Below are positions 1 to 64,000 of a stretch of 64,000 nucleotides of DNA, piece after piece (positions within the stretch are counted from its first letter, which is position 1; each line of letters begins with the position of its first letter). The notes beneath the pieces were generated by a model. The model was not told where the DNA came from and did no database searches. It was given only the letters and a program-made list of their open reading frames with translations. The translations under genes and the position numbers were made by a program. This stretch comes from Bordetella genomosp. 2 (GTDB lineage Bacteria > Pseudomonadota > Gammaproteobacteria > Burkholderiales > Burkholderiaceae_B): assembly GCF_002261345.1 (NCBI RefSeq), contig NZ_NEVT01000006.1:310001-374000 (forward strand), read 5' to 3'.

Positions 1-270
1 GAAGCCTGCGTCGTGGGCTTGCCGGATCAGCGGCGCGGCGAGACCGTCAAGGCGATTGTGGTGCTCAAGCCGGACTGCCAGGGCATGGTGAGCGAGCAGG
101 AGCTGATCGCCTGGTGCCGCACGCGCATGGCGGCATACAAGGTGCCGCGCTTCATTGAGTTCACCGACAGTTTGCCGAAATCCAACACCGGCAAGGTTCT
201 GTGGCGCATGTTGCAGGATGCCCAGCGGCAGGCGCACGAGGCCCGCGAGCGCCGCACGCAGCCGGTGTAG
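1..270 (+). CDS. Acyl-CoA synthetase / AMP-dependent ligase, C-terminal end (5' end outside window)
   Basis: The reading frame is open from base 1 and stops with TAG at 268-270, giving the last 89 residues of a longer protein. The motif PKSNTGKVLWR near the end is the A10 signature of the ANL superfamily; its lysine is the catalytic residue for adenylate formation. The preceding stretch, GLPDQRRGETVKAIVV and then AAYKVPRFIEF, is the usual mobile C-terminal domain of acyl-CoA ligases. The substrate cannot be read from this fragment. It converges on the AtoE-type carrier at 304-1620, with a hairpin between them. Confidence 0.9.
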   Translation, partial: EACVVGLPDQRRGETVKAIVVLKPDCQGMVSEQELIAWCRTRMAAYKVPRFIEFTDSLPKSNTGKVLWRMLQDAQRQAHEARERRTQPV

Positions 271-275
271 ATGCC

Positions 276-295
276 GGGCCGGCGGCTGCCGGCCC
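276..295. terminator. GC hairpin between convergent genes
   Basis: GGGCCGGC (276-283) and GCCGGCCC (288-295) form a perfect 8-bp stem with the 4-base loop GGCT, six bases after the ligase stop and eight before the end of the leftward carrier gene. There is no T-run on either side, so this is a likely bidirectional terminator or transcript end stabiliser rather than a textbook intrinsic terminator. Confidence 0.55.
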
Positions 296-303
296 ATGAA
301 GGA

Positions 304-1620
304 TCAGACCAGGCTGAGTCCGACCCCGATGATGATGCCGGACACGAACAACTGGATGAGGCAGAACCCCATGATGTCCTTGGCTTTGAGGCCGGCGATG
401 GCGAGCACCGGCAGGGCCCAGAACGGCTGCAGCATGTTGGTCCAGGCGTCGCCCCAGGCCACGGCCATGGCCACGCGGGGGATGTCGGCGCCCAGCGCCT
501 GCGCCGAGGCGATGACGATCGGGCTTTGCACCGCCCACTGGCCGCCGCCGGAGGGGATGAAGATATTCACGATGCCGGCGCTGATGAAGGTCCACAGCGG
601 CAGGGTGGCGGCGGTCGAGATCGATACGAACCACTCCGACAGGGACGCCGCCAGGCCGGAATCCATCATGATGGCCATGATGCCCGCATAGAACGGGAAC
701 TGGATGACGATGCCGGCGCCGCCGCGGATCGCCTCGTCCAGGCTGGCCAGCAGGCGCCGCGGCGTGCGGTGCAGCACGATGGCCAGGAACAGGAACGTGA
801 AGTTGATGACGTTCAGGTTCAAGCTGGCGCCGCGGATCACGTAATAGTCGAACAGGTAGGCCAGGCCGGCGAAGCCGATCAGCATGGCCAGCACCGTGCT
901 GTTCTCCAGCCGGGCGGCCGGGCGGCGGTCGTCGCTGTCGGCGCGCTCGGGTTCGGCCGTGGCCAGTTTGGCGGGATCGACGTAGATGCTGTCTTTCTCG
1001 TCGGGCAGCATCAGGCGGTTGACCAGCGGCACCGCGATGAACAGGGCGACCACGATGGCCAGGTTGAAGGCCGCGAATATCGTGTCCGAAGTCGGCACGA
1101 TGCCGATCTGGTCGGCCGAGAAATGGCCCTCCGTGGCGATGGTCAGCGGAATCGAGCCGGCCAGGCCGCCGTGCCAGATGATGAAACCCGAGTAGGCGCT
1201 GGCCACCAGCAGGCGGTAGTCGACGCGGATCTGGCGCGCGATTTCCTTGGCGAACAAGGCGCCCACCACCAGGCCGAAGCCCCAGTTGATCCAGCTGGCC
1301 GCCAGCGATACCACCGATACCAGCACGATGGCGCCGCCGGCGCTGCCGGACAGCCCGGCCAGGCGCGACAGCAGCTTCTTGACGAGCGGCGTGCTGGCCA
1401 GCATGTAGCCCGTCAGCAGGACCAGCAGCATCTGCATGGCGAAGGTGAGCAGGCCCCAGAAACCGTTGCCCCACCAGCGGACCACGTCCATGGGCGCGCG
1501 GCCCTCGAATACGATGGCCGCGGCCGCGGCGACCAGGGTCAGCAACACGACAAAGATGTAGGGATCGGGCAAATAGCGCTCGACGAGCTTCACCGATCCG
1601 CGCGACAGTAGTTTGAACAC
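304..1620 (-). CDS. AtoE-family short-chain fatty acid carrier
   Basis: A 438-residue, very hydrophobic protein with about ten or more membrane segments that reads like the AtoE/SCFA transporter family, which imports short-chain fatty acids such as acetoacetate or butyrate. A strong Shine-Dalgarno AGAGGAGG (complement of 1625-1632) sits just upstream of a GTG at 1620, so I chose that start over the ATG at 1653 that would add 11 residues. It lies 97 bp downstream of the Ldh2-type dehydrogenase on the same strand and is probably the last gene of that unit. The substrate is inferred from family only. Confidence 0.8.
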   Translation of the reverse strand: MFKLLSRGSVKLVERYLPDPYIFVVLLTLVAAAAAIVFEGRAPMDVVRWWGNGFWGLLTFAMQMLLVLLTGYMLASTPLVKKLLSRLAGLSGSAGGAIVLVSVVSLAASWINWGFGLVVGALFAKEIARQIRVDYRLLVASAYSGFIIWHGGLAGSIPLTIATEGHFSADQIGIVPTSDTIFAAFNLAIVVALFIAVPLVNRLMLPDEKDSIYVDPAKLATAEPERADSDDRRPAARLENSTVLAMLIGFAGLAYLFDYYVIRGASLNLNVINFTFLFLAIVLHRTPRRLLASLDEAIRGGAGIVIQFPFYAGIMAIMMDSGLAASLSEWFVSISTAATLPLWTFISAGIVNIFIPSGGGQWAVQSPIVIASAQALGADIPRVAMAVAWGDAWTNMLQPFWALPVLAIAGLKAKDIMGFCLIQLFVSGIIIGVGLSLV

Positions 1621-1717
1621 ACAACCTCCTCTGACTGTAGGCGCGCCGGACATGGCCGGCGGACGGCGCGAATCCTAGCACGGCCGCGTGCCGTCCCGCG
1701 TGGCAACGCCGCCGCGC

Positions 1718-2770
1718 TCAGGCCGGCAGGGCGTCGGGCACGCCCAGGTCGTGCGCCAGCCTGGCCATGCCCTCCCAGATGGCGTCGTCGAACTGCAGGG
1801 AGTCGGCGTTGCGCTGGCGGTTGCGCGCTTCGTACTCGCCCGGATACTCGACTCGCTCGACGCCCGGTTGCGGCGGGCAAGCGTGCAGATAGTCGATGAA
1901 GGCGCCGACTTCCTGGCTCCGCCAGTCGGTATTGAAGTCGACCTGGGGATCCAGCAGGATGGCGAACATATTGTTGGTGGCCACGCCATGGCGCGGATGC
2001 TCCGGCTGGATGGTGCCGCCGCCCGACAGGACGCCGGCCAGCAGTTCGGCCACCAGGCCCATGGCGTAGCCCTTGTGCCCGCCGAACGGCAGCAGGGCGC
2101 CGGGCGGGTCGGTGAACAGGGCGCCCGGGTCGGTGGTGGGCCGGCCCGCGGCATCGATGAGCGCGCCGGGCGGCGCCGGTTCGCCCTGGGCCGCCAGCAC
2201 CCGCGCCTTGTTCACGGCGATCGAGCTGGTGGCCATGTCCACCAGCAGCGGCGGGCGGCCGCCCGGCAACGGGCCGGCGAAACACAGCGGGTTGGTGGTG
2301 AGGCAGGCGCTCGCGCCGCCGAAGGGCGCCACGGTCGGTGCGCGGTTGATCACATTGGTAAAGGCCAGCAGGATCAGCCCGCGCGCCGCCACCATTTCGC
2401 CGTAATGCCCCATGCGCCCCAGGTGATGGCTGTGGCGCAGGGTGACGATGCACTGCCCATGCGCGCGGGTGCGCTCGATGGCCTCTTCGATGACCTGCTT
2501 GCCGACATACTGGCCAAGCCCGTGGTGGCCGTCGAACGCCACCATGGCGCCACGGTCGCTGACCAGCTCGGGCCGGCCGTCGGCGCGCGCCAGGCCGTCG
2601 GCCAGCACGCGCCGGTAGTTGGCCAGGATGGACAGGCCATGGCTGGTGTAGCCGACGCGATCGGACTCGACCAGATGCTGGGCCACGGCCTCGGCGATGT
2701 CGTCGGGCACGTCCATGGCGGTGAGGACGCGCTGGCCATATGCCAGCGCCTGCGTAAGCGAGATCTTCAT
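1718..2770 (-). CDS. Malate/L-lactate dehydrogenase family (Ldh2) oxidoreductase
   Basis: A 350-residue NAD(P)-dependent oxidoreductase of the Ldh2 (type 2 malate/lactate dehydrogenase) family. The family-typical HSHHLGRMGHYGE stretch, DMATS and FGGHKGYAMGL are all present. Members reduce 2-oxo acids or oxidise 2-hydroxyacids, including malate, lactate, ureidoglycolate and sulfolactate. A Shine-Dalgarno GAGGAG lies 6 bases before the ATG. The gene follows the DASS carrier by 10 bp, so carrier and dehydrogenase probably handle the same hydroxy- or dicarboxylate. Which acid it uses cannot be told from sequence. Confidence 0.85.
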   Translation of the reverse strand: MKISLTQALAYGQRVLTAMDVPDDIAEAVAQHLVESDRVGYTSHGLSILANYRRVLADGLARADGRPELVSDRGAMVAFDGHHGLGQYVGKQVIEEAIERTRAHGQCIVTLRHSHHLGRMGHYGEMVAARGLILLAFTNVINRAPTVAPFGGASACLTTNPLCFAGPLPGGRPPLLVDMATSSIAVNKARVLAAQGEPAPPGALIDAAGRPTTDPGALFTDPPGALLPFGGHKGYAMGLVAELLAGVLSGGGTIQPEHPRHGVATNNMFAILLDPQVDFNTDWRSQEVGAFIDYLHACPPQPGVERVEYPGEYEARNRQRNADSLQFDDAIWEGMARLAHDLGVPDALPA

Positions 2771-2780
2771 GTCCGGCTCC

Positions 2781-4274
2781 TCATAGCCAGCCCAGCCAGC
2801 GCCAGTAGGTCAGGCCCATGCCCAGCATCAGCACGTAGCCGACCAGCGAAATCACGATCCCGACCTTGGCGAACTGCTTGGCCGTGAAGGTTTCGGTGCC
2901 CAGGCACACCATGTTCTGCGGCGCGTTGATCGGCAGGATGAAGCCATAGCTGACCACGAAGCCCAGCAGCATGGTCATGCCCAGCCGGTTGAAATCGCCG
3001 GGCAGGGTGGCCAGCACGGCAATCAGGATGGGCAGCATGGCCGACGTCAGCGCGGTGGCGCTGGCAAAGCCCAGGTGGATCAGGATCAGGAACGCCGCGA
3101 GAACCGCGAAGATGGCCAGCGGGCCGAGGTGGTCGAGCCCGGTGCGCGCCACGACCTGGGCCCCCAGCCACTGGCCGGCCTGGGTCGTCAGCAGCGCGGT
3201 GCCCAGGCTGATGCCCACCCCGAACACAATGACCGTGCCCCACGGGATGCGCGACTGCACGTCCTTCCACGTCATGACGCCGATACGGGGCAGCATCAGC
3301 AGCACCAGCCCGAAATACGTGGTCGACGTGGTGTCGAAGCGGTGCAGCTTGCCCTCGGTGGCCCAGCACAGCAGCAACAGCAGGGAGACCGCCATCAGGC
3401 GCTTCTGCGGCGCGGTCATGGGGCCGAGCTCCTGGAGCGATTTCTCCACGGCTTCTTTGCCGCCCGCGATGTTGTCGCTTTCCGGCGGCAACATCTTCAG
3501 GACCAGGAAAATCAGCACGGCCGACATGATCAGGGCCCACGGCGTGCCCGCGACCAGCCAGTCCGCCCAGGTGACCCGTTCGCCCAGCATCTTTTCCATG
3601 AAGCCGACCGTCAGCAGGTTCTGCGCGGCCGCGGTCTGGATGCCGACGTTCCAGATGCTGGTGGCCTGCGCCACGATGATCATGATGCCGGCCGCGATGT
3701 TGGAGCGTTTCTCGACTCCGAATGCCGCGATGACGCCCATCATGATGGGCACCACGGCGGCGCTGCGCGCGGTGGCGCTGGGCACGACCAGGCTGAGCAC
3801 GATGGTGACGGCGATGCAGCCGATCAGGATGCGGCGCGTGCTGGTGCCGATGCGCGCCAGCGTCACCAGGGCGATGCGCCGGTCCAGCCCGGTGTAGGTC
3901 ATCGCCGCGGCGATGAACAGGGCGCCCGCGACCAGGGCGAGCGCCGAGTTCGAGAAGCCGGCCAGCGCCATGCTGATCGCGGCCGATGTGCCGTAGACCA
4001 CCGATGGGTCCTTGATGGTGGGGGCGGTGCCCAGCAGGAAGGCCATCAGCGTGGTGATCATGATGGCGCTGGCTTCATAGGACACCGCTTCGGTGATCCA
4101 CACCACCACCGCGAATACCAGGATGGCCAGCATGCGGTGGCCGGCAGGGGCCAGGTCGGCCGGCAGCGGCGCAAGCAGTACGAGGATCAGGGCCAGGAAG
4201 CCGGCGACCAGGCCGACGGGTATCTTGGCTTTCTTGGGGGGAACTGCCGCGGGGGCGGTTGCCGAGCTAGTCAT
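2781..4274 (-). CDS. SLC13/DASS family anion:sodium symporter
   Basis: A 497-residue inner-membrane carrier of the divalent-anion:Na+ symporter family (CitT/SdcS-like). It has many hydrophobic helices, an internal repeat of the inverted-topology type, and two family-like segments, the first near residues 155-175 (VPSATARSAAVVPIMMG) and the second near the C-terminus (INAPQNMVCLGTETF). The family moves di- and tricarboxylates or sulfate. It heads a leftward unit with the Ldh2 dehydrogenase and the AtoE-type carrier. A CGGAGA lies 5 bases before the ATG. Confidence 0.85.
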   Translation of the reverse strand: MTSSATAPAAVPPKKAKIPVGLVAGFLALILVLLAPLPADLAPAGHRMLAILVFAVVVWITEAVSYEASAIMITTLMAFLLGTAPTIKDPSVVYGTSAAISMALAGFSNSALALVAGALFIAAAMTYTGLDRRIALVTLARIGTSTRRILIGCIAVTIVLSLVVPSATARSAAVVPIMMGVIAAFGVEKRSNIAAGIMIIVAQATSIWNVGIQTAAAQNLLTVGFMEKMLGERVTWADWLVAGTPWALIMSAVLIFLVLKMLPPESDNIAGGKEAVEKSLQELGPMTAPQKRLMAVSLLLLLCWATEGKLHRFDTTSTTYFGLVLLMLPRIGVMTWKDVQSRIPWGTVIVFGVGISLGTALLTTQAGQWLGAQVVARTGLDHLGPLAIFAVLAAFLILIHLGFASATALTSAMLPILIAVLATLPGDFNRLGMTMLLGFVVSYGFILPINAPQNMVCLGTETFTAKQFAKVGIVISLVGYVLMLGMGLTYWRWLGWL

Positions 4275-4767
4275 GTCAATCTCCGGGCACGCGATTCAGG
4301 GAACGGGACGGGCCTGCGTAAATGCAAATATCGGAGTAAAAACAATAACTTATTTATATTTCTTTAAGTTGTTTATTTAAAGAAAAATCTCAAATCGAGC
4401 CGGCGCAAATCAAGGTCGAGTGATGCGGAATACTTCCGTTTATAGCGGATAATGCAACGGTACGATTATTTATGACAAATGCTGCAGCAGGGCGAACGGG
4501 TGCTAATTGATACATTTGCACGCGAATGGCGGCGCTTCAGCGGTCGCCGCGCCCGCCTTGGCAAACCTTGAAAGTGCGGTAGTATTCAGGTTCCCGTAAG
4601 TTTGGAGACCCGCCCGGGCTGGCGGTCACGCTGCGCCCGGCACGCTTCCCTTTTCATGTCCAGCGAACCTCTCAGTACGATCGCGCCGCGCACGATTCAT
4701 GCGCGGCGCCTCCCTCGCAAGCCCGCTGCCGCCCGCACGGCCCGCCATCCCGCCTCCCGGACCGATC
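4275..4767. other. Divergent intergenic region, AT-rich in its left half
   Basis: This gap separates the leftward DASS carrier from the rightward TerC-like gene and must hold both promoters. Bases about 4320-4400 are markedly AT-rich against a GC-rich genome and contain one clear inverted repeat, listed separately. The rest (4400-4767) has ordinary composition with no motif I can name. A reading frame open from 4699 is an in-frame upstream extension of the TerC-like gene. Confidence 0.6.
4359..4385. promoter_or_regulatory. 9-bp AT inverted repeat upstream of the DASS carrier
   Basis: TTTCTTTAA (4359-4367) and TTAAAGAAA (4377-4385) are perfect inverted copies separated by 9 bases. The repeat lies 85-111 bp upstream of the carrier's ATG on the opposite strand. 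Its AT composition makes it a poor terminator and a plausible operator for a regulator encoded elsewhere. No regulator gene is adjacent. Confidence 0.4.
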
Positions 4768-6381
4768 ATGCTGTTTGACTGGATGGCCGACCCCACCGCC
4801 TGGCTGGGCCTGGCGACGCTGATCATTCTCGAAATCGTCCTGGGCATCGACAACCTGGTGTTCATCGCGATCCTGGCGGACAAGCTGCCGCCGGAACAGC
4901 GCAATCGCGCCCGCATCATCGGCCTGACCCTGGCCATGCTGATGCGCCTGGGCCTGCTGGCCAGCATCGCCTGGGTGGTGACCCTCACCGAACCGCTGTT
5001 CACCGTGCTGGGCGCCGAGATCTCCGGCCGCGACCTGATCCTGATCTTCGGCGGCGTGTTCCTGTTGTTCAAGGGGACCATGGAACTGCATGAGCGTGTC
5101 GAGGGCAGGGCGCACGGCGACACGGGCGCGCGGCCGCAGCACGCGGTGTTCTGGCAGGTGATCTTGCAAATCGTCGTGCTCGATGCGGTGTTCTCGCTCG
5201 ACTCGGTCATCACGGCCGTGGGCATGGTGCAGGAACTGAGCATCATGATGATCGCGGTGGTGGCCGCCATGGCGGTCATGATGCTGGCCAGCCGCCCGCT
5301 GATGGCCTTCGTCGGCCGCCACCCGACCGTGGTCATCCTGTGCCTGGGCCTGCTGCTGATGATCGGTTTCAGCCTGGTGGCCGAGGGCCTGGGTTTTCAT
5401 GTGCCCAAGGGCTACCTGTACGCCGCCATCGGCTTCTCGATCGTCATCGAGCTGTGCAACCAGCTGGCGCGCCGCAACCGCAGCCGGCGCAGCCTCGGCC
5501 TGAGCGGGCGGCAGCGCACGGCGCAAGCGGTGCTGCGGCTGCTGCGCGGCAACCGGGGGGAGGCCGGCGGCGTGCAGAACCCGGTGGAGGAGGTGGCCGC
5601 CCTGGTCGATGGCGTCGACGGCGAGCCCGTTTTCGCGCCGGAGGAAAGCAGCCTGATCGAGCGCGTCCTGGCCATGGGCAACCGCGATGTGCGCTCGATC
5701 ATGGTGCCGCGCGGCGAGATGGTCTGGCTCGACGTCAAGGACAGCGCCGACGCGATCACCAGGAAATTCGCGTCCGGCCATGCGCGGCTGCCGCTGTGCG
5801 AAGGCGACGCCGCCAACGTGATCGGGGTGGTCCACTTCAAGGACCTGCTGCCCCGCCTGCAGGTGCCCGGCGCCATCGACGTCATCGAACTGGCGCGCTC
5901 GCCGCATTACGTCATGGAGACCACGCCCGTCTTCAAGGTGCTGGAAGTCCTGCGCCAGTCGCGCGAGCACATGTTGATCGTGGTCGACGAGCACGGCAGT
6001 TGCGAGGGCCTGGTGACGCCGCTGGACGTGCTGACCGCGGTAGGGGGCGAACTCCCCGAGAACGCCGACGACGCGACGGCCGCGACGCCCGTCGGCGACG
6101 GATCCTGGCTGCTGGACGCCAGCATGCCGATCGATGAGGCGCGTCTGTTCCTGTCCGGCGCCGCGCTGGGCGCGGAAACTCCCGACGCCACGCTGGCCGG
6201 CGCGCTGCTGCGGGTCGAAGGGCGCTTGCCGGATGTGGGCGAAGTGATCCAGTGGGGCGACTGGTCGTTCGAGATCACGCGGCGCGACGGGCTGCGGATC
6301 GACCAGGTGCGGGCGCGGCAACGCCTTGCGGCCGAGGAAAAGGACTTACACGACGGCGGACCGCTACGTACAGTGGCATGA
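4768..6381 (+). CDS. TerC-family membrane protein with CBS pair and CorC/HlyC domain (YoaE-like)
   Basis: A 537-residue protein with three parts: an N-terminal TerC membrane domain of about seven helices ([23 protein letters not shown] near the start), a central CBS-domain pair ([12 protein letters not shown]... to about residue 430) and a C-terminal CorC/HlyC domain. This is the E. coli YoaE/YegH architecture. TerC-type proteins are tied to metal efflux and metal loading of exported proteins; CorC-like domains occur in Mg/Co transporters. I chose the ATG at 4768 because the protein then begins like YoaE; the frame is open back to 4699. It converges on the loiP-like gene. Confidence 0.88.
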
Positions 6382-6415
6382 CGCTACGGGCGTGCGCCAT
6401 GGCCGGGCCGGACTA

Positions 6416-6448
6416 CGCGGCGCCCGCTTCTTTCCGGCGGGCGCCGCG
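6416..6448. terminator. Strong 12-bp hairpin between convergent genes
   Basis: CGCGGCGCCCGC (6416-6427) and GCGGGCGCCGCG (6437-6448) form a perfect 12-bp stem with a 9-base loop. It lies between the stops of the TerC-like gene (6381) and the LoiP-like gene (6457). The loop is T-rich on the + strand but no T-run follows the stem. A bidirectional terminator is the simplest reading. Confidence 0.7.
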
Positions 6449-6456
6449 CGGCCGGC

Positions 6457-7227
6457 TTACTTGCCGGCGTCCAGGCGCTGCTGCATGCGCGCGGCGCGAT
6501 CCGGCGAGGAGGGGTGCGAGCTGAACATGCTGCTCTGGCCGCCGTCCAGTTCGGCCAGCTTCTGGAACGCCGTCACCAGGCCCTTGCGGTTCATCTTCTT
6601 CTGCGTCAGCAGGTCGAACGAGTAATCGTCGGCCGCGGTTTCCTGCGATTGCGAGAACTGCGCATTGATGAACTTCTCGGTCAGGTCGCCCAGTTGCGAG
6701 GCGCTCAGCGAGGCGACGACGCTGTTGCCGGCCGCGCCGGCGGCCTGGCGGGCGGCGCTCACGGCATAAGCGGTCTGCATGGCCTTCTTGGTGTGGCCCA
6801 GCGCCACGTGGCCCATTTCGTGGCCGATCACGCCGCGCAGCTCGTCGTCATTCATCAGGTCCATCAGGCCGCTGTAGACGCGCACGCAGCCGTTGCCCAT
6901 GGCCCAGGCATTGACGTCTTCGGTCAGGTAGACCTTGTAGTTGACCTTCTGGCCGTTCAGCGTCATGTTGCCGAAGCCGCGCATCAGCTTGGTCAGGCGC
7001 TTGCTGTACTTGTTGCCGGCCGGGGCGATCTTCGATTCCTGGTCGCTCTGCTTGCAGGCGGCGTCCGACAATTGGACGATATCGGCATCCGAGAGGTTGG
7101 CCGCCTTGGCCATGTCGGCGCCGGCCGACAGCAGGCCATTGGCGTCCATCCCGCCCATGTTGCTGCAGCCGGCCAGGAACAGGCTGGCGGTCAGCGCGGT
7201 GCACATGAATTTCATCTTGTTGTTCAT
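6457..7227 (-). CDS. loiP: M48-family zinc metalloprotease lipoprotein (LoiP/YggG-like)
   Basis: A 256-residue lipoprotein. The lipobox LAGC puts the lipidated cysteine at residue 21, and the following Ser suggests outer-membrane sorting. The zinc motif HEMGH is at 136-140, with the downstream glutamate in SQETAADDYS as likely third ligand. Both length and layout match LoiP (YggG) of E. coli, an outer-membrane quality-control protease of the M48 family. A Shine-Dalgarno AAGAGGA precedes the ATG. The 269-bp gap upstream holds the divergent promoters for this gene and the MBL-fold gene; I see no clear site in it. Confidence 0.88.
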   Translation of the reverse strand: MNNKMKFMCTALTASLFLAGCSNMGGMDANGLLSAGADMAKAANLSDADIVQLSDAACKQSDQESKIAPAGNKYSKRLTKLMRGFGNMTLNGQKVNYKVYLTEDVNAWAMGNGCVRVYSGLMDLMNDDELRGVIGHEMGHVALGHTKKAMQTAYAVSAARQAAGAAGNSVVASLSASQLGDLTEKFINAQFSQSQETAADDYSFDLLTQKKMNRKGLVTAFQKLAELDGGQSSMFSSHPSSPDRAARMQQRLDAGK

Positions 7228-7496
7228 TGAATTCCTCTTTCGCTACACGTCGTGTTTGAGACGGGTCCATTCCCGTGCGCCGGCCCCGCCGTGCTGGTTG
7301 GGCAGGCGGGCAGAACTGTAAAGACAAGTGACAGGAATTAGGTGTTATTGCTTGTCGAACTGAAATCAAATGTTATGCGCGCGTGCGAACGGGGCGCGAT
7401 CGACGACGCGCCGGGCCGCCGGGACGCGAGGGTGGGGCACGGCGATTGCGACCGCCGGGCCGAAGGCCGCGCGGCCGGCAACCGGGAGCCTTGCCG

Positions 7497-8375
7497 ATGA
7501 GAATGATCCACCTGAACTGCATATCCACTTGCCCGGCAGGCGGGCGGCTGATGGACGGCCGGTCCTCGTGGCTGGCGGCGCGCGGCAGGCTGTGTTGCCA
7601 TTGTGTGCTGGTCGAACTGGACGACGGCTCGCTGGCGCTGATCGACACCGGGCTGGGGCTGCGGGACGTGCGCCATCCGCGCTCGCGGCTGAGCGCCTTC
7701 TTTCTGGCGCTGGTCAAGCCAGAATGGCGCGAGGCCATGACCGCGGTGCGGCAGATCGAGGCGCTGGGTCATGCGGCGCGGGATGTGCGCCACATCGTGC
7801 TGACGCACCTGGACTTCGACCACGCCGGCGGGCTCGACGATTTTCCTCAGGCCACCGTGCATCTGTTGCAGGCCGAGCAGGACGTGGCGCTGCGGCAGGG
7901 CAGCTGGATGGACCGCCAGCGCTTTCGCCCGCAGCAATGGTCGTCGCGCGGGCGATGGCGCGGCTACGCGCCGTCACAGGGCGAGGCCTGGTATGGATTC
8001 GAGCGAGTCCGCGCGCTGGACGGCCTGCCGCCGGAGATCGCCCTGGTTCCCCTGCCTGGCCATACGCTGGGCCATGCCGGTGTGGCCGTGCAAGGCGCCG
8101 ACGGTTGGCTGTTGCTGGCCGGCGACGCGTACTTCCATGCGCGGGAAATGGACCTGGAGCGGCCGGGATGCCCGCCCGGTTTGCGGTTCTACCAATGGAT
8201 GCTGGAGCACGACCGCGCCGCGCGCCTGGCCAACCAGCAGCGCCTGCGTCAATTGCGGCGCGACCATGGCAAGGAGGTCCGCCTGTGCTGCGGCCATGAC
8301 ACCGCCGAATTCGAGCAACTGGCCCGCCGCGGTTTCGGGGTCCCTGTCGAGCCGGGCGTGCCGCGGCATGCCTAG
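7497..8375 (+). CDS. Metallo-beta-lactamase-fold hydrolase
   Basis: A 292-residue cytoplasmic hydrolase with all landmarks of the MBL fold: THLDFDHAGG (HxHxDH-type variant with Asp in place of the second His), GHTLGH, GDAYFH and a C-terminal CCGHD. The layout resembles N-acyl homoserine lactonases and related lactonases or thioesterases, but the substrate cannot be assigned. The ATG at 7497 is preceded by GGGAG; the frame is open further upstream to 7383 without support. The neighbours offer no functional link. Confidence 0.82.
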   Translation: MRMIHLNCISTCPAGGRLMDGRSSWLAARGRLCCHCVLVELDDGSLALIDTGLGLRDVRHPRSRLSAFFLALVKPEWREAMTAVRQIEALGHAARDVRHIVLTHLDFDHAGGLDDFPQATVHLLQAEQDVALRQGSWMDRQRFRPQQWSSRGRWRGYAPSQGEAWYGFERVRALDGLPPEIALVPLPGHTLGHAGVAVQGADGWLLLAGDAYFHAREMDLERPGCPPGLRFYQWMLEHDRAARLANQQRLRQLRRDHGKEVRLCCGHDTAEFEQLARRGFGVPVEPGVPRHA

Positions 8376-8395
8376 GCGGCGATCGGCTTGCGGAT

Positions 8396-9229
8396 TCAGG
8401 ACGGCCGCCGCGCGCGCACCTCGGCGTGGCGGCGCGCGATCGCTTGCGCGGTGACCCGCATCCGCTCCACCACCCGGGCGAAGTTCTCCTGCGCCAGCCT
8501 TTCTGCCATGGCGGTGACGGTGACGGCACCCAGGGCCGACCCGGCGCCGTCGTCGGGGTCGGGGATGGGAATCGCCACGGCGCTGGTGCCCGGCATCAAA
8601 CCGGCGGGCGCATGCGCGATGCCGCTCGCGCGCGCCTTGTCGACCCGTTGCAGGATGTCGGCCGGGCTCTCGCCCAGCACGGCAAGGCGCGCTGCATTCG
8701 CCGCGACGATGGCGGCGCTTTCTTCCCCGGGCAGGCAGGCAAGCAGCGCCACGCCGGACACGCCCACGCCCAGCGGCCGCCGCACGCCGACTTCGATCGA
8801 CAGGACCTGGATCGGATGATGGCCGGTGCGCCGGCCTATGCATATGGAGTCGTGCCCGTGGCGTATGCTGAGGAACACGGTGTCGCCCACCTGGTCCGCA
8901 AGCTCGGCGAGGTAGGGGTCCGCCAAGGTCAGCAAAGGAAAGCGCCGCGTGCGGGCCAGCCCCAAGAGGCTGATTTCCGGGCCGATGAGATAGCGCCGCG
9001 TGGCGGGATCCTGCTCGATGGCGCCTTCCTGCAGCAGCGTCTTCAACAGCCGATGCACGGTGGGGCGGTTCAGCCCGGACATGCGCACCAGGTCGATCAG
9101 GCGCACGCCGCGTTCCTGCCCACAGGCCACCAGGCGCAGGATGGCGACTGCGCGCCGCACCGTTTGCGCGCCGGCGGGCGTTTCGTCGGTCATTGCCGCG
9201 AACGGCGGGCCTTCGTCGTCGGTGGTCAT
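8396..9229 (-). CDS. IclR-family transcriptional regulator
   Basis: A 277-residue regulator with an N-terminal winged helix (LIDLVRMSGLNRPTVHRLLKTL) and a C-terminal IclR effector domain (SIRHGHDSICIGRR... GVSGVALLACL). The start chosen is the ATG at 9229, which overlaps the TGA of the upstream flavin reductase gene as ATGA, implying coupled translation; an internal ATG at 9193 is the alternative. It is transcribed away from the ring-cleavage-type operon starting at 10211 and is its most likely regulator. The palindrome at 10104-10122 is a candidate operator. Confidence 0.88.
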   Translation of the reverse strand: MTTDDEGPPFAAMTDETPAGAQTVRRAVAILRLVACGQERGVRLIDLVRMSGLNRPTVHRLLKTLLQEGAIEQDPATRRYLIGPEISLLGLARTRRFPLLTLADPYLAELADQVGDTVFLSIRHGHDSICIGRRTGHHPIQVLSIEVGVRRPLGVGVSGVALLACLPGEESAAIVAANAARLAVLGESPADILQRVDKARASGIAHAPAGLMPGTSAVAIPIPDPDDGAGSALGAVTVTAMAERLAQENFARVVERMRVTAQAIARRHAEVRARRPS

Positions 9230-9855
9230 TGGCCGTCCGTCATGATGGACTTCGGCGTCTGCCGTATGGCCCGCTTGGTGACGATCGGGCCCAGGGACGC
9301 ATAGTTGGGGCCGCCGATGCGGCACACCGGCCGCAATTGTTCCGTATCGATCTTGCCGTCGCGCGCCAGGCCGTCGCGGATGTGGAATACCAGCACTTCG
9401 CCGACGAAGAATTCCGCGCCTGTCTCCCCGTAGGGCGTGACACTGTGGAAACGGCATTCCAGGCTGATGGGCGCGGCGGCCAGCCGGGGCGTCGCGACGG
9501 CGTCTCCCGCAATGACTTCCAGTCCCAGCAGCTCGGCCTCGCTGGTCTCGGGCGGATGCTCCTCCGCGCTGGCGTGCATGGCATCCAGCAGGCTCTCGTC
9601 GCCGATGTTCACCACGAAATGCCCGTGATCCAGGATGTTGCGCGCCGTGTCCTTGCGTAGTCCGGCCTTGCGCCCGATGTTCACCCCGACCATGGGCGGC
9701 GTGTTCGAGACGAAGGTATAGCAGCTGAAGGGCGCCAGGTTCACCTTGCCGCCGGGTCCCAGGCTGCTGATCCAGGCAATCGGACGGGGCACGACGATGC
9801 CGCTCATGAGCTTGTAGGTCTGTTCGGGCGTAAGTGCGGGCGCGGCGATACGCAT
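9226..9855 (-). CDS. Flavin reductase-like (DIM6/NTAB) FMN-binding protein
   Basis: A 209-residue protein of the flavin reductase-like FMN-binding family, with SGIVVPRPIAWISS and NLAPFSCYTFVSNTPP as the typical N-terminal flavin-binding stretch. Such proteins either supply reduced flavin to a monooxygenase or act as stand-alone FMN oxidoreductases. No partner oxygenase lies next to it. It is co-transcribed with the IclR regulator and divergent from the catabolic operon at 10211-14931. Confidence 0.82.
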   Translation of the reverse strand: MRIAAPALTPEQTYKLMSGIVVPRPIAWISSLGPGGKVNLAPFSCYTFVSNTPPMVGVNIGRKAGLRKDTARNILDHGHFVVNIGDESLLDAMHASAEEHPPETSEAELLGLEVIAGDAVATPRLAAAPISLECRFHSVTPYGETGAEFFVGEVLVFHIRDGLARDGKIDTEQLRPVCRIGGPNYASLGPIVTKRAIRQTPKSIMTDGQ

Positions 9856-10210
9856 GGCGGAATCTGTCTCTCTCTAATCGGCATGCCTGGACGCGCGGTT
9901 CTTCGCGTCCAGCTATTGAACTATAAGGCGGGACAAGAGGAGGGCGTTTCCTCCCAGCCCGCCGGGTCGCCGCCGTGCGACGGCCGTCCACGGAAGGCGC
10001 GCCCGGCCTGCACAACCACGCACGCCAGGCCCTTGTTCCGGTTTTGCATTTTCAGCCTTCTTGCATGCCGCCGCATCGGGGGCCAGGCGGCCATTCTCCG
10101 GTTAAGTCCGTTATTTGGACTTTTTTCGCAAACTGGCGTTGTCGCAGCCGACGCAAATTCCTAGAGTCTGTCCTCACCAGATCGCCAACCCGACATCGGA
10201 GACAACCATC
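9856..10210. other. Divergent regulatory gap (355 bp)
   Basis: This is the space between the leftward flavin reductase-IclR unit and the rightward Bug-to-aldolase operon. Apart from the palindrome at 10104-10122, listed separately, I see no clear promoter pair, RNA or gene. Short frames here have no coding character. Confidence 0.6.
10104..10122. promoter_or_regulatory. Palindrome, candidate IclR operator
   Basis: AAGTCC (10104-10109) and GGACTT (10117-10122) are perfect inverted arms around 7 bases, about 90 bp upstream of the Bug gene ATG and in the gap next to the IclR gene. A T-run follows on the + strand, but no gene reads into it from the left, so an operator is more likely than a terminator. 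The spacing is about that of IclR-type sites; binding is inferred. Confidence 0.45.
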
Positions 10211-11182
10211 ATGACCCGCCGCTTCCTGGCCGGGGCCTGCGCCGCCATGGCGCTGGCCAGCCTGGCTTCCATCGCTCATGCCGCCTGGCCGGACAAGCCG
10301 GTGCGCATCGTCGTGCCATATCCGCCCGGCGGCAATGTGGACGTTGCCGCCCGCTTGATCACGCCGGGCCTGCAGGCCGCCCTGGGCCAGCCTTTCATCG
10401 TTGAAAACAAGCCGGGCGCCGGCGGCATGATCGCCGGCGAATACGTCGCGCGCGCCGAGCCGGACGGCTACACCCTGTTCATGGCGGCCAACGGCCCCTT
10501 GCTCTTCAGCCCGCTGATTTTCAAGCGCGACGCCTACAAGTGGGACCGCGACTTCGCGCCCATCAGCGCCATCTCATATACGCCCCTGGTCCTGGAGGTG
10601 AAGCCGTCGCTGCCCGTGAAAACGGTAGGTGAACTGATCGAGCTGGCCAAGCGCGAGCCCGGCACGCTGACCATGGCGTCGCCCGGCGCGGGCACCACCA
10701 ATCACCTGGTCAGCGAACTGCTGCAGCGCGTCACCGGCGCACGCTGGACGACTGTCCAATACAAGGGCAACGCACCGGCCAATACCGACCTGCTGGGCGG
10801 GCACGTCGATTTCCAGTTCGACCAGATCTCCGTCGCGTCGCCGTTCATCAAGGAAGGCCGGCTGCGCGCCCTGGCGGTGACCACCGCCAAGCGCGTGCCG
10901 ATGCTGCCCGACGTTCCCACTTTCGCCGAGGCGGGCATCAAGGACATGGAGGCGTCGACATTCACCGGCCTGTTGGCGCCCAAGGGGACGCCGCCTGCGA
11001 TCCTGGCGAAATTGAGCCAGGCATTGGCCGGCATCCTGAAGCAGCCGGACATCATCACGCGCTTCAACGAGCTGGGCGCCGAGGCGCGGGGCAGCTCGCC
11101 CGAGGAATTCACGCGCTACCTCGCCGCCGGGGACGCCCGCTGGACGCCCATCATCGAACAGGCCCATATCACCGCCAAGTGA
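10211..11182 (+). CDS. Bug/TctC-family periplasmic solute receptor
   Basis: A 323-residue tripartite-tricarboxylate receptor of the Bug family, hugely expanded in Bordetella. A Sec signal ends near residue 22 (SIAHA-AWPDK). The family motifs WPDKPVRIVVPYPPGG, NKPGAGGMIAGEYVA and PTFAEAGI are present. GGAGA stands 8 bases before the ATG. No TctA/TctB membrane partners lie nearby, which is usual for orphan Bug receptors. It is the first gene of the operon running to 14931, so its ligand is probably the compound degraded by those enzymes. Confidence 0.9.
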   Translation: MTRRFLAGACAAMALASLASIAHAAWPDKPVRIVVPYPPGGNVDVAARLITPGLQAALGQPFIVENKPGAGGMIAGEYVARAEPDGYTLFMAANGPLLFSPLIFKRDAYKWDRDFAPISAISYTPLVLEVKPSLPVKTVGELIELAKREPGTLTMASPGAGTTNHLVSELLQRVTGARWTTVQYKGNAPANTDLLGGHVDFQFDQISVASPFIKEGRLRALAVTTAKRVPMLPDVPTFAEAGIKDMEASTFTGLLAPKGTPPAILAKLSQALAGILKQPDIITRFNELGAEARGSSPEEFTRYLAAGDARWTPIIEQAHITAK

Positions 11183-11196
11183 CGCCAGGAAACTCC

Positions 11197-11607
11197 ATGA
11201 CCAGACGCAGTATCTACGCCGCAGGCTTCAGCCACAAGAATCCCATACCCGCCGCCTGCCGCATCGGCAGCCTGCTTTATTCGGGCAGCATCCAGGGCAC
11301 GGACCCCGCCACGGGCGCCTACGGCGAGACGCTGGCGCGCCAGTGCGAACTGATGTTCGATCATGTGCGGCGCATTGTCGAAGCGGGCGGGGGATCGCTC
11401 GCCGACATCATCAAGATGACGGTCTGGATGCGCGACCGCGACCAGCGCGCCGCCCTGAACGCCGCCTGGCTGCAAGCCTTCCCGGATGCGCAGAACCGTC
11501 CTGCGCGCCACACCATGAAGGCGGACCTGGATGGCGGCAAGCTCGTCGAATGCGACTTCATCGCGGTCATCGCGCAGCAAGAGGCGGCAGGGGAGGCAAG
11601 GGGATGA
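11197..11607 (+). CDS. RidA/YjgF-family deaminase-like protein
   Basis: A 136-residue RidA-family protein (IGSLLYSGSIQG, SLADIIKMTVWMRDRDQR, PARHTMKADL). The arginine in the NRPARHT stretch sits where RidA proteins carry their catalytic Arg. The family hydrolyses enamine/imine intermediates; one branch is 2-aminomuconate deaminase of aromatic ring-cleavage pathways. I started at the ATG at 11197, behind CCAGGAAA, rather than 11179. Its stop overlaps the next ATG (ATGA). The pathway role is inferred from the operon. Confidence 0.82.
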   Translation: MTRRSIYAAGFSHKNPIPAACRIGSLLYSGSIQGTDPATGAYGETLARQCELMFDHVRRIVEAGGGSLADIIKMTVWMRDRDQRAALNAAWLQAFPDAQNRPARHTMKADLDGGKLVECDFIAVIAQQEAAGEARG

Positions 11608-12476
11608 CCCAGTACCAGTCTTTCCAGCCCCATCCCACCGCTCCCCGCACCCGGCTGCCCGCCGGATCGTGCGACAGCCAGTTCCACGTATTCGGGCCGG
11701 CCGAACGCTATCCGGTGCGCCCGGGCGCCGCCTATGAAATGCCCGGCGCCACCATCGAAGTCGCCTTGAAACTGCACCGGCTGCTGGGCATCGAGCGCGG
11801 GGTGATCGTGCAGGCGACCACCTACGGCGCCGACCACCAGGTCGTCCTGGATGGCCTGGCCGCCGCGGGCCCCGGCTATCGCGGCTGCGCCAACGCGGCC
11901 GTGCTGGCCGAACGCGACGATGCCTATATCGCCAGGCTGCACGACGCCGGCGTGCGCGGCGCGCGCTATACCCGGCAGGGCCTGGGCATCAGCATGGAGC
12001 CCGCCGCCTACCGGCGCTCCATCGCGAGGCTGCGCGAACTGGGCTGGTACGCCAAGTTCCAGCCCGAACCCGACGGCATCATGGCGCAGGTGCCGCAGTT
12101 CGAGGACCTGGACATTCCCGTGGTCATCGACCACATGGGGCGCGCCAACCCCGCGGCGGGGGAGAGCGATCCCAGCCGCCGCAAGCTGCTGGAGCTGCTC
12201 GAGCGCGGCAACTTCTGGGTGATGTTGTCGCTCTCGGAAAAACTGTCCCGCACCGGCGAACCCTGGGACGACGTCGTGCCGCTCGCGCAGGCGTTGATCC
12301 AGGCGAACCCGGACCGCGTGATCTGGGGCAGCGACTGGCCGCATCCCGTCTCGGTCAAGGCCACGCCCGATGAGGGCCGCCTGGTGGACCTGCTGGCCCG
12401 CTACGCCGGCGACGCGGCGACGCTCAAGAAAATCATGGTCGACAACCCGGCCCGCCTGTTTGGATACGACAAATGA
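11604..12476 (+). CDS. TIM-barrel amidohydrolase, LigI-like
   Basis: A 290-residue amidohydrolase-family 2 protein. The N-terminus DSQFHVFGPAERYP followed by GIERGVIVQATTYGADH looks like 2-pyrone-4,6-dicarboxylate lactonase (LigI) and its COG3618 relatives, although the usual first H-x-H is Q-F-H here. IDHMGRANP and WGSDWPHP carry the further active-site His and Asp. It probably opens a lactone or cyclic amide in the pathway shared with its neighbours. ATGA overlaps at both ends show tight operon structure. Confidence 0.75.
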   Translation: MTQYQSFQPHPTAPRTRLPAGSCDSQFHVFGPAERYPVRPGAAYEMPGATIEVALKLHRLLGIERGVIVQATTYGADHQVVLDGLAAAGPGYRGCANAAVLAERDDAYIARLHDAGVRGARYTRQGLGISMEPAAYRRSIARLRELGWYAKFQPEPDGIMAQVPQFEDLDIPVVIDHMGRANPAAGESDPSRRKLLELLERGNFWVMLSLSEKLSRTGEPWDDVVPLAQALIQANPDRVIWGSDWPHPVSVKATPDEGRLVDLLARYAGDAATLKKIMVDNPARLFGYDK

Positions 12477-13330
12477 AACTGCTTTCCTTCGAATACCAGG
12501 GCCGCGAACGCTTCGGACTGCTGCGCGGCGATGACGAGATCGTCGATCTGAGCGGCCTGGGCTGCGCCAGCCTGCGCGCGGCGCTGGCGACCGGCGCGCT
12601 GCCGGAACTGCGGCAGCGCGCGGCGGGAGGAGGGCAGGTGTTGCGCCTGGCCGACGTCCGCCTGCTGCCGCCGATCCCGGCGCCGGAAAAAATCATCTGC
12701 GTCGGCGTGAACTACGGCAATCGCAACGAGGAATACAAGGATGGCAGCGCGCCGCCCGCCTATCCCAGCGTCTTCCCGCGCTTCCCGGGGTCGTTCGTGG
12801 GCCACGGCCGGCCCTTGATACGCCCGCGCGTGTCGCGGCAGCTGGACTATGAAGGCGAAATCGCCCTCATCATCGGCAAACGCGGCCGGCATATCCCGGC
12901 CGCGCAAGCCTGGGATCATGTCGCCGGCCTGACGTGCGCCAACGAAGGCACGGTTCGCGACTGGGTGCGGCACGGGAAATTCAACGTGACGCAAGGCAAG
13001 AACTTCGACGGCAGCGGCGCCATGGGCCCCTGGATGGTGACGGCGGACGAGTTTGATCCCGCCGCGCCCCTGACCGTGACCACCCGCGTCAACGGCGAAC
13101 AGCGGCAACACGACACCACCGCCAACCTCATGTTCCCCTTCGCCGAACTGATCCGCTACATCTCCACCTGGACCACCCTGGAGCCGGGCGACGTCATCTC
13201 CACCGGCACGCCGGTGGGAGCGGGCGTGCGCTTCGACCCGCCGCGCTATCTGGCGCCGGGCGACCTGGTCGAAGTGGAGGTGCCGGGCATCGGCACGCTG
13301 GCCAACACGGTGGCGGACGAGCCCGCCTGA
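12473..13330 (+). CDS. Fumarylacetoacetate hydrolase (FAH) family protein
   Basis: A 285-residue protein with an N-terminal cap and the FAH catalytic domain: ICVGVNYGNRNEEY, DYEGEIALIIGKRGRHI (metal-binding Glu residues), GKNFDGSGAMGPW and STGTPVGAG. FAH-family members cleave acylpyruvates or decarboxylate ring-cleavage products (HpaG type). Its start overlaps the upstream stop. With the hydratase and aldolase that follow, it fits the lower part of a meta-cleavage pathway. Confidence 0.85.
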   Translation: MKLLSFEYQGRERFGLLRGDDEIVDLSGLGCASLRAALATGALPELRQRAAGGGQVLRLADVRLLPPIPAPEKIICVGVNYGNRNEEYKDGSAPPAYPSVFPRFPGSFVGHGRPLIRPRVSRQLDYEGEIALIIGKRGRHIPAAQAWDHVAGLTCANEGTVRDWVRHGKFNVTQGKNFDGSGAMGPWMVTADEFDPAAPLTVTTRVNGEQRQHDTTANLMFPFAELIRYISTWTTLEPGDVISTGTPVGAGVRFDPPRYLAPGDLVEVEVPGIGTLANTVADEPA

Positions 13331-13374
13331 CAATCCGTCCTCTCATGAATCGCTGAACAACCCAAGGATTCCCC

Positions 13375-14158
13375 ATGCTCAACGAAACAGGACCGCGCCC
13401 GCGCCGCCGAATTGCTCCTGGAGGCCGAGCGCACCGGCGTGCCGGCCAGGCAATTGGCCCAGACCTTCCCGGCAATGGAGATCGCCGATTCCTACGATAT
13501 CCAGAAACGCATCATCGACCGGAAGATCGCCGAGGGCGCGCGGCTGCGCGGCCACAAGATCGGCCTGACATCCAAGGCCATGCAGAGCACCGTGGGCATC
13601 GACGAGCCCGACTACGGCCATCTGCTCGACACGATGTTCTTCCAGGATGGGCAGACCATTGCCACGCAAAAGCTGATCGTGCCGCGCGTGGAGGTCGAAC
13701 TGGCCTTCGTGCTCGGCAAGCCCTTGCGCGGCCCGGATGTTTCGCTGTTCGACGTCCTCGATGCCACCGATTACGTGGTGCCCGCGCTGGAAATCATCGA
13801 CGGCCGCAGCCAGTATCCGCGCACCATCGTCGACAACATCGCCGACAACGCGGCGTGCGCCGGCATCGTCCTGGGCGGCAGGCCGGTGCGGCCGATGGAC
13901 ATCGACCTGCGCTGGGTCGGCGCCATCCTGCTGAAGAACGGCGTCATCGAGGAATCCGGCGTGTCCGCGGCGGTGCTGGGGCATCCCGCGCTCGGCATCG
14001 CCTGGCTGGCCAACAAGCTGGCGCAGCACGATGCCGGGCTGGAGGCCGGGCACATCGTCCTGGCCGGCTCGTTCACCCGCACCGTCGCGGTCGGCCCCGG
14101 CGACACGCTGCACGCGGATTACGGCAAGCTGGGCGGCATCTCCGTCCATTTCTCCTGA
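13375..14158 (+). pseudogene. HpaH-like 2-oxo-hept-4-ene-1,7-dioate hydratase, frameshifted near its start
   Basis: From 13412 on, a clean hydratase/decarboxylase-family sequence is readable (GHKIGLTSKAMQ, PRVEVELAFVLGKPL, VVPALEIIDGR, DNIADNAACAGIVLG), typical of HpaH/HpcG. The expected start is the ATG at 13375 behind AAGGA. That frame reads MLNE and is then thrown off by one extra A in the AAA run at 13385-13387. Removing one A gives a continuous MLNEQDRARAAELLLEAER and a total of 260 residues; 784 bp is 3x261+1. A TTG at 13412 could restart but has no Shine-Dalgarno. The shifted frame runs on into the aldolase frame. It is either a real inactivation or a sequencing error. Confidence 0.75.
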
Positions 14159-14169
14159 GGAGCGCGGGC

Positions 14170-14931
14170 GTGGATCTTCCCATCAATGGATTCAAGCGCG
14201 CGCTGCGCGAGCAGCGCCACCAGACCGGCCTGTGGGTGACGCTGGGGCAGGCCAACAGTGCGGAACTGGTGGCGGCCAGCGGCTTCGACTGGTTGCTGCT
14301 GGATACCGAGCACACCCCGGCGACGCTGCCCACGGTCATGGCGCAGTTGCAGGCGGTGGCCGCGTATCCCTCTCATCCGGTCGTGCGGCCGTCCTGGAAC
14401 GACAAGGTGCAGATCAAGCAGTACCTGGACATCGGCGCGCAGACGCTGTTGCTGCCCTATGTGCAGAACGCGGCCGAGGCCCGTGGGGCTGTCGCGGGCA
14501 TGCGCTACGCGCCCCATGGCATGAGAGGCGTCGGCGGCACCGTGCGCGCCACCCGCTATGGCCGCGTGGCCGACTACATGCGGCGCTGCGAGGAGGAGCT
14601 GTGCCTGCTGGTCCAGGTAGAGACGGGCGAGGCGCTGGAAAACCTCGACGCGATCCTCGCCGTCGATGGCGTCGACGGGGTCTTCATCGGGCCGGCCGAT
14701 CTTTCCGCCAGCCTGGGCCATCCCGGCGAGCCGGGGCATCCCAGGATAGTGGGCGAGGTGGAGCAAGCCATTGCGCGCGTGCGCGCCGCCGGCAAGGCGC
14801 CGGGCGTGCTGACCACCGATGAAGCCCTGGCACGGCGCTACATGGCCGCCGGCAGTCTCTATACCGCGGTCGGCGTGGACGCCGCGATCCTGGCGCGCCA
14901 TTGCGACCAGTTGGCGCAACGTTTCCGCTGA
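14170..14931 (+). CDS. HpcH/HpaI-family aldolase (4-hydroxy-2-oxoheptanedioate aldolase-like)
   Basis: A 253-residue class II aldolase of the HpaI family: GLWVTLGQANSAELVAASGF, LLLDTEHTP (metal/active-site Glu and His), LPYVQNAAEARGAV, VQVETGEALENLD and FIGPADLSASLG. It cleaves 4-hydroxy-2-oxoacids to pyruvate and an aldehyde. The start is GTG at 14170 with GAGGAG at 14157-14162; the ATG-initiated frame upstream is the frameshifted hydratase. It is the last gene of the operon. Confidence 0.85.
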   Translation: MDLPINGFKRALREQRHQTGLWVTLGQANSAELVAASGFDWLLLDTEHTPATLPTVMAQLQAVAAYPSHPVVRPSWNDKVQIKQYLDIGAQTLLLPYVQNAAEARGAVAGMRYAPHGMRGVGGTVRATRYGRVADYMRRCEEELCLLVQVETGEALENLDAILAVDGVDGVFIGPADLSASLGHPGEPGHPRIVGEVEQAIARVRAAGKAPGVLTTDEALARRYMAAGSLYTAVGVDAAILARHCDQLAQRFR

Positions 14932-14935
14932 AATG

Positions 14936-14966
14936 CGCCGCCGAGGCCCGGCACTGGCAGGCGGCG
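14936..14966 (+). terminator. Weak hairpin after the aldolase gene
   Basis: CGCCGCC (14936-14942) and GGCGGCG (14960-14966) pair across a 17-base loop directly after the aldolase stop. There is no T-run. It is a candidate terminator for the operon only. Confidence 0.3.
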
Positions 14967-15012
14967 GGATGAGGGCGAGGGGCCGGGTCGGCTCCTCGAA
15001 TCCATTACTTTA

Positions 15013-15037
15013 CATAATATACATTATGCGTATATTA
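15013..15037. promoter_or_regulatory. AT-rich palindrome in a convergent gap
   Basis: CATAAT (15013-15018) and ATTATG (15023-15028) are inverted around ATAC, followed by GCGTATATTA (15028-15037). The same 10-mer occurs at 24870-24879 in the operator region of another Bug gene. The site lies past the 3' ends of the aldolase gene and the leftward Bug gene, an odd place for an operator. Its function is unknown. Confidence 0.35.
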
Positions 15038-15067
15038 GATGGCCAAGCCGCCAGGCCTGGCCCCGCC

Positions 15068-16042
15068 TTACATCGACTTCAAATCGATTTCCTTGGCGAT
15101 CTTGCCGAAGGTCTGCAGGTCCGCCTTTACCCGCGCCGTGGTTTCCGCCGGCGTCGAGGCTTTCGGGATCATGCCCAGGTCCTGCAGGCGCCGCTGCATC
15201 TCCGGCTTGGCGAACGCCCGCGCGATGGTTTGCTGCACTTTTTCGACCACCGCGTCGGGCGTGCCGTGCGGCGCGGCCAGGCCGAACCAGGCCACGGCCG
15301 AAAAGCCCGGCAGCCCCGCCTCCGGCGCGGTCGGCACGTCCGGCAAGGCGGCCACGCGCCGCGGATTGGTGACGAACAGCGCCCGCACCTTGCCGGCCTG
15401 GATGAACGGCGTCTGCACCCCGGTGTTGTCGAGGACCGCGTTGATATGCCCGCCCAGCAGATCCGTCATGGCCGGGCTGCTGCCCTTGTACGGCACCACG
15501 TTGACCTCGATGCCGGCGGCGCGCGCGAACATCAGCTGGGTCAGGTGCTGCTGCGTTCCCATGCCGGCATTGCCGAACGTGATGGAGCCGGGATGCTGGC
15601 GGCCGTAATCGATGAATTCCCGCAGGTTCTTGGCCGGGAACTGGTTGTTGGTCACCACGACGAACGGCAGATCCACCAGCACCGTGACCTGCTTGAAGTC
15701 CTCCAGCGGCTTGTAGCGCAGCTTGTAGACGTACGGATTGACGGCCATCGTGCCGCTGGCCGTCAGCACCAGCGTATAGCCGTCCGGTTCGGCGCGCGCC
15801 ACGTGTTCGGTGCCCAGCACCCCGCCGGCGCCCGGCCGGGCTTCCACGATGGCCGGCTGGCCCAGTTCGCTTTGCAAGGCGTCGGCCGCATAGCGCGCCA
15901 GCATATCGGCGGTGCCGCCGGTCGCATAAGGCAGGATGATGGTGATCGGCTTGCTGGGATAGCTGTCGGCGGCCACCGCCGCCGAGGCGCTCATGACCGT
16001 CGCTACACACGCGGCGGCCAGTAACTTCAGGTTCTTTGCCAT
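15068..16042 (-). CDS. Bug/TctC-family periplasmic solute receptor
   Basis: A 324-residue Bug receptor with a Sec signal (cleavage near AVAA-DSYPSK) and the family stretches YPSKPITIILPYATGG, ARPGAGGVLGTEHVA and LPDVPTAPEAG. It is divergent from the LysR gene at 16157 across a 114-bp gap, so that regulator may control it. No transport partners are adjacent. The ligand is unknown. Confidence 0.9.
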   Translation of the reverse strand: MAKNLKLLAAACVATVMSASAAVAADSYPSKPITIILPYATGGTADMLARYAADALQSELGQPAIVEARPGAGGVLGTEHVARAEPDGYTLVLTASGTMAVNPYVYKLRYKPLEDFKQVTVLVDLPFVVVTNNQFPAKNLREFIDYGRQHPGSITFGNAGMGTQQHLTQLMFARAAGIEVNVVPYKGSSPAMTDLLGGHINAVLDNTGVQTPFIQAGKVRALFVTNPRRVAALPDVPTAPEAGLPGFSAVAWFGLAAPHGTPDAVVEKVQQTIARAFAKPEMQRRLQDLGMIPKASTPAETTARVKADLQTFGKIAKEIDLKSM

Positions 16043-16126
16043 CGATGGATTCCCCGGGTATTTGTCACACTGCGCTAAAACCCGGACAAGATTAAGTGCT
16101 GGCGCGTTATATGACCAATCAACATT

Positions 16127-16149
16127 TATAATGGAATATCATCATTCCA
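16127..16149. promoter_or_regulatory. lysR promoter -10 and overlapping palindrome
   Basis: A perfect TATAAT lies at 16127-16132. Overlapping it, TGGAAT (16132-16137) and ATTCCA (16144-16149) are inverted around 6 bases, ending 7 bases before the ATG of the LysR gene. An operator there would block its own transcript, as expected for LysR autoregulation. The -35 is poor. The reverse strand reads TATAAA at 16125-16130, which could serve the divergent Bug gene. Confidence 0.5.
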
Positions 16150-16156
16150 GCTGATA

Positions 16157-17113
16157 ATGGACGGCCTCATGCTAGGCGCCATCGACCTGAACCTGCTGCG
16201 CATCTTCGATGCCGTCATGACCGAACGCAACGTCACGCGGGCGGCGGCCGCGCTGCACATGACGCAGCCCGCGGTCAGCAACGCCATCAACCGCCTGCGG
16301 CTGACCTTGCAAGATCCCCTGTTCATCAAGGTGCAAGGCGGCGTGCTGCCGACCCAGCGCGCCGAGTTGCTGTGGCCGCCGATCCGCGATGCGCTGACCC
16401 GCATTGCCGATACCCTGGAACGCAGCGACTTCGACCCGGCCCGCTCCGAGGCGGTGTTCCGGCTGGCGATGTCGGACTACGTCGCCGACCAGGTGATCCG
16501 GCCGCTTTTCGTCGAACAGCAGACGGTGGCGCCGAATATCCGCATTCACCTGCACCCCTACTCGCTCGACAATGCCTCGGTGCTGCTGGAAAAAGGCGAG
16601 GTCGACATGGCGGCCGGCGTGTATTCGAATTTCGGCTCGTCGCTGCGCACCTTGCCGCTGGAAACCCTCACCTATGTGTGCGCCATGCGCAAGGGCCATC
16701 CCCTGCTGGCGCAGCCGCGCTTCACGCTGGACGACTTCCTGCGCGCCCGGCACTTGATGGTCAGCCTGCTGGGCACCCCTGCCCTGATCGACCACGAACT
16801 GGCCGCGCACGGCTACAAGCGCAACGTGGTGCTGACCATCAACCAATTCGCCCTGGCCCCGCGCCTGCTGGCCGAGACCGACCTCATCTGCGTGGTCCCG
16901 GTCAACACGGTGCGCAACAGCCCGCACAGCCACCAGCTCGAGGCGGTCGAGGCGCCCTTCCCCTTCGCGCCGCGCACGGTCAACCTGGTCTGGCACGAGC
17001 GCTCGGACAATGTGCCGGCGCACCGCTGGCTGCGCGAGGAAATCCTGAAAGTCTGCAAGGCCCAGGGCATGGTGTTCGACCAGGCGCAGCCGGCCGAATC
17101 GCATGGCTACTGA
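16157..17113 (+). CDS. LysR-family transcriptional regulator
   Basis: A 318-residue LysR protein. The N-terminal HTH reads DLNLLRIFDAVMTERNVTRAAAALHMTQPAVSNAINRLR in part, and the C-terminal part is the periplasmic-binding-like effector domain. The sequence is NodD/LinR-like in style. The ATG at 16157 is used; an ATG at 16169 is possible. It sits between a divergent Bug gene and the hydantoinase operon downstream on its own strand, and similar palindromes lie before itself (16132) and before hyuA (17120), so it probably controls that operon. Confidence 0.9.
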   Translation: MDGLMLGAIDLNLLRIFDAVMTERNVTRAAAALHMTQPAVSNAINRLRLTLQDPLFIKVQGGVLPTQRAELLWPPIRDALTRIADTLERSDFDPARSEAVFRLAMSDYVADQVIRPLFVEQQTVAPNIRIHLHPYSLDNASVLLEKGEVDMAAGVYSNFGSSLRTLPLETLTYVCAMRKGHPLLAQPRFTLDDFLRARHLMVSLLGTPALIDHELAAHGYKRNVVLTINQFALAPRLLAETDLICVVPVNTVRNSPHSHQLEAVEAPFPFAPRTVNLVWHERSDNVPAHRWLREEILKVCKAQGMVFDQAQPAESHGY

Positions 17114-17119
17114 GCCTTC

Positions 17120-17189
17120 ATCATTCGTTTTAATGATAATCACTAATGCAAAACTTTGATTGGATCGAATAATCGACGGCCGATAAGAT
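17120..17189 (+). promoter_or_regulatory. Candidate LysR box and promoter of the hydantoinase operon
   Basis: ATCATT (17120-17125) and AATGAT (17132-17137) are inverted around 6 bases and contain a T-N11-A core (17124 to 17136), the LysR consensus. The spacing equals that of the palindrome before the lysR gene. A possible promoter follows: TTGGAT (17160-17165), 18 bases, TAAGAT (17184-17189). Regulation is inferred. Confidence 0.4.
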
Positions 17190-17240
17190 TTCCGGGTCCT
17201 ACATCCGGCGCCCCGCGCGCCCGTCTCCCGGAGATCCCGC

Positions 17241-19313
17241 GTGACCCAGACCGCACCAGCCCCCGCCCGGCGTTTTCGCGTCGGCTTTGACGTGGGCGGC
17301 ACGTTCACTGATTTCACATTGCTGGCCGAACACACCGGCGCGCTGCATTACTTCAAAGTCCCTTCCACCCCGCACGATCCCGCCGAGGCGATCCAGGCCG
17401 GCCTGTCGCACTTGATGCGCGAACACGGCATCGCCGGGCCCGAGCTGGCGCACGTGGGCCACGGCACGACGGTGGCGACCAACATGGTGATCGAGCGGCG
17501 CGGCTCGCGGTGCGCGCTGGTGACCACGCGCGGCTTTCGCGACGTGCTGGAAATCGGCCGGCAAACGCGCCCGCACCTGTATGACTACAACGTCACCAAG
17601 CCGGCGCCGCTGGCGCCGCGCGCCTGGCGCTTCGAGATATCCGAGCGCATCGCGGCCGACGGTTCGGTGCTGGCGCCGCTCGACGAGGACGAGGTCGTCG
17701 CCGTGGCGCGCCAACTGGCGGCGGCGCAGGTGGAATCGGTGGCCATCTGCTTCATGCACAGCTACCGCAATGATGCCCACGAGCGGCGGGCGCGCGACAT
17801 CCTGGCCGAATACCTGCCCGGCGCGTACTTGAGCGTGTCCAGCGAGATTCTGCCGGAGTTCCGCGAGTACGAGCGCATGTCCACCACGGCGCTCAATGCC
17901 TATGTGGGCCCGCGCATGGCCGCCTACATGCGCAACCTGGTCGATTCGGTGCGCGGCATGGGCGTGAGCGCCCCGCCCGCCACCGTGCATTCCAATGGCG
18001 GCCTCATGTCGGTGGAATCGGTGCTGACCGCGCCGGTGCGGACCTGCGTGTCGGGGCCGGCGGCCGGTGTCATCGGCGCCGCCGAACTGGGCCGCGCGGC
18101 CGGCTTTCCCAATCTGATCACCTTCGACGTGGGCGGCACCAGCACCGATGTCTCGCTGGTCGCCGACTTGCAGCCGCTGTTCACCTCCAGCCGGCTGGTC
18201 GCGGATTATCCGGTCAAGACGCAGATGGTCGACGTGCACGTGATCGGCGCCGGCGGCGGCAGCATCGCCCGCATCGACGACGCCGGCGCGCTGAAGGTCG
18301 GGCCGCAAAGCGCCGGCGCCGTGCCGGGCCCCATCGCCTACAACCGCGGCGGCACGGTGGCGACCCTGACCGACGCGCACGTCGTGCTGGGCCGCCTCAA
18401 CCCGGTCGCCTTGCTGGAAGGCCGCATGGCGGTCCACGCCGAGCAGGCCCGCGCGGCGTTGCAGGCGCAGATCGCCGGGCCGCTGGGCCTGAGCGTCGAA
18501 GAAGCCGCCTACGGCATCCTGCGCATCGCCAATTCCAACATGGCCCGCGCGGTCCGGGCCGTATCCACGGAGCGCGGCCACGACGTGCGCAAGTTCGCGC
18601 TGTGCGCCTTCGGCGGCGCCGGCGGCCTGCACGCGGCCGAACTGGCGCGCGATTGCGGCATCGGCAAGGTGCTGATCCCGCAGGAGCCCGGCACCATGTG
18701 CGCGCGCGGCATCCTGCTGTCCGACATCTCCATGGATTTCGTGCAGACGCTGATGGCGCATGCGCACGCCGACGGCTGGCTGGCGGTGCAGCAGTCGCTC
18801 GATACACTGGCGGACAAGGCGGGCGCCTGGCTCGCCGAGGAAGGCGTGCCAGGCGCGGCGCAGCGCCTGTCGGCCGTGATCGACGCGCGCTACCAGGGCC
18901 AGAACTTCGAGATCCCGGTGCCCCTGGACGGGATGCGCCTGATGCCGCTGGCGGATTTCATCGCCGCGTTCAGCGCGGCCCATATCCGCGAATACGGCTA
19001 TGACGCCGCCGAACGCGCGATCGAGATCGTCAATTGCCGGGTGCGCGCGGTCGGCCTGGTGCCGCGCGCGCCGCTGGCCCGCGTGGCGGGCGGCCGGACG
19101 CTGGACGAGGCGCTCAAGGAACGGCGTCGCGTCTATTTCGAGGCCGCTGGCTGGCTCGATACCCCCGTCTATCGCCGCGCCCTGCTGCCGCCCGACACGC
19201 CTGTCGAAGGTCCGGCCGTGATCGAGGAAATGAGCTCGACCACGGTCGTCCTGCCCGGCCAGCAGGCGCGCGCCGATGAATACGGCAACCTGATCGTCAA
19301 CCTCCACCCCTGA
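17241..19313 (+). CDS. Hydantoinase/oxoprolinase family, subunit A (HyuA-like)
   Basis: A 690-residue ATP-dependent hydantoinase A subunit, with N-terminal RVGFDVGGTFTDFTLL (ATPase-fold phosphate loop), GHGTTVATNMVIER and later TFDVGGTSTDVSLV and FGGAGGLHAAELA. With HyuB it hydrolyses N-methylhydantoin, 5-oxoproline or related cyclic amides, or carboxylates ketones in acetone carboxylase. The start is GTG at 17241 behind CCGGAG. It is the first gene of a five-gene operon ending at 23908. Confidence 0.88.
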   Translation: MTQTAPAPARRFRVGFDVGGTFTDFTLLAEHTGALHYFKVPSTPHDPAEAIQAGLSHLMREHGIAGPELAHVGHGTTVATNMVIERRGSRCALVTTRGFRDVLEIGRQTRPHLYDYNVTKPAPLAPRAWRFEISERIAADGSVLAPLDEDEVVAVARQLAAAQVESVAICFMHSYRNDAHERRARDILAEYLPGAYLSVSSEILPEFREYERMSTTALNAYVGPRMAAYMRNLVDSVRGMGVSAPPATVHSNGGLMSVESVLTAPVRTCVSGPAAGVIGAAELGRAAGFPNLITFDVGGTSTDVSLVADLQPLFTSSRLVADYPVKTQMVDVHVIGAGGGSIARIDDAGALKVGPQSAGAVPGPIAYNRGGTVATLTDAHVVLGRLNPVALLEGRMAVHAEQARAALQAQIAGPLGLSVEEAAYGILRIANSNMARAVRAVSTERGHDVRKFALCAFGGAGGLHAAELARDCGIGKVLIPQEPGTMCARGILLSDISMDFVQTLMAHAHADGWLAVQQSLDTLADKAGAWLAEEGVPGAAQRLSAVIDARYQGQNFEIPVPLDGMRLMPLADFIAAFSAAHIREYGYDAAERAIEIVNCRVRAVGLVPRAPLARVAGGRTLDEALKERRRVYFEAAGWLDTPVYRRALLPPDTPVEGPAVIEEMSSTTVVLPGQQARADEYGNLIVNLHP

Positions 19314-19324
19314 GACGCCTCGCC

Positions 19325-21061
19325 ATGAGTATCCGATCGACCACCGCCCCCGGCGCGGACCCGTTCGACCCCATCGAGATGGAGGTCTTCAGCAATCGCC
19401 TGCTGTCCATCACCGAGGAAATGGGCAATACCCTGATCCGTTCGTCCTTCTCGAGCAACATCAAGGAGCGCAAGGACTGCTCGGTGGCGCTGTTCGACGC
19501 GGCCGGACGCCTGGTGGCGCAGGCCGCCCACGTGCCGGTGCACCTGGGCTCCCTGTCGGGCGGCATCGACGCCGTGCTGCGGCGCTACGGGACGGCCGGC
19601 ATCCGTCCCGGCGACGTGTTCCTGTGCAACGACGCCTATCTGGCCGGCGGCACCCACGCGCCCGATATCACCGTGGTCTCGCCGATTTTCTGCGAGGGCG
19701 CGCTGCGCTTCTTCGCGGCCAATATCGGCCACCACACCGACGTGGGCGGCGCGGTGCCGGGCTCGACTTCGCACCACCTGAAAACGGTGTGGGAGGAAGG
19801 CATACGCCTGCCCGCCATGCGCATCGTGCGGCAGGGCGAGCTGGACCAGGACCTGCTGGAAATGATCGCCCACAACACGCGCGAGCCCGATAACCGGATG
19901 CACGACATCCGCGCGCAGATCGCCACCAACGACAAGGGCGCGCGGCTGGTGCTGGACCTGGTGCAGCAGTCCGGGCTGACGGCCGTGCTGTCGGCCATCG
20001 ACGGCATCCTGCTGTACACCGAGCGGCGGTTGCGCAACCGTATCGCCCAGCTGCCCGCCGGCACCGTATCGTTCGTCGAGCGCATGGACGACGACGGCAT
20101 GGGCGGCGATCCGGTCGCCATCCAGGCCAACGTGCACGCCCGCGACGGCCAGCTCTATGTGGATTTCACCGGCACCGGCAAACAGGCGCGCGGCGCGTTC
20201 AACCTGCCGGCCAGCGCCCTGAACGCCAGCGTGTACTTCGCGGTAAAAGCCATGCTGGACCCGGAGCTCATGCCCAACAATGGCCTGTTCCAGCCTATCA
20301 GCATCAGCGCGCCCGAAAACACCATCACCAACCCCAGCTTCCCGGCCGCCGTGGGCGCGCGGGTGACGACGGCGCAGCGCGTGGCCGGCACGGTGATCGG
20401 CGCGCTGGGCCAGTTGCTGCCGCCCGAGCGCGCCATGGCGTCGTGCAACGACGTGATGCCGTCCATGCTGTTCGCCGGCCCGCAGCGCGACGGCAAGGGC
20501 ACCTTCGTGTACCTCGAGACCCTGGGCGGCGGCGCCGGCGGCCGCGCGCAGGGCGACGGCATGGACGGCATCCAGGTGCATGTGACCAACACCTCCAACC
20601 TGCCCGCCGAGGCCCTGGAGATCGAGTATCCCCTGATGGTCGAGGAATATGCCCTGGTCGACGATAGCGGCGGCGCGGGCCGTTACCGCGGCGGCATGGG
20701 CATCGCGCGCCAGATCCGCTCGCTGCACGACCAGCTGACCTGCTCGATCCGCTGCGATGCCGCCCTGTTTGGCGCCGCCGGCCTGAACGGCGGGCTGCCG
20801 GGCGGCACCTCGCGGGTGGTGCAGAATCCCGGCCGCGCCGACCAACAGCGCCTGCCCAACAAGATTTCCGGCCATGCGCTGCCGGCGGGCCAGTCGGTGC
20901 GGCTGGAGACGCCCGGCGGCGGCGGCTACGGCGCGCCGACCGGGCGCGACCTGGCGGCGTTGCGCCGCGACCTGCTGGACGGCAAGGTGAGCCGGGCGGC
21001 GGCCGAACGCGACTACGGCAGCGAGCGCGTGGCGCAGGCCCTGGCAAAGGAACCGGCATGA
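19325..21061 (+). CDS. Hydantoinase/oxoprolinase family, subunit B (HyuB-like)
   Basis: A 578-residue partner of HyuA: PFDPIEMEVFSNRLLSITEEMG, HLGSLSGGID, NDAYLAGGTHAPDITVVSPIF and C-terminal GGGYGAPTGRD are family landmarks. It follows HyuA by 11 bp and its stop overlaps the next ATG. A and B together form the ATP-dependent ring-opening enzyme; the cyclic substrate is unknown, but the amine/amino-acid dehydrogenase encoded next suggests that the opened product is an amino-acid-like compound. Confidence 0.88.
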   Translation: MSIRSTTAPGADPFDPIEMEVFSNRLLSITEEMGNTLIRSSFSSNIKERKDCSVALFDAAGRLVAQAAHVPVHLGSLSGGIDAVLRRYGTAGIRPGDVFLCNDAYLAGGTHAPDITVVSPIFCEGALRFFAANIGHHTDVGGAVPGSTSHHLKTVWEEGIRLPAMRIVRQGELDQDLLEMIAHNTREPDNRMHDIRAQIATNDKGARLVLDLVQQSGLTAVLSAIDGILLYTERRLRNRIAQLPAGTVSFVERMDDDGMGGDPVAIQANVHARDGQLYVDFTGTGKQARGAFNLPASALNASVYFAVKAMLDPELMPNNGLFQPISISAPENTITNPSFPAAVGARVTTAQRVAGTVIGALGQLLPPERAMASCNDVMPSMLFAGPQRDGKGTFVYLETLGGGAGGRAQGDGMDGIQVHVTNTSNLPAEALEIEYPLMVEEYALVDDSGGAGRYRGGMGIARQIRSLHDQLTCSIRCDAALFGAAGLNGGLPGGTSRVVQNPGRADQQRLPNKISGHALPAGQSVRLETPGGGGYGAPTGRDLAALRRDLLDGKVSRAAAERDYGSERVAQALAKEPA

Positions 21062-21399
21062 CCGGCGCCATCGGCGGCGCTACCGGTACGACGGCGTCCC
21101 GGCCGTTGCTGCGTCGTGTTGCCGTCCCGGCCGCGCCCGTCCTGCGCCTGAGCTGGAATGGCCAGCCGCTCGAAGCGCGCCAGGGCGATACCGTGCTGAC
21201 AGCGCTGCTGCTGGCGGCCGGTCATTTGCGCGTCACGCTGGGCGAAGGCGCGCCGCGCGCCGGATTCTGCCTGATGGGCGCCTGCCAGGACTGCTGGGTG
21301 CAGACCGGCACGGGCCGGCGCCTGCGGGCCTGCACCACCCTGGCCGAAGACGGCATGGACCTGGTCAGCGCATTGCCGGGAGATCCGCCATGCCCATGA
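21058..21399 (+). CDS. (2Fe-2S)-binding small subunit of a three-subunit amine/opine dehydrogenase
   Basis: A 113-residue ferredoxin-like protein (Fer2_4 type). The cluster motif C-x4-C-x2-C appears in GFCLMGACQDCWV, with the fourth Cys in LRACTT. It corresponds to the small subunit of opine oxidase, HcnA and the gamma subunit of D-hydroxyproline dehydrogenase. The ATG overlaps the HyuB stop, and its own end overlaps the next gene. Confidence 0.82.
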   Translation: MTGAIGGATGTTASRPLLRRVAVPAAPVLRLSWNGQPLEARQGDTVLTALLLAAGHLRVTLGEGAPRAGFCLMGACQDCWVQTGTGRRLRACTTLAEDGMDLVSALPGDPPCP

Positions 21400-22787
21400 C
21401 AGGCACCGCCGGCGGCGGCCGGAACACGCCTGGGATGGTGGTGGTGGGCGCCGGGCCGGCCGGCGTGCGGGCCGCGCATACCCTGCTGGCGCACGGCGTA
21501 CGCCCGGTGGTCGTGGACGAAGCGCCGCTGCCCGGCGGGCAGATCTACCGCCAGGCGGCCGTGCCGCGCGCCGGCGCGCGCGAGCGCTACGGCTTCGAAT
21601 GGAAACGCGCGGCGGCCATCCATGCCGCCGGCGCCGAACTGCGCCGATGCGCCGACTACCGCGCCGCCACCACGGTGTGGAACGCCGCGCCGGGCTGCCT
21701 GGACCTGGCGGGAGCGGCCGGCATCGAATCCCTGCCCTATGCCCGCCTGTTGCTGGCGACCGGGGCCACCGACCGCGTCCTGCCATTCGCGGGCTGGACC
21801 TTGCCCGGCGTGTACTCGCTGGGCGGCGCGCAGATCGCCCTCAAGAGCCAGCATTGCCTGGTGGGACCGCGCATCGTCTTCGCCGGCACGGGCCCCCTGC
21901 TCTACCTGGTGGCCTACCAGTACGCGCGCGCCGGCGCGCAGGTGCAAGCCGTGCTCGACTGCGCCTCCCCGGCCGGCCGGGCGCGCGCGCTGCCGGCCTT
22001 GCTGAATCAGCCCGCCACGCTGGCCAAGGGCTTGTATTACCTGGGCTGGCTGCGCGCCCGCGGCGTGCCGGTGCATCGCGGCGCGCAGCTCGATGGCGCG
22101 CTGGGCTCGGCCCGGGTCGAGGCGGTGCGCGCGCGAATCGGCGGCGCGGCGCGCACCCTGGCGTGCGACGCGCTGGCCGTCGGCCATGGCCTGCGGGCCG
22201 AAACCCAGCTCGCCGATCTGCTCGATTGCGCCTTCGATTTCGATGGAGCGCAGCGGGCCTGGCTGCCCCGGCGCGACGCCGATGGCCGCAGTTCGGTCCC
22301 GGGGGTTTATCTGGCGGGCGACGGCGCCGGCATCGGCGGCGCCCATCTGGCGGAAATCGCCGGCGAACGGGCCGCGCTCGCCATGCTGGCCGACAGCGGC
22401 GTGCCGGTCGATGCGGCGCGACTGCGGCGGCTGGCCCGGCGCCAGGAACGGCTGGCGCGTTTCCGGCGCGGGCTGGACCAGGCGTTCGCGCTGCCGGCCG
22501 CGGCCGGCGCCGGCTGCGACGATGCCGTGATGGTATGCCGCTGCGAAGAGGTGCGTGCCGGCGTCCTGCGTTCGGCCGCGCAGCAATACGCGATCGACGA
22601 CCTGAACCGCCTCAAGGCGCTGACGCGCATCGGCATGGGCTTGTGCCAGGGCCGCATGTGCCAGGCCGGCGCCGCCGAGCTGCTGGCCGATTGCCGCCGC
22701 ATTCCGGTGGCGCAGGTCGGCCGGCTGCGCGGCCAGGCGCCCGTCAAGCCGCTGGACATGGCCAGCCTGGGCAAGGTGCAGCCATGA
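21390..22787 (+). CDS. FAD/NAD(P)-binding alpha subunit of the three-subunit dehydrogenase (OoxA/HcnB-like)
   Basis: A 465-residue flavoprotein with N-terminal VVVGAGPAGVRAAHTLLAHG, a second nucleotide-binding stretch (IVFAGTGPLLYLVAYQYARAG) and a C-terminal BFD-like iron-sulfur region, CRCEE...CQGRMC, as in OoxA/HcnB. The ATG at 21390 is used; the ATG at 21396 would give an ATGA overlap with the upstream stop. It would pass electrons between the DAO-like subunit and an acceptor. Confidence 0.82.
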   Translation: MPMTGTAGGGRNTPGMVVVGAGPAGVRAAHTLLAHGVRPVVVDEAPLPGGQIYRQAAVPRAGARERYGFEWKRAAAIHAAGAELRRCADYRAATTVWNAAPGCLDLAGAAGIESLPYARLLLATGATDRVLPFAGWTLPGVYSLGGAQIALKSQHCLVGPRIVFAGTGPLLYLVAYQYARAGAQVQAVLDCASPAGRARALPALLNQPATLAKGLYYLGWLRARGVPVHRGAQLDGALGSARVEAVRARIGGAARTLACDALAVGHGLRAETQLADLLDCAFDFDGAQRAWLPRRDADGRSSVPGVYLAGDGAGIGGAHLAEIAGERAALAMLADSGVPVDAARLRRLARRQERLARFRRGLDQAFALPAAAGAGCDDAVMVCRCEEVRAGVLRSAAQQYAIDDLNRLKALTRIGMGLCQGRMCQAGAAELLADCRRIPVAQVGRLRGQAPVKPLDMASLGKVQP

Positions 22788-23908
22788 GCCTGGTGCATAC
22801 CGAAGTGGCCATCATCGGGGCCGGGCTGGTGGGCGCCGCCACGGCGCTGGCGCTGCGGCGGGCCGGCATCGCAGCGGTACTGGTCGAGCGCGGCTTGTGC
22901 GGGGCGCGCGCCAGCGGCGTGAATTTCGGCGGCGTGCGCCGCCAGGGCCGCTCCGTCGAACAGTTGTACCTCGCGCAGCGGGCCCACGGCATCTGGGCGC
23001 GGCTGCCCGAACTCATCGGCACCGACGCGGAATATGTGCGCTCGGGCCACCTGAAGCTGGCGCGTTCCCAGGCCGACCTGGAACGGCTGGCGGCCTACCG
23101 CGAGCAGGTGCGCGATTTCGACCTCGACTTGCAGATCATCGAGGGCGCGGCGCTGCGCCGCCGCTTCCCGGCGCTGGGGCCGGACGTCGCGGGGGGCTCG
23201 CTGTGCCCCGCGGACGGCCAGGCCAACCCTCGCCTGGTGGCGCCCGCCTATGCGCACGCCGCGCTGCGGCACGGCGCGCGGCTGCTCGAACATTGCGCCA
23301 TCGTGCAGGCGGACGCGCACGGTGACGACTTCCTGCTGTGCGCCGCGGACGGCCGCCGCATCCGCGCGGCGTGGGTGGTCAACGCCGCCGGCGCCTGGGG
23401 CGCCGAGGTGGCCAGCTGGTTTGGCGACGTGCTGCCCTTGCAGATCAAATATCCGACCATGCTGGTCACCGAGCCGCTGACGCCGCAGATCGGCGTATCG
23501 CTGGGTGTCGAAGGCGGCGGTTTCTATGCGCGGCAAGTGGCCCGGGGCAACGTGGTGATGGGCGGCGGCTATGGCGCCGCCCTGCCCGGCAACCGCAGCC
23601 GGCCGGGCCGCGCGGCGCTGGCCGCGCTGGGCCGCACGGCCCCTGCCATCCTGCCCGCGCTGGCGCACGCCAGCGTGATCCGTTGCTGGTCGGGCATCGA
23701 AGGCTATTTCAGCGACAAGAATCCCGTCATCGGCGCCAGCCCGGCTGTCCCGCGCCTGTTGCATGCTTTCGGTTTTTCCGGCGGCGGCTTCCAGATCGCC
23801 CCGGCGGTCGGCGAAGTGGTGGCGGAAATGATCATGGGCCGCAACACCTTGATGATGCCCGAGCGCTTCGCGCCGGCCCGGTGGGCGGACGCGGCCGGTG
23901 CGTCCTGA
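22784..23908 (+). CDS. DAO-family FAD-dependent beta subunit (OoxB/HcnC-like)
   Basis: A 374-residue DadA/DAO-type oxidoreductase: EVAIIGAGLVGAATALALRRAG (FAD-binding GxGxxG), GVNFGGVRRQGRS and C-terminal HAFGFSGGGFQIAPAVGEVV. It oxidises a secondary or primary amine carbon in heterotrimeric enzymes such as opine oxidase and D-hydroxyproline dehydrogenase. The ATG at 22784 overlaps the upstream stop (ATGA); the long open frame reaching back to 21599 is not coding. It is the last gene of the hydantoinase operon. Confidence 0.85.
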   Translation: MSLVHTEVAIIGAGLVGAATALALRRAGIAAVLVERGLCGARASGVNFGGVRRQGRSVEQLYLAQRAHGIWARLPELIGTDAEYVRSGHLKLARSQADLERLAAYREQVRDFDLDLQIIEGAALRRRFPALGPDVAGGSLCPADGQANPRLVAPAYAHAALRHGARLLEHCAIVQADAHGDDFLLCAADGRRIRAAWVVNAAGAWGAEVASWFGDVLPLQIKYPTMLVTEPLTPQIGVSLGVEGGGFYARQVARGNVVMGGGYGAALPGNRSRPGRAALAALGRTAPAILPALAHASVIRCWSGIEGYFSDKNPVIGASPAVPRLLHAFGFSGGGFQIAPAVGEVVAEMIMGRNTLMMPERFAPARWADAAGAS

Positions 23909-23909
23909 G

Positions 23910-23938
23910 CGGGCCGCGGCGCCAACGGGCGCGGCCCG
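23910..23938. terminator. Hairpin between convergent genes
   Basis: CGGGCCGCG (23910-23918) and CGCGGCCCG (23930-23938) pair perfectly over 9 bp with an 11-base loop, directly after the dehydrogenase stop and before the end of the leftward IclR gene. It has no T-run. It probably serves both directions. Confidence 0.5.
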
Positions 23939-23962
23939 GATGGCGCGGGACGGCAAGCGGCG

Positions 23963-24802
23963 TCAGCCGGGCGCCTGCCCCGCCTCATGTCCCAGCATGG
24001 CGCTTACCGCATGGGCTTCGGCCCGCACGGCGGCGGCGGCGCGCCCATCGACCGATGCGTCGAAGCCGCCCGTCGCGCCGAGCGCCGTCAGCACGGCGCG
24101 GGGCCGGCCGGTGTAGTCGAAGATCGGCGCGGCGACCGCGCTGATGCCCTTCAGATTGGTGTCGCGCACGCAGGCGCAGCCGGCCGCCCGGACTTCGCGG
24201 CGCAATGCGCCTATGGGGTCGGCGCGTTCCAGCAAGGCGCGCTGGTCGGCGCTGGCGGCGTCGAGTTCGGCCCGCGCCTGCGCGCTGACCGCCGCCTCGT
24301 CCAGGGTGGCCAGGAATGCCCGTCCGGTGGCCGACCACAGCAACGGCAGCACCGAGCCCACCCGCACGTTCACCGTCACGGGCAGCCCCGGCTCTTCGAA
24401 ACGCACGATGGTCGGCCCCTTGTTGCCCATGACCGCGATGAAGCAAGTGACTTCCAGCGTTTCGCGCAGGCGCACCAGGGCGGGCTCGGCCAGCCGGACC
24501 GGCTCGGCCTGCCGCATCGCCGCCACGCCCAGCAGCAAGGCCTGCAGTCCCAGGTAGTACTGCTGCGACCCCGCGTCCTGCTGCACCAGCCCTTCTTCGA
24601 TCAGGCTTGCCAGGTAGCGGTGCACCTTGGCGGGGCTTTCGGCCACGTGGGCCGCCAGCGCGGTCAGGCTGGCGCGCCCGCCCAGGCGCGCCAGTCCCTT
24701 GAGCACCGCCATGCCGGTCTCCGCCGCCTGCACCCGCTGGCGGCGCTGGCGCGCGGGTGGCGGGTCATCGATGCGGGCCGTCTCGGAGTTCTTGCTGGTC
24801 AT
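23963..24802 (-). CDS. IclR-family transcriptional regulator
   Basis: A 279-residue IclR protein: winged helix near residues 25-85 (GMAVLKGLARLGGRASLTALAAHVAESPAKVHRYLASL in part) and the C-terminal effector domain (NLKGISAVAAPIFDYTGRPRAVL). It is divergent from the Bug gene at 24932. The 129-bp gap between them carries a cluster of TACGC motifs, one pair forming a palindrome inside a likely promoter, so this protein probably controls the Bug-P450 pair and itself. Confidence 0.9.
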   Translation of the reverse strand: MTSKNSETARIDDPPPARQRRQRVQAAETGMAVLKGLARLGGRASLTALAAHVAESPAKVHRYLASLIEEGLVQQDAGSQQYYLGLQALLLGVAAMRQAEPVRLAEPALVRLRETLEVTCFIAVMGNKGPTIVRFEEPGLPVTVNVRVGSVLPLLWSATGRAFLATLDEAAVSAQARAELDAASADQRALLERADPIGALRREVRAAGCACVRDTNLKGISAVAAPIFDYTGRPRAVLTALGATGGFDASVDGRAAAAVRAEAHAVSAMLGHEAGQAPG

Positions 24803-24833
24803 ACGCGCGCCTGCCGGGTTCGCTAAGGGAAAG

Positions 24834-24886
24834 TACGCACAGCTTAGCGGGTTTATTCATTTACGCATAGCGTATATTATTTACGC
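24834..24886. promoter_or_regulatory. TACGC-motif cluster: likely IclR operator and promoter of the Bug-P450 unit
   Basis: TACGC occurs at 24834-24838, 24862-24866 and 24882-24886, and inverted as GCGTA at 24870-24874. The middle pair forms the palindrome TACGC-ATA-GCGTA (24862-24874). It falls in the 17-base spacer of a promoter-like pair, TTTATT (24852-24857) and TATTAT (24875-24880), reading toward the Bug gene. This is the classic placement for a repressor. A further TACGC overlaps the iclR start codon region (24802-24806). Binding is inferred. Confidence 0.55.
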
Positions 24887-24931
24887 AAATAACAAACGCG
24901 GCAGTGCCGCCCAACGACCTGGAGACAAGCA

Positions 24932-25909
24932 ATGCACTTCCTCAAGCCCCTCATCACCCTGGGCCTGGCCGCCCTGCCCCTGCTGGCGCCGGCCGGCGCC
25001 ACGGCACAGGACTATCCCGACAAGCCGCTGCGCTGGATCGTGCCGTATGCGGCGGGCGGCGGCTCCGACTTCCTGGCCCGCACCATCGGCCAGGGCTTGT
25101 CGGCCCGCATCGGCCAGCCGGTGGTGGTGGACAACAAGCCGGGCGGCAATACCGCGATCGGCGCTTCCGAAACCGCGCGCGCCGCGCCGGACGGCTACAC
25201 CATGCTGTCGGCCGACAACGGCACGCTGGTGTTCAACCCGGTGCTGTACAAAGAGCTCTCGTACGATGCGGGCAAGGACCTGGCGCCCGTCACGCTGATG
25301 GGCCGCTTTCCGATGATCCTGGTCGTCGGCCCCGGCATGCAGGCCGGCAATGTGCAGGAGTTCATCGAGGCCGCCCGCAAGCAGTCGGCCGGGCTGGACT
25401 TCGCCTCGGCGGGCGCCGGCAGCCCGCACCACCTTGCGATGGAATTGTTCAAGGTCGAGACCGGCCTGAAGATGGTGCATGTGCCGTACCGCGGCGCGGC
25501 CCCGGCGCTGGCCGACGTGGCGGCCGGCCAGGTGCCCGCCATGATGGTCGACCTGGCCGCCGGCGCGGGCTTCATCAAGGCGGGCAAAGTGCGGGCCCTG
25601 GCGGTCGCCAACCCGACCCGGCTGCCGCAGCTGCCCGATGTCCCCACCTTCGCCGAGGCCGGCTACAAGAATGTCGAGGCGGCCGCGCTGGTTGGCCTGG
25701 TGGTGCCCGCCCGGACGCCGCCGGCGGTGATCGACGCGCTCAACAAGCAGGTCGTCGCCGCCATCGGCGCGCCCGACGTCAACAAGCGCCTGGTCGATTT
25801 CGGCATCGAGCCCGTCGGCGATACGCCGGCCGAATTCAGCGCGCTGCTGCAGAACGAGCGGACGCGCTGGCACAAGCTGATCAAGGACCTGGACATCAAG
25901 CTGGACTGA
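24932..25909 (+). CDS. Bug/TctC-family periplasmic solute receptor
   Basis: A 325-residue Bug receptor with a Sec signal ending near ATA-QDYPDK, then YPDKPLRWIVPYAAGG, NKPGGNTAIGASETA and LPDVPTFAEAGY. GGAG stands before the ATG. It is followed after 64 bp by the P450 fusion gene on the same strand, so receptor and oxygenase are probably co-expressed and may share a substrate. Confidence 0.9.
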   Translation: MHFLKPLITLGLAALPLLAPAGATAQDYPDKPLRWIVPYAAGGGSDFLARTIGQGLSARIGQPVVVDNKPGGNTAIGASETARAAPDGYTMLSADNGTLVFNPVLYKELSYDAGKDLAPVTLMGRFPMILVVGPGMQAGNVQEFIEAARKQSAGLDFASAGAGSPHHLAMELFKVETGLKMVHVPYRGAAPALADVAAGQVPAMMVDLAAGAGFIKAGKVRALAVANPTRLPQLPDVPTFAEAGYKNVEAAALVGLVVPARTPPAVIDALNKQVVAAIGAPDVNKRLVDFGIEPVGDTPAEFSALLQNERTRWHKLIKDLDIKLD

Positions 25910-25973
25910 GCAATACCGCCCTGCCCGCGCCGCGGCGGCGGCCGGGCAAGGCTTGTTTCACGCGGAGCCTCCC

Positions 25974-28310
25974 ATGACCCCTACTTCCCCTGCCCGTCCT
26001 TCCGGCTGCCCGGTGGACCATTCGGCGCTCGCTGCCGCGGCGGGCTGCCCGGTGAGCCCCCGGGCGGCCGAGTTCGATCCGTTCGGCGACGGCTACCAGC
26101 AGGACCCGCCCGAATACGTGCGTTGGGCGCGCGAACAGGAGCCGGTGTTCTACAGTCCCAAGCTCGGCTATTGGGTAGTGACGCGCTACGACGATATCAA
26201 GGCGATTTTCCGCGACAACATCACGTTCAGCCCGTCGATCGCCCTGGAGAAGATCACCCCGACCGGTCCGGAAGCGAATGCCGTGCTCGAGTCGTACGGC
26301 TACGCCATGAACCGCACCCTGGTCAACGAGGACGAGCCGGCCCACATGCCGCGGCGGCGCCTGCTGATGGACCCGTTCACGCCGGCCGAGCTCAAGCACC
26401 ACGAGCCGATGGTGCGGCGGCTGACGCGCGAATATGTCGACCGCTTCATCGACGCCGGCAAGGCGGACCTGGTCGACCAGATATTGTGGGAAGTCCCGCT
26501 GACCGTGGCGCTGCATTTCCTGGGCGTGCCGGAAGAGGACATGGACATGCTGCGCAAGTATTCGATTGCGCACACCGTCAATACCTGGGGCCGCCCCAAG
26601 CCGGAAGAACAGGTGGCCGTGGCGCATGCGGTGGGCAATTTCTGGCAGTTCGCCGGCAAGGTGCTCGAGAAAATGCGCCGCGACCCGTCCGGCCCGGGCT
26701 GGATGCAATACGGCATCCGCAAGCAGCGGGAGCACCCGGACATCGTCACGGATTCCTATCTGCACTCCATGATGATGGCGGGCATCGTGGCCGCCCACGA
26801 GACCACCGCCAATGCCTCGGCCAATGCGATGAAGCTGCTGCTGCAGCATCCCCAGGCGTGGCGCGACATCTGCGAAGACCCGGCGCTGATCCCGAACGCC
26901 GTAGAGGAATGCCTGCGCCACAATGGCTCGGTGGCCGCGTGGCGGCGCCTGGCCACCCGGGACGTGGAGATCGCCGGGGTGAAGATTCCGGCCGGCGCCA
27001 AGCTGCTGATCGTGTCTTCCTCCGCCAACCACGACGAGCGGCATTTCGCCGATGCCGACCTGTTCGATATCCGGCGCGAGAACGCCAGCGACCAGCTGAC
27101 CTTCGGCTATGGCTCGCACCAGTGCATGGGCAAGAACCTGGCCCGCATGGAAATGCAGATCTTCCTGGAAGAGTTCACGCGCCGGCTGCCGCACATGAAG
27201 CTGTCCGAACAGCGCTTCACCTACGTGCCCAATACGTCGTTCCGCGGACCGGAGCATCTGTGGGTGGAATGGGACCCGCGCCTGAACCCGGAGCGCCGGC
27301 GCCCCGAGCTGCTGCAGGTCCGCCAGCCGGTGCGCATCGGCGAGCCCTCCGCGCACGCCATCAGCCGCACGGTAGTGGTCGAGCAGGTCGCGCCGGCCGG
27401 CGACGGCATCGTCAGGCTGCGGCTGGCTTCGTGCGACGGCCGGCCCCTGCCCCGCTGGGCGCCCGGCGCGCATATCGATGTCGAGTGCGGCGACACCGGC
27501 ATCTCGCGCCAATATTCATTGTGCGGCGATCCCGCCGACACGCGCAGTTTCGAGATCGCGGTGCTGCATGAGCGCACGGGCCGCGGCGGGTCGGCCTGGA
27601 TCCACGCCCGCGTCAAGCCGGGCGACCGCTTGCGCATCCGCGGGCCGCGCAACCACTTCCGGCTCGACCCGGCCGCGCGCAAGGCCATTTTCATTGCCGG
27701 CGGCATCGGCATCACGCCCATCAGCGCGATGGCCCGCCACGCGCGCCAGGCGGGCATGGACTACGAACTGCACTACAGCGGCCGCTCGCGCGCCGGCATG
27801 GCGCTGTTGGACGAACTGGCCGCCCTGCACGGCGAACGCCTGCGCACGCACGTATCGGATGAAGGGCGCCGCAACGACTTCGCCGCCCTGCTGGCCCGGC
27901 CCGAGCCCGGCACGCAGATCTATGCGTGCGGCCCGCAACGCATGCTCGATGCGCTGGCCGCCGCCTGCGCCGCCTGGCCGGAAGACGCCCTGCGCGTCGA
28001 GCATTTCCATACGACCGCCACCGTGCTGGACCCGTCAAAGGAGCATGCCTTCGAGGCCGAGCTCAAGGATTCCGGCCTGGTCATCAACGTGGCCGCCGAC
28101 CAGACGCTGCTGGCGGCGCTGCGCGCCGCCAATGTCGATGTGCAGAGCGATTGCGAGGAAGGCCTGTGCGGCTCGTGCGAAGTGCGGGTGCTGCAGGGCG
28201 CCATCGACCACCGCGACGTGGTGCTGACGCGGTCCGAGCGCGACGCGAACGGCAAGATGATGGCGTGCTGCTCGCGCGCGGCGGGCACGCGGATCGTGCT
28301 GGAACTGTAG
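25974..28310 (+). CDS. Self-sufficient cytochrome P450 (CYP116B-type heme-FMN/NADPH reductase-ferredoxin fusion)
   Basis: A 778-residue single-chain monooxygenase. The P450 domain (about residues 1-440) has the I-helix motif AAHETT (273-278), ExxR (E312-R315) and heme-binding FGYGSHQCMG with ligand Cys384. A phthalate-dioxygenase-reductase-like domain follows: RQYSLCG (FMN) and GGIGITP (nicotinamide). A plant-type ferredoxin closes the chain, with Cys727, Cys732, Cys735 and Cys765. Order and length match CYP116B enzymes such as P450RhF. The ATG at 25974 follows GGAG; an in-frame start at 25953 is less likely. The substrate is unknown; the adjacent Bug gene and IclR regulator suggest a specific xenobiotic or plant-type compound. 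Confidence 0.92.
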   Translation: MTPTSPARPSGCPVDHSALAAAAGCPVSPRAAEFDPFGDGYQQDPPEYVRWAREQEPVFYSPKLGYWVVTRYDDIKAIFRDNITFSPSIALEKITPTGPEANAVLESYGYAMNRTLVNEDEPAHMPRRRLLMDPFTPAELKHHEPMVRRLTREYVDRFIDAGKADLVDQILWEVPLTVALHFLGVPEEDMDMLRKYSIAHTVNTWGRPKPEEQVAVAHAVGNFWQFAGKVLEKMRRDPSGPGWMQYGIRKQREHPDIVTDSYLHSMMMAGIVAAHETTANASANAMKLLLQHPQAWRDICEDPALIPNAVEECLRHNGSVAAWRRLATRDVEIAGVKIPAGAKLLIVSSSANHDERHFADADLFDIRRENASDQLTFGYGSHQCMGKNLARMEMQIFLEEFTRRLPHMKLSEQRFTYVPNTSFRGPEHLWVEWDPRLNPERRRPELLQVRQPVRIGEPSAHAISRTVVVEQVAPAGDGIVRLRLASCDGRPLPRWAPGAHIDVECGDTGISRQYSLCGDPADTRSFEIAVLHERTGRGGSAWIHARVKPGDRLRIRGPRNHFRLDPAARKAIFIAGGIGITPISAMARHARQAGMDYELHYSGRSRAGMALLDELAALHGERLRTHVSDEGRRNDFAALLARPEPGTQIYACGPQRMLDALAAACAAWPEDALRVEHFHTTATVLDPSKEHAFEAELKDSGLVINVAADQTLLAALRAANVDVQSDCEEGLCGSCEVRVLQGAIDHRDVVLTRSERDANGKMMACCSRAAGTRIVLEL

Positions 28311-28598
28311 CAACCCGCGCGCCGCCGCCGGGATGACGGTGGCCGGGGCGTGCACTGCCGCTGGTTCGTTTTGGAAGATAATAATTATTAAATATCAATA
28401 ATTTATATCTATTTCTAAAAGTAGTTCATTATATTTTGGCAGGCCAGCCATGCCCGCCTGCCGGCGCTTGTCTTGGCCCAACCTGATGCACGCATTTGGC
28501 TCTAGCGTTATGGCGGCATCCAGGCAAACTTGATCGCGGGCCGCAACGCAGCAGTCCAGTCGTACCGGGGCGCGGCTTACTCTCTTCAGGAGATCACC
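28311..28598 (+). promoter_or_regulatory. Regulatory gap upstream of tauA with an AT-rich island
   Basis: Bases about 28372-28440 are strongly AT-rich and include a perfect 12-bp palindrome TAATAATTATTA at 28379-28390. The region must hold the tauABC promoter; I cannot fix -35 and -10. Taurine uptake genes are usually driven by LysR (Cbl/TauR-type) or MocR TauR regulators. The TauR-like gene at 31469 is the natural candidate. Confidence 0.45.
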
Positions 28599-29630
28599 AT
28601 GCAAGCGATCAATCGCCTCATTCGCCGCTGCGTCCTGGCTGGCGGCTTCACCCTGCTGGCCGCCGCGCAGGCCCACGGGCAAACCAAGCTGGTCGTCGGC
28701 TACCAGCTCATTGTCGGGCCGTTTCTATCGGCCATTGCCGACGGCAGCTTCGACAAGGCGCTGGCGCAGGCCGGCTACCAGGTCGACTGGCGCCAGTTCA
28801 CATCAGCCGGTGATATCTCCACGGCGCTGGCATCCGGCAAGGTGCCGGTGGGCGTGCTGGGATCCACCGGCATCACCGCCGCGGCCACGCGCGGCGTGGA
28901 CATGGAGCTGTTCTGGATCCTGGACAACATTGGCAAATCCGAGGCGCTGGTGGCCCGCGAAGGCTCCGGCATCAACAGCCCGCAAGACCTCAAGGGCAAG
29001 CGCGTGGCCACCCCGTTCGTGTCGACGGCGCACTTCCACCTGCTGGTGGGGCTGGAGAAAGTCTGGAAGATCAATCCCCGCGACGTGCGCATCCTGAACA
29101 TGCAGCCGCCGCAGATCGTGGCGGCCTGGCAGCGCGGCGATATCGACGCGGCCTATGTCTGGCCCCCTGCCCTGGCGGAAATCCAGAAATCCGGCAAGAC
29201 CATCGCCGATTCCGAGGAGATCGGCAAGGCCAGCGTGCCGACCTTCGACGGGCTGGTGGCCGACAAGGCCTGGGCGCAGAAGCATCCCAAGTTCATGGCC
29301 GCGTTCACGCAAGTATTGGCCAAGGCGTATGCCGACTACCGCGCCAATGGCGCCGGCTGGACCGCCGACTCGCCGCAGGTGCAAGGCATGGTCAAGCTGA
29401 TCGGCGGCAAGCCGGACGACGTGGTCGGCGCGCTCAAGCTGCTGGGCTTTCCCACGGCCCAGGAGCAGGCTTCGCCGCAATGGCTGGGCGGCGGCAAGGA
29501 GTCCGGCGCGGCCCGGGCATTCGCCGCCAGCGCGCAGTTCCTGAAGGAACAAAAGCAGATCGACAAGGCATTGCAGGATTACAGCCCGCACGTGAACGCC
29601 AGCTATGCCCAGCAGGCCGCCACGCAGTAG
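28599..29630 (+). CDS. tauA: Taurine/aliphatic sulfonate ABC transporter, substrate-binding protein
   Basis: A 343-residue periplasmic protein with a Sec signal (AQAHG-QTKL) and a TauA/SsuA-type fold: VVGYQLIVGPFLSAIADGSF, LGSTGITAAATRGVDMELFWIL, DLKGKRVATPFVSTAHFHLL and AAWQRGDIDAAYVWPPALAEI. AGGAGA lies before the ATG at 28599. It is followed by a hairpin and then the ATPase and permease genes. Taurine is the likely ligand given the TauR-like regulator and taurine dehydrogenase genes nearby. Confidence 0.88.
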   Translation: MQAINRLIRRCVLAGGFTLLAAAQAHGQTKLVVGYQLIVGPFLSAIADGSFDKALAQAGYQVDWRQFTSAGDISTALASGKVPVGVLGSTGITAAATRGVDMELFWILDNIGKSEALVAREGSGINSPQDLKGKRVATPFVSTAHFHLLVGLEKVWKINPRDVRILNMQPPQIVAAWQRGDIDAAYVWPPALAEIQKSGKTIADSEEIGKASVPTFDGLVADKAWAQKHPKFMAAFTQVLAKAYADYRANGAGWTADSPQVQGMVKLIGGKPDDVVGALKLLGFPTAQEQASPQWLGGGKESGAARAFAASAQFLKEQKQIDKALQDYSPHVNASYAQQAATQ

Positions 29631-29652
29631 CGTGGCCGGCCGCAACGTCATC

Positions 29653-29683
29653 CGGACGGCCGCCGCCCAGCGCGGGCCGTCCG
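29653..29683 (+). terminator. Hairpin between tauA and tauB
   Basis: CGGACGGCC (29653-29661) and GGCCGTCCG (29675-29683) form a perfect 9-bp stem with a 13-base loop, 20 bp before the tauB ATG. No T-run follows. In ABC operons such hairpins typically protect the binding-protein mRNA and reduce read-through, giving more receptor than transporter. Confidence 0.55.
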
Positions 29684-29702
29684 CATTCCCGGAGGTAACC
29701 GC

Positions 29703-30536
29703 ATGACCGTGCCGCCCTCGGACGCGCAAACTCTCAGGGCCGAAAACGTGAGCGTCACGTATCCCGGCCTGCACGACGGCGAGCCCGTCGTTGCCCTGCA
29801 TGGCGTCGACCTCACCATCGAACCGGGCGAGTTCATCGTCGCGCTGGGGGCCTCCGGCTGCGGCAAGACGACGCTGCTCAGCCTGCTGGCGGGCTTCCTG
29901 TCGCCTACGGAGGGCCGCATTACGCTGGCCGGGGCGCCGATCGTCGGGCCGGGCGCGGACCGTGGCGTGGTGTTCCAGAAGCATGCCCTGCTGCCCTGGC
30001 TGAATGTGCTGGACAACACCGAGTTCGGGCTCAAGCTGCAGGGCGTGCCGCGCGCCGTGCGCCGCGAGCGGGCCGCCCAGAACCTCGAGCTCGTGGGCTT
30101 GCAGGATTTCCACCAGCACATGATCTACCAATTGTCGGGCGGCATGCAGCAGCGTGTCGGCATCGCGCGCGCGCTGACCTGCGATCCGGCCATGCTGCTG
30201 ATGGACGAGCCCATGGCCGCGCTGGACGCCCTGACCCGCGAAACGATCCAGGAGCTGTTGCTGCGCATCTGGGAACGCACCGGCAAGATGTTCTTCTTCA
30301 TCACGCACAGCGTCGAGGAAGCCCTGTTCCTGGGGTCGCGCCTGATCGTCATGTCGCCGCGCCCCGGCCGTATCACCCATACGTTCGCGCTGGACTTCAA
30401 CCGGCGCTACCTGGAGGATGGCGATGGCCGCCGCATCAAATCCAGCCCCGAGTTCATCGCCATGCGCGAACAGGTCCTGGGCATCATCTACGGGGACGAA
30501 CGCGCCGCCGGAGCGGCCGGGAGCCCGCATGCATAG
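29703..30536 (+). CDS. tauB: Taurine ABC transporter, ATP-binding protein
   Basis: A 277-residue ABC ATPase with Walker [11 protein letters not shown]-loop FQKHALLPW, signature [15 protein letters not shown], Walker [13 protein letters not shown] and the switch histidine in FFITHS. The closest family is the nitrate/sulfonate/taurine importers. It overlaps tauC by 8 bp. Confidence 0.9.
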
Positions 30537-31362
30537 GCGGGCCTCCTTCTTCGGCGCCAGGCCCGCCGCGCCAGGCAAAGTCTATGGCGCGCCGGGCGCC
30601 GGCCACAGCAGCCACATCAGCCTGATCACCAGCGCGGTCTTGATCGGCCTGTGGTTCCTGGTGACGTCCATGGAATGGGTCAAGCCGCTGTTCCTGCCAT
30701 CGCCCCAGGCGGTCTATGCCAAGTTCATCGCCGCCATGACCGACGGCGTGGCCGGCTCGACGCTGGCCGAGCACGCGGCCGCCAGCCTGTCGCGGGTATT
30801 CGGCGCGTTCTTCCTGGCCTGCGCCACCGCCATACCGGTGGGCATCCTGATGGGCGTGAACCGCTACGCGCGCGGCATCTTCGATCCTCCCATCGAGTTC
30901 TACCGGCCCCTGCCCCCACTGGCCTACCTGCCGCTGGTGATCATCTGGTTCGGCATCGGCGAATTTCCCAAGATTTTCCTGATCTACCTGGCGATCTTCG
31001 CGCCCATGGCCATCGCGGCGCGCGCCGGCGTCCGGTCGGTATCGATCGAGCAGATCCACGCCGCCTACGCCATGGGCGGCACGCCCACCCAGGTCATCCT
31101 GCACGTCATCCTGAAGGCCGCCCTGCCCGAGATCTTCACCGGCATGCGCATCGGCATCGGGGTGGGCTGGACGACCCTGGTGGCGGCCGAAATGGTCGCG
31201 GCCGACCGCGGGCTGGGCTTCATGGTGCTCAACGCCGCGCAGTTCCTGGCCAGCGACACGGTCATCATGGGCATCGTGGTCATCGGCATATTCGCCTTCG
31301 CCTTCGACTTGCTGGTGCGCTACCTGGAACGCCTGGCGATCCCCTGGAAGGGACGCATATAG
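30529..31362 (+). CDS. tauC: Taurine ABC transporter, permease
   Basis: A 277-residue inner-membrane permease with about six helices and the BPD_transp_1 EAA-type loop ([32 protein letters not shown] in part). The start is the ATG at 30529, overlapping the tauB end. The classical fourth gene, tauD (2-oxoglutarate dioxygenase that desulfonates taurine for sulfur), is missing, which fits use of taurine as carbon/nitrogen source through the dehydrogenase route. Confidence 0.88.
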
Positions 31363-31468
31363 CGGGGCGGCGCCGGCCGGGCAATCCCCCATGGCCGGGC
31401 GCCCGCTTATCTTCTATGCTGGGTTGCAGACGGCGCGTCGACGCGCCTTCGCCTTTCCGGGAGGCTTC

Positions 31469-32986
31469 ATGTTCCAGGCCGCGATGCCCAAGCCCGTATT
31501 GTGGGAAAGCCTGTTCCAACGGGAGAGCGCCACTCACCTCAGCCTGCAAGGCCGGCTGCGGCAAATGCTGGTGTCGGCGATTCTCAGCGGCCACCTGCCG
31601 CCGGGCGCGCCCGTGCCGTCCAGCCGCTACCTGGCCGACCAGCTCGGCATCGCCCGCAACACCGTGGTATTTGCGTACCAGCAACTGGTCAGCGAAGGCT
31701 ACCTGGTTTCGCGCGAGCGCAGCGGCCATTTCGTCAGCGACGACGTGCTCAGCGGCCGGCTCGGCCAGGCCCCCGCCAGCGCCGGCCTGCCGCCGCGCAC
31801 GGCGGTGCGCTGGGACGAGCGGCTGCGGTTCCGCCCCACGCGCCAGCGCAACATCGTCAAGCCGCGCGACTGGCAGACGGCCCCCTACCCCTTCGTGTAC
31901 GGCCAGTTCGACCAGGAACTGTTTCCCACCGCGGAATGGCGCGAATGCTGTATCAAGGCGCTGTCGGTGCTGGACATCCGTAGCTGGGCGCCCGACCTCA
32001 TCACCCATGACGACCCGGCCCTGATCGAACAGATCCGCACCCAGGTGCTGCCGCGCCGCGGCGTGTGGGCCGATGCCGACGAGATCGTCATTACCGTGGG
32101 CGCCCAGCATGCGCTGTACCTGCTGGCGGACCTGCTGATCAATGCCGACACGGTCGTCGGCATGGAAGACCCCGGCTATCCCGATGCGCGCAATATCTTC
32201 GCCAGCCGCACCCGCAACCTGGTGCCGCTGCCCATCGACGCCGAGGGCCTCTGCCTGGGCACCAACCTGCTCGACTGCGAATATGTATTCGTCACGCCCA
32301 GCCACCAGTGCCCCACCACCGCCACCATGCCGCTGGCGCGCCGGCAGCAGCTGCTGCGGCTGGCCGCCGAGGCCGACTGCATGCTCATCGAGGACGATTT
32401 CGAAAGCGAGAACCGCTACGGCGAGACGCCCATCGCGGCCCTCAAGAGCCTGGACCAGGACGGCCGGGTGATCTATGTAGGCAGCCTGGCCAAGGCGTTC
32501 GCGCCCGGATTGCGCATCGGCTATATCGTCGCCGCGCGCGAACTGACCGCCGAGCTGCGCGCGCTGCGGCGCCTGATGCTGCGCCACCCGTCCGCCTATA
32601 TCCAGCGGGCCTTTTCGCTGTTTATTTCGCTGGGCCATCATCACGCGCTGCTGCGCAAGCAATCGCATGCCTACCAGCTGCGCGCGGCCGAACTGGCCAA
32701 TGCGCTGGCGCGCCACCTGCCCGGCTGGCAGGCGACGCCCCTGACGGGCGGCTCGTCGTGCTGGCTGCATGGCCCGCCCTGGCTGGATGCGGGCCGGCTG
32801 GCGCAAGCAGCCCTGGAAGAAGGAATCGTGATCGAACCTGGCGGCGTATTCTTCATGAACGAAGCCAACGCGCCGCGCAATACCTTGCGGCTGGGCTACA
32901 CCTCCATCAGCGCCGACCGCATCGAGCCGGGCATCGCGCGCCTGGCGCAGATCGCGCAGCGCATGGAGTTGCGCGGGGCCGCCTGA
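31469..32986 (+). CDS. MocR/GntR-family PLP-binding regulator, TauR-like
   Basis: A 505-residue fusion of an N-terminal GntR winged helix (LRQMLVSAILSGHLPPGAPVPSSRYLADQLGIARNTVV in part) with an aminotransferase class I-like domain. The PLP-binding Lys lies in GSLAKAFAPGLRIGY, with EDPGYP and EDDFESENRY as further MocR landmarks. GGGAGG precedes the ATG at 31469. In Rhodobacter the MocR protein TauR activates taurine catabolism genes; the position between tauABC and a taurine-dehydrogenase-like pair supports the same role here. Confidence 0.82.
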   Translation: MFQAAMPKPVLWESLFQRESATHLSLQGRLRQMLVSAILSGHLPPGAPVPSSRYLADQLGIARNTVVFAYQQLVSEGYLVSRERSGHFVSDDVLSGRLGQAPASAGLPPRTAVRWDERLRFRPTRQRNIVKPRDWQTAPYPFVYGQFDQELFPTAEWRECCIKALSVLDIRSWAPDLITHDDPALIEQIRTQVLPRRGVWADADEIVITVGAQHALYLLADLLINADTVVGMEDPGYPDARNIFASRTRNLVPLPIDAEGLCLGTNLLDCEYVFVTPSHQCPTTATMPLARRQQLLRLAAEADCMLIEDDFESENRYGETPIAALKSLDQDGRVIYVGSLAKAFAPGLRIGYIVAARELTAELRALRRLMLRHPSAYIQRAFSLFISLGHHHALLRKQSHAYQLRAAELANALARHLPGWQATPLTGGSSCWLHGPPWLDAGRLAQAALEEGIVIEPGGVFFMNEANAPRNTLRLGYTSISADRIEPGIARLAQIAQRMELRGAA

Positions 32987-33005
32987 GCGCGCCCCGCGCC
33001 GCGTG

Positions 33006-34427
33006 CTAGAAAATCTCGTCGCGCAAGTAGTACCAGCGGTACAGCAAGGCCTGGCCCAACCGCCGCCACGGCGCGAAGGCGTGGCCAGGCAGCGGCGTAT
33101 CGTAGATGGGCAGGTCCCACCGCACGCCGTCCTTGCCGACGATGCGCTGGGCCAGCCGCCGGCCGGCCTGGGCCGAGAACGATACGCCATTGCCGCCGTA
33201 TCCGAGTGCGTAGTACACCCGCTGGGCAGGGTCGGGCTGGGTGACCCGGGGCATCATGTCGTGGCTCACATCCACCCAGCCCCACCAGGAATAATCAATC
33301 TCGATGTCGCGCAGCGCGGGGAACTTGCGCGCCAGGCCGTGGCGCAGGAGCTCCAGGTGGCGCGGCTGCCCGGCATCGGCGCCGTGGATGGCGCTGCGGC
33401 TGCCGATCTGCATGCGGCCGTCCGGCAGCAGGCGGTAATAGAACCGCAAGGTGCGCGTATCGGTGATGAACACCGTGCTGTGCAGCCCTGCCGCGCGCCG
33501 CTCCGTTTCGCTGAGCGGACGGGTAACCATGGAATTGGACAGGACCGGCATGATGCGGTTGTCCAGCAGCCGATTGACGCCCTGGGCCGTATAGCCGCCC
33601 GTGGCGAACGCCACGCGCCGCGCCCGCACGATGCCGCCGGGCGTGCGCAGCCGGAAGGTGCTGCCGTCGTTGTCCCAGCCCAGCACCGGGCTGCACGGGT
33701 GTACGCGCGCGCCCAGCGCGCGCGCCTGCCGCAGATAGCCGAACGCCAGCTTCAGCGGGTGTACGCCCGTGCCGTCGGGCTCCAGCAAGGCGCCCGCGGC
33801 CTCTTGATCGTGGGCGTAGCGCTCGTGCAGCTCGGCGCGGCTGAGCATGCGGGTGTCGTAGCCGAAGACCTCGCGCATGACGCGCGCCTCATTTTCCAGG
33901 AACGCCAGCTTCTTGGGCCGGTGGGCCGTATACAGGTGGCCGCCGGGTTGCGCGTCGCAGTCGATCTCGGCAACCAGGCTTTTCCAGTATTCGAAGCCAT
34001 CGCGGATCTCGGCATCCAGCCGCCGGGCGACCTCCATGCCCCAGCGCTGGATCCATTGCGAACGGTACAGGCGGCCCGACGCGTTCTGTCCCTGGCCGCC
34101 ATTGCGGCTGGTGCAGCCCCATACCGCCCGATTGGCCTCCAGCACCGTCGCGCGGATGCCGAAATCGCGCGCCAGGGCCAGCGCCGCCGAAAGCCCGGTG
34201 AAGCCGGAGCCGACGATCACCACGTCGGCGTCGACGTCGCTGGTGATCGGGCCGTCATCCGGCGGCGGCTCGCCGGCGGTCGCCACCCAGTAGGTGGGAG
34301 CGTAGTCCTGGCCTTGTCCAGGCGGCTTGACCAGGGGGTCGTAGAGCGGGTCGTACGGCGCCGCGGCGGCACCGGCGGCGCCGGCCGCGCGGGCGCCGCC
34401 ATTGAGGAAATTCGCTTGAGCATCCAT
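33006..34427 (-). CDS. DAO-family FAD-dependent oxidoreductase, TauY-like (taurine dehydrogenase large subunit)
   Basis: A 473-residue flavoprotein: YWVATAG...DDGPITSDVDADVVIVGSGFTGLSAALALA (FAD-binding), WGCTSRNGGQGQNASGRL and GYGGNGVSFSAQAGRRLA. General similarity is to the PuuB/OrdL group. The companion NTF2-like gene just upstream and the TauR-like regulator just downstream match the TauX/TauY arrangement of alphaproteobacteria, where TauXY oxidises taurine to sulfoacetaldehyde and ammonia. Alternative: another amine oxidase such as gamma-glutamylputrescine oxidase. It is the last gene of the nine-gene leftward operon. Confidence 0.65.
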   Translation of the reverse strand: MDAQANFLNGGARAAGAAGAAAAPYDPLYDPLVKPPGQGQDYAPTYWVATAGEPPPDDGPITSDVDADVVIVGSGFTGLSAALALARDFGIRATVLEANRAVWGCTSRNGGQGQNASGRLYRSQWIQRWGMEVARRLDAEIRDGFEYWKSLVAEIDCDAQPGGHLYTAHRPKKLAFLENEARVMREVFGYDTRMLSRAELHERYAHDQEAAGALLEPDGTGVHPLKLAFGYLRQARALGARVHPCSPVLGWDNDGSTFRLRTPGGIVRARRVAFATGGYTAQGVNRLLDNRIMPVLSNSMVTRPLSETERRAAGLHSTVFITDTRTLRFYYRLLPDGRMQIGSRSAIHGADAGQPRHLELLRHGLARKFPALRDIEIDYSWWGWVDVSHDMMPRVTQPDPAQRVYYALGYGGNGVSFSAQAGRRLAQRIVGKDGVRWDLPIYDTPLPGHAFAPWRRLGQALLYRWYYLRDEIF

Positions 34428-34463
34428 GGCGATCCGGCGGAAGGCGTGGTCGGCTGGCGGGAA

Positions 34464-34859
34464 TTAGCGGCGGTCCGCGGGCAAAGGGGGACGTTGCTTG
34501 CGGAAGGCGTTCTTGATGTGGATCTTGCCGGCGCGGAAGGTGAAGACATCGACCATGTCGGCCTCGACGCGCGAACCATCGGGCGCCGTGCCGGTGAAAG
34601 TCGATTCGGACACGCCGCGGTCGCCCGCCACCCAGTGGCGGCCATCGCGCCATTGGGCATCGGGGAAATTCTGCCAGGCCGCCGCGAACGCCGCCCGTAC
34701 TGCCGCCGTGCCGACATGGCGCGCGCCGTATTGCTCCGGGCCGGCCACGGTCTCGAAGACGCAATCGTCGGTCATGAAGCTCATCAGCGCGTCTATGTCG
34801 TGGCGATTCCAGGCGGCCGCGAATTCGGCCAGCGTCTGCGGGGTGACTGCATCGGACAT
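34464..34859 (-). CDS. NTF2/SnoaL-like protein, TauX-like (taurine dehydrogenase small subunit)
   Basis: A 131-residue single-domain NTF2-like protein (LAEFAAAWNRHDIDALMSFMTDDCVFE, VAGDRGVSESTFTG, DVFTFRAGKIHIKNAFRKQR). I chose the ATG at 34859, behind GGAGAA, over the one at 34895. It is 36 bp upstream of the TauY-like gene. From memory, the small TauX subunit of taurine dehydrogenase belongs to this fold, so the pair is read as TauXY; this rests on context and recall, not an alignment. Confidence 0.6.
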   Translation of the reverse strand: MSDAVTPQTLAEFAAAWNRHDIDALMSFMTDDCVFETVAGPEQYGARHVGTAAVRAAFAAAWQNFPDAQWRDGRHWVAGDRGVSESTFTGTAPDGSRVEADMVDVFTFRAGKIHIKNAFRKQRPPLPADRR

Positions 34860-34896
34860 GATGGCGGTTCTCCAGTCTGACAGGGATGCGATCAAG

Positions 34897-35892
34897 TTAC
34901 GCGGCGCCGGGGGACCGGTCTAGAACCAGACCAGGGCATTCGCTTGCACCAGCGGCGCGGCCCAGGCAGCCTTCGACGGCGCCGCGGTCGAGGCCGCGCG
35001 CGCCGATCAGCACCAGCCCGGCCGGCACCGCCGCGCCAGGCGCCACGCGCGCATAGCGCACGCGCCCGCCGGCGTACTGCACCAGGACCTGGCCATGGCG
35101 GTCGGTCGTCAGCCAGCCTTTGGCGCGCACCACGCTGCGCGGCAGCTGCTTGAGCGCGCTCGTCAGCCGGTCGGCATCGAGCGGACCGCCGGCCGGCCAG
35201 AACCAGCTCTCGAAGGGATGGTCAGCGGCGTGCTCATGCTGCGCATGGCCGTGCCCCCTCTCGCGGCCGGCCCGCGCGCCGGCCTGGCCGGCGGCCGGTT
35301 CCGCTGCGGGAACGGCCAGCAAGGCGGCCAGGTCGGCGTCGGCGGACAGGATGGGCACGTCGGCGGCGCGCCGGGCCAGCCAGGCGCGGGCCGCGGCAGT
35401 TTCCTGCGGGCCGGCCAGGTCGGCCTTGCCCAGCAGCAGCACGCCGGCCGCATCCAGCTGGCGTCCGACGGTATCGGCCAGCAGCGGATCGGCCGCCTGT
35501 TCGCGGATGCGGCTGGCATCGACCACCACCAGGACGCTTTCCAATTCCAGCATCGGGTCGGCCATGCCGACCTGGGCGATGCGCGCCGGGTCGGACACGC
35601 CGCTGGCCTCGATGACGATCCACTCGGGCGCCGGGTCGCGCGCCATGACCCGCGCCAGCGCGTCGTCCAGTCCGCCGCCGATGCTGCAGCACACGCAGCC
35701 ATTGGCCAGGCTGATGGTGTCGCCGTCGCGGCTGGCGACCAGCGCGGCGTCGATGTTCACTGGCCCGAAATCGTTGACCAGCACCGCCGCCCGGCGCTGG
35801 CTGCGCGCCAGGATGCGGTTCAGCAGCGAACTCTTGCCGGCGCCCAGGAAACCGCCGACCACCGTCAGCGCGATACGCGGCGGCGCGGCCAT
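34897..35892 (-). CDS. CobW/P47K G3E-family GTPase (metallochaperone)
   Basis: A 331-residue G3E GTPase: Walker A GGFLGAGKSS (residues 13-22), the metal-binding CxCC motif GCVCCS (Cys66, Cys68, Cys69), LGKADL as the nucleotide specificity loop, and a His-rich linker HGHAQHEH before the C-terminal CobW domain. The family delivers Zn, Co or Fe to specific client enzymes. It starts one base after the stop of the metal-dependent amidohydrolase gene, which suggests that enzyme as its client. Confidence 0.85.
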   Translation of the reverse strand: MAAPPRIALTVVGGFLGAGKSSLLNRILARSQRRAAVLVNDFGPVNIDAALVASRDGDTISLANGCVCCSIGGGLDDALARVMARDPAPEWIVIEASGVSDPARIAQVGMADPMLELESVLVVVDASRIREQAADPLLADTVGRQLDAAGVLLLGKADLAGPQETAAARAWLARRAADVPILSADADLAALLAVPAAEPAAGQAGARAGRERGHGHAQHEHAADHPFESWFWPAGGPLDADRLTSALKQLPRSVVRAKGWLTTDRHGQVLVQYAGGRVRYARVAPGAAVPAGLVLIGARGLDRGAVEGCLGRAAGASECPGLVLDRSPGAA

Positions 35893-35893
35893 A

Positions 35894-37549
35894 TCAGGCT
35901 CCCGGGGCCGCCAGCGGCCGGCCGCCCACCACGGTCCCGATGACGCCCGCGTCCTTCAGGTTCTCGGCGCCCAGGGCGCGCGGGTCGTCGCGCAGCACGC
36001 AGAAGTCGGCCCGCTTGCCGATCTCGATCGAGCCGATCTCGTGGTCCAGGTGCAAGGTGTAGGCCGCGCCCAGCGTGATGGCATGCAGCGCGGCGTCCAC
36101 GCCGATCCGTTCGGATTCTCCCAGCACGCGGCCGCCGGCCGTGCGGCGGTTGACCGCGCACCAGGCGGTGAACAACGGTCCCAGCGGAGTGATGGGCGCG
36201 TCCGAGTGGATCGCGTACGGCACGCCCAGCCGGGCCGCGCTGGCGCAGGCGTCCATGCGGTTGGCGCGGTCGGGCCCCATGGTCTGCGCATAGTGCGCGT
36301 CGCCCCAGTAGTAGATGTGATTGGCGAACAGGTTGGCGCACATGCCCAGCCGGGCCATGCGCCGGAACTGGGCGGCGTCGGCCATCTGGCAGTGTTGCAG
36401 GGTATGGCGGTGGTCGGCGCGCGGATACCGCTGCAGCGCGCGCTCGACCGCGCGGATGGCTACTTCGGTGGCCTCGTCGCCGTTGGTGTGGATGTGCAGC
36501 TGCACCCCCGCCGCGTGGTAGGCCAGGACGATCTCGTCCAGCACGTCGGGCGGGGTCACCCAGATGCCGTTGGGCGCGCCGTTGTAGTAGCCCGGCCAGC
36601 GCAGCCGCGCGGTGAAGCCCTGGATGGAGCCGTCGACCACCAGCTTGACCATGCCCAGGCGCAGCTTGTCGTGGTTGCGCTGCTTGAGCTGCTCCAGCCG
36701 CCGCAGGCAGGCGGCGGGGTCGCCCGCGAAGGCCATGGCCGACGCGGCCGGGACGATCCGCACGGGGTAGTCCGCTTCCGCGCTGACCCGCGCCAGGGTA
36801 TCGATGCCCTCTTCGTTCAACTCGTTGACCAGGTCGGTGGCCGTGGTGACGCCGGCCAGTTGCGCCACTTGCCCGAACAGCCGCAGGCCCCGCTCCGTCA
36901 GCCCGATGGTGCGGAACGGATTGCCGATCAGGCGCATGACCGGGAACATGGCGGCGAACTCGCACAATTCCCCCGTCGGCTCGCCGTTGTCAAAGCGGGT
37001 GATGCCTTCGATGTCGGTATCCCGGTCGATGCCCGCCCGCGCCAGCATGGCGCTGTTGGCGTTCATCAGGTGCATGCTGGCGTGCATCACCACTACGGGA
37101 CGGGCGGCCGACACGGTGTCGAGCTCGCGCACGGTCATGCGCCCGCTGTCGAAATAGATGGGATCGAAGCCCCAGCCGATTAGCGGCTGGCCGTCCGGCA
37201 ACCCCGCCTCGGCCTCGCGCAGGCGCGCGCATACCGCCTCGAAGCTGGTCAGCCCCTGCCACAGGCGGCCATCCGGCCCGCGCCGGTCGTAGTAGCCGAC
37301 GTAGACGAAGGTCCACATGCCGCCCTCCGGCAAGTGGCAATGGCCTTCCACCAGCCCCGGCATGAGCACCTGGTCCGCATAGCGTTCGTCCACGATGGCG
37401 GCGCCCCACCCTTGCAGGCTCTCGGCGTCGCCCACGCCCAGGATGCGCCCATCGCGCACGGCCACGTGAGTGGCCTCGGGCTGGGCCGGGTTCATGGTGA
37501 GGATGGCGCGGGCCCGGAAGATCGTCGTGGCGGGCGATGGCGAAGTCAT
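35894..37549 (-). CDS. YtcJ-type amidohydrolase (amidohydrolase_3 family)
   Basis: A 551-residue metal-dependent hydrolase: GLVEGHCHLPEGG (metal-binding H-x-H), LHIHTNGDEATEVAIRAVERAL, AIHSDAPITPLGPL (catalytic Asp) and the C-terminal composite-sandwich strand IGKRADFCVLRDDP. Relatives include N-substituted formamide deformylase and N-acyl amide hydrolases. The ATG at 37549 overlaps the stop of the upstream ABC ATPase gene. In the operon it sits between a peptide-type importer and the CobW and TauXY-like genes, suggesting it splits an imported N-acyl or amide conjugate. Confidence 0.82.
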   Translation of the reverse strand: MTSPSPATTIFRARAILTMNPAQPEATHVAVRDGRILGVGDAESLQGWGAAIVDERYADQVLMPGLVEGHCHLPEGGMWTFVYVGYYDRRGPDGRLWQGLTSFEAVCARLREAEAGLPDGQPLIGWGFDPIYFDSGRMTVRELDTVSAARPVVVMHASMHLMNANSAMLARAGIDRDTDIEGITRFDNGEPTGELCEFAAMFPVMRLIGNPFRTIGLTERGLRLFGQVAQLAGVTTATDLVNELNEEGIDTLARVSAEADYPVRIVPAASAMAFAGDPAACLRRLEQLKQRNHDKLRLGMVKLVVDGSIQGFTARLRWPGYYNGAPNGIWVTPPDVLDEIVLAYHAAGVQLHIHTNGDEATEVAIRAVERALQRYPRADHRHTLQHCQMADAAQFRRMARLGMCANLFANHIYYWGDAHYAQTMGPDRANRMDACASAARLGVPYAIHSDAPITPLGPLFTAWCAVNRRTAGGRVLGESERIGVDAALHAITLGAAYTLHLDHEIGSIEIGKRADFCVLRDDPRALGAENLKDAGVIGTVVGGRPLAAPGA

Positions 37550-38613
37550 GCGGCGCTCCTTTGCGGCTGGGGTTGGGTGGAATGCGTGGCGCCCGGCACC
37601 AGCGGCGGATGCGCCACACCGTCTTGCACGACCACCCCGTGACAGGCCACCAGGTGGCCGGCGGCGGTCTCGCGCAGCGCGGGCGCCTCGGTATGGCAGC
37701 GCGCCTGCGCCACTGGGCAGCGGCCGGCAAAGCCGCAGCCCGGCGGCGGCTGCAGCGGGCTGGGCGGGTCGCCCGCCAGCCGGATGCGCTGGCGCGCCCG
37801 CTCGCGGCCGCCGTGCACGGTCGGCACGGCCGACATCAGCGCCACGCTGTACGGATGCAGCGGCCGGCCGAAGAACGCCTGGCGCGGCGCGCGCTCGACG
37901 ATGCGGCCCAAATACATGACGGCGATGTCGTCGCAGATGTGCTGGACCACCGCCATGTCGTGCGAGATGAACAGGAACGACTGCCCCTGCTCGCGCTGGA
38001 TGCGGCGCAGCAGGTTCAATATCTGGGCGCGGATCGCGATGTCCAGCGCCGACACCGGCTCGTCGCAGACGATCAGGTCCGGCGCGCTGGCCAGCGCCCG
38101 GGCAATGTTCAGGCGCTGGCGCTGGCCGCCCGAGAACTGGTGCGGGAACGCCTGCCGCTGTTCCGGGCGCAGGCCCACCTGGGCGAATAGTTCCGCCACG
38201 CGCGCCTCGCGCTGCGCCGGCTGGCCGATTTCCAGCAGGTCGAGCGGCGCGCGCACGATCTCGCCGGCGCGCTGGCGCGGATTGAGCGAGGAATACGGGT
38301 CCTGGAAGATCAATTGGAATCGCCGCCGCAGCGCGCGCAATGCGGCTCCCCGCAAGGTCGTCACGTCGACGCCGTCGAAATGAATCGACCCCGCCGTGGG
38401 CTCCGCCAGCCGCATGACCGACAGCGCGGTGGTGGTCTTGCCCGAGCCGGACTCGCCGACAATCGCGAGCGTGCGGCCGCGCTCCAGGTCGAACGACACG
38501 CCGTCCACCGCCCGCACCACTGCGGCGCCGCCGCGCCAATGGCCGCGCCGGACGGGAAAATGGACCTGCAGGTCGCGCACCGACAACAGCGGCGTCGCGG
38601 TGGCTGTGCTCAT
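37546..38613 (-). CDS. Dipeptide/oligopeptide-type ABC transporter ATPase (DppF/OppF-like)
   Basis: A 355-residue ATPase with Walker A GESGSGKTT, signature FSGGQRQRLNIARAL, Walker B LIVCDEPVSALD and the oligopeptide-ABC C-terminal Cys cluster (CGFAGRCPVAQARC). It overlaps both neighbours by four bases. It pairs with the second ATPase at 38610 and the two permeases. Confidence 0.9.
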   Translation of the reverse strand: MSTATATPLLSVRDLQVHFPVRRGHWRGGAAVVRAVDGVSFDLERGRTLAIVGESGSGKTTTALSVMRLAEPTAGSIHFDGVDVTTLRGAALRALRRRFQLIFQDPYSSLNPRQRAGEIVRAPLDLLEIGQPAQREARVAELFAQVGLRPEQRQAFPHQFSGGQRQRLNIARALASAPDLIVCDEPVSALDIAIRAQILNLLRRIQREQGQSFLFISHDMAVVQHICDDIAVMYLGRIVERAPRQAFFGRPLHPYSVALMSAVPTVHGGRERARQRIRLAGDPPSPLQPPPGCGFAGRCPVAQARCHTEAPALRETAAGHLVACHGVVVQDGVAHPPLVPGATHSTQPQPQRSAA

Positions 38614-39605
38614 GGTGCGGCTCCTTCGTGCAGCCAGCAGGCCACGCGGTGCTGCGGCCCGGCCGCGAACATGGGGGGGAACTCCTGGGTGCAGCGCGGC
38701 ATGGCGTGGCCGCAGCGGTCATGGAACGGGCAGCCGGCGCCGCGCTCCCACACGGGCGGCACCATGCCCGGAATCTCCGCCAGGTCGGGCCGCGCATCGC
38801 CGGGCGCGGGATCCAGCTCGGGCAGGCAGGCGATCAGGCCGCGCGTGTAGGGATGCGCGGGCCGGGCCAGGATGTCGGCCACCGGCCCCTCCTCCGCCAC
38901 TCTCCCGCCGTACATCACCACCACGCGATCGGCCATTTCCGCTACCGCGCCCATGTCGTGGGTGATCAACAACACGGCGGTGCCGCGCCGCTGCTGTTGC
39001 TCGCGCAGCAGATCGAATATCTGGGCCTGCACCGTGACGTCCAGCGCGGTGGTCGGCTCGTCGGCGATCAGCACGTGCGGGTCGCAGGCCAGCGCGATGG
39101 CGATCATGACGCGCTGCCGCATGCCGCCCGACAATTGGTGGGGATACTCGTCGACCCGCCGCTCGGGCGCTGGGATGCCCACCGAGCGCAGCATCTCGAT
39201 GGCCTTGGCGCGCGCGGCGGCCTTGTCGAGCTGCTGGTGCAGGCGCAGCGACTCGCCGATCTGGTCGCCGACGGTATAGACCGGGTTCAGCGCGGTCATC
39301 GGCTCCTGGAAGATCATCGAGATCTGGTTGCCGCGGATGCGCCGCAGCGCCGGTTCGTCGCACGCGGCGAGGTCCGCGCCGCGCAGGCAGATCGAGCCGC
39401 CCTCGATGCGGCCGGCCGGCGGCACCAGCCGCATGATCGCCAGGGCGGTCATGCTCTTGCCGCAGCCGGATTCGCCTACCAGGCACAGCGTCTCGCCGGG
39501 CATCAGCGCAAAGCTGATCTCGTTGAGCACCGCGGCGCTGCGGCCGCGCGCGTGGAACGCCACGGTCAGGCGCTCGACCTCGAGTACAGGCGTGGCGGCA
39601 TTCAT
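38610..39605 (-). CDS. Dipeptide/oligopeptide-type ABC transporter ATPase (DppD/OppD-like)
   Basis: A 331-residue ATPase with Walker [10 protein letters not shown], signature [15 protein letters not shown], Walker [12 protein letters not shown] and a C-terminal Cys pattern ([14 protein letters not shown]). ATGA overlaps join it to the genes on both sides. Confidence 0.9.
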
Positions 39606-40498
39606 TCGCGGCCTCGCAGTGTGGGGTTGAGCGCGTCATTCAGGCCGTCGCCGATCAGGCTGACGGCCAGCACCGTCAGGAAGATGGCCGCGCCGGGCAG
39701 CGTGACCGCCCACCAGGCCGTCAGGATGTACGGGCGGTTGCTGCCTATCATCAGGCCCCAGCTCATGATGTTCGGGTCGCCCAGCCCCAGGAACGACAGG
39801 CCCGCCTCGAACAGGATGGCGGTGCCGATCGCCAGCGTCGCGGACACAATCAGCGGCGCCATGGCGTTGGGCAGTATCACCCGCCAGATGATGCGGCCGT
39901 TGCCGGCGCCGATGACGCGTTCGGCCAGCACGTACTCGCGCCGCTTCAGGCGCAGGAACTCGGCGCGCGCCAGGCGCGCGGTGCCGGTCCAGCTGACCAC
40001 GCCGATGGCAATGGCGATGGTCGCCAGCGTGGGGCTGAACAGGGTCACCAGCACCATGGCGAACAACAAGGCGGGCAGCACCTGGAAGAACTCGGTGATG
40101 CGCATCAGCAGGTCGTCGACCCAGCCGCCGTAGTATCCCGCCAGCGCGCCGACCACCACCCCGATCAGCACCGACAGCACGGCCGCCACCACGCCCACCA
40201 GCAGCGTGGCCCGCCCGCCGTGCACCAGGCCCATCAGGACGTCGCGGCCCAGGTAGTCGCTGCCCAGCAGGGCGTACTCCGAGCCGGGCGGCTCCATGGG
40301 CGCCGCGGCGATCTCGAACGGGTCGCCCGGCATCAGCCAGGGCCCGGCCAGCGTGACGGCCAGGATCAGCAGCAACAGCAGCAGTCCGAACACCGCCGTG
40401 CGGTTGCGCAGGAACACGCGCAGGGCCTCGCGCGCCTGCCCGGGCGGCCGCACGGCCGGCGCGGCCGCCACGGGCGACAGGATCTGGGCTCGGTTCAT
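39602..40498 (-). CDS. Dipeptide-type ABC transporter permease (DppC-like)
   Basis: A 298-residue inner-membrane permease with the N-terminal OppC_N helix ([20 protein letters not shown]) and the BPD_transp_1 core ([24 protein letters not shown], in part the EAA loop). It overlaps the DppB-like gene and the following ATPase gene by four bases each. Confidence 0.9.
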
Positions 40499-41463
40499 GT
40501 CGTCTTGATCCTCGGGTCGATGAGACGATAGGCCAGGTCGGTGAGCTGGTTCATGACCACCACCAGCAGCGACGCGAACAGCAGGATGCCCAGCATGGTG
40601 GGATAGTCGCGCCGCAGCACCGAGTCGAAAGCCAGGCGCCCGAGGCCCGGCCAGTTGAATACCGTCTCCACCAGGATGGCTCCCGCCAGCACATTGCCGA
40701 ACTGCAGTCCCAGCATGGTGACTACCGGCAGCACGCCATTGCGCAGCGCATGCTTGTAGAGCACCCGGGACTCGGACAAGCCTTTGGCGCGGGCGGTGCG
40801 GATATAGTCGGCCGACAGCGCATCCATGACGCTGGCGCGCGCCAGCCGGCTGTACTGGGCCAGGTAGACGAACGCCAGCGTAAAGGCCGGCAGCACCAGG
40901 TGGTGCAGCACGTCCAGCGCGCCCGCCCAGCCCGATTCGTCGGCACCGGCCGAACGCATGTCGGACACCGGGAAGATCGGCAGCACGGAGGCGAACAGGA
41001 TGATCAACACAATCCCCATCCAGAACACGGGCGCCGAATAGCCGACGATCGACAGCAGGGTCACTGCCTGCGACAGCGGGCCGTTCGGCTTGCGCGCCGC
41101 CAGGGTCCCCAGGAAGGTCCCTACCAGGAAGGCGGCCAGCACGGCGGTGATCACCAGCAGCAGCGTGGCCGGCACGCGCTGCCAGATCAGGTCCGCCACT
41201 GGCAAGTTGAAGAAGTACGAATAGCCCAGGTCGCCTCGCAGCACCTGGCCCAGGTAGATGCCGAGCTGCACCAGGAATGGCTTGTCCAGGCCGTACTGCG
41301 CCCGCAGCTGCGCGCGCAATTCTTCGCTCAGGCCGCCCATTGAGCCGGCGATGGTTTCCACCGGGTCGCCGGGCGAGATATGGATCAGCAGGAAATTCAG
41401 CGACACCACGGCCAGCAGCAGCACGGCCGCATATACCAGGCGACGCAGCAGGAAGCGCAGCAT
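40495..41463 (-). CDS. Dipeptide-type ABC transporter permease (DppB-like)
   Basis: A 322-residue permease beginning MLRFLLRRLVYAAVLLLAVV, the usual DppB N-terminus, with the EAA loop around ARAKGLSESRVLYKHALRNGV. AGGAGGAG lies just upstream of the ATG at 41463, so the longer frame to 41538 is rejected. It follows the binding-protein gene by 10 bp. Confidence 0.9.
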   Translation of the reverse strand: MLRFLLRRLVYAAVLLLAVVSLNFLLIHISPGDPVETIAGSMGGLSEELRAQLRAQYGLDKPFLVQLGIYLGQVLRGDLGYSYFFNLPVADLIWQRVPATLLLVITAVLAAFLVGTFLGTLAARKPNGPLSQAVTLLSIVGYSAPVFWMGIVLIILFASVLPIFPVSDMRSAGADESGWAGALDVLHHLVLPAFTLAFVYLAQYSRLARASVMDALSADYIRTARAKGLSESRVLYKHALRNGVLPVVTMLGLQFGNVLAGAILVETVFNWPGLGRLAFDSVLRRDYPTMLGILLFASLLVVVMNQLTDLAYRLIDPRIKTT

Positions 41464-41473
41464 GGGGCTCCTC

Positions 41474-43060
41474 CTACTGCGCGACCCAGGTTTCGTCCAG
41501 CGGCGACAGCAGGCCCCAGATGCCGTCGGGCAAGGCATGCACGCGCTTGGTGGCGAGGGTATGGTACGGAATCACCGTCAGGAACATGATGGGCAGGTCG
41601 GTCATGACCAGCTTCTGGAATTCCGCGTACAGCGCCTTGCGCTTGGCGGCGTCGGTCTCGCGGCCGGCCTGTTCGAGCAGCTCGTCGACCCGGGCATTGC
41701 GGTACGACTGGGTATTGGTCCAGATGATGTCGCGGATGTTGCTCGACAGATAGGTGCGGTGCACGCCGATCACCGGGTCGCCCCAGTTGAAGACGATGTC
41801 GGTGGTCATGTCGAAATCGTGGCTGGCGATGCGCTTGGCCCAGGTCGGGAAGTCCGGGGAAGCGCGCACCTGCACGGCGATGCCGATCTTCTTCAGCTGG
41901 CTGCGCAGGTACTCGGCGACGTTCTTGCCCTGCACATCGCTGCCCGGCATGTAGTCCATGGTCAGCGACAGCCGGGTGCCGTCGTCCTTCTCCTTGTAGC
42001 CGGCCTCTTCGAGCAGCTGCACCGCCTTCTTCAGGTCGAGCGGATAGCCCGGCAGGTCGGCGCTCGCGAAGGGGCTGGTGCCGATGATCGGGCCGTCGGC
42101 CGGCTTGGCGAAGCCGGCATTCAGGGCGCGCACGATGAACTTCTTGTCGGTCGCGTAGGCGATGGCCTGGCGCACGCGCGCGTCGTCGAGCGGCTTGCGG
42201 GCGGTGTTGAAGGCCACCCAGCTCAGCGCCCCGATGCCCTCATAGCCGCGGTCCGTCATGGTGATGGCCGGGTTGTCCTTGGCGCGGCGCAGGATGGTCG
42301 GGTCGGTCATGTACGGCAGCACATCGATGTCGCCGCGCTCGAGCCCGATCAGCAGGTTGGTGGCGTCGGGGTTGATCTTGATGACGATGCGGTCCAGGTA
42401 CGGGCGCCCGGCCAGGAAGAATTTGTCGAAGCGCTCCAGCACGGCCTCCTGGCCCGGCTTGAACTCCTTCAGCTTGAACGGGCCGGAACCCACCACCCCG
42501 GTCGAATTGAGGCGATGGGATTTCAGGTCCTGGCCATCGTCGTACACGTGCTTGGGCAGGATCGGCATCAGCGCCGGCGACATGGCCAGCAGGATCGCCG
42601 GGTGCGGCTGGCTCATGTGCACCACCGCCGTGTGCGGGTCGGGCGCCTCCACCTTCTCGACCGGCGCCAGCATGGTCTGGAACGGATGGTTCTGCTTGAT
42701 CGCCATGATCGAGAACGCCACGTCGGCGGAAGTCACCGGCTTGCCGTCGTGGAACAGCGCGTCCTTGCGCAGGTGCAGCGTCAGGGTCTTGCCGTCGGCG
42801 GACAGCTCCCAGGACTCGGCCAGGTAGGGATGCGGCTTCCAGTCGGCATCGAAGCGCACCGGACTGGCGAACAGCTGGGTACTGGGCATGGCGGTGGCGA
42901 TGCCCGACTGCACCGCGCCATTGAGGTGGCGCGCCACCTGGGTCGAGCCCACCACCAGCGTGCCGCCCTTGACGGGCGTGTCGGCGGCGCCGGCCGCCGC
43001 GCTCCAGGCCAAGGCGGCGCTGATTGCCGCCGCGACCGCTACATGTCGTATGCCGCGCAT
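41474..43060 (-). CDS. SBP_bac_5 family periplasmic binding protein of the peptide-type ABC transporter
   Basis: A 528-residue binding protein of the DppA/OppA family with a Sec signal (cleavage near AAGA-ADTPVKGG), then GGTLVVGST, LAESWELSADGKTLTLHLRKDALFHDGKPVTSADVAFS (in part the SBP_bac_5 signature) and GTSPFASADLPGY. It is the first gene of the nine-gene leftward unit ending with the TauY-like gene at 33006. The family binds peptides but also opines, nickel and conjugates. Confidence 0.9.
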   Translation of the reverse strand: MRGIRHVAVAAAISAALAWSAAAGAADTPVKGGTLVVGSTQVARHLNGAVQSGIATAMPSTQLFASPVRFDADWKPHPYLAESWELSADGKTLTLHLRKDALFHDGKPVTSADVAFSIMAIKQNHPFQTMLAPVEKVEAPDPHTAVVHMSQPHPAILLAMSPALMPILPKHVYDDGQDLKSHRLNSTGVVGSGPFKLKEFKPGQEAVLERFDKFFLAGRPYLDRIVIKINPDATNLLIGLERGDIDVLPYMTDPTILRRAKDNPAITMTDRGYEGIGALSWVAFNTARKPLDDARVRQAIAYATDKKFIVRALNAGFAKPADGPIIGTSPFASADLPGYPLDLKKAVQLLEEAGYKEKDDGTRLSLTMDYMPGSDVQGKNVAEYLRSQLKKIGIAVQVRASPDFPTWAKRIASHDFDMTTDIVFNWGDPVIGVHRTYLSSNIRDIIWTNTQSYRNARVDELLEQAGRETDAAKRKALYAEFQKLVMTDLPIMFLTVIPYHTLATKRVHALPDGIWGLLSPLDETWVAQ

Positions 43061-43178
43061 GGTCCATCCCCTTCTGAATGTTTTTCCGGGCCCGTCAGGC
43101 GGGACGTACCGCTAGGGTATCGGCCCTGCCCCGCCGGGCTTAGTACCAGTGGCATGGACTCGTTGGGACCAGCGCCGG

Positions 43179-44798
43179 TCAGGCCGCGTCGGCGAGAATC
43201 AGGTCGGCGGCTTTTTCCGCGATCATCATGACCGGGATATTGGTATTGCCCGACACCAGTGTCGGCATGATGGAGCAGTCCACCACTCGCAGTCCCTGCA
43301 CGCCGCGCACCCGCAGGCGCGCGTCCACCACCGCCAGGGGATCTCCCTGCGGTCCCATGCGCGCCGTGCCGCTGGGGTGGAAGATGGTGGCGCCGTGCTC
43401 GCGGCAGAAATGCAGGATGTCCTCATCGCTGTCCGCCGGCGCGCCAGGCCGGTGCTCGCGCACCAGCAGGTCGGCCAGCGGCCGGGCGGCGGCGAGCCGG
43501 CGCGCATAGCGCACGCCCGCCACCGCGGTGCGCCGGTCGAGCTCGTCGGAAAGATAGTTCGGCTGGATGGCGGGCGCCTGGCGCGGATCGCTGCTGGTGA
43601 TGCGCACGGTGCCGCGCGAGCGCGGCCGCAGCTGGCAGACCGACAGGGTACAACCCGGGAAATCGTGTACCGCGCCGCCCGCCATGTCGGCCGACAGGGT
43701 CGCCACATGGAACTGCACATCGGGCCGCGTCGACTCCGCCAGGGCGCGCCCGAACAGCGCGCCCTGGTTGATGCCCACCGCCAGCGGGCCGGAACGCGTC
43801 AATGCCCACTGCAGCCCGATGCGCGCCCGGCCCGCCAGCGTGCGCAACTGGTCATTGGTGGTGATGGGCCGCGCGACCTGCCACATCAGGCGGAACTGCA
43901 AATGGTCCTGCAAGTTCGCGCCCACTCCCGGCGCATCGACCCGCACCGGGATGTCGAACCCGCGCAGCAGCCCGGCCGGGCCGATGCCCGACAGCTGCAA
44001 CAATTGCGGCGACTGGATGGCGCCCGCGCACAGCAACACTTCGCGGCGCGCGGCCAGGGTCTGGCGGCGTCCGTCCGCCAGTATCTCCACTGCCGCGGCG
44101 CGGCTGCCCTCGAAGACCACGCGGGTGGCGAGCACGCCGGTGCGGATATGCAGGTTGGCGCGCCCGCGCGCCGGCTTCAAGTAGGCGCGCGCCGCCGAAC
44201 AGCGCAGCCCCCGGTGCGTGCTCAGCTGGTAGTAGCCCACGCCCTCGTTGTCGCCGGTATTGAAATCGTCGCGGCGCGGCAGGCCGAACGTGCCCTGGGC
44301 CGCCTCGATGAAGGCTTCGATCAAGGGGTGGCGCGCCCGGATCGAACTGGCGTGCACCGGCCCCTCGGTGCCGCGCGTCGGGCCCGGCCCCAGGTCGTTG
44401 CACTCCAGCTTGCGGAAATAAGGCAGGCATTCCTCCCAGCTCCAGCCAGGGTTGCCCTGCCCGGCCCATTCGTCGTAGTCCTGGCGCTGGCCGCGCACAT
44501 AGATCAGGCCGTTGATGCTGCTGCTGCCGCCCAGCGTGCGCCCGCGCGGCCAGTAGATGCGGCGTCCCAGCATGCCCGGGTCGGGGTCGGTATAGAACCC
44601 CCAGTTCAATACGGGGTGGAACATGGTCTTGCCATAGCCGATCGGCAGGTGGATCCACGGGCTGCGGTCGGGCGGACCCGCCTCCAGCAGGCACACCGTA
44701 TGCCGTCCGCCGGCCGACAGGCGGTTGGCCAGCACACAGCCGGCCGACCCCGCGCCCACCACGATGTAGTCGTAAACCGCCATGGCGCGCCTGGTCAT
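43179..44798 (-). CDS. GMC-family FAD-dependent alcohol dehydrogenase, probable isethionate dehydrogenase (IseJ-like)
   Basis: A 539-residue GMC oxidoreductase: YDYIVVGAGSAGCVLANRLS (FAD-binding), GRTLGGSSSINGLIYVRGQ (GMC signature 1), GAIQSPQLLQLSGIGP (signature 2) and HPSGTARMG plus GNTNIP near the active-site His. It resembles choline and alcohol dehydrogenases. Its place in one unit with a TRAP importer and pta, next to xsc, matches isethionate dehydrogenase (IseJ) loci of Cupriavidus, where isethionate is oxidised to sulfoacetaldehyde. The ATG at 44798 overlaps the pta stop; the ATG at 44783 is also possible. Confidence 0.7.
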   Translation of the reverse strand: MTRRAMAVYDYIVVGAGSAGCVLANRLSAGGRHTVCLLEAGPPDRSPWIHLPIGYGKTMFHPVLNWGFYTDPDPGMLGRRIYWPRGRTLGGSSSINGLIYVRGQRQDYDEWAGQGNPGWSWEECLPYFRKLECNDLGPGPTRGTEGPVHASSIRARHPLIEAFIEAAQGTFGLPRRDDFNTGDNEGVGYYQLSTHRGLRCSAARAYLKPARGRANLHIRTGVLATRVVFEGSRAAAVEILADGRRQTLAARREVLLCAGAIQSPQLLQLSGIGPAGLLRGFDIPVRVDAPGVGANLQDHLQFRLMWQVARPITTNDQLRTLAGRARIGLQWALTRSGPLAVGINQGALFGRALAESTRPDVQFHVATLSADMAGGAVHDFPGCTLSVCQLRPRSRGTVRITSSDPRQAPAIQPNYLSDELDRRTAVAGVRYARRLAAARPLADLLVREHRPGAPADSDEDILHFCREHGATIFHPSGTARMGPQGDPLAVVDARLRVRGVQGLRVVDCSIMPTLVSGNTNIPVMMIAEKAADLILADAA

Positions 44799-45727
44799 GC
44801 GGGTTGTGCGGTCGCCAGCCACCGCCCGTACAGGGCCGCCACCGCGCAGCTGTTGATGCGCGCGGCTGCCGAGTCGGCGCGGCTGGTCAGCAGCACCGGC
44901 ACGCGCGTGCCCAGCACCAGGCCCGCCATGGAGGCCCCGGCCAGCCAGGTCAGTTCCTTGTAGATCATATTGCCGGCCTCGATGTCGGGCACCAGCAGGA
45001 TGTCGGCATCGCCCGCCACGGCCGAGATAATTCCCTTGAGCTGGGCCGCCTGGGCCGAGATCGCGTTGTCGAACGCCAGCGGCCCATCGACCTGCCCGCC
45101 TTCGATCTGCCCCCGGTCGGCCATTTTCGAGAGCGCCGCGGCATCCAGCGTGGCCGGCATGGCAGGGTTCACCGACTCCGTGGCGCACAGCACCGCCACC
45201 TTCGGGCGCGCCACGCCCAGCGCGCGCGCCAGGTCGATGGCGTTCTGGGCGATATCGGCTTTCTCGGCCAGGCTGGGCGCGATATTGACCGCGGCGTCCG
45301 TCACCAGGAACAACTTGGGATACGCCGGCACCGCCATCACGAAGGCATGGCTGACGCGCCGCGCGGTGCGCAGGCCCGCGTCGCGGGCCACCACCGCGGC
45401 CATGAAATGGTCCGTATGCAGGCTGCCCTTCATCAGCATGTCGACCTGCCCGTCGCGCGCCAGCGCGGCGGCGGCGCAGGCGGCGGCGCGTTCGTCGTTG
45501 CCGGTATCGTGGATCTCCATGTCCGCGGCCGCGCCGTCCAGCGCGGCGAGCAGCTCGCGCAGGCGGCCGGCCGGACCGACCAGCACCGGCTCCATGTAGC
45601 CTTCGGCGCGCGCCTGCATCACGGCCTGCAGGCACTCGGCCGTCATCGGATAGGCCACCGCGGTACGCGGCCGCCCGTGTGACCGCGCGGCCGCGCGCAG
45701 GGGGTCGAACAATATTTCGCCATTCAT
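44795..45727 (-). CDS. pta: Phosphate acetyltransferase/butyryltransferase family protein
   Basis: A 310-residue short-form enzyme of the phosphate acetyl/butyryltransferase family (DMLMKGSLHTDHFMAAVV, FLVTDAAVNIAPSL, DGPLAFDNAIS). With Xsc upstream it would turn the acetyl phosphate made from sulfoacetaldehyde into acetyl-CoA, the standard pairing in sulfonate catabolism. The ATG at 45727 lies 8 bp after the TRAP permease stop; its own stop overlaps the GMC gene start. Confidence 0.82.
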   Translation of the reverse strand: MNGEILFDPLRAAARSHGRPRTAVAYPMTAECLQAVMQARAEGYMEPVLVGPAGRLRELLAALDGAAADMEIHDTGNDERAAACAAAALARDGQVDMLMKGSLHTDHFMAAVVARDAGLRTARRVSHAFVMAVPAYPKLFLVTDAAVNIAPSLAEKADIAQNAIDLARALGVARPKVAVLCATESVNPAMPATLDAAALSKMADRGQIEGGQVDGPLAFDNAISAQAAQLKGIISAVAGDADILLVPDIEAGNMIYKELTWLAGASMAGLVLGTRVPVLLTSRADSAAARINSCAVAALYGRWLATAQPA

Positions 45728-45735
45728 GTGCCGCC

Positions 45736-47049
45736 CTACTCCCTCAACAAGTTGGGCAGCCACAGCGCCAGCTGCGGGAACCACAGTACCAGCAGCAGGC
45801 CGAGTACCTGCAGCCCCATGAACTGCAGCATGCCCAGGTAAATGTCCTTCAGGCTCCATTGCGGCGCGGCGCCCTTCAGGAAATACGCCGACAGCGCCAC
45901 TGGCGGCGACATCCACGCCGTCTGCAGGCAGACCGCCACCAGCGTGCAGAACCAGATCGGATCGATGCCGAGCTGCCGCACCACGGGCAGGAAGATGGGC
46001 ACCACGATCAGCACGATCGGCACCCACTCCAGCGGCCAGCCCAGCAGGAAAATCAGCGTCAGCATCAGCAGCAGGGTCAGCGTCGGCGACAGTTGCAGCG
46101 CCGTGAGCAGGCTGGCCAGATATTCGGCGCTGCCCAGCCGCGAGAACACGGCGCCAAAGTAGTTCGAGGCCGCCACCAGCAGCAGGATCATGCAGGAGAT
46201 CTCCAGCGTGGCGAACAGCGCGCGCTTGAAGGACGGCCAGCTCATCTTGCGGTAGGTCAGCGTCAACAGCAGCGTAATGAAGGCCCCGCACGCGCCCGCG
46301 TCGGTCGGCGTGGCGATGCCGGCCAGGATCACCCCCAGCGTGGACAGGATCACCACCACCACGGGCGCCGACCCCAGCGCCAGCTCTTTCAGCGCGTAGC
46401 CCAGCGGCTGGCGCAGCGACGCGGGCAGCGTCGGCCCCAGCGCCGGGTTCAGGTAGCTGCGCACCAGGGTGTACAGGATGAACAGCACCGACAGCAGCAG
46501 GCCCGGGATGACCGCGGCGGCGAACAGCTCGGTGGCGGGCACGCCCACCACCGGCCCCATCACGATCAGCATGACCGAGGGCGGGATCAGGATGCCGAGC
46601 GTGCCGCCCGCCGTGATGGCGCCGGCGCTCATGCGGGCGTCGTAGCCGCTCTTGATCATGGTGGGCGCCGCCATCACGCCCAGCAGCGTCACCGACGAGC
46701 CGACGATGCCGGTGGCGGCGGCGAAGATCGTGGCCGTGATCAGCACCGCCAGGTAGAGCGAGCCGCGCACGCCCGCCAGCAGCAGTTGTACGCCGCGGAA
46801 CAGGCGCTGCGCCAGCCCGGACTGTTCCAGCAGAAAGCCCATGAACAGGAAGAACGGCACCGCGGCCAGGGTCGGGTCGCGCATGACCGAGAAAAACTGC
46901 AGCGTCATCAAGTGCAGGGCCAGCTTGCCCAGCGCCAGCCAGCCCACGCCCAGGGCCACCGCGATCAAGGTGAACACGATGGGAAAGCCGGCGAAGATCG
47001 CGAGCACCAGCACCGCCAGCGAAGCCACGCCCAGCAATTCGGGGCTCAT
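45736..47049 (-). CDS. TRAP transporter large permease (DctM-type)
   Basis: A 437-residue, twelve-helix type membrane protein of the DctM family (GTLGILIPPSVMLIVMGPVVGVPATELF is the family-typical stretch, quoted in part: GILIPPSVML). It forms a Na+-coupled TRAP importer with the DctQ and DctP genes upstream. By context the substrate is probably isethionate or taurine (IseKLM/TauKLM type). The start at ATG 47049 overlaps the dctQ stop. Confidence 0.88.
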   Translation of the reverse strand: MSPELLGVASLAVLVLAIFAGFPIVFTLIAVALGVGWLALGKLALHLMTLQFFSVMRDPTLAAVPFFLFMGFLLEQSGLAQRLFRGVQLLLAGVRGSLYLAVLITATIFAAATGIVGSSVTLLGVMAAPTMIKSGYDARMSAGAITAGGTLGILIPPSVMLIVMGPVVGVPATELFAAAVIPGLLLSVLFILYTLVRSYLNPALGPTLPASLRQPLGYALKELALGSAPVVVVILSTLGVILAGIATPTDAGACGAFITLLLTLTYRKMSWPSFKRALFATLEISCMILLLVAASNYFGAVFSRLGSAEYLASLLTALQLSPTLTLLLMLTLIFLLGWPLEWVPIVLIVVPIFLPVVRQLGIDPIWFCTLVAVCLQTAWMSPPVALSAYFLKGAAPQWSLKDIYLGMLQFMGLQVLGLLLVLWFPQLALWLPNLLRE

Positions 47050-47582
47050 GGCCACTCTCCCCGCACGACGGCATGGATGCTCTTGAGCGTTTCCGACAGC
47101 CCCTGCAGCAGCAGCAAGGCGGTGGCCAGCGGAATGGCGGCCTTGAAAGGCCAGACGATCGGCATCCACGGGCTGGTGACGATCCGCTCATTGCGCTGGA
47201 AAGAAGCCCAGAAGTAGTCCCAGCCGACGACCAGGAACAGGGTCAGGGCCGGAAAGAACAGCAGCAGGTAGCAGGCCAGGTCGACCGCGCCCTGCACGCG
47301 TGGCGGCCACTGGCCGTAGAACAGGTCGGTGCGGATATGGGCCTTGCGCAGCAGCGTATAGGCCGACCCCAGCATGAAGAACGAGCCATACAACATATAC
47401 GTCATGTCATAGGCCCACACGGTGGGAGCACTGAAAAAATAGCGGCCGATGACCTCGTAGACCAGCGAGCCGACCATCGGCAGGATCATCCAGGCGACGA
47501 TCCAGCCCGACCAGCGCGTAATACTGTCCAGCACCCGCGTCACGCGCGTGACGGCGCCGGCTTGCCGCGAGTCCTCTTGCAT
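47046..47582 (-). CDS. TRAP transporter small permease (DctQ-type)
   Basis: A 178-residue protein with four predicted helices and the DctQ core (VIGRYFFSAPTVWAYDMTYML, LLRKAHIRTDLFY). It links the binding protein to the large permease. Both ends are tightly placed: a 57-bp gap with a hairpin after dctP, and an ATGA overlap with dctM. Confidence 0.88.
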   Translation of the reverse strand: MQEDSRQAGAVTRVTRVLDSITRWSGWIVAWMILPMVGSLVYEVIGRYFFSAPTVWAYDMTYMLYGSFFMLGSAYTLLRKAHIRTDLFYGQWPPRVQGAVDLACYLLLFFPALTLFLVVGWDYFWASFQRNERIVTSPWMPIVWPFKAAIPLATALLLLQGLSETLKSIHAVVRGEWP

Positions 47583-47600
47583 GCGCGCCTCCGGTGTGCG

Positions 47601-47626
47601 GCGCCGGGCCGATGGCGGCCCGGCGC
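47601..47626 (-). terminator. Hairpin between dctP and dctQ
   Basis: GCGCCGGGCC (47601-47610) and GGCCCGGCGC (47617-47626) form a perfect 10-bp stem with loop GATGGC, between the binding-protein gene and the two permease genes. There is no T-run. The position matches the tauA-tauB hairpin and suggests partial termination or mRNA protection that favours the receptor. Confidence 0.55.
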
Positions 47627-47639
47627 GCCTGGGGTGTCC

Positions 47640-48743
47640 CTAGGGGTTGTCCTGCATCGCCGCATGGCCCAGGCCCGCGTACAGGTCGAGGATCTTGGTC
47701 CAGTACGGCACCACGGTCTTGCCGAACTGGCGCTGCGAGTCCAGTACTTCCTTGAAGAACGGGTCCTTGGCGGCATAGCGGTCCAGCACCGTATTGGTGG
47801 CCTGCACGAAGGCGGGGTAGAAGTCCTTCGGCGTGTCGCGCACCGTCACGTTCTGCGCCTTGAGCTTTTCCAGCGCGCGGGCATTGCGCGCCACATTGAA
47901 GGTGTATGTCTCGCCGATGCTGGCCAGGGACGCCACCCGCACGATCTCCTTGAGGTCATCGGGCAGCTTGTTCCAGAAGGACCGGTTGATCAGCACCTCG
48001 CCCACGTCGGTGGACTGGTGCAGGCCTTGCAGGTAGTAGTTCTTCCAGATCGTCTGCAGGCCCAGGTTCACGTCGTCGGCCGGCCCGATCCATTCGGCCG
48101 CGTCGATCACGCCGCGCTGGGCGGCCGGCACGATCTCGCCGCCCGGCAGCGCCACCGCGGAAACGCCCATCTCCTTGAAGATCTCGCCCGTGATGCCCGG
48201 CGGCGAGCGGTACTTCAGCCGCTGGAAATCGGCCACGCTGTTGATCGGCGCCTTGAACCAGCCTAGCGGGTCGGGCCCCATGGGTTGCAGCATGAAGACC
48301 TCGACGTCGGCTTTCAGGACGTCGTGGTAGAAGCGATCGAGCAGTTGGTTGCCGCCGCCCTCATACAGCCACGCCACGTGCGATATCTGGTCCAGTCCGG
48401 CGCCTGCCCCGGCCATCGGGTTGCTGAACAGCCCTGCGGCCGGGTGCTTGCCCGACCAGTAGTGCGTCCAGGCATAGCCGCCCTCGACAATGCCCTTGTC
48501 CACGGCGTCGAGGATCTCGAATGCCGCCACCACCGCCCCGTCGGGCAGGATCTCGACCTTCAGGCGCTGGCCCGACATCTTCTCGATGCGCTGGCCCCAG
48601 CGCTGCATCAGCTCGAAGTACATACTGCTGTTGGGCACGGCGGTCTGGATGCGCATGACCTGCGGCGCCGCCTGGGTGGCGCCCGCGGCCGTCAGGGCGA
48701 GCGCGCCCAGTGCGCTGCCCAGCCATTTCTTCCAGTGCATCAT
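47640..48743 (-). CDS. TRAP transporter substrate-binding protein (DctP-type)
   Basis: A 367-residue periplasmic receptor with a Sec signal (GATQA-APQVMR) and DctP features (MSGQRLKVEILPDGAVVAAFEILDAV in part, LKYRSPPGITGEIFKEMGVS, GVIDAAEWIGP). Its type resembles the 2-oxoacid/sulfonate TRAP receptors. GGAGGAGG lies upstream of the ATG at 48743, against the longer frame to 48875. It starts the dctPQM-pta-GMC unit, separated from xsc by a terminator. Confidence 0.88.
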   Translation of the reverse strand: MMHWKKWLGSALGALALTAAGATQAAPQVMRIQTAVPNSSMYFELMQRWGQRIEKMSGQRLKVEILPDGAVVAAFEILDAVDKGIVEGGYAWTHYWSGKHPAAGLFSNPMAGAGAGLDQISHVAWLYEGGGNQLLDRFYHDVLKADVEVFMLQPMGPDPLGWFKAPINSVADFQRLKYRSPPGITGEIFKEMGVSAVALPGGEIVPAAQRGVIDAAEWIGPADDVNLGLQTIWKNYYLQGLHQSTDVGEVLINRSFWNKLPDDLKEIVRVASLASIGETYTFNVARNARALEKLKAQNVTVRDTPKDFYPAFVQATNTVLDRYAAKDPFFKEVLDSQRQFGKTVVPYWTKILDLYAGLGHAAMQDNP

Positions 48744-48910
48744 GTCTGTGCCTCCTCCACGTCGAACGTGGTCTGGATTTATGGTTTTTGCATCGACACG
48801 CCCGCCGGATCCTGCGGCCCGGACGGGCCCTGCAAGATGCCGGATCAGGCTACCCCCGCGGCGCGCCGCGGACAATCGCGCCGGCGCCGCGATCCGGCCG
48901 GAAAATGCAG

Positions 48911-48942
48911 AAAATGGAACGGCGAGGCACGAGACCGTTCCA
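48911..48942 (-). terminator. Intrinsic terminator of xsc
   Basis: On the minus strand, 12 bases after the xsc stop, TGGAACGG (complement of 48935-48942) pairs perfectly with CCGTTCCA (complement of 48915-48922) across a 12-base loop and is followed at once by TTTT (complement of 48911-48914). This is the one textbook rho-independent terminator in the window. It uncouples xsc from the TRAP genes, which must have a promoter in 48744-48910. Two GC palindromes lie there too (48856-48871 and 48875-48893). Confidence 0.7.
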
Positions 48943-48954
48943 CTATCCGCAGAA

Positions 48955-50763
48955 TCAGTTGCGCACCGGCTCGATCGGCAGCGGCACCTCTCCAGGCCGG
49001 AACGCTTCGTTCACATAGGACTTGTATTTGTCGAGCAAGCGCACCGGCTGCTTGAGCGCATCGCGCCGGAACGGGTCGCCCAGTTCCTGGCTGACCATCA
49101 TCTCCAGCACGGTGGTCTTGCCCTCGGACTGGGCCTGGCAGGCCGCGCGCAGCGCGTCGCCAACCTGGTCGGCATGCTCGACCCTTACGCCCTGCACGCC
49201 CATGGCGCGCGCCAGCTCGGCGAAGTCCGGGTTCTTCAGGTTGCTGCCGACGAAGCGCCGTCCATAGAAGTCGACCTGGTTCTTCTTCTCGGCGCCCCAC
49301 TGGCCATTGTGGAACACCACCGCGGTGACCGGGATTTCCTCGCGCGCGCAGGTCAGCAGTTCCTGGAAACTCATGCACCAGGCGCCATCGCCCACGTAGG
49401 CGACCGCCGGCCGGTCGGGGCGGCCCAGCTTGGCGCCGATCAAGGCGGGCAGCGCATAGCCGCAGTTGCCGAAGCTCATGGCGGCCAGCATCGAATCCGG
49501 CTCCCGGAAGCGCAGATAGCTGTTGGATACCGAGCAGATATTGCCGATGTCGGTCGACACCATCACATGGTCCGGCATGGCGCGCTCCAGCTCGCGCAAC
49601 ATGCGGCGCGGATGCATGCGGCCGCCGCCGCGCGCGATGATGTCCAGGCTCCAGTCGTCGCGCTCGTGCGACCAGCTGTCCAGCTCCTGCTCCCACTGCT
49701 TCTTTTCCTCCGCGATGCGGGCGCCGCGCTGCTCGCGGTTGCCCAGGCAGGCCGGCTGCGCCGCGGCCAGGCGCGCCGTCAGGGCGGCCGCGGCCGGCTT
49801 GGCGTCGCCGCACACGGCCACCGATACCGGCCGCACCAGGCCCAGCATGCGGTGATCGGCATCGACCTGGATGATGCGGGCCTGCTGCGGCCAGTAATCC
49901 AGGCCGTGCTGCGGCAAGGTGCCGAACGGCCCCAGGCGCGTGCCCAGCGCCAGCACGACGTCCGCCTGGGCCAGCAGCTTCATGCCCGCCTTCGAGCCCT
50001 GGTAGCCCAGCGGGCCGCACCACAGCGGATGGTCGGCCGGGAAGGCGTCGTTGTGCAGGTAGCTGGTGACGACCGGGGCGCCCAGCAGCTCGGCCAGCGC
50101 GATGCATTCCGGCTGCCCGCCGGAGAACAGCACGCCGCCGCCGGCCACGATCACCGGAAAACGCGCTTCGGCCAGCAGGCGCGCCGCCGCGTCCAGGTCC
50201 TCGTCGGCGCCCGGTCCGCGGCGCACCCGGCGCGGCGCCGGAATGGCGACGTCGATCTCCCCATAGAAATAGTCGCGCGGGATGTTCAACTGCGTCGGGC
50301 CGCGCTCGGCCATGGCATTGTCGAACGCCTTGCCGGTGAACTCGGCAATGCGGTCCGGCCGGTTGACGTGCGCCTGGTACTTGGTAATGCGCGAGAAAAT
50401 CGGCAGCTGCTCGGTTTCCTGGAAGCCGCCCAGTCCCATGCCCGACGTGCCCGTCTCGGGCGTGATGGCCACCACCGGGCTGTGGGCCCAGTAGGCGGCC
50501 GCCACGCCGGTCACGAAGTTGGTGATGCCGGGGCCGTTCTGGGCGATACATACGCCATGCCGGCCGGTCACGCGCGAATAGCCGTCCGCCATGTGGGCGG
50601 CGCCCTGCTCGTGCACGGTGGGTACAAAGCGGATGCCGGCGGCCGGGAACAGGTCCAGGGCGTCCATGAAGGCCGACCCCACGATGCCGAAGACGTCTTT
50701 CACGCCCTGGGCGACCAGCGTTTCGACAAAGGCCTCGCTGGGCGTCATGTGTACCTTGCTCAT
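48955..50763 (-). CDS. xsc: Sulfoacetaldehyde acetyltransferase
   Basis: A 602-residue thiamine-diphosphate enzyme with the three-domain acetohydroxyacid-synthase fold. The catalytic Glu region reads FVPTVHEQGAAHMADGYSR, and the ThDP/Mg motif is GDGAWCMSF...FHNGQWG. ITPETGTSGMGLGGFQE and FGNCGYALPALIGAKLG are typical of Xsc rather than AHAS. Xsc converts sulfoacetaldehyde and phosphate to acetyl phosphate and sulfite. GGAGAGGAG precedes the ATG. It is divergent from the IclR gene and is the meeting point of taurine and isethionate degradation in this window. Confidence 0.92.
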   Translation of the reverse strand: MSKVHMTPSEAFVETLVAQGVKDVFGIVGSAFMDALDLFPAAGIRFVPTVHEQGAAHMADGYSRVTGRHGVCIAQNGPGITNFVTGVAAAYWAHSPVVAITPETGTSGMGLGGFQETEQLPIFSRITKYQAHVNRPDRIAEFTGKAFDNAMAERGPTQLNIPRDYFYGEIDVAIPAPRRVRRGPGADEDLDAAARLLAEARFPVIVAGGGVLFSGGQPECIALAELLGAPVVTSYLHNDAFPADHPLWCGPLGYQGSKAGMKLLAQADVVLALGTRLGPFGTLPQHGLDYWPQQARIIQVDADHRMLGLVRPVSVAVCGDAKPAAAALTARLAAAQPACLGNREQRGARIAEEKKQWEQELDSWSHERDDWSLDIIARGGGRMHPRRMLRELERAMPDHVMVSTDIGNICSVSNSYLRFREPDSMLAAMSFGNCGYALPALIGAKLGRPDRPAVAYVGDGAWCMSFQELLTCAREEIPVTAVVFHNGQWGAEKKNQVDFYGRRFVGSNLKNPDFAELARAMGVQGVRVEHADQVGDALRAACQAQSEGKTTVLEMMVSQELGDPFRRDALKQPVRLLDKYKSYVNEAFRPGEVPLPIEPVRN

Positions 50764-50907
50764 GCTCCTCTCCTGGCAGATGCGCGGCCGCACGCCTGTC
50801 GCGCGGCACAATGGGATCGATTCTGCAGAAGCGTGGCCGGCCTTGCCATAGGCGGGCGTTTCATTTTTCGCGTGTTTTGTGCGACGATGCGCGAGACCGC
50901 CAGAAAC

Positions 50908-50920
50908 TTCAATTTTTGAA
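50908..50920. promoter_or_regulatory. Palindrome at the iclR start, candidate operator for xsc/iclR
   Basis: TTCAA (50908-50912) and TTGAA (50916-50920) are inverted around TTT, ending 2 bases before the ATG of the IclR gene and 145-157 bp from the xsc ATG. An IclR-type protein bound here would block its own translation start region. The similar string TTTCATTTTTCG lies near 50860. Confidence 0.4.
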
Positions 50921-50922
50921 AG

Positions 50923-51684
50923 ATGAGCGAAGAACCCGGTTCCGCGGCGCTGCGCGCGCTGGCCTTGCTGGAGCACGTGGCGCAATCCGAGCAGCCGGTC
51001 AGCCTGGCTGCCCTGACCCAGGCCACCGGCCTGCCCAAGCCGACCGTGCTGCGCATCCTGTCGCGGCTGGTCGACGCCGGCATGTTGCTGCGCGAGCCCG
51101 CCGGCAAGTCCTATGTGTCGGGGCCGCGCCTGGCGGCGCTGGCGCGCGACACCCTGCTCAATTCGCCACTGCGCGCCGCGCGCCGGCGCATCCTCGACAG
51201 CCTGGTCGACCAGATCGGCGAAACCTGCAACTGCACCATGCTCGACGGCGACGAGGTCATGTACCTGGACCGCGTCGAAACCGCCTGGCCGCTGCGCCTG
51301 AACCTGCAGCCGGGCTCGCGCGTCCCGCTGCACTGCACCGCCAGCGGCAAGCTGTTCCTGGCCTACATGCGCAAGGAAGCGCGTACGCGCCTGCTGGCCG
51401 CCGCCCCCCTGCCCCGCTATACGCCCAACACGCTGTGCGACCCGGCCGCGCTGGAGCGCGAGTTGCGCACGGTGCGCAAGGAAGGCGCCAGTTTCGACCG
51501 CGAGGAATTCCTGGTCGGCATCGTCTGCATGGCGGTGCCCATCCTGCAGGGCCGGCGCGCCGTCGCCGCCGTGGCGCTGCATGCCCCGGTGGCGCGCCTG
51601 AACATCGAACAGGCGCGCGAATGGCTGCCCCTCATGCAGGAAGCGGCCGCGGCCCTGTCGGGCACCTATGCCCCGGACACCTGA
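50923..51684 (+). CDS. IclR-family transcriptional regulator, candidate regulator of xsc
   Basis: A 253-residue IclR protein: N-terminal winged helix (SLAALTQATGLPKPTVLRILSRL) and effector domain (DGDEVMYLDRVETAWPLRLNLQPG in part, HCTASGKLFLAYM). Divergent orientation from xsc across 159 bp points to control of xsc and perhaps the TRAP-pta-GMC unit. Isethionate loci of Cupriavidus carry a regulator called IseR next to iseJ; I believe it is IclR-type but cannot check here. Confidence 0.88.
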   Translation: MSEEPGSAALRALALLEHVAQSEQPVSLAALTQATGLPKPTVLRILSRLVDAGMLLREPAGKSYVSGPRLAALARDTLLNSPLRAARRRILDSLVDQIGETCNCTMLDGDEVMYLDRVETAWPLRLNLQPGSRVPLHCTASGKLFLAYMRKEARTRLLAAAPLPRYTPNTLCDPAALERELRTVRKEGASFDREEFLVGIVCMAVPILQGRRAVAAVALHAPVARLNIEQAREWLPLMQEAAAALSGTYAPDT

Positions 51685-51738
51685 GAGCGCGGCCCGCTTC
51701 TTGCTGGCGCCGCGGCTTTCCGGCTCCATTCCTTCATC

Positions 51739-52671
51739 ATGACACGCCCAGCTACCGCCAGCGCGATCCGCATCGGCATCTCCGGCTGGCGCTACGCGCC
51801 CTGGCGCGGCAGCTTCTATCCCGAGGACCTGCCGCAGTCGCAAGAACTGGCCTACGCGTCGCACCAGGTGCCCACCATCGAGATCAACGGCACGTTCTAC
51901 TCCCTGCAGCGGCCCGAATGGTTCGCGCGCTGGCGCGACGCCACGCCGCGCGGCTTCGTGTTCAGCGTCAAGGGCACGCGCTTTATCTCGCACCGGCTGC
52001 GGCTGCGCGAGGTCGAAACGCCGCTGGCCAACTTCCTGGCCTCGGGGCTGTTCGAGCTGCGCGAGAAACTGGGGCCGATCCTGTGGCAATTCCCGCCGTC
52101 GATGCGCTTCGACCCGGAGCGTTTCGAGCGTTTCCTGGACCTGCTGCCCCACGATACCGATGCCGCCGCGCGCCTGGCCCGCCGCCATGACGAACGCATG
52201 GCCGGGCGCGCGGCGCTGGATCCCGGGCCGCGGCGCCCGCTGCGGCACGCCGTGGAAATCCGCCACGAGAGCTTCGCCTGCCCGGAATTCGTGCAGATGC
52301 TGCGCGCCCGCGGCGTGGCCCTGGTCACCGCGGACACCGCGGGCAAATGGCCGTTGCTGGAAGACGCCACGGCCGATTTCGCCTACCTGCGGCTGCACGG
52401 CGACCGCGAACTGTACGCCAGCGGCTACACCGAGGCGGCGCTGCGGCGCTGGGCGGCCCGCATCCGCGCCTGGTCGCGCGGCCGCGAACCCGCCGATGCG
52501 CGGCGCGCCGGCCCGCGCGCCGCGCAGGCATGGCGCAGCCGCGACATCTACTGCTATTTCGACAACGATATCAAGGTCAAGGCGCCCGGCGACGCGCGCA
52601 CGCTGGCGCGCCTGCTCGGCCTGCCGCTGGCGCCGGTCGATCCGCCGGCCGGGGACGCCGGCCCGCCCTGA
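51739..52671 (+). CDS. DUF72-domain (YecE-like) protein
   Basis: A 310-residue DUF72 protein with the conserved opening RIGISGWRYAPWRGSFYP, EINGTFYSLQRPEWFARW, FSVKGTRFISH and C-terminal DIYCYFDNDIKVKAP. The fold is a TIM barrel of unknown biochemical role, found widely as a single gene. There is no functional link to its neighbours; it converges on the histidine kinase gene. Confidence 0.85.
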   Translation: MTRPATASAIRIGISGWRYAPWRGSFYPEDLPQSQELAYASHQVPTIEINGTFYSLQRPEWFARWRDATPRGFVFSVKGTRFISHRLRLREVETPLANFLASGLFELREKLGPILWQFPPSMRFDPERFERFLDLLPHDTDAAARLARRHDERMAGRAALDPGPRRPLRHAVEIRHESFACPEFVQMLRARGVALVTADTAGKWPLLEDATADFAYLRLHGDRELYASGYTEAALRRWAARIRAWSRGREPADARRAGPRAAQAWRSRDIYCYFDNDIKVKAPGDARTLARLLGLPLAPVDPPAGDAGPP

Positions 52672-52684
52672 GGCCGGCGCCGGC

Positions 52685-54157
52685 TCAGCGCCCGGCCGGC
52701 AGCAGGAAGCGGAACACCGCGCCGTGGCCCGGCTCGTCGAGCAGGCGGATCTCGCTGCGGTGCAGCTGCAGAATGCGTTGCACGATCACCAGGCCCAGAC
52801 CGCCGCTGTCGCGGCGCTGCTGGGTCAGCACCGAGGCGCGCGTGAACAGGCCGGCGCGCAGCTCGGCCGGGATGCCGGGGCCGGTATCGCTGACCCGCAC
52901 CTCGACGCCCTGCTCGGCGCTGCCCAGCCGGACCTCGATGCGGCTGCCGGGAGGACTGTGCCGGATGGCATTATCCAGCAGGTTGGTCAGGACCCGCTCG
53001 ATCATGCCCAGGTCGGCGCGCACGGCGGGCAGGTCGCGCGAAAACTCGATGCCGAGCCGCTGGCTGCGCGCCTCGGCCGCCAGTTCGAATTTCTGGATCA
53101 CGTCCTGCACCAGCTCCGGCAGCGAAAAAGTGTCCAGCTCGGGCTGCACCAGCCCGGATTCCAGGCGCGCCAGCTCGAACAGTTCTTGCGCCAGCCGGCC
53201 GACCTTGCGGCTCTGTCCCAGCGCCGTGTCCAGATAGCGCCGGCGCTCGTCCGGCGTCAGCGTTTCGTCCTTGAAGCGCAGCGTTTCCAGGTAGCCGTGC
53301 AGCGAGGTCAGCGGCGTGCGCAGGTCGTGCGAGATGTTGGCGACCAGGTCGCGCCGCTGCTGGTCCTGGCGCGTCAGTTCGCGCCACTGCTCGGCGATGC
53401 GCTGGCCCATCTGCGCGAAGGCGCGCCGCAACACGGTGATTTCGTCGGCCCGCTCGCCGGCCGCGTCATCGTGGCTGCGGCGCAGCGCGGCCGCCGCGGC
53501 GCCGTCGCCATCGAAATTGCGCACTGCCTGGGTCAGCGCGCGCAACGGCCGGGTAATCAGGGAAAAAGCGACCAGCCCCGCGATCAGCCCCAGCAGCGCC
53601 ACCAGCGCGATGGTCCATAGCGTCGTGCGCACCACCGCGCTGGCCGACACGGCCGAGGCCAGCGCGTCGTGGGCCTCGCCCTGCAGCACGACGTAGACAT
53701 AGCCCCGGTCGCGGCCGTTCACTTGAATGGGCGCGGCGCTGAAGACCTTGTGCACGCCCGGATTGCGCGGGTCGTCGCCGGCGATCGGCAGCGGCTCGCC
53801 CGCCAGGAAGCGGCGCAGCGGCGCCAGGTCGACGTGCTCCAGCTTGACGCGGCCCGCCGGCGCGGCATCGGCGGCGATCCGTCCGGCGTTGTCCAGCAGG
53901 TAGACCTCCACTGCCGGGTTGACGGCCATCAGCTGGTCGAACAGCAGCCGCACGGCTTCGCGGTTCCAGCCGCCGGCGTCCATCAAGGGTCGGGTGCCGG
54001 CAATGTGGGCAGCCAGCCCGCTCGAGAGCCGCTGGGTCACTTCCTGCTGGTACCGCTCGTTGGCCGCCATGTGCAGCCAGGCGGACGCGCCGCAGCAGGC
54101 CAGCAGCAGCAAGGCGAACACGGCCGACATGCGCTGGGTGAGGGTCAGCCGGTTCAT
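52685..54157 (-). CDS. Sensor histidine kinase of the two-component system
   Basis: A 490-residue membrane kinase: helix 1 near 10-30, a periplasmic sensor of about 145 residues, helix 2 near 178-202, HAMP, the H-box NISHDLRTPLTSLHGYLE with phospho-acceptor His277, N-box LTNLLDNAIRHS and G-boxes DTGPGIP and SGGLGLVI. Its ATG overlaps the response-regulator stop. The pair sits directly upstream of, and divergent from, the duplicated methionine sulfoxide repair operon, so it may sense periplasmic oxidant or envelope damage. The kinase and regulator bodies are outside the repeat. Confidence 0.9.
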   Translation of the reverse strand: MNRLTLTQRMSAVFALLLLACCGASAWLHMAANERYQQEVTQRLSSGLAAHIAGTRPLMDAGGWNREAVRLLFDQLMAVNPAVEVYLLDNAGRIAADAAPAGRVKLEHVDLAPLRRFLAGEPLPIAGDDPRNPGVHKVFSAAPIQVNGRDRGYVYVVLQGEAHDALASAVSASAVVRTTLWTIALVALLGLIAGLVAFSLITRPLRALTQAVRNFDGDGAAAAALRRSHDDAAGERADEITVLRRAFAQMGQRIAEQWRELTRQDQQRRDLVANISHDLRTPLTSLHGYLETLRFKDETLTPDERRRYLDTALGQSRKVGRLAQELFELARLESGLVQPELDTFSLPELVQDVIQKFELAAEARSQRLGIEFSRDLPAVRADLGMIERVLTNLLDNAIRHSPPGSRIEVRLGSAEQGVEVRVSDTGPGIPAELRAGLFTRASVLTQQRRDSGGLGLVIVQRILQLHRSEIRLLDEPGHGAVFRFLLPAGR

Positions 54158-54864
54158 GGAGCGTCTCCGGCGGCCGCCAGTTTATAGCCGCGGCCCCAGA
54201 CGGTCAGGATGCGGCGCGGCTCGGACGGGTCGTCCTCGATCTTGGTGCGCAGGCGGTTGATATGGGTATTGACCGTGTGCTCGTAGCCTTCGTGCTGGTA
54301 GCCCCAGACCTGGTTCAGCAGGTCCATGCGCGAGAAGACCTTGCCGGGATGCCGCGCGAAGAAATACAGCAGGTCGAATTCGCGCGGGGTGAGCTCGAGC
54401 GGCCGGCCATCCACGACCGCTTCGCGCGCCAGCGGGTCGATGGACAGGCCGGCCAGTTCGAGCCGGCCAGCCTCCAGGCGGACATTGCGCTCCAGCGCGT
54501 CGGCGCGGCGCAGCAGCGCCTTGATCCGCGCCACCAGCTCCAGCATGGAAAATGGCTTGGCCAGGTAGTCGTCCGCCCCGAGTTCGAGCCCCAGGATGCG
54601 GTGCACCTCGCTGGAGCGCGCGCTGGTGATGATGATGGGCGTGTAGCGGGCCATGGCGCGGGCCCGCTTGCAGATTTCCAGGCCGTCGATGCCGGGCAGC
54701 ATCAGGTCCAGCACCAGCGCGTCCCAGCGCCCGGCCTCCAGCTGGCGCAGGCCGTCCTCGCCGTCGGCGGCATGGGCCACGGTATAGCCCTCGTCGCGCA
54801 GGTGCGGGCGCAGGAGGTCCGCGATGTGGACATCGTCCTCGACGATCAGGATGCGTTTGGGCAT
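54154..54864 (-). CDS. OmpR-family response regulator
   Basis: A 236-residue regulator with an N-terminal receiver domain (acidic Asp10/Asp11, phospho-site Asp53 in LVLDLMLPG, Lys in YLAKPF) and a C-terminal winged helix (LTPREFDLLYFFARHPGKVFSR in part, YEHTVNTHINRLRTKI). It is encoded just left of the duplicated operon, divergently. The first ten bases of its coding end (54855-54864) are included in the repeat unit and recur at the duplication junction at 59692. Confidence 0.92.
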   Translation of the reverse strand: MPKRILIVEDDVHIADLLRPHLRDEGYTVAHAADGEDGLRQLEAGRWDALVLDLMLPGIDGLEICKRARAMARYTPIIITSARSSEVHRILGLELGADDYLAKPFSMLELVARIKALLRRADALERNVRLEAGRLELAGLSIDPLAREAVVDGRPLELTPREFDLLYFFARHPGKVFSRMDLLNQVWGYQHEGYEHTVNTHINRLRTKIEDDPSEPRRILTVWGRGYKLAAAGDAP

Positions 54865-54990
54865 GGCGTGGCGGGGCGTCTGGAGCCGGTTCAGTATCCG
54901 CTATTGTCGCCAATCGCGGCCGGCCAGTTATCACATTTAATTTAAGTTTGCGTGAGGACTTCGCCATGCGCGGCGGGCAAGAATCCCCGC
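54865..54990. promoter_or_regulatory. Divergent promoter region of the regulator and the repair operon (copy 1)
   Basis: This gap separates the response regulator from the cytochrome gene. A possible rightward promoter is TTGTCG (54904-54909), 18 bases, TTATCA (54928-54933). An AT-rich TTAATTTAA follows near 54936-54945. As the whole gap is inside the repeat, copy 2 has its own promoter at 59702-59827. OmpR-type binding sites are not recognisable by eye. Confidence 0.35.
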
Positions 54991-55623
54991 ATGGCTACTC
55001 CATCGACCCCGCTTCCCGGCGCCGCCGCGGCAAGCCGCAACCCCGCCGCGCATCCCGTCTGGGTGCGCGCCACCCACTGGGTGAATGCGCTGGCCGTGCT
55101 CATCATGACGGCCAGCGGCTGGCGCATCTACAACGCCGCGCCGCTGTTCGATTTCGTCTTCCCCGCCGGCATCACCCTGGGCGGCTGGCTGGGCGGCGCG
55201 CTGCAGTGGCATTTTGCCGGCATGTGGCTATTGGCCGGCAACGGCCTGCTCTACCTGGGATGCAGCCTGGCCAGCGGCCGGCTGGTCCGGCGCTTCTTCC
55301 CGCTGTCGGCGCGCGGCATCGCGGCCGACCTGGCCGCCGCGCTGCGCGGACGGCTGTCGCACGCCGATCCGCGCCGCTACAACCAGGTGCAGCGCGCGGC
55401 ATACCTGTTCGCGGTCATCGATCTTGTCGTCCTGGTGCTGTCCGGCCTGGTGCTCTGGAAGTCGGTGCAGTTCGAGACGCTGCGGACGCTGATGGGCGGC
55501 TATGAGGCGGCGCGCTACGTGCATTTCACCGCCATGGCCTTGCTGATGGGCTTCGTGGCCGTGCACCTGGCCATGGCGGCGCTGGTGCCGCGCACGCTCA
55601 TGACCATGATCCGTGGCCGCTGA
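54991..55623 (+). CDS. Cytochrome b561-type membrane subunit (copy 1)
   Basis: A 210-residue, four-helix cytochrome b of the DUF4405/Ni-Fe-hydrogenase cytochrome b group: PVWVRATHWVNALAVLIMTASGW holds the first heme-ligand His, and the last helices ARYVHFTAMALLMGFVAVHL hold two more. It would pass quinol electrons to the exported molybdoprotein encoded next. The ATG at 54991 is used; a GTG at 54952 would add 13 residues. Codon 144 is GAT (Asp) here and AAT (Asn) in copy 2. It overlaps the leader of the next gene closely. Confidence 0.85.
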   Translation: MATPSTPLPGAAAASRNPAAHPVWVRATHWVNALAVLIMTASGWRIYNAAPLFDFVFPAGITLGGWLGGALQWHFAGMWLLAGNGLLYLGCSLASGRLVRRFFPLSARGIAADLAAALRGRLSHADPRRYNQVQRAAYLFAVIDLVVLVLSGLVLWKSVQFETLRTLMGGYEAARYVHFTAMALLMGFVAVHLAMAALVPRTLMTMIRGR

Positions 55624-55633
55624 GGAGCCATGC

Positions 55634-56425
55634 ATGAAGATTCCCAAGCCTGTCGCGCTCTCCGCCCTGGACGGCCCGGCCATTCTGAAAGAAGCCCGCA
55701 AACTGCTGGCCCCGCGTATCCAGCAGCCCGCACGCAGGGCATTCCTGCAGCGCACGCTGACCCTGGGGGGGCTGGCCATGCTGACCGGCTGCAGTCTCAG
55801 CGACGACGACAGCGTTGAGCAGGCATTGACGGCCATCTCGCGCTTCAACGACCGCGTGCAGGCCGGGATCTTCGATCCGCACCAGCTGGCGCCCACCTAT
55901 CCGGAATCGATGATCACCCGCCCCTTTCCCTTCAATGCCTACTACGGCATCGAGCACGTGCCGCAAGTAGACGAAGCCTCGTTCCGGCTCGAGGTGACCG
56001 GGCTGGTGGCCGACAGACGCGCCTGGCGCCTGCAGGAACTGCGCGGCATGGCGCAGGTGGACCAGGTCACCCGCCACATTTGCGTGGAAGGCTGGAGCGC
56101 CATCGGCAAATGGGGCGGCGTGCGCTTCTCGGACTTCCTCGAGCGCGTGGGCGCCGACCGGCGGGCCAAGTATGTCGGGTTCAAGTGCGCCGACGACTAC
56201 TACACCAGCATCGACATGGCCACGGCGCTGCATCCGCAGACCCTCCTGGCGCTGACCTACGACGGCCGGACCCTGCCCGCCGAGTACGGTTTTCCCATGA
56301 AGCTGCGCATGCCGACCAAGCTTGGCTACAAGAACCCCAAGCACATCCAGGCGATTTTCGTGACCAACACCTACCCGGGCGGCTACTGGGAAGACCAGGG
56401 CTACAACTGGTTCGGCGGGAGCTAG
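55634..56425 (+). CDS. Exported sulfite-oxidase-fold molybdopterin oxidoreductase (YedY/MsrP-like, copy 1)
   Basis: A 263-residue protein. A twin-arginine motif RRAFLQ (Arg34-Arg35) and a lipobox LTGC (Cys53) make it a Tat-exported lipoprotein. The molybdenum-ligand Cys of the sulfite oxidase fold is Cys150 in HICVEGW, with KYVGFKCADDYYTSID and LPAEYGFPMKLRMP as further landmarks. TGAGGAG lies 6 bases before the ATG at 55634. With its cytochrome partner it resembles the YedY1-YedZ1 methionine sulfoxide reductase of Azospira; the neighbours (Met-rich peptide, MsrB, MsrA) support peptide or protein methionine repair over sulfite oxidation. Confidence 0.82.
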   Translation: MKIPKPVALSALDGPAILKEARKLLAPRIQQPARRAFLQRTLTLGGLAMLTGCSLSDDDSVEQALTAISRFNDRVQAGIFDPHQLAPTYPESMITRPFPFNAYYGIEHVPQVDEASFRLEVTGLVADRRAWRLQELRGMAQVDQVTRHICVEGWSAIGKWGGVRFSDFLERVGADRRAKYVGFKCADDYYTSIDMATALHPQTLLALTYDGRTLPAEYGFPMKLRMPTKLGYKNPKHIQAIFVTNTYPGGYWEDQGYNWFGGS

Positions 56426-56484
56426 GGCCGGTGCCAATGATTTTCCACCCGCGGCGCGGCCGCGACAACCACGAGGACCTCACC

Positions 56485-56790
56485 ATGAACAAGCTCTCCA
56501 CCTGCGTTTTCTCGATGTGCCTGGCGCTGGCCGCAGGCAGCGCGTTCGCCGCCGACCAGATGGCCAAGGACGGCATGGCCAAGGACGGCATGTCGAAAAG
56601 CTCGATGTCCCGCGACGGCATGGGCAAGCATGAGGGCATGTCGAAGGACGGCATGGCCAAGGATGGCATGTCGAAGAGTTCGATGTCCCGCGACGGAATG
56701 GGCAAGCATGACAGCATGTCGAAGGACGGGATGTCGAAAAACGGGATGCAAAAGGACTCCGGCATGTCGAAAGACGGCATGAAGAAATAA
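56485..56790 (+). CDS. Methionine-rich MXKDX-repeat periplasmic peptide (copy 1)
   Basis: A 101-residue protein with a Sec signal (cleavage near SAFA-ADQ, residue 22). The rest is nothing but pentapeptide-like units of the type MxKDG, with 15 Met in about 79 residues and many Lys and Asp. The segment at residues 31-49 recurs at 57-75 (period 26 residues, 78 bp; DNA 56575-56631 and 56653-56709). It matches the pentapeptide MXKDX repeat family, and in role the MrpX peptide of Azospira, whose methionines quench hypochlorite and are re-reduced by YedY1. Confidence 0.85.
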   Translation: MNKLSTCVFSMCLALAAGSAFAADQMAKDGMAKDGMSKSSMSRDGMGKHEGMSKDGMAKDGMSKSSMSRDGMGKHDSMSKDGMSKNGMQKDSGMSKDGMKK

Positions 56791-56852
56791 TCGCCACCTT
56801 GCCGGCGGGGTCGCTCCGGTACGGGAGCCCGCCGCCCCATGCGGAGCACACT

Positions 56853-57386
56853 ATGAAACCGACCCGTAGATCATTCCTGGCCGCCGGCGGCGGCGCCGCG
56901 CTGGCGAGCCTGCTGGGCGTCCTGGCTGGCGCGCGCCACGGCGCGGCGCAAGCAGCGCCCGCCGACTTCCCTCTGGTCCGCAGCGACGCGCAATGGCGCG
57001 CCCTGCTCACGCCCGAGCAGTACCGCATCCTGCGCCAGGCAGGCACCGAACGGCCCTATTCCAGCCCGCTGGACCACGAGCACCGGGCCGGCACGTACGC
57101 CTGCGCCGGTTGCGGGCAGGCGCTGTTCTCGTCCGACACCAAGTTCGACAGCGGCACTGGCTGGCCCAGTTTCTGGCAAGCCCTGCCGCACGCCGTCGGC
57201 ACGGCCGGCGACCGCAGCTACGGCATGGTCCGCACTTCGGTGCATTGCGCGCACTGCGGCGGCCACCTCGGCCACGTGTTCGACGACGGGCCGCCGCCAA
57301 CCGGGCTGCGCTACTGCATGAACGGCGCGGCAATGCAGTTCGCGCCGTCGGCATCGCCGGCCGCCCCGACCAGGAGCCCGTCATGA
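56853..57386 (+). CDS. msrB: Exported peptide-methionine (R)-S-oxide reductase (copy 1)
   Basis: A 177-residue MsrB. The N-terminus MKPTRRSFLAAGGG is a Tat signal, so the enzyme acts in the periplasm. Zinc Cys pairs are Cys84/Cys87 (CAGC) and Cys132/Cys135 (CAHC); the catalytic nucleophile is Cys155 in RYCMNG. GGAG lies before the ATG at 56853. It overlaps msrA by 4 bases. Confidence 0.92.
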   Translation: MKPTRRSFLAAGGGAALASLLGVLAGARHGAAQAAPADFPLVRSDAQWRALLTPEQYRILRQAGTERPYSSPLDHEHRAGTYACAGCGQALFSSDTKFDSGTGWPSFWQALPHAVGTAGDRSYGMVRTSVHCAHCGGHLGHVFDDGPPPTGLRYCMNGAAMQFAPSASPAAPTRSPS

Positions 57387-58120
57387 AGAAAACCCGCAAT
57401 TCGGCGCCGCCGGCCGCCCCGGGCCGCCGCACCGCCTGCCTGCGGCTGGCCGGCGCCGGGCTGCTGGCCATGGCCGGCTGGCTCGCCATCCAGCCAGCCG
57501 GGCGCGCGGCCGATGCCGTCTTCGAGATCCCGCCGCCGGCCCGCGACGTCCCCGCCGCGGGCGGCATGGCCACGGCCGTGCTTGCGGGCGGCTGCTTCTG
57601 GGGCGTGCAGGCGGTGTTCCAGCACGTCGAAGGAGTCCGCGAGGCACTCTCGGGCTACGCCGGCGGCAGCGCCGCCACCGCCGACTACGAGACGGTCAGC
57701 GGCGGGCGTTCGGGGCATGCCGAGGCGGTACGCATCACCTACGACCCGGCCCGCGTCAGCTATGGGAAGCTGCTGCAAATCTACTTCTCGGTGGTCCACG
57801 ACCCGACCCAGCGCAACCGCCAGGGCCCCGACGTGGGGCCGCAGTACCGCTCGGCCATCTTCCCGGCCGACGCGGCGCAGCGCCAGGTCGCGGAAGCCTA
57901 CATCGCGCAGCTCGACCGCTCCGGCGCCTATCCCGGCCCGCTGGCCACGACAATAGAGACGCTGCAAGGCTTTTATCCGGCGGAGGACTACCACCAGGAT
58001 TACCTGGCGCGGCATCCGGACAGCCCATACATCATCGTCAACGATCAACCCAAGGTCGACAACCTGGCCCGCGCCTACAGCGCCTACTATCGCGCCCGAC
58101 CGGCGCTGGTGCGCCCCTGA
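57383..58120 (+). CDS. msrA: Exported peptide-methionine (S)-S-oxide reductase (copy 1)
   Basis: A 245-residue MsrA with the catalytic motif GGCFWG (Cys71) and YETVSGGRSGHAEAV, FFSVVHDPTQRNRQGPDVG-type stretches. A hydrophobic leader (CLRLAGAGLLAMAGWLAI) preceded by Arg-Arg suggests export, by Tat or Sec, or a membrane anchor. C-terminal Cys residues of the usual resolving type are absent, so it may use an external reductant. Its ATG overlaps the msrB stop. Confidence 0.9.
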   Translation: MKKTRNSAPPAAPGRRTACLRLAGAGLLAMAGWLAIQPAGRAADAVFEIPPPARDVPAAGGMATAVLAGGCFWGVQAVFQHVEGVREALSGYAGGSAATADYETVSGGRSGHAEAVRITYDPARVSYGKLLQIYFSVVHDPTQRNRQGPDVGPQYRSAIFPADAAQRQVAEAYIAQLDRSGAYPGPLATTIETLQGFYPAEDYHQDYLARHPDSPYIIVNDQPKVDNLARAYSAYYRARPALVRP

Positions 58121-58184
58121 CGCCGGCGCCGACCGCTTGACGCTGCCCGCCGGGCGGGCATAACCTCGGAGTCGGCTCCAGGTT

Positions 58185-58780
58185 ATGGAAGGAAACTTGT
58201 CCACCACATCGGCGGTGCATCATTGGGTAGGCGTCCTGCTGGCGGCGGGCGAAGGCGCGCGCTACCTCGCCGCGCGGCGCGCCCTGCGCGGTGCCGCCAA
58301 CAAGCTGCTGGCCTGCCCGACACGATCGCCGTGGTCGCCAATCGCCCGCCCGAGCTGCCGGCCCTGCTCGCGCGCCTGGGGTGCTCCATCCTGACGGCGC
58401 CGCCCGCGCCGCGCGGCATGGGCGTATCGCTCGCCGCCGCGGCCCGCCACCTGCTCGATCGCCCCGCTCCCGGCGGCCAGTTGCCCGGCTGCGTCGTGGC
58501 CCTGGCCGACATGCCATGGCTGCGCCCCGACACCCTGCGCCGGCTGCTGGACCACGCCGCCGGCGATCGCATCGTCGCGCCGTTGTACGACGGCCGGCGC
58601 GGCCACCCGGTGGTATTCGGCGGGCAATACCTGGCCGAACTGGCCGAGCTCGACGGCGATGTCGGGGCCCGCGCCCTGCTGGCGCGCCACGGCGTACTGG
58701 AAATCGATTGCGACGATGCCGGCGTGCTGCGCGACATCGACGTTCCGCAAGATCTGCACAGAGGAAACCCAAGCTCATGA
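58185..58780 (+). pseudogene. MobA/MocA-type molybdenum-cofactor nucleotidyltransferase, broken (copy 1)
   Basis: The frame from ATG 58185 reads VGVLLAAGEGARYLAARRAL...AANKLLA, the NTP-binding start of MobA/MocA cytidylyl/guanylyltransferases, then goes off. The rest of the protein (LPDTIAVVANRPPELPALL to VPQDLHRGNPSS) is in a frame shifted by two, joining near 58315-58322. The segment normally between NKLLA and LPDTIAVV is missing, so an internal deletion with frameshift is the likely cause. The same break is in copy 2. Its stop overlaps the xdhC ATG. The intact protein would mature molybdenum cofactor for an exported molybdoenzyme. Confidence 0.78.
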
Positions 58781-60342
58781 ATCCGCTCGACATGGATGTA
58801 CTGCGCCAGGCGCGCGACTGGGTCGCTGCCGGGCATACCGTGCACCTGGCCACCGTGGCCCAGACCTGGGGCTCGGCGCCGCGCCAGGCCGGCGCGTTGA
58901 TGGCCCTGCGCGGCGACGGCCGCATGGTCGGCTCGGTGTCCGGCGGCTGTGTCGAGGACGACCTGATCGCGCGCGCCCGGGCCGGCTCCCTGCCCGCCCG
59001 CCCGGACCGCGTCACCTACGGCGTGACCGGCGACGAGGCGGCCCGCTTCGGCCTGCCCTGCGGGGGCACGCTGCGCCTGGTGGTCGAGCCGCTGCAAGGC
59101 ACCCAATGGCTGGACGCCGTGCTGGCGGACATCGGCCAGCAGCGCCTGGTGGCGCGCACGCTCGACCTGCAATCCGGCGCCTGTACGCTGGCGCCGGCCA
59201 GCCCGGCGGACGGCCCGGACTTCGACGGCCGCGTGCTGCGCTCGGTATACGGCCCGCAGTGGCGGCTGCTGATCATCGGCGCCAACCAGACCGCCCGGGC
59301 GCTGTGCGGCATCGCCGCGATGCTCGATTTCCGCGTGCTGGTGTGCGACCCGCGCGAAGAGCTGTACGCGGGCTGGGACGCGCCCCATGGCACGCTGATC
59401 ACCAGCATGCCGGACGATGCCGTGCTGGAGATCGGCGTGGACGAGCGCACGGCCATCGTCGCCCTCACCCACGATCCCAAGCTCGACGACATGGCGCTGC
59501 TGGAGGCCCTGAAGTCGCCCGCCTTCTACGTGGGCGCGCTGGGCTCGCGTCCCAACCAGGCCAAGCGGCGCGAGCGGCTGCGCCAGTTCGACCTGGACGA
59601 TGCCCAGATAGCGCGACTGCACGGCCCGGTCGGCCTGCGCATCGCCAGCCGCACGCCGGCGGAAATCGCCGTGGCGGTGGCCGCCGAACTGGTTTGGGCA
59701 TGGCGTGGCGGGGCGTCTGGAGCCGGTTCAGTATCCGCTATTGTCGCCAATCGCGGCCGGCCAGTTATCACATTTAATTTAAGTTTGCGTGAGGACTTCG
59801 CCATGCGCGGCGGGCAAGAATCCCCGCATGGCTACTCCATCGACCCCGCTTCCCGGCGCCGCCGCGGCAAGCCGCAACCCCGCCGCGCATCCCGTCTGGG
59901 TGCGCGCCACCCACTGGGTGAATGCGCTGGCCGTGCTCATCATGACGGCCAGCGGCTGGCGCATCTACAACGCCGCGCCGCTGTTCGATTTCGTCTTCCC
60001 CGCCGGCATCACCCTGGGCGGCTGGCTGGGCGGCGCGCTGCAGTGGCATTTTGCCGGCATGTGGCTATTGGCCGGCAACGGCCTGCTCTACCTGGGATGC
60101 AGCCTGGCCAGCGGCCGGCTGGTCCGGCGCTTCTTCCCGCTGTCGGCGCGCGGCATCGCGGCCGACCTGGCCGCCGCGCTGCGCGGACGGCTGTCGCACG
60201 CCGATCCGCGCCGCTACAACCAGGTGCAGCGCGCGGCATACCTGTTCGCGGTCATCAATCTTGTCGTCCTGGTGCTGTCCGGCCTGGTGCTCTGGAAGTC
60301 GGTGCAGTTCGAGACGCTGCGGACGCTGATGGGCGGCTATGA
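58777..60342 (+). CDS. XdhC/CoxI-family protein, 3' end fused to the start of repeat copy 2
   Basis: Residues 1-305 are an XdhC-family protein: VAQTWGSAPRQAGALMAL, GSVSGGCVEDDL, and the Rossmann part LLIIGANQTARALCGIAAML...VCDPRE, ending YVGALGSRPNQAKRRERL. XdhC proteins bind molybdenum cofactor and insert it in sulfurated form into molybdoenzymes. At about 59692 the frame crosses the duplication junction and runs on for 216 residues out of frame through the promoter and cytochrome gene of copy 2. The family is about 300-330 residues, so only a short native tail is lost; function may be kept or impaired. Confidence 0.8.
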   Translation: MNPLDMDVLRQARDWVAAGHTVHLATVAQTWGSAPRQAGALMALRGDGRMVGSVSGGCVEDDLIARARAGSLPARPDRVTYGVTGDEAARFGLPCGGTLRLVVEPLQGTQWLDAVLADIGQQRLVARTLDLQSGACTLAPASPADGPDFDGRVLRSVYGPQWRLLIIGANQTARALCGIAAMLDFRVLVCDPREELYAGWDAPHGTLITSMPDDAVLEIGVDERTAIVALTHDPKLDDMALLEALKSPAFYVGALGSRPNQAKRRERLRQFDLDDAQIARLHGPVGLRIASRTPAEIAVAVAAELVWAWRGGASGAGSVSAIVANRGRPVITFNLSLREDFAMRGGQESPHGYSIDPASRRRRGKPQPRRASRLGARHPLGECAGRAHHDGQRLAHLQRRAAVRFRLPRRHHPGRLAGRRAAVAFCRHVAIGRQRPALPGMQPGQRPAGPALLPAVGARHRGRPGRRAARTAVARRSAPLQPGAARGIPVRGHQSCRPGAVRPGALEVGAVRDAADADGRL

Positions 60343-60460
60343 GGCGGCGCGCTACGTGCATTTCACCGCCATGGCCTTGCTGATGGGCTTCGTGGCCGTG
60401 CACCTGGCCATGGCGGCGCTGGTGCCGCGCACGCTCATGACCATGATCCGTGGCCGCTGA
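59828..60460 (+). CDS. Cytochrome b561-type membrane subunit (copy 2)
   Basis: It is identical to the 54991-55623 gene except for A60257, which changes Asp144 to Asn at the entry of the third helix (FAVIN in place of FAVID). Its promoter region is duplicated with it, but transcription from copy 1 may also read in, since no terminator lies at the junction. Confidence 0.85.
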   Translation: MATPSTPLPGAAAASRNPAAHPVWVRATHWVNALAVLIMTASGWRIYNAAPLFDFVFPAGITLGGWLGGALQWHFAGMWLLAGNGLLYLGCSLASGRLVRRFFPLSARGIAADLAAALRGRLSHADPRRYNQVQRAAYLFAVINLVVLVLSGLVLWKSVQFETLRTLMGGYEAARYVHFTAMALLMGFVAVHLAMAALVPRTLMTMIRGR

Positions 60461-60470
60461 GGAGCCATGC

Positions 60471-61262
60471 ATGAAGATTCCCAAGCCTGTCGCGCTCTCC
60501 GCCCTGGACGGCCCGGCCATTCTGAAAGAAGCCCGCAAACTGCTGGCCCCGCGTATCCAGCAGCCCGCACGCAGGGCATTCCTGCAGCGCACGCTGACCC
60601 TGGGGGGGCTGGCCATGCTGACCGGCTGCAGTCTCAGCGACGACGACAGCGTTGAGCAGGCATTGACGGCCATCTCGCGCTTCAACGACCGCGTGCAGGC
60701 CGGGATCTTCGATCCGCACCAGCTGGCGCCCACCTATCCGGAATCGATGATCACCCGCCCCTTTCCCTTCAATGCCTACTACGGCATCGAGCACGTGCCG
60801 CAAGTAGACGAAGCCTCGTTCCGGCTCGAGGTGACCGGGCTGGTGGCCGACAGACGCGCCTGGCGCCTGCAGGAACTGCGCGGCATGGCGCAGGTGGACC
60901 AGGTCACCCGCCACATTTGCGTGGAAGGCTGGAGCGCCATCGGCAAATGGGGCGGCGTGCGCTTCTCGGACTTCCTCGAGCGCGTGGGCGCCGACCGGCG
61001 GGCCAAGTATGTCGGGTTCAAGTGCGCCGACGACTACTACACCAGCATCGACATGGCCACGGCGCTGCATCCGCAGACCCTCCTGGCGCTGACCTACGAC
61101 GGCCGGACCCTGCCCGCCGAGTACGGTTTTCCCATGAAGCTGCGCATGCCGACCAAGCTTGGCTACAAGAACCCCAAGCACATCCAGGCGATTTTCGTGA
61201 CCAACACCTACCCGGGCGGCTACTGGGAAGACCAGGGCTACAACTGGTTCGGCGGGAGCTAG
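60471..61262 (+). CDS. Exported sulfite-oxidase-fold molybdopterin oxidoreductase (copy 2)
   Basis: The protein is identical to the 55634-56425 product, with the same Tat motif, lipobox Cys53 and molybdenum-ligand Cys150. The upstream Shine-Dalgarno is also duplicated. Confidence 0.82.
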   Translation: MKIPKPVALSALDGPAILKEARKLLAPRIQQPARRAFLQRTLTLGGLAMLTGCSLSDDDSVEQALTAISRFNDRVQAGIFDPHQLAPTYPESMITRPFPFNAYYGIEHVPQVDEASFRLEVTGLVADRRAWRLQELRGMAQVDQVTRHICVEGWSAIGKWGGVRFSDFLERVGADRRAKYVGFKCADDYYTSIDMATALHPQTLLALTYDGRTLPAEYGFPMKLRMPTKLGYKNPKHIQAIFVTNTYPGGYWEDQGYNWFGGS

Positions 61263-61321
61263 GGCCGGTGCCAATGATTTTCCACCCGCGGCGCGGCCGC
61301 GACAACCACGAGGACCTCACC

Positions 61322-61627
61322 ATGAACAAGCTCTCCACCTGCGTTTTCTCGATGTGCCTGGCGCTGGCCGCAGGCAGCGCGTTCGCCGCCGACCAGATGG
61401 CCAAGGACGGCATGGCCAAGGACGGCATGTCGAAAAGCTCGATGTCCCGCGACGGCATGGGCAAGCATGAGGGCATGTCGAAGGACGGCATGGCCAAGGA
61501 TGGCATGTCGAAGAGTTCGATGTCCCGCGACGGAATGGGCAAGCATGACAGCATGTCGAAGGACGGGATGTCGAAAAACGGGATGCAAAAGGACTCCGGC
61601 ATGTCGAAAGACGGCATGAAGAAATAA
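61322..61627 (+). CDS. Methionine-rich MXKDX-repeat periplasmic peptide (copy 2)
   Basis: The 101-residue protein is identical to copy 1, with the same 15 methionines in the mature part and the same number of internal units. Confidence 0.85.
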   Translation: MNKLSTCVFSMCLALAAGSAFAADQMAKDGMAKDGMSKSSMSRDGMGKHEGMSKDGMAKDGMSKSSMSRDGMGKHDSMSKDGMSKNGMQKDSGMSKDGMKK

Positions 61628-61689
61628 TCGCCACCTTGCCGGCGGGGTCGCTCCGGTACGGGAGCCCGCCGCCCCATGCGGAGCACACT

Positions 61690-62223
61690 ATGAAACCGAC
61701 CCGTAGATCATTCCTGGCCGCCGGCGGCGGCGCCGCGCTGGCGAGCCTGCTGGGCGTCCTGGCTGGCGCGCGCCACGGCGCGGCGCAAGCAGCGCCCGCC
61801 GACTTCCCTCTGGTCCGCAGCGACGCGCAATGGCGCGCCCTGCTCACGCCCGAGCAGTACCGCATCCTGCGCCAGGCAGGCACCGAACGGCCCTATTCCA
61901 GCCCGCTGGACCACGAGCACCGGGCCGGCACGTACGCCTGCGCCGGTTGCGGGCAGGCGCTGTTCTCGTCCGACACCAAGTTCGACAGCGGCACTGGCTG
62001 GCCCAGTTTCTGGCAAGCCCTGCCGCACGCCGTCGGCACGGCCGGCGACCGCAGCTACGGCATGGTCCGCACTTCGGTGCATTGCGCGCACTGCGGCGGC
62101 CACCTCGGCCACGTGTTCGACGACGGGCCGCCGCCAACCGGGCTGCGCTACTGCATGAACGGCGCGGCAATGCAGTTCGCGCCGTCGGCATCGCCGGCCG
62201 CCCCGACCAGGAGCCCGTCATGA
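61690..62223 (+). CDS. msrB: Exported peptide-methionine (R)-S-oxide reductase (copy 2)
   Basis: The protein is identical to the 56853-57386 product, including the Tat signal, four zinc cysteines and catalytic Cys155. Confidence 0.92.
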   Translation: MKPTRRSFLAAGGGAALASLLGVLAGARHGAAQAAPADFPLVRSDAQWRALLTPEQYRILRQAGTERPYSSPLDHEHRAGTYACAGCGQALFSSDTKFDSGTGWPSFWQALPHAVGTAGDRSYGMVRTSVHCAHCGGHLGHVFDDGPPPTGLRYCMNGAAMQFAPSASPAAPTRSPS

Positions 62224-62957
62224 AGAAAACCCGCAATTCGGCGCCGCCGGCCGCCCCGGGCCGCCGCACCGCCTGCCTGCGGCTGGCCGGCGCCGGGCTG
62301 CTGGCCATGGCCGGCTGGCTCGCCATCCAGCCAGCCGGGCGCGCGGCCGATGCCGTCTTCGAGATCCCGCCGCCGGCCCGCGACGTCCCCGCCGCGGGCG
62401 GCATGGCCACGGCCGTGCTTGCGGGCGGCTGCTTCTGGGGCGTGCAGGCGGTGTTCCAGCACGTCGAAGGAGTCCGCGAGGCACTCTCGGGCTACGCCGG
62501 CGGCAGCGCCGCCACCGCCGACTACGAGACGGTCAGCGGCGGGCGTTCGGGGCATGCCGAGGCGGTACGCATCACCTACGACCCGGCCCGCGTCAGCTAT
62601 GGGAAGCTGCTGCAAATCTACTTCTCGGTGGTCCACGACCCGACCCAGCGCAACCGCCAGGGCCCCGACGTGGGGCCGCAGTACCGCTCGGCCATCTTCC
62701 CGGCCGACGCGGCGCAGCGCCAGGTCGCGGAAGCCTACATCGCGCAGCTCGACCGCTCCGGCGCCTATCCCGGCCCGCTGGCCACGACAATAGAGACGCT
62801 GCAAGGCTTTTATCCGGCGGAGGACTACCACCAGGATTACCTGGCGCGGCATCCGGACAGCCCATACATCATCGTCAACGATCAACCCAAGGTCGACAAC
62901 CTGGCCCGCGCCTACAGCGCCTACTATCGCGCCCGACCGGCGCTGGTGCGCCCCTGA
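62220..62957 (+). CDS. msrA: Exported peptide-methionine (S)-S-oxide reductase (copy 2)
   Basis: The protein is identical to the 57383-58120 product, with the catalytic GGCFWG motif and ATGA overlap with msrB. Confidence 0.9.
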   Translation: MKKTRNSAPPAAPGRRTACLRLAGAGLLAMAGWLAIQPAGRAADAVFEIPPPARDVPAAGGMATAVLAGGCFWGVQAVFQHVEGVREALSGYAGGSAATADYETVSGGRSGHAEAVRITYDPARVSYGKLLQIYFSVVHDPTQRNRQGPDVGPQYRSAIFPADAAQRQVAEAYIAQLDRSGAYPGPLATTIETLQGFYPAEDYHQDYLARHPDSPYIIVNDQPKVDNLARAYSAYYRARPALVRP

Positions 62958-63021
62958 CGCCGGCGCCGACCGCTTGACGCTGCCCGCCGGGCGGGCATAA
63001 CCTCGGAGTCGGCTCCAGGTT

Positions 63022-63617
63022 ATGGAAGGAAACTTGTCCACCACATCGGCGGTGCATCATTGGGTAGGCGTCCTGCTGGCGGCGGGCGAAGGCGCGCGCT
63101 ACCTCGCCGCGCGGCGCGCCCTGCGCGGTGCCGCCAACAAGCTGCTGGCCTGCCCGACACGATCGCCGTGGTCGCCAATCGCCCGCCCGAGCTGCCGGCC
63201 CTGCTCGCGCGCCTGGGGTGCTCCATCCTGACGGCGCCGCCCGCGCCGCGCGGCATGGGCGTATCGCTCGCCGCCGCGGCCCGCCACCTGCTCGATCGCC
63301 CCGCTCCCGGCGGCCAGTTGCCCGGCTGCGTCGTGGCCCTGGCCGACATGCCATGGCTGCGCCCCGACACCCTGCGCCGGCTGCTGGACCACGCCGCCGG
63401 CGATCGCATCGTCGCGCCGTTGTACGACGGCCGGCGCGGCCACCCGGTGGTATTCGGCGGGCAATACCTGGCCGAACTGGCCGAGCTCGACGGCGATGTC
63501 GGGGCCCGCGCCCTGCTGGCGCGCCACGGCGTACTGGAAATCGATTGCGACGATGCCGGCGTGCTGCGCGACATCGACGTTCCGCAAGATCTGCACAGAG
63601 GAAACCCAAGCTCATGA
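63022..63617 (+). pseudogene. Broken molybdenum-cofactor nucleotidyltransferase (copy 2)
   Basis: It carries the same internal deletion and frameshift as at 58185-58780. The lesion therefore existed before the duplication. Confidence 0.78.
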
Positions 63618-64000
63618 ATCCGCTCGACATGGATGTACTGCGCCAGGCGCGCGACTGGGTCGCTGCCGGGCATACCGTGCACCTGGCCACCGTGGCCCAG
63701 ACCTGGGGCTCGGCGCCGCGCCAGGCCGGCGCGTTGATGGCCCTGCGCGGCGACGGCCGCATGGTCGGCTCGGTGTCCGGCGGCTGTGTCGAGGACGACC
63801 TGATCGCGCGCGCCCGGGCCGGCTCCCTGCCCGCCCGCCCGGACCGCGTCACCTACGGCGTGACCGGCGACGAGGCGGCCCGCTTCGGCCTGCCCTGCGG
63901 GGGCACGCTGCGCCTGGTGGTCGAGCCGCTGCAAGGCACCCAATGGCTGGACGCCGTGCTGGCGGACATCGGCCAGCAGCGCCTGGTGGCGCGCACGCTC
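63614..64000 (+). CDS. XdhC/CoxI-family protein, 5' part (copy 2, cut by window end)
   Basis: The first 129 residues are identical to copy 1. This copy probably carries the native 3' end beyond the window and would be the intact xdhC gene, but that cannot be seen here. Confidence 0.8.
   Translation, partial: MNPLDMDVLRQARDWVAAGHTVHLATVAQTWGSAPRQAGALMALRGDGRMVGSVSGGCVEDDLIARARAGSLPARPDRVTYGVTGDEAARFGLPCGGTLRLVVEPLQGTQWLDAVLADIGQQRLVARTL

Follow-up and report, generated by a model that had tools for sequence, protein, structure and literature searches.

A probable young tandem duplication of a periplasmic methionine-repair operon in Bordetella genomosp. 2

Results

Genes of the locus

The locus described here occupies the right end of a 64,000-nt stretch of DNA from Bordetella genomosp. 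2 (the window; Table 1). A sensor histidine kinase gene in the OrhK-like position and an OmpR-type response regulator gene stand divergent from genes for a cytochrome b561 membrane subunit, an MsrP/sulfite-oxidase-family molybdoprotein, a methionine-rich MXKDX repeat peptide, MsrB and MsrA, which are followed by a MocA-like nucleotidyltransferase pseudogene and xdhC. This gene content, proposed by an earlier sequence-only reading, was borne out by family models and by comparison of the two copies of the unit; its statement that the two-component genes stay single copy also holds, the duplicated unit containing just the first 10 bases of the response regulator gene. By eye, the molybdoprotein has a Tat-type signal and a lipobox, MsrB a Tat-like signal and MsrA a signal-like N-terminal stretch. 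At 78 bits, the molybdoprotein falls below the cut-off of 207 of the MsrP model NF003767 (NCBIfam equivalog) and is placed by PF00174 in the same superfamily. MsrQ carries a Pfam domain other than PF01292; for the membrane partner in this locus, Pfam gives PF01292 (cytochrome b561) instead of an MsrQ family domain. The lesion of the MocA-like pseudogene, present in both copies, is a 58-nt out-of-frame deletion relative to the congeners.

Table 1 Features of the duplicated locus (positions in the window)
Feature	Position	Strand	Remarks
Sensor histidine kinase, OrhK-like position, single copy	52685..54157	-	Pfam HisKA, HATPase_c; HAMP below Pfam cut-off
OmpR-type response regulator, OrhR-like, single copy	54154..54864	-	Pfam
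Duplicated unit, copy 1	54855..59691	+	4837 bp; own-genome search
OrhR-box-like motif, copy 1	54931..54955	+	TCACA-N15-CGTGA
Cytochrome b561 membrane subunit, copy 1	54991..55623	+	PF01292; start picked by comparison with congeners; ancestral Asp
Molybdoprotein, copy 1	55634..56425	+	PF00174
MXKDX repeat peptide, copy 1	56488..56790	+	TIGR02953, 71.9 bits (cut-off 41)
MsrB, copy 1	56853..57386	+	PF01641; TIGR00357, 167.5 (cut-off 113.05)
MsrA, copy 1	57383..58120	+	PF01625; TIGR00401, 168.2 (cut-off 108.1)
MocA-like pseudogene, copy 1	58185..58780	+	PF12804 on 3' part
xdhC, copy 1	58777..60342	+	native to codon 305 (59691), then 216 read-through codons across junction
Junction of xdhC copy 1 and regulator start	59680..59705	+	unique
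Duplicated unit, copy 2 (window part)	59692..64000	+	continues outside window
OrhR-box-like motif, copy 2	59768..59792	+	TCACA-N15-CGTGA
Cytochrome b561, copy 2	59828..60460	+	derived Asn (base 60257)
Molybdoprotein, copy 2	60471..61262	+	
MXKDX repeat peptide, copy 2	61325..61627	+	
MsrB, copy 2	61690..62223	+	
MsrA, copy 2	62220..62957	+	
MocA-like pseudogene, copy 2	63022..63617	+	identical to copy 1, same lesion
xdhC, copy 2	63614..64000	+	intact, 341 aa; ends at 64639 outside window

A 4837-bp unit is present twice

Direct comparison showed that 54855–59691 recurs as 59692–64528 at a constant offset of 4837, as had been noticed from the letters, with 4836 of the 4837 bases matching; the sole mismatch is G at 55420 versus A at 60257. 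A 4.8-kb repeat is far beyond chance, and the adjacent, head-to-tail placement of the two copies is that of a tandem duplication. The sequence-only reading had proposed looking past 64000 for the end and for further copies. Read in the source genome (L009), copy 2 extends 528 bases past the window end and stops at 64528, after which the sequence does not re-enter the unit; the following 5472 bases are not matched near-identically anywhere else in the genome. Since this DNA is single copy, there is no third copy of the unit; a longer array was ruled out by this and by the search of the whole assembly (5.02 Mb, 9 contigs), in which the unit matched in full twice and, at 65–91% identity, over short lengths six times. 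A plasmid origin was also rejected, as 16 plasmid records match short parts only ('near' mode), the best of them covering 11% of the unit.

On the left, the unit breaks within codon 4 of the gene for the divergent response regulator; on the right, xdhC is broken after codon 305 of its 341, so that both ends are inside ordinary genes. The copies adjoin with zero inserted bases and 0-nt microhomology, and the junction was found in one of 268 family genomes, that of the source. The in-register similarity at the break (8/20; 20,000 random pairs averaged 5.8; p 0.20) is not above chance. No repeats of at least 40 nt were found at the unit ends in the window, which stops short of the right end of copy 2, and neither a repeat nor an IS was seen at the ends in this general comparison, as distinct from a dedicated IS search. 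With none at the ends and the similarity at chance level, duplication via flanking repeats was ruled out. The cut xdhC of copy 1 stays in frame to give 521 aa, while the molybdenum hydroxylase genes are still 3' of the intact copy 2; this refines the earlier listing of xdhC as a gene of the unit.

Copy 2 could instead be an assembly artefact, arising from loop traversal or a rare subpopulation, with the organism essentially single copy. In B. pertussis, according to PMC8942028, tandem amplifications could not be resolved by sequence data alone and needed manual work, and all 72 other family genomes with the molybdoprotein gene have one copy. However, both copies are internal to one 1,378,715-base contig, within which the junction is novel sequence, and the window is without any N. 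The one-base difference between the copies would not be given by simple loop traversal. Furthermore, searches with 34001–54000 on the left and with the 5472 bases to the right of copy 2 returned, at E < 1e-30, the query itself and paralogues of 65–78% identity only, which rules out a general over-duplication of the assembly for these flanks. We therefore regard an artefact as unlikely.

Relatives carry the genes once

In the congeners G001, G002 and G008 the same genes occur once and in the same order, the arrangement from which a tandem duplication would be expected to arise. Within a family set of 268 genomes, one genome per species, the molybdoprotein was found in 73, and the source genome alone has two copies; 16 of the 72 others are single-contig assemblies, and in those relatives with draft assemblies, tandem copies could have been collapsed into one. 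Together with the single mismatch, these one-copy genomes support the earlier suggestion of a recent event.

The mismatch exchanges Asp in copy 1 for Asn in copy 2 of cytochrome b561. This residue is Asp in five of six congeners and Ala in the sixth (G008); judged by these residues, Asn in copy 2 is the derived state, because Asp prevails in the congeners, and the site is not invariant, because G008 has Ala. The change is derived and confined to copy 2, as it would be if copy 2 were diverging towards a new role through Asp to Asn. Such divergence in progress is nevertheless highly improbable, given one substitution in an otherwise identical unit, at a site that is Ala in G008.

An OrhR-box-like site precedes both copies of the operon

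The intergenic control region lies inside the unit, and the promoter gap is thus kept in both copies, as the sequence-only reading had held. It contains in each a predicted site one base off the published OrhR box, TCACA-N15-TGTGA (PMC8550376), and so resembles an OrhKR-type msr operon at the sequence level. The same motif is present in six congeners, among which the intergenic block is conserved. Of 80 named loci, two (L042 and L089) with little upstream DNA were excluded; among the remaining 78, exact TCACA-N15-YGTGA occurs no more than 1.2 kb upstream of the molybdoprotein gene in 21, and it is in none of 78 control stretches taken downstream. The motif is therefore not universal among molybdoprotein loci. 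Sorted by eye according to genus title, 10 of 14 Achromobacter/Bordetella loci have it (missing in L028, L033, L037 and L078), as do 7 of 34 Pseudomonas loci. No sigma-70 consensus promoters were found in 54700–60100 (expected 0.4), a null that does not argue against a regulated promoter. Since the motif is present in both copies, one regulator probably drives two operons.

Resemblance to known systems

The gene order here, with a histidine kinase/response regulator pair transcribed away from the genes for cytochrome b, the molybdoprotein and the Met-rich peptide, in this order, is that of an OrhKR-type msr operon. By sequence, the duplicated operon resembles the msr-like operon that OrhK/OrhR control in uropathogenic E. 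coli (OrhK/OrhR–c3566-c3567-c3568), in which the pair likewise adjoins these three genes (PMC8550376), with MsrB and MsrA in addition. In the CFT073 locus, as described in that report, the Met-rich peptide is followed by other downstream genes, whereas in this locus MsrB and MsrA take that place and the operon occurs twice. An OrhKR-type locus on an E. coli plasmid, compared over the response regulator, cytochrome and molybdoprotein (67% identity over 221 aa, 58% and 61%, respectively), also has a divergent response regulator and shares TCACA-N15-CGTGA. In E. coli, deleting the kinase, regulator, cytochrome or molybdoprotein lowered growth under tert-butyl hydroperoxide (PMC8550376). A Met-rich MXKDX peptide with an MsrP-like/membrane pair is likewise described for yedYZ-mrpX of Azospira suillum and bcrXQP of Brucella (PMC8315932). 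The Brucella operon is HOCl-induced and controlled by an ECF sigma/anti-sigma pair (PMC8315932), in contrast to the two-component pair and the PF01292 membrane partner found here.

In P. aeruginosa, short tandem duplications were found to be unexpectedly stable and able to amplify; for units of 2.6 and 3.3 kb, the estimated persistence in the absence of selection is thousands of generations (PMC12607827). They are head to tail as here, and since 4.8 kb falls between their 3.3- and 17.8-kb units, slow loss, interpolated at about 2e-4 per generation, and a capacity for amplification are expected; those duplications were engineered, mostly with a junction marker, whereas this one is natural and unmarked. 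Tandem copy-number change is also known in B. pertussis, from the same broader group, but the amplifications resolved there are of 15–197 kb in an IS-rich genome (PMC8942028). The operon type and the duplication type are thus both already known; a narrowly worded search of the open-access literature found no published msr operon duplication.

Discussion

The locus is likely a young, strain-private, RecA-independent tandem duplication that raises operon dosage. An illegitimate join of codon 4 of the response regulator gene to a site late in xdhC would have created the 4837-bp head-to-tail duplication. A tandem duplication leaves both end genes whole, so the regulator pair is intact on the left, as is xdhC with the downstream molybdenum-hydroxylase operon on the right. 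Each unit holds the whole cytochrome b561–molybdoprotein–MXKDX peptide–MsrB–MsrA operon and its control region; with an OrhR-box-like site in each, a single response regulator would be expected to activate both operons, roughly doubling the dose of a periplasmic system whose methionines would soak up oxidants and then be reduced again.

For a young unselected duplication, even a single SNP in 4837 bp exceeds expectation, with a chance of ~1% before loss (calculated with an E. coli mutation rate and with loss rates obtained by interpolation between 7 of the 9 duplications of PMC12607827, leaving out those of 137 and 497 kb). Base error, selection or an unusual rate of mutation could each account for this excess. 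A duplication kept by selection, with a higher dosage of the Met-repair operon favoured under oxidant stress, is possible but doubtful. Both copies contain the complete operon and control site, the SNP is improbable if the duplication is real and unselected, and protection against peroxide or HOCl is known for homologous operons (PMC8550376, PMC8315932). Yet a random unit of such size would often hold some full operon, the single SNP may itself be a base error, the duplication does not recur in any of the 72 other family genomes with a molybdoprotein match, and two passenger genes are included, one dead and one truncated. The adaptive benefit of the extra copy is unproven, and the host oxidant stress earlier invoked for it is unsupported; close molybdoprotein relatives occur in Achromobacter, Pseudomonas, Variovorax and other genera.

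If artefactual or neutral, the duplication is an ordinary case. If real, it would be a clean natural example of a short tandem duplication, with ends defined to the base, by which an oxidant-repair operon is doubled but its regulator is not. It is conceivable, though improbable, that such a naturally fixed short duplication serves periplasmic oxidant defence as a dosage switch ('genetic memory') that is primed and can be amplified again, with one OrhR-like regulator and two operator-bearing operons, long-lived enough to collect a coding difference. The OrhR-box-like site is hereby placed in the Bordetella group, and the regulation therefore becomes testable there.

The duplicated unit and its ends

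Direct comparison of the two copies revealed 4836 identical bases out of 4837 without any gap, so the repeat coordinates and constant offset reported in the sequence-only reading are exact. Copy 2 runs past the window end, and its final 528 bases were taken from the same contig. A search of the whole assembly (5,020,448 bases, 9 contigs) found only two full-length matches to the unit, together with six short ones that are 65-91% identical. Neither the left flank nor the 5472 bases right of copy 2 has a second near-identical place in the genome; the other matches of both flanks are paralogues (65-78% identical, E below 1e-30). An assembly artefact is a rival to a real duplication, and we consider it unlikely. 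The window also holds an inverted repeat pair (102 nt, 78% complementary, 8.8 kb apart).

The unit starts at base 10 of the response-regulator gene, which places the divergent intergenic region inside the unit and the regulator outside; as the sequence-only reading had it, each copy keeps an upstream promoter gap and the regulator is not duplicated. Because the right end falls after xdhC codon 305, the copy 1 gene lacks its last 36 residues, a stretch conserved in congeners, and continues for 216 codons across the second promoter region to a total of 521 aa. The 305 retained residues match the XdhC_C profile fully (1-125 of 125). Copy 2 xdhC is intact (341 aa) and is followed by genes for the molybdenum-hydroxylase large subunit, an iron-sulfur subunit and cytochrome c. 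A chimeric frame of 78 aa, antisense to copy 1 xdhC, begins at the duplicated start codon of the regulator; antisense RNA over this gene would result if the regulator promoter is active.

The copies meet with no added and no shared bases. The native ends agree in register at 8 of 20 positions within 10 bases, compared with a random-pair mean of 5.8 (20,000 draws, p 0.20), both ends fall inside genes (the regulator and xdhC), and no repeat of at least 40 nt besides the unit itself lies at the unit ends within the window, which covers all but the right end of copy 2. Together these features favour illegitimate joining over homologous recombination, by a mechanism that we can only infer.

Coordinates of the features in the window and its continuation
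Feature	Position	Strand
Unit, copy 1	54855-59691	
Unit, copy 2	59692-64528	
Left flank searched	34001-54000	
Response-regulator gene	54154-54864	minus
Inter-copy difference	55420 (G); 60257 (A)	
TCACA-N15-CGTGA	54931; 59768	
Direct repeat in MXKDX peptide gene	56560-56748; 61397-61585	
MocA-like gene	58185-58780; 63022-63617	
Chimeric frame	59465-59701	minus
Inverted repeat pair	30127-30228; 39038-39139	

Relatives carry a single copy

In three congener genomes (G001, G002 and G008), the unit's genes are present once in unchanged order: kinase and regulator, cytochrome b561, molybdoprotein, Met-rich peptide, MsrB, MsrA, MocA-like, XdhC, hydroxylase, iron-sulfur subunit and cytochrome c. Beyond its kinase gene, G008 carries another Met-rich peptide-like match, at 49% identity (locus L111, 14228-14446). 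In G003 the MocA-XdhC-hydroxylase block is on a different contig from the operon, in G004 the match is divided between two contigs, at contig ends, and the 16 kb examined in G007 showed only the first three operon genes; G005 and G006 gave no molybdoprotein match (E below 1e-60). From these arrangements, the unit combines a complete operon with two genes able to stand apart from it.

At the same threshold, 73 of the 268 family genomes, one per species, have a molybdoprotein match: one copy in 72, two only in Bordetella genomosp. 2. Sixteen of the 72 are single-contig assemblies, where repeat collapse is less likely, and the multi-contig rest may hide copies. The 26-base junction sequence occurs in 1 of the 268, this genome itself. 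The tandem operon duplication claimed from sequence is borne out by two full-length copies of a unit whose genes are single in relatives, and its recency by the one mismatch and the single copy in the other 72 genomes; it looks like a real, private and young tandem event.

Age of the duplication

The sole difference changes Asp to Asn in copy 2 cytochrome b561. Because the aligned residue is Asp in five of six congeners and Ala in G008, the copy 2 base is the derived one. Both copies of the MocA-like molybdenum-cofactor nucleotidyltransferase gene carry an identical 58-nt out-of-frame deletion, and G001, G002, G004 and G008 are in frame through this region (DNA alignment with G001, G004 and G008); this lesion therefore probably predates the duplication. 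The adjacent XdhC-hydroxylase genes remain open.

With 2.2e-10 as the mutation rate, as in E. coli, a SNP would be expected about once in 470,000 generations. Tandem-duplication loss rates have been measured in P. aeruginosa (PMC12607827); a fit to seven of its nine duplications, leaving out the 137- and 497-kb ones, interpolates to about 2e-4 per generation for a 4.8-kb unit, which corresponds to a half-life near 3,400 generations. The chance of a SNP before loss would then be about 1%, a rough cross-species estimate that we do not take as proof. Either the SNP is a base error, or mutation and loss rates differ in this genome, or selection has retained the duplication, or the SNP arose before loss by luck.

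Operon identity and putative control

Profile searches assigned the operon to cytochrome b561 (PF01292), molybdoprotein (PF00174), MXKDX repeat peptide (TIGR02953), MsrB and MsrA. The molybdoprotein belongs to the MsrP/sulfite-oxidase family (by sequence, 1xdq is the closest solved chain, at E 3.6e-10); scoring 78 bits against a curated MsrP cut-off of 207, it is best labeled MsrP-like, not MsrP proper. Within the MXKDX gene, a 111-nt direct repeat (78-nt spacing, 86% identity) marks another tandem duplication in this gene set, smaller than that of the unit.

The nearest described counterpart is the uropathogenic E. coli locus of orhK/orhR and c3566-c3568 (PMC8550376). Its regulator binds at the promoter region, with TCACA-N15-TGTGA as a proposed box, and mutants deleted for the kinase, the regulator, the cytochrome or the molybdoprotein grew less under tert-butyl hydroperoxide. 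A Brucella relative is HOCl-induced and contributes to resistance (PMC8315932). Of 5426 E. coli genomes, 489 gave matches in a distant DNA search, all of which covered less than 80% of the query. An E. coli plasmid copy, assigned to the orh type by gene order, is 67% (regulator), 58% (cytochrome) and 61% (molybdoprotein) identical to ours.

A motif differing from the published box by one base, TCACA-N15-CGTGA, is present at exactly two places in the window, one per copy, against 0.15 expected by shuffling; being copies of one site, these count as one observation. In each of the six operon-bearing congeners the motif lies between regulator and cytochrome, as it does in the E. coli plasmid locus, whose site agrees with ours at 21 of 25 bases by eye. 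An exact TCACA-N15-YGTGA stands upstream of the molybdoprotein in 21 of 78 named loci of other genomes, compared with 0 of 78 control stretches (by locus title, 10/14 Achromobacter/Bordetella and 7/34 Pseudomonas), and hence is not universal.

Both operon and event are of already known kinds. An adaptive role for the doubling, as suggested in the sequence-only reading, is possible. By analogy with homologues, the single kinase/regulator pair would sense oxidant and switch on two near-identical operons. The MXKDX peptide may serve as a methionine sink, while the molybdoprotein, supplied by the cytochrome, and MsrA/MsrB would reduce methionine sulfoxide in the periplasm (export signals judged by eye), with operon dosage about doubled.
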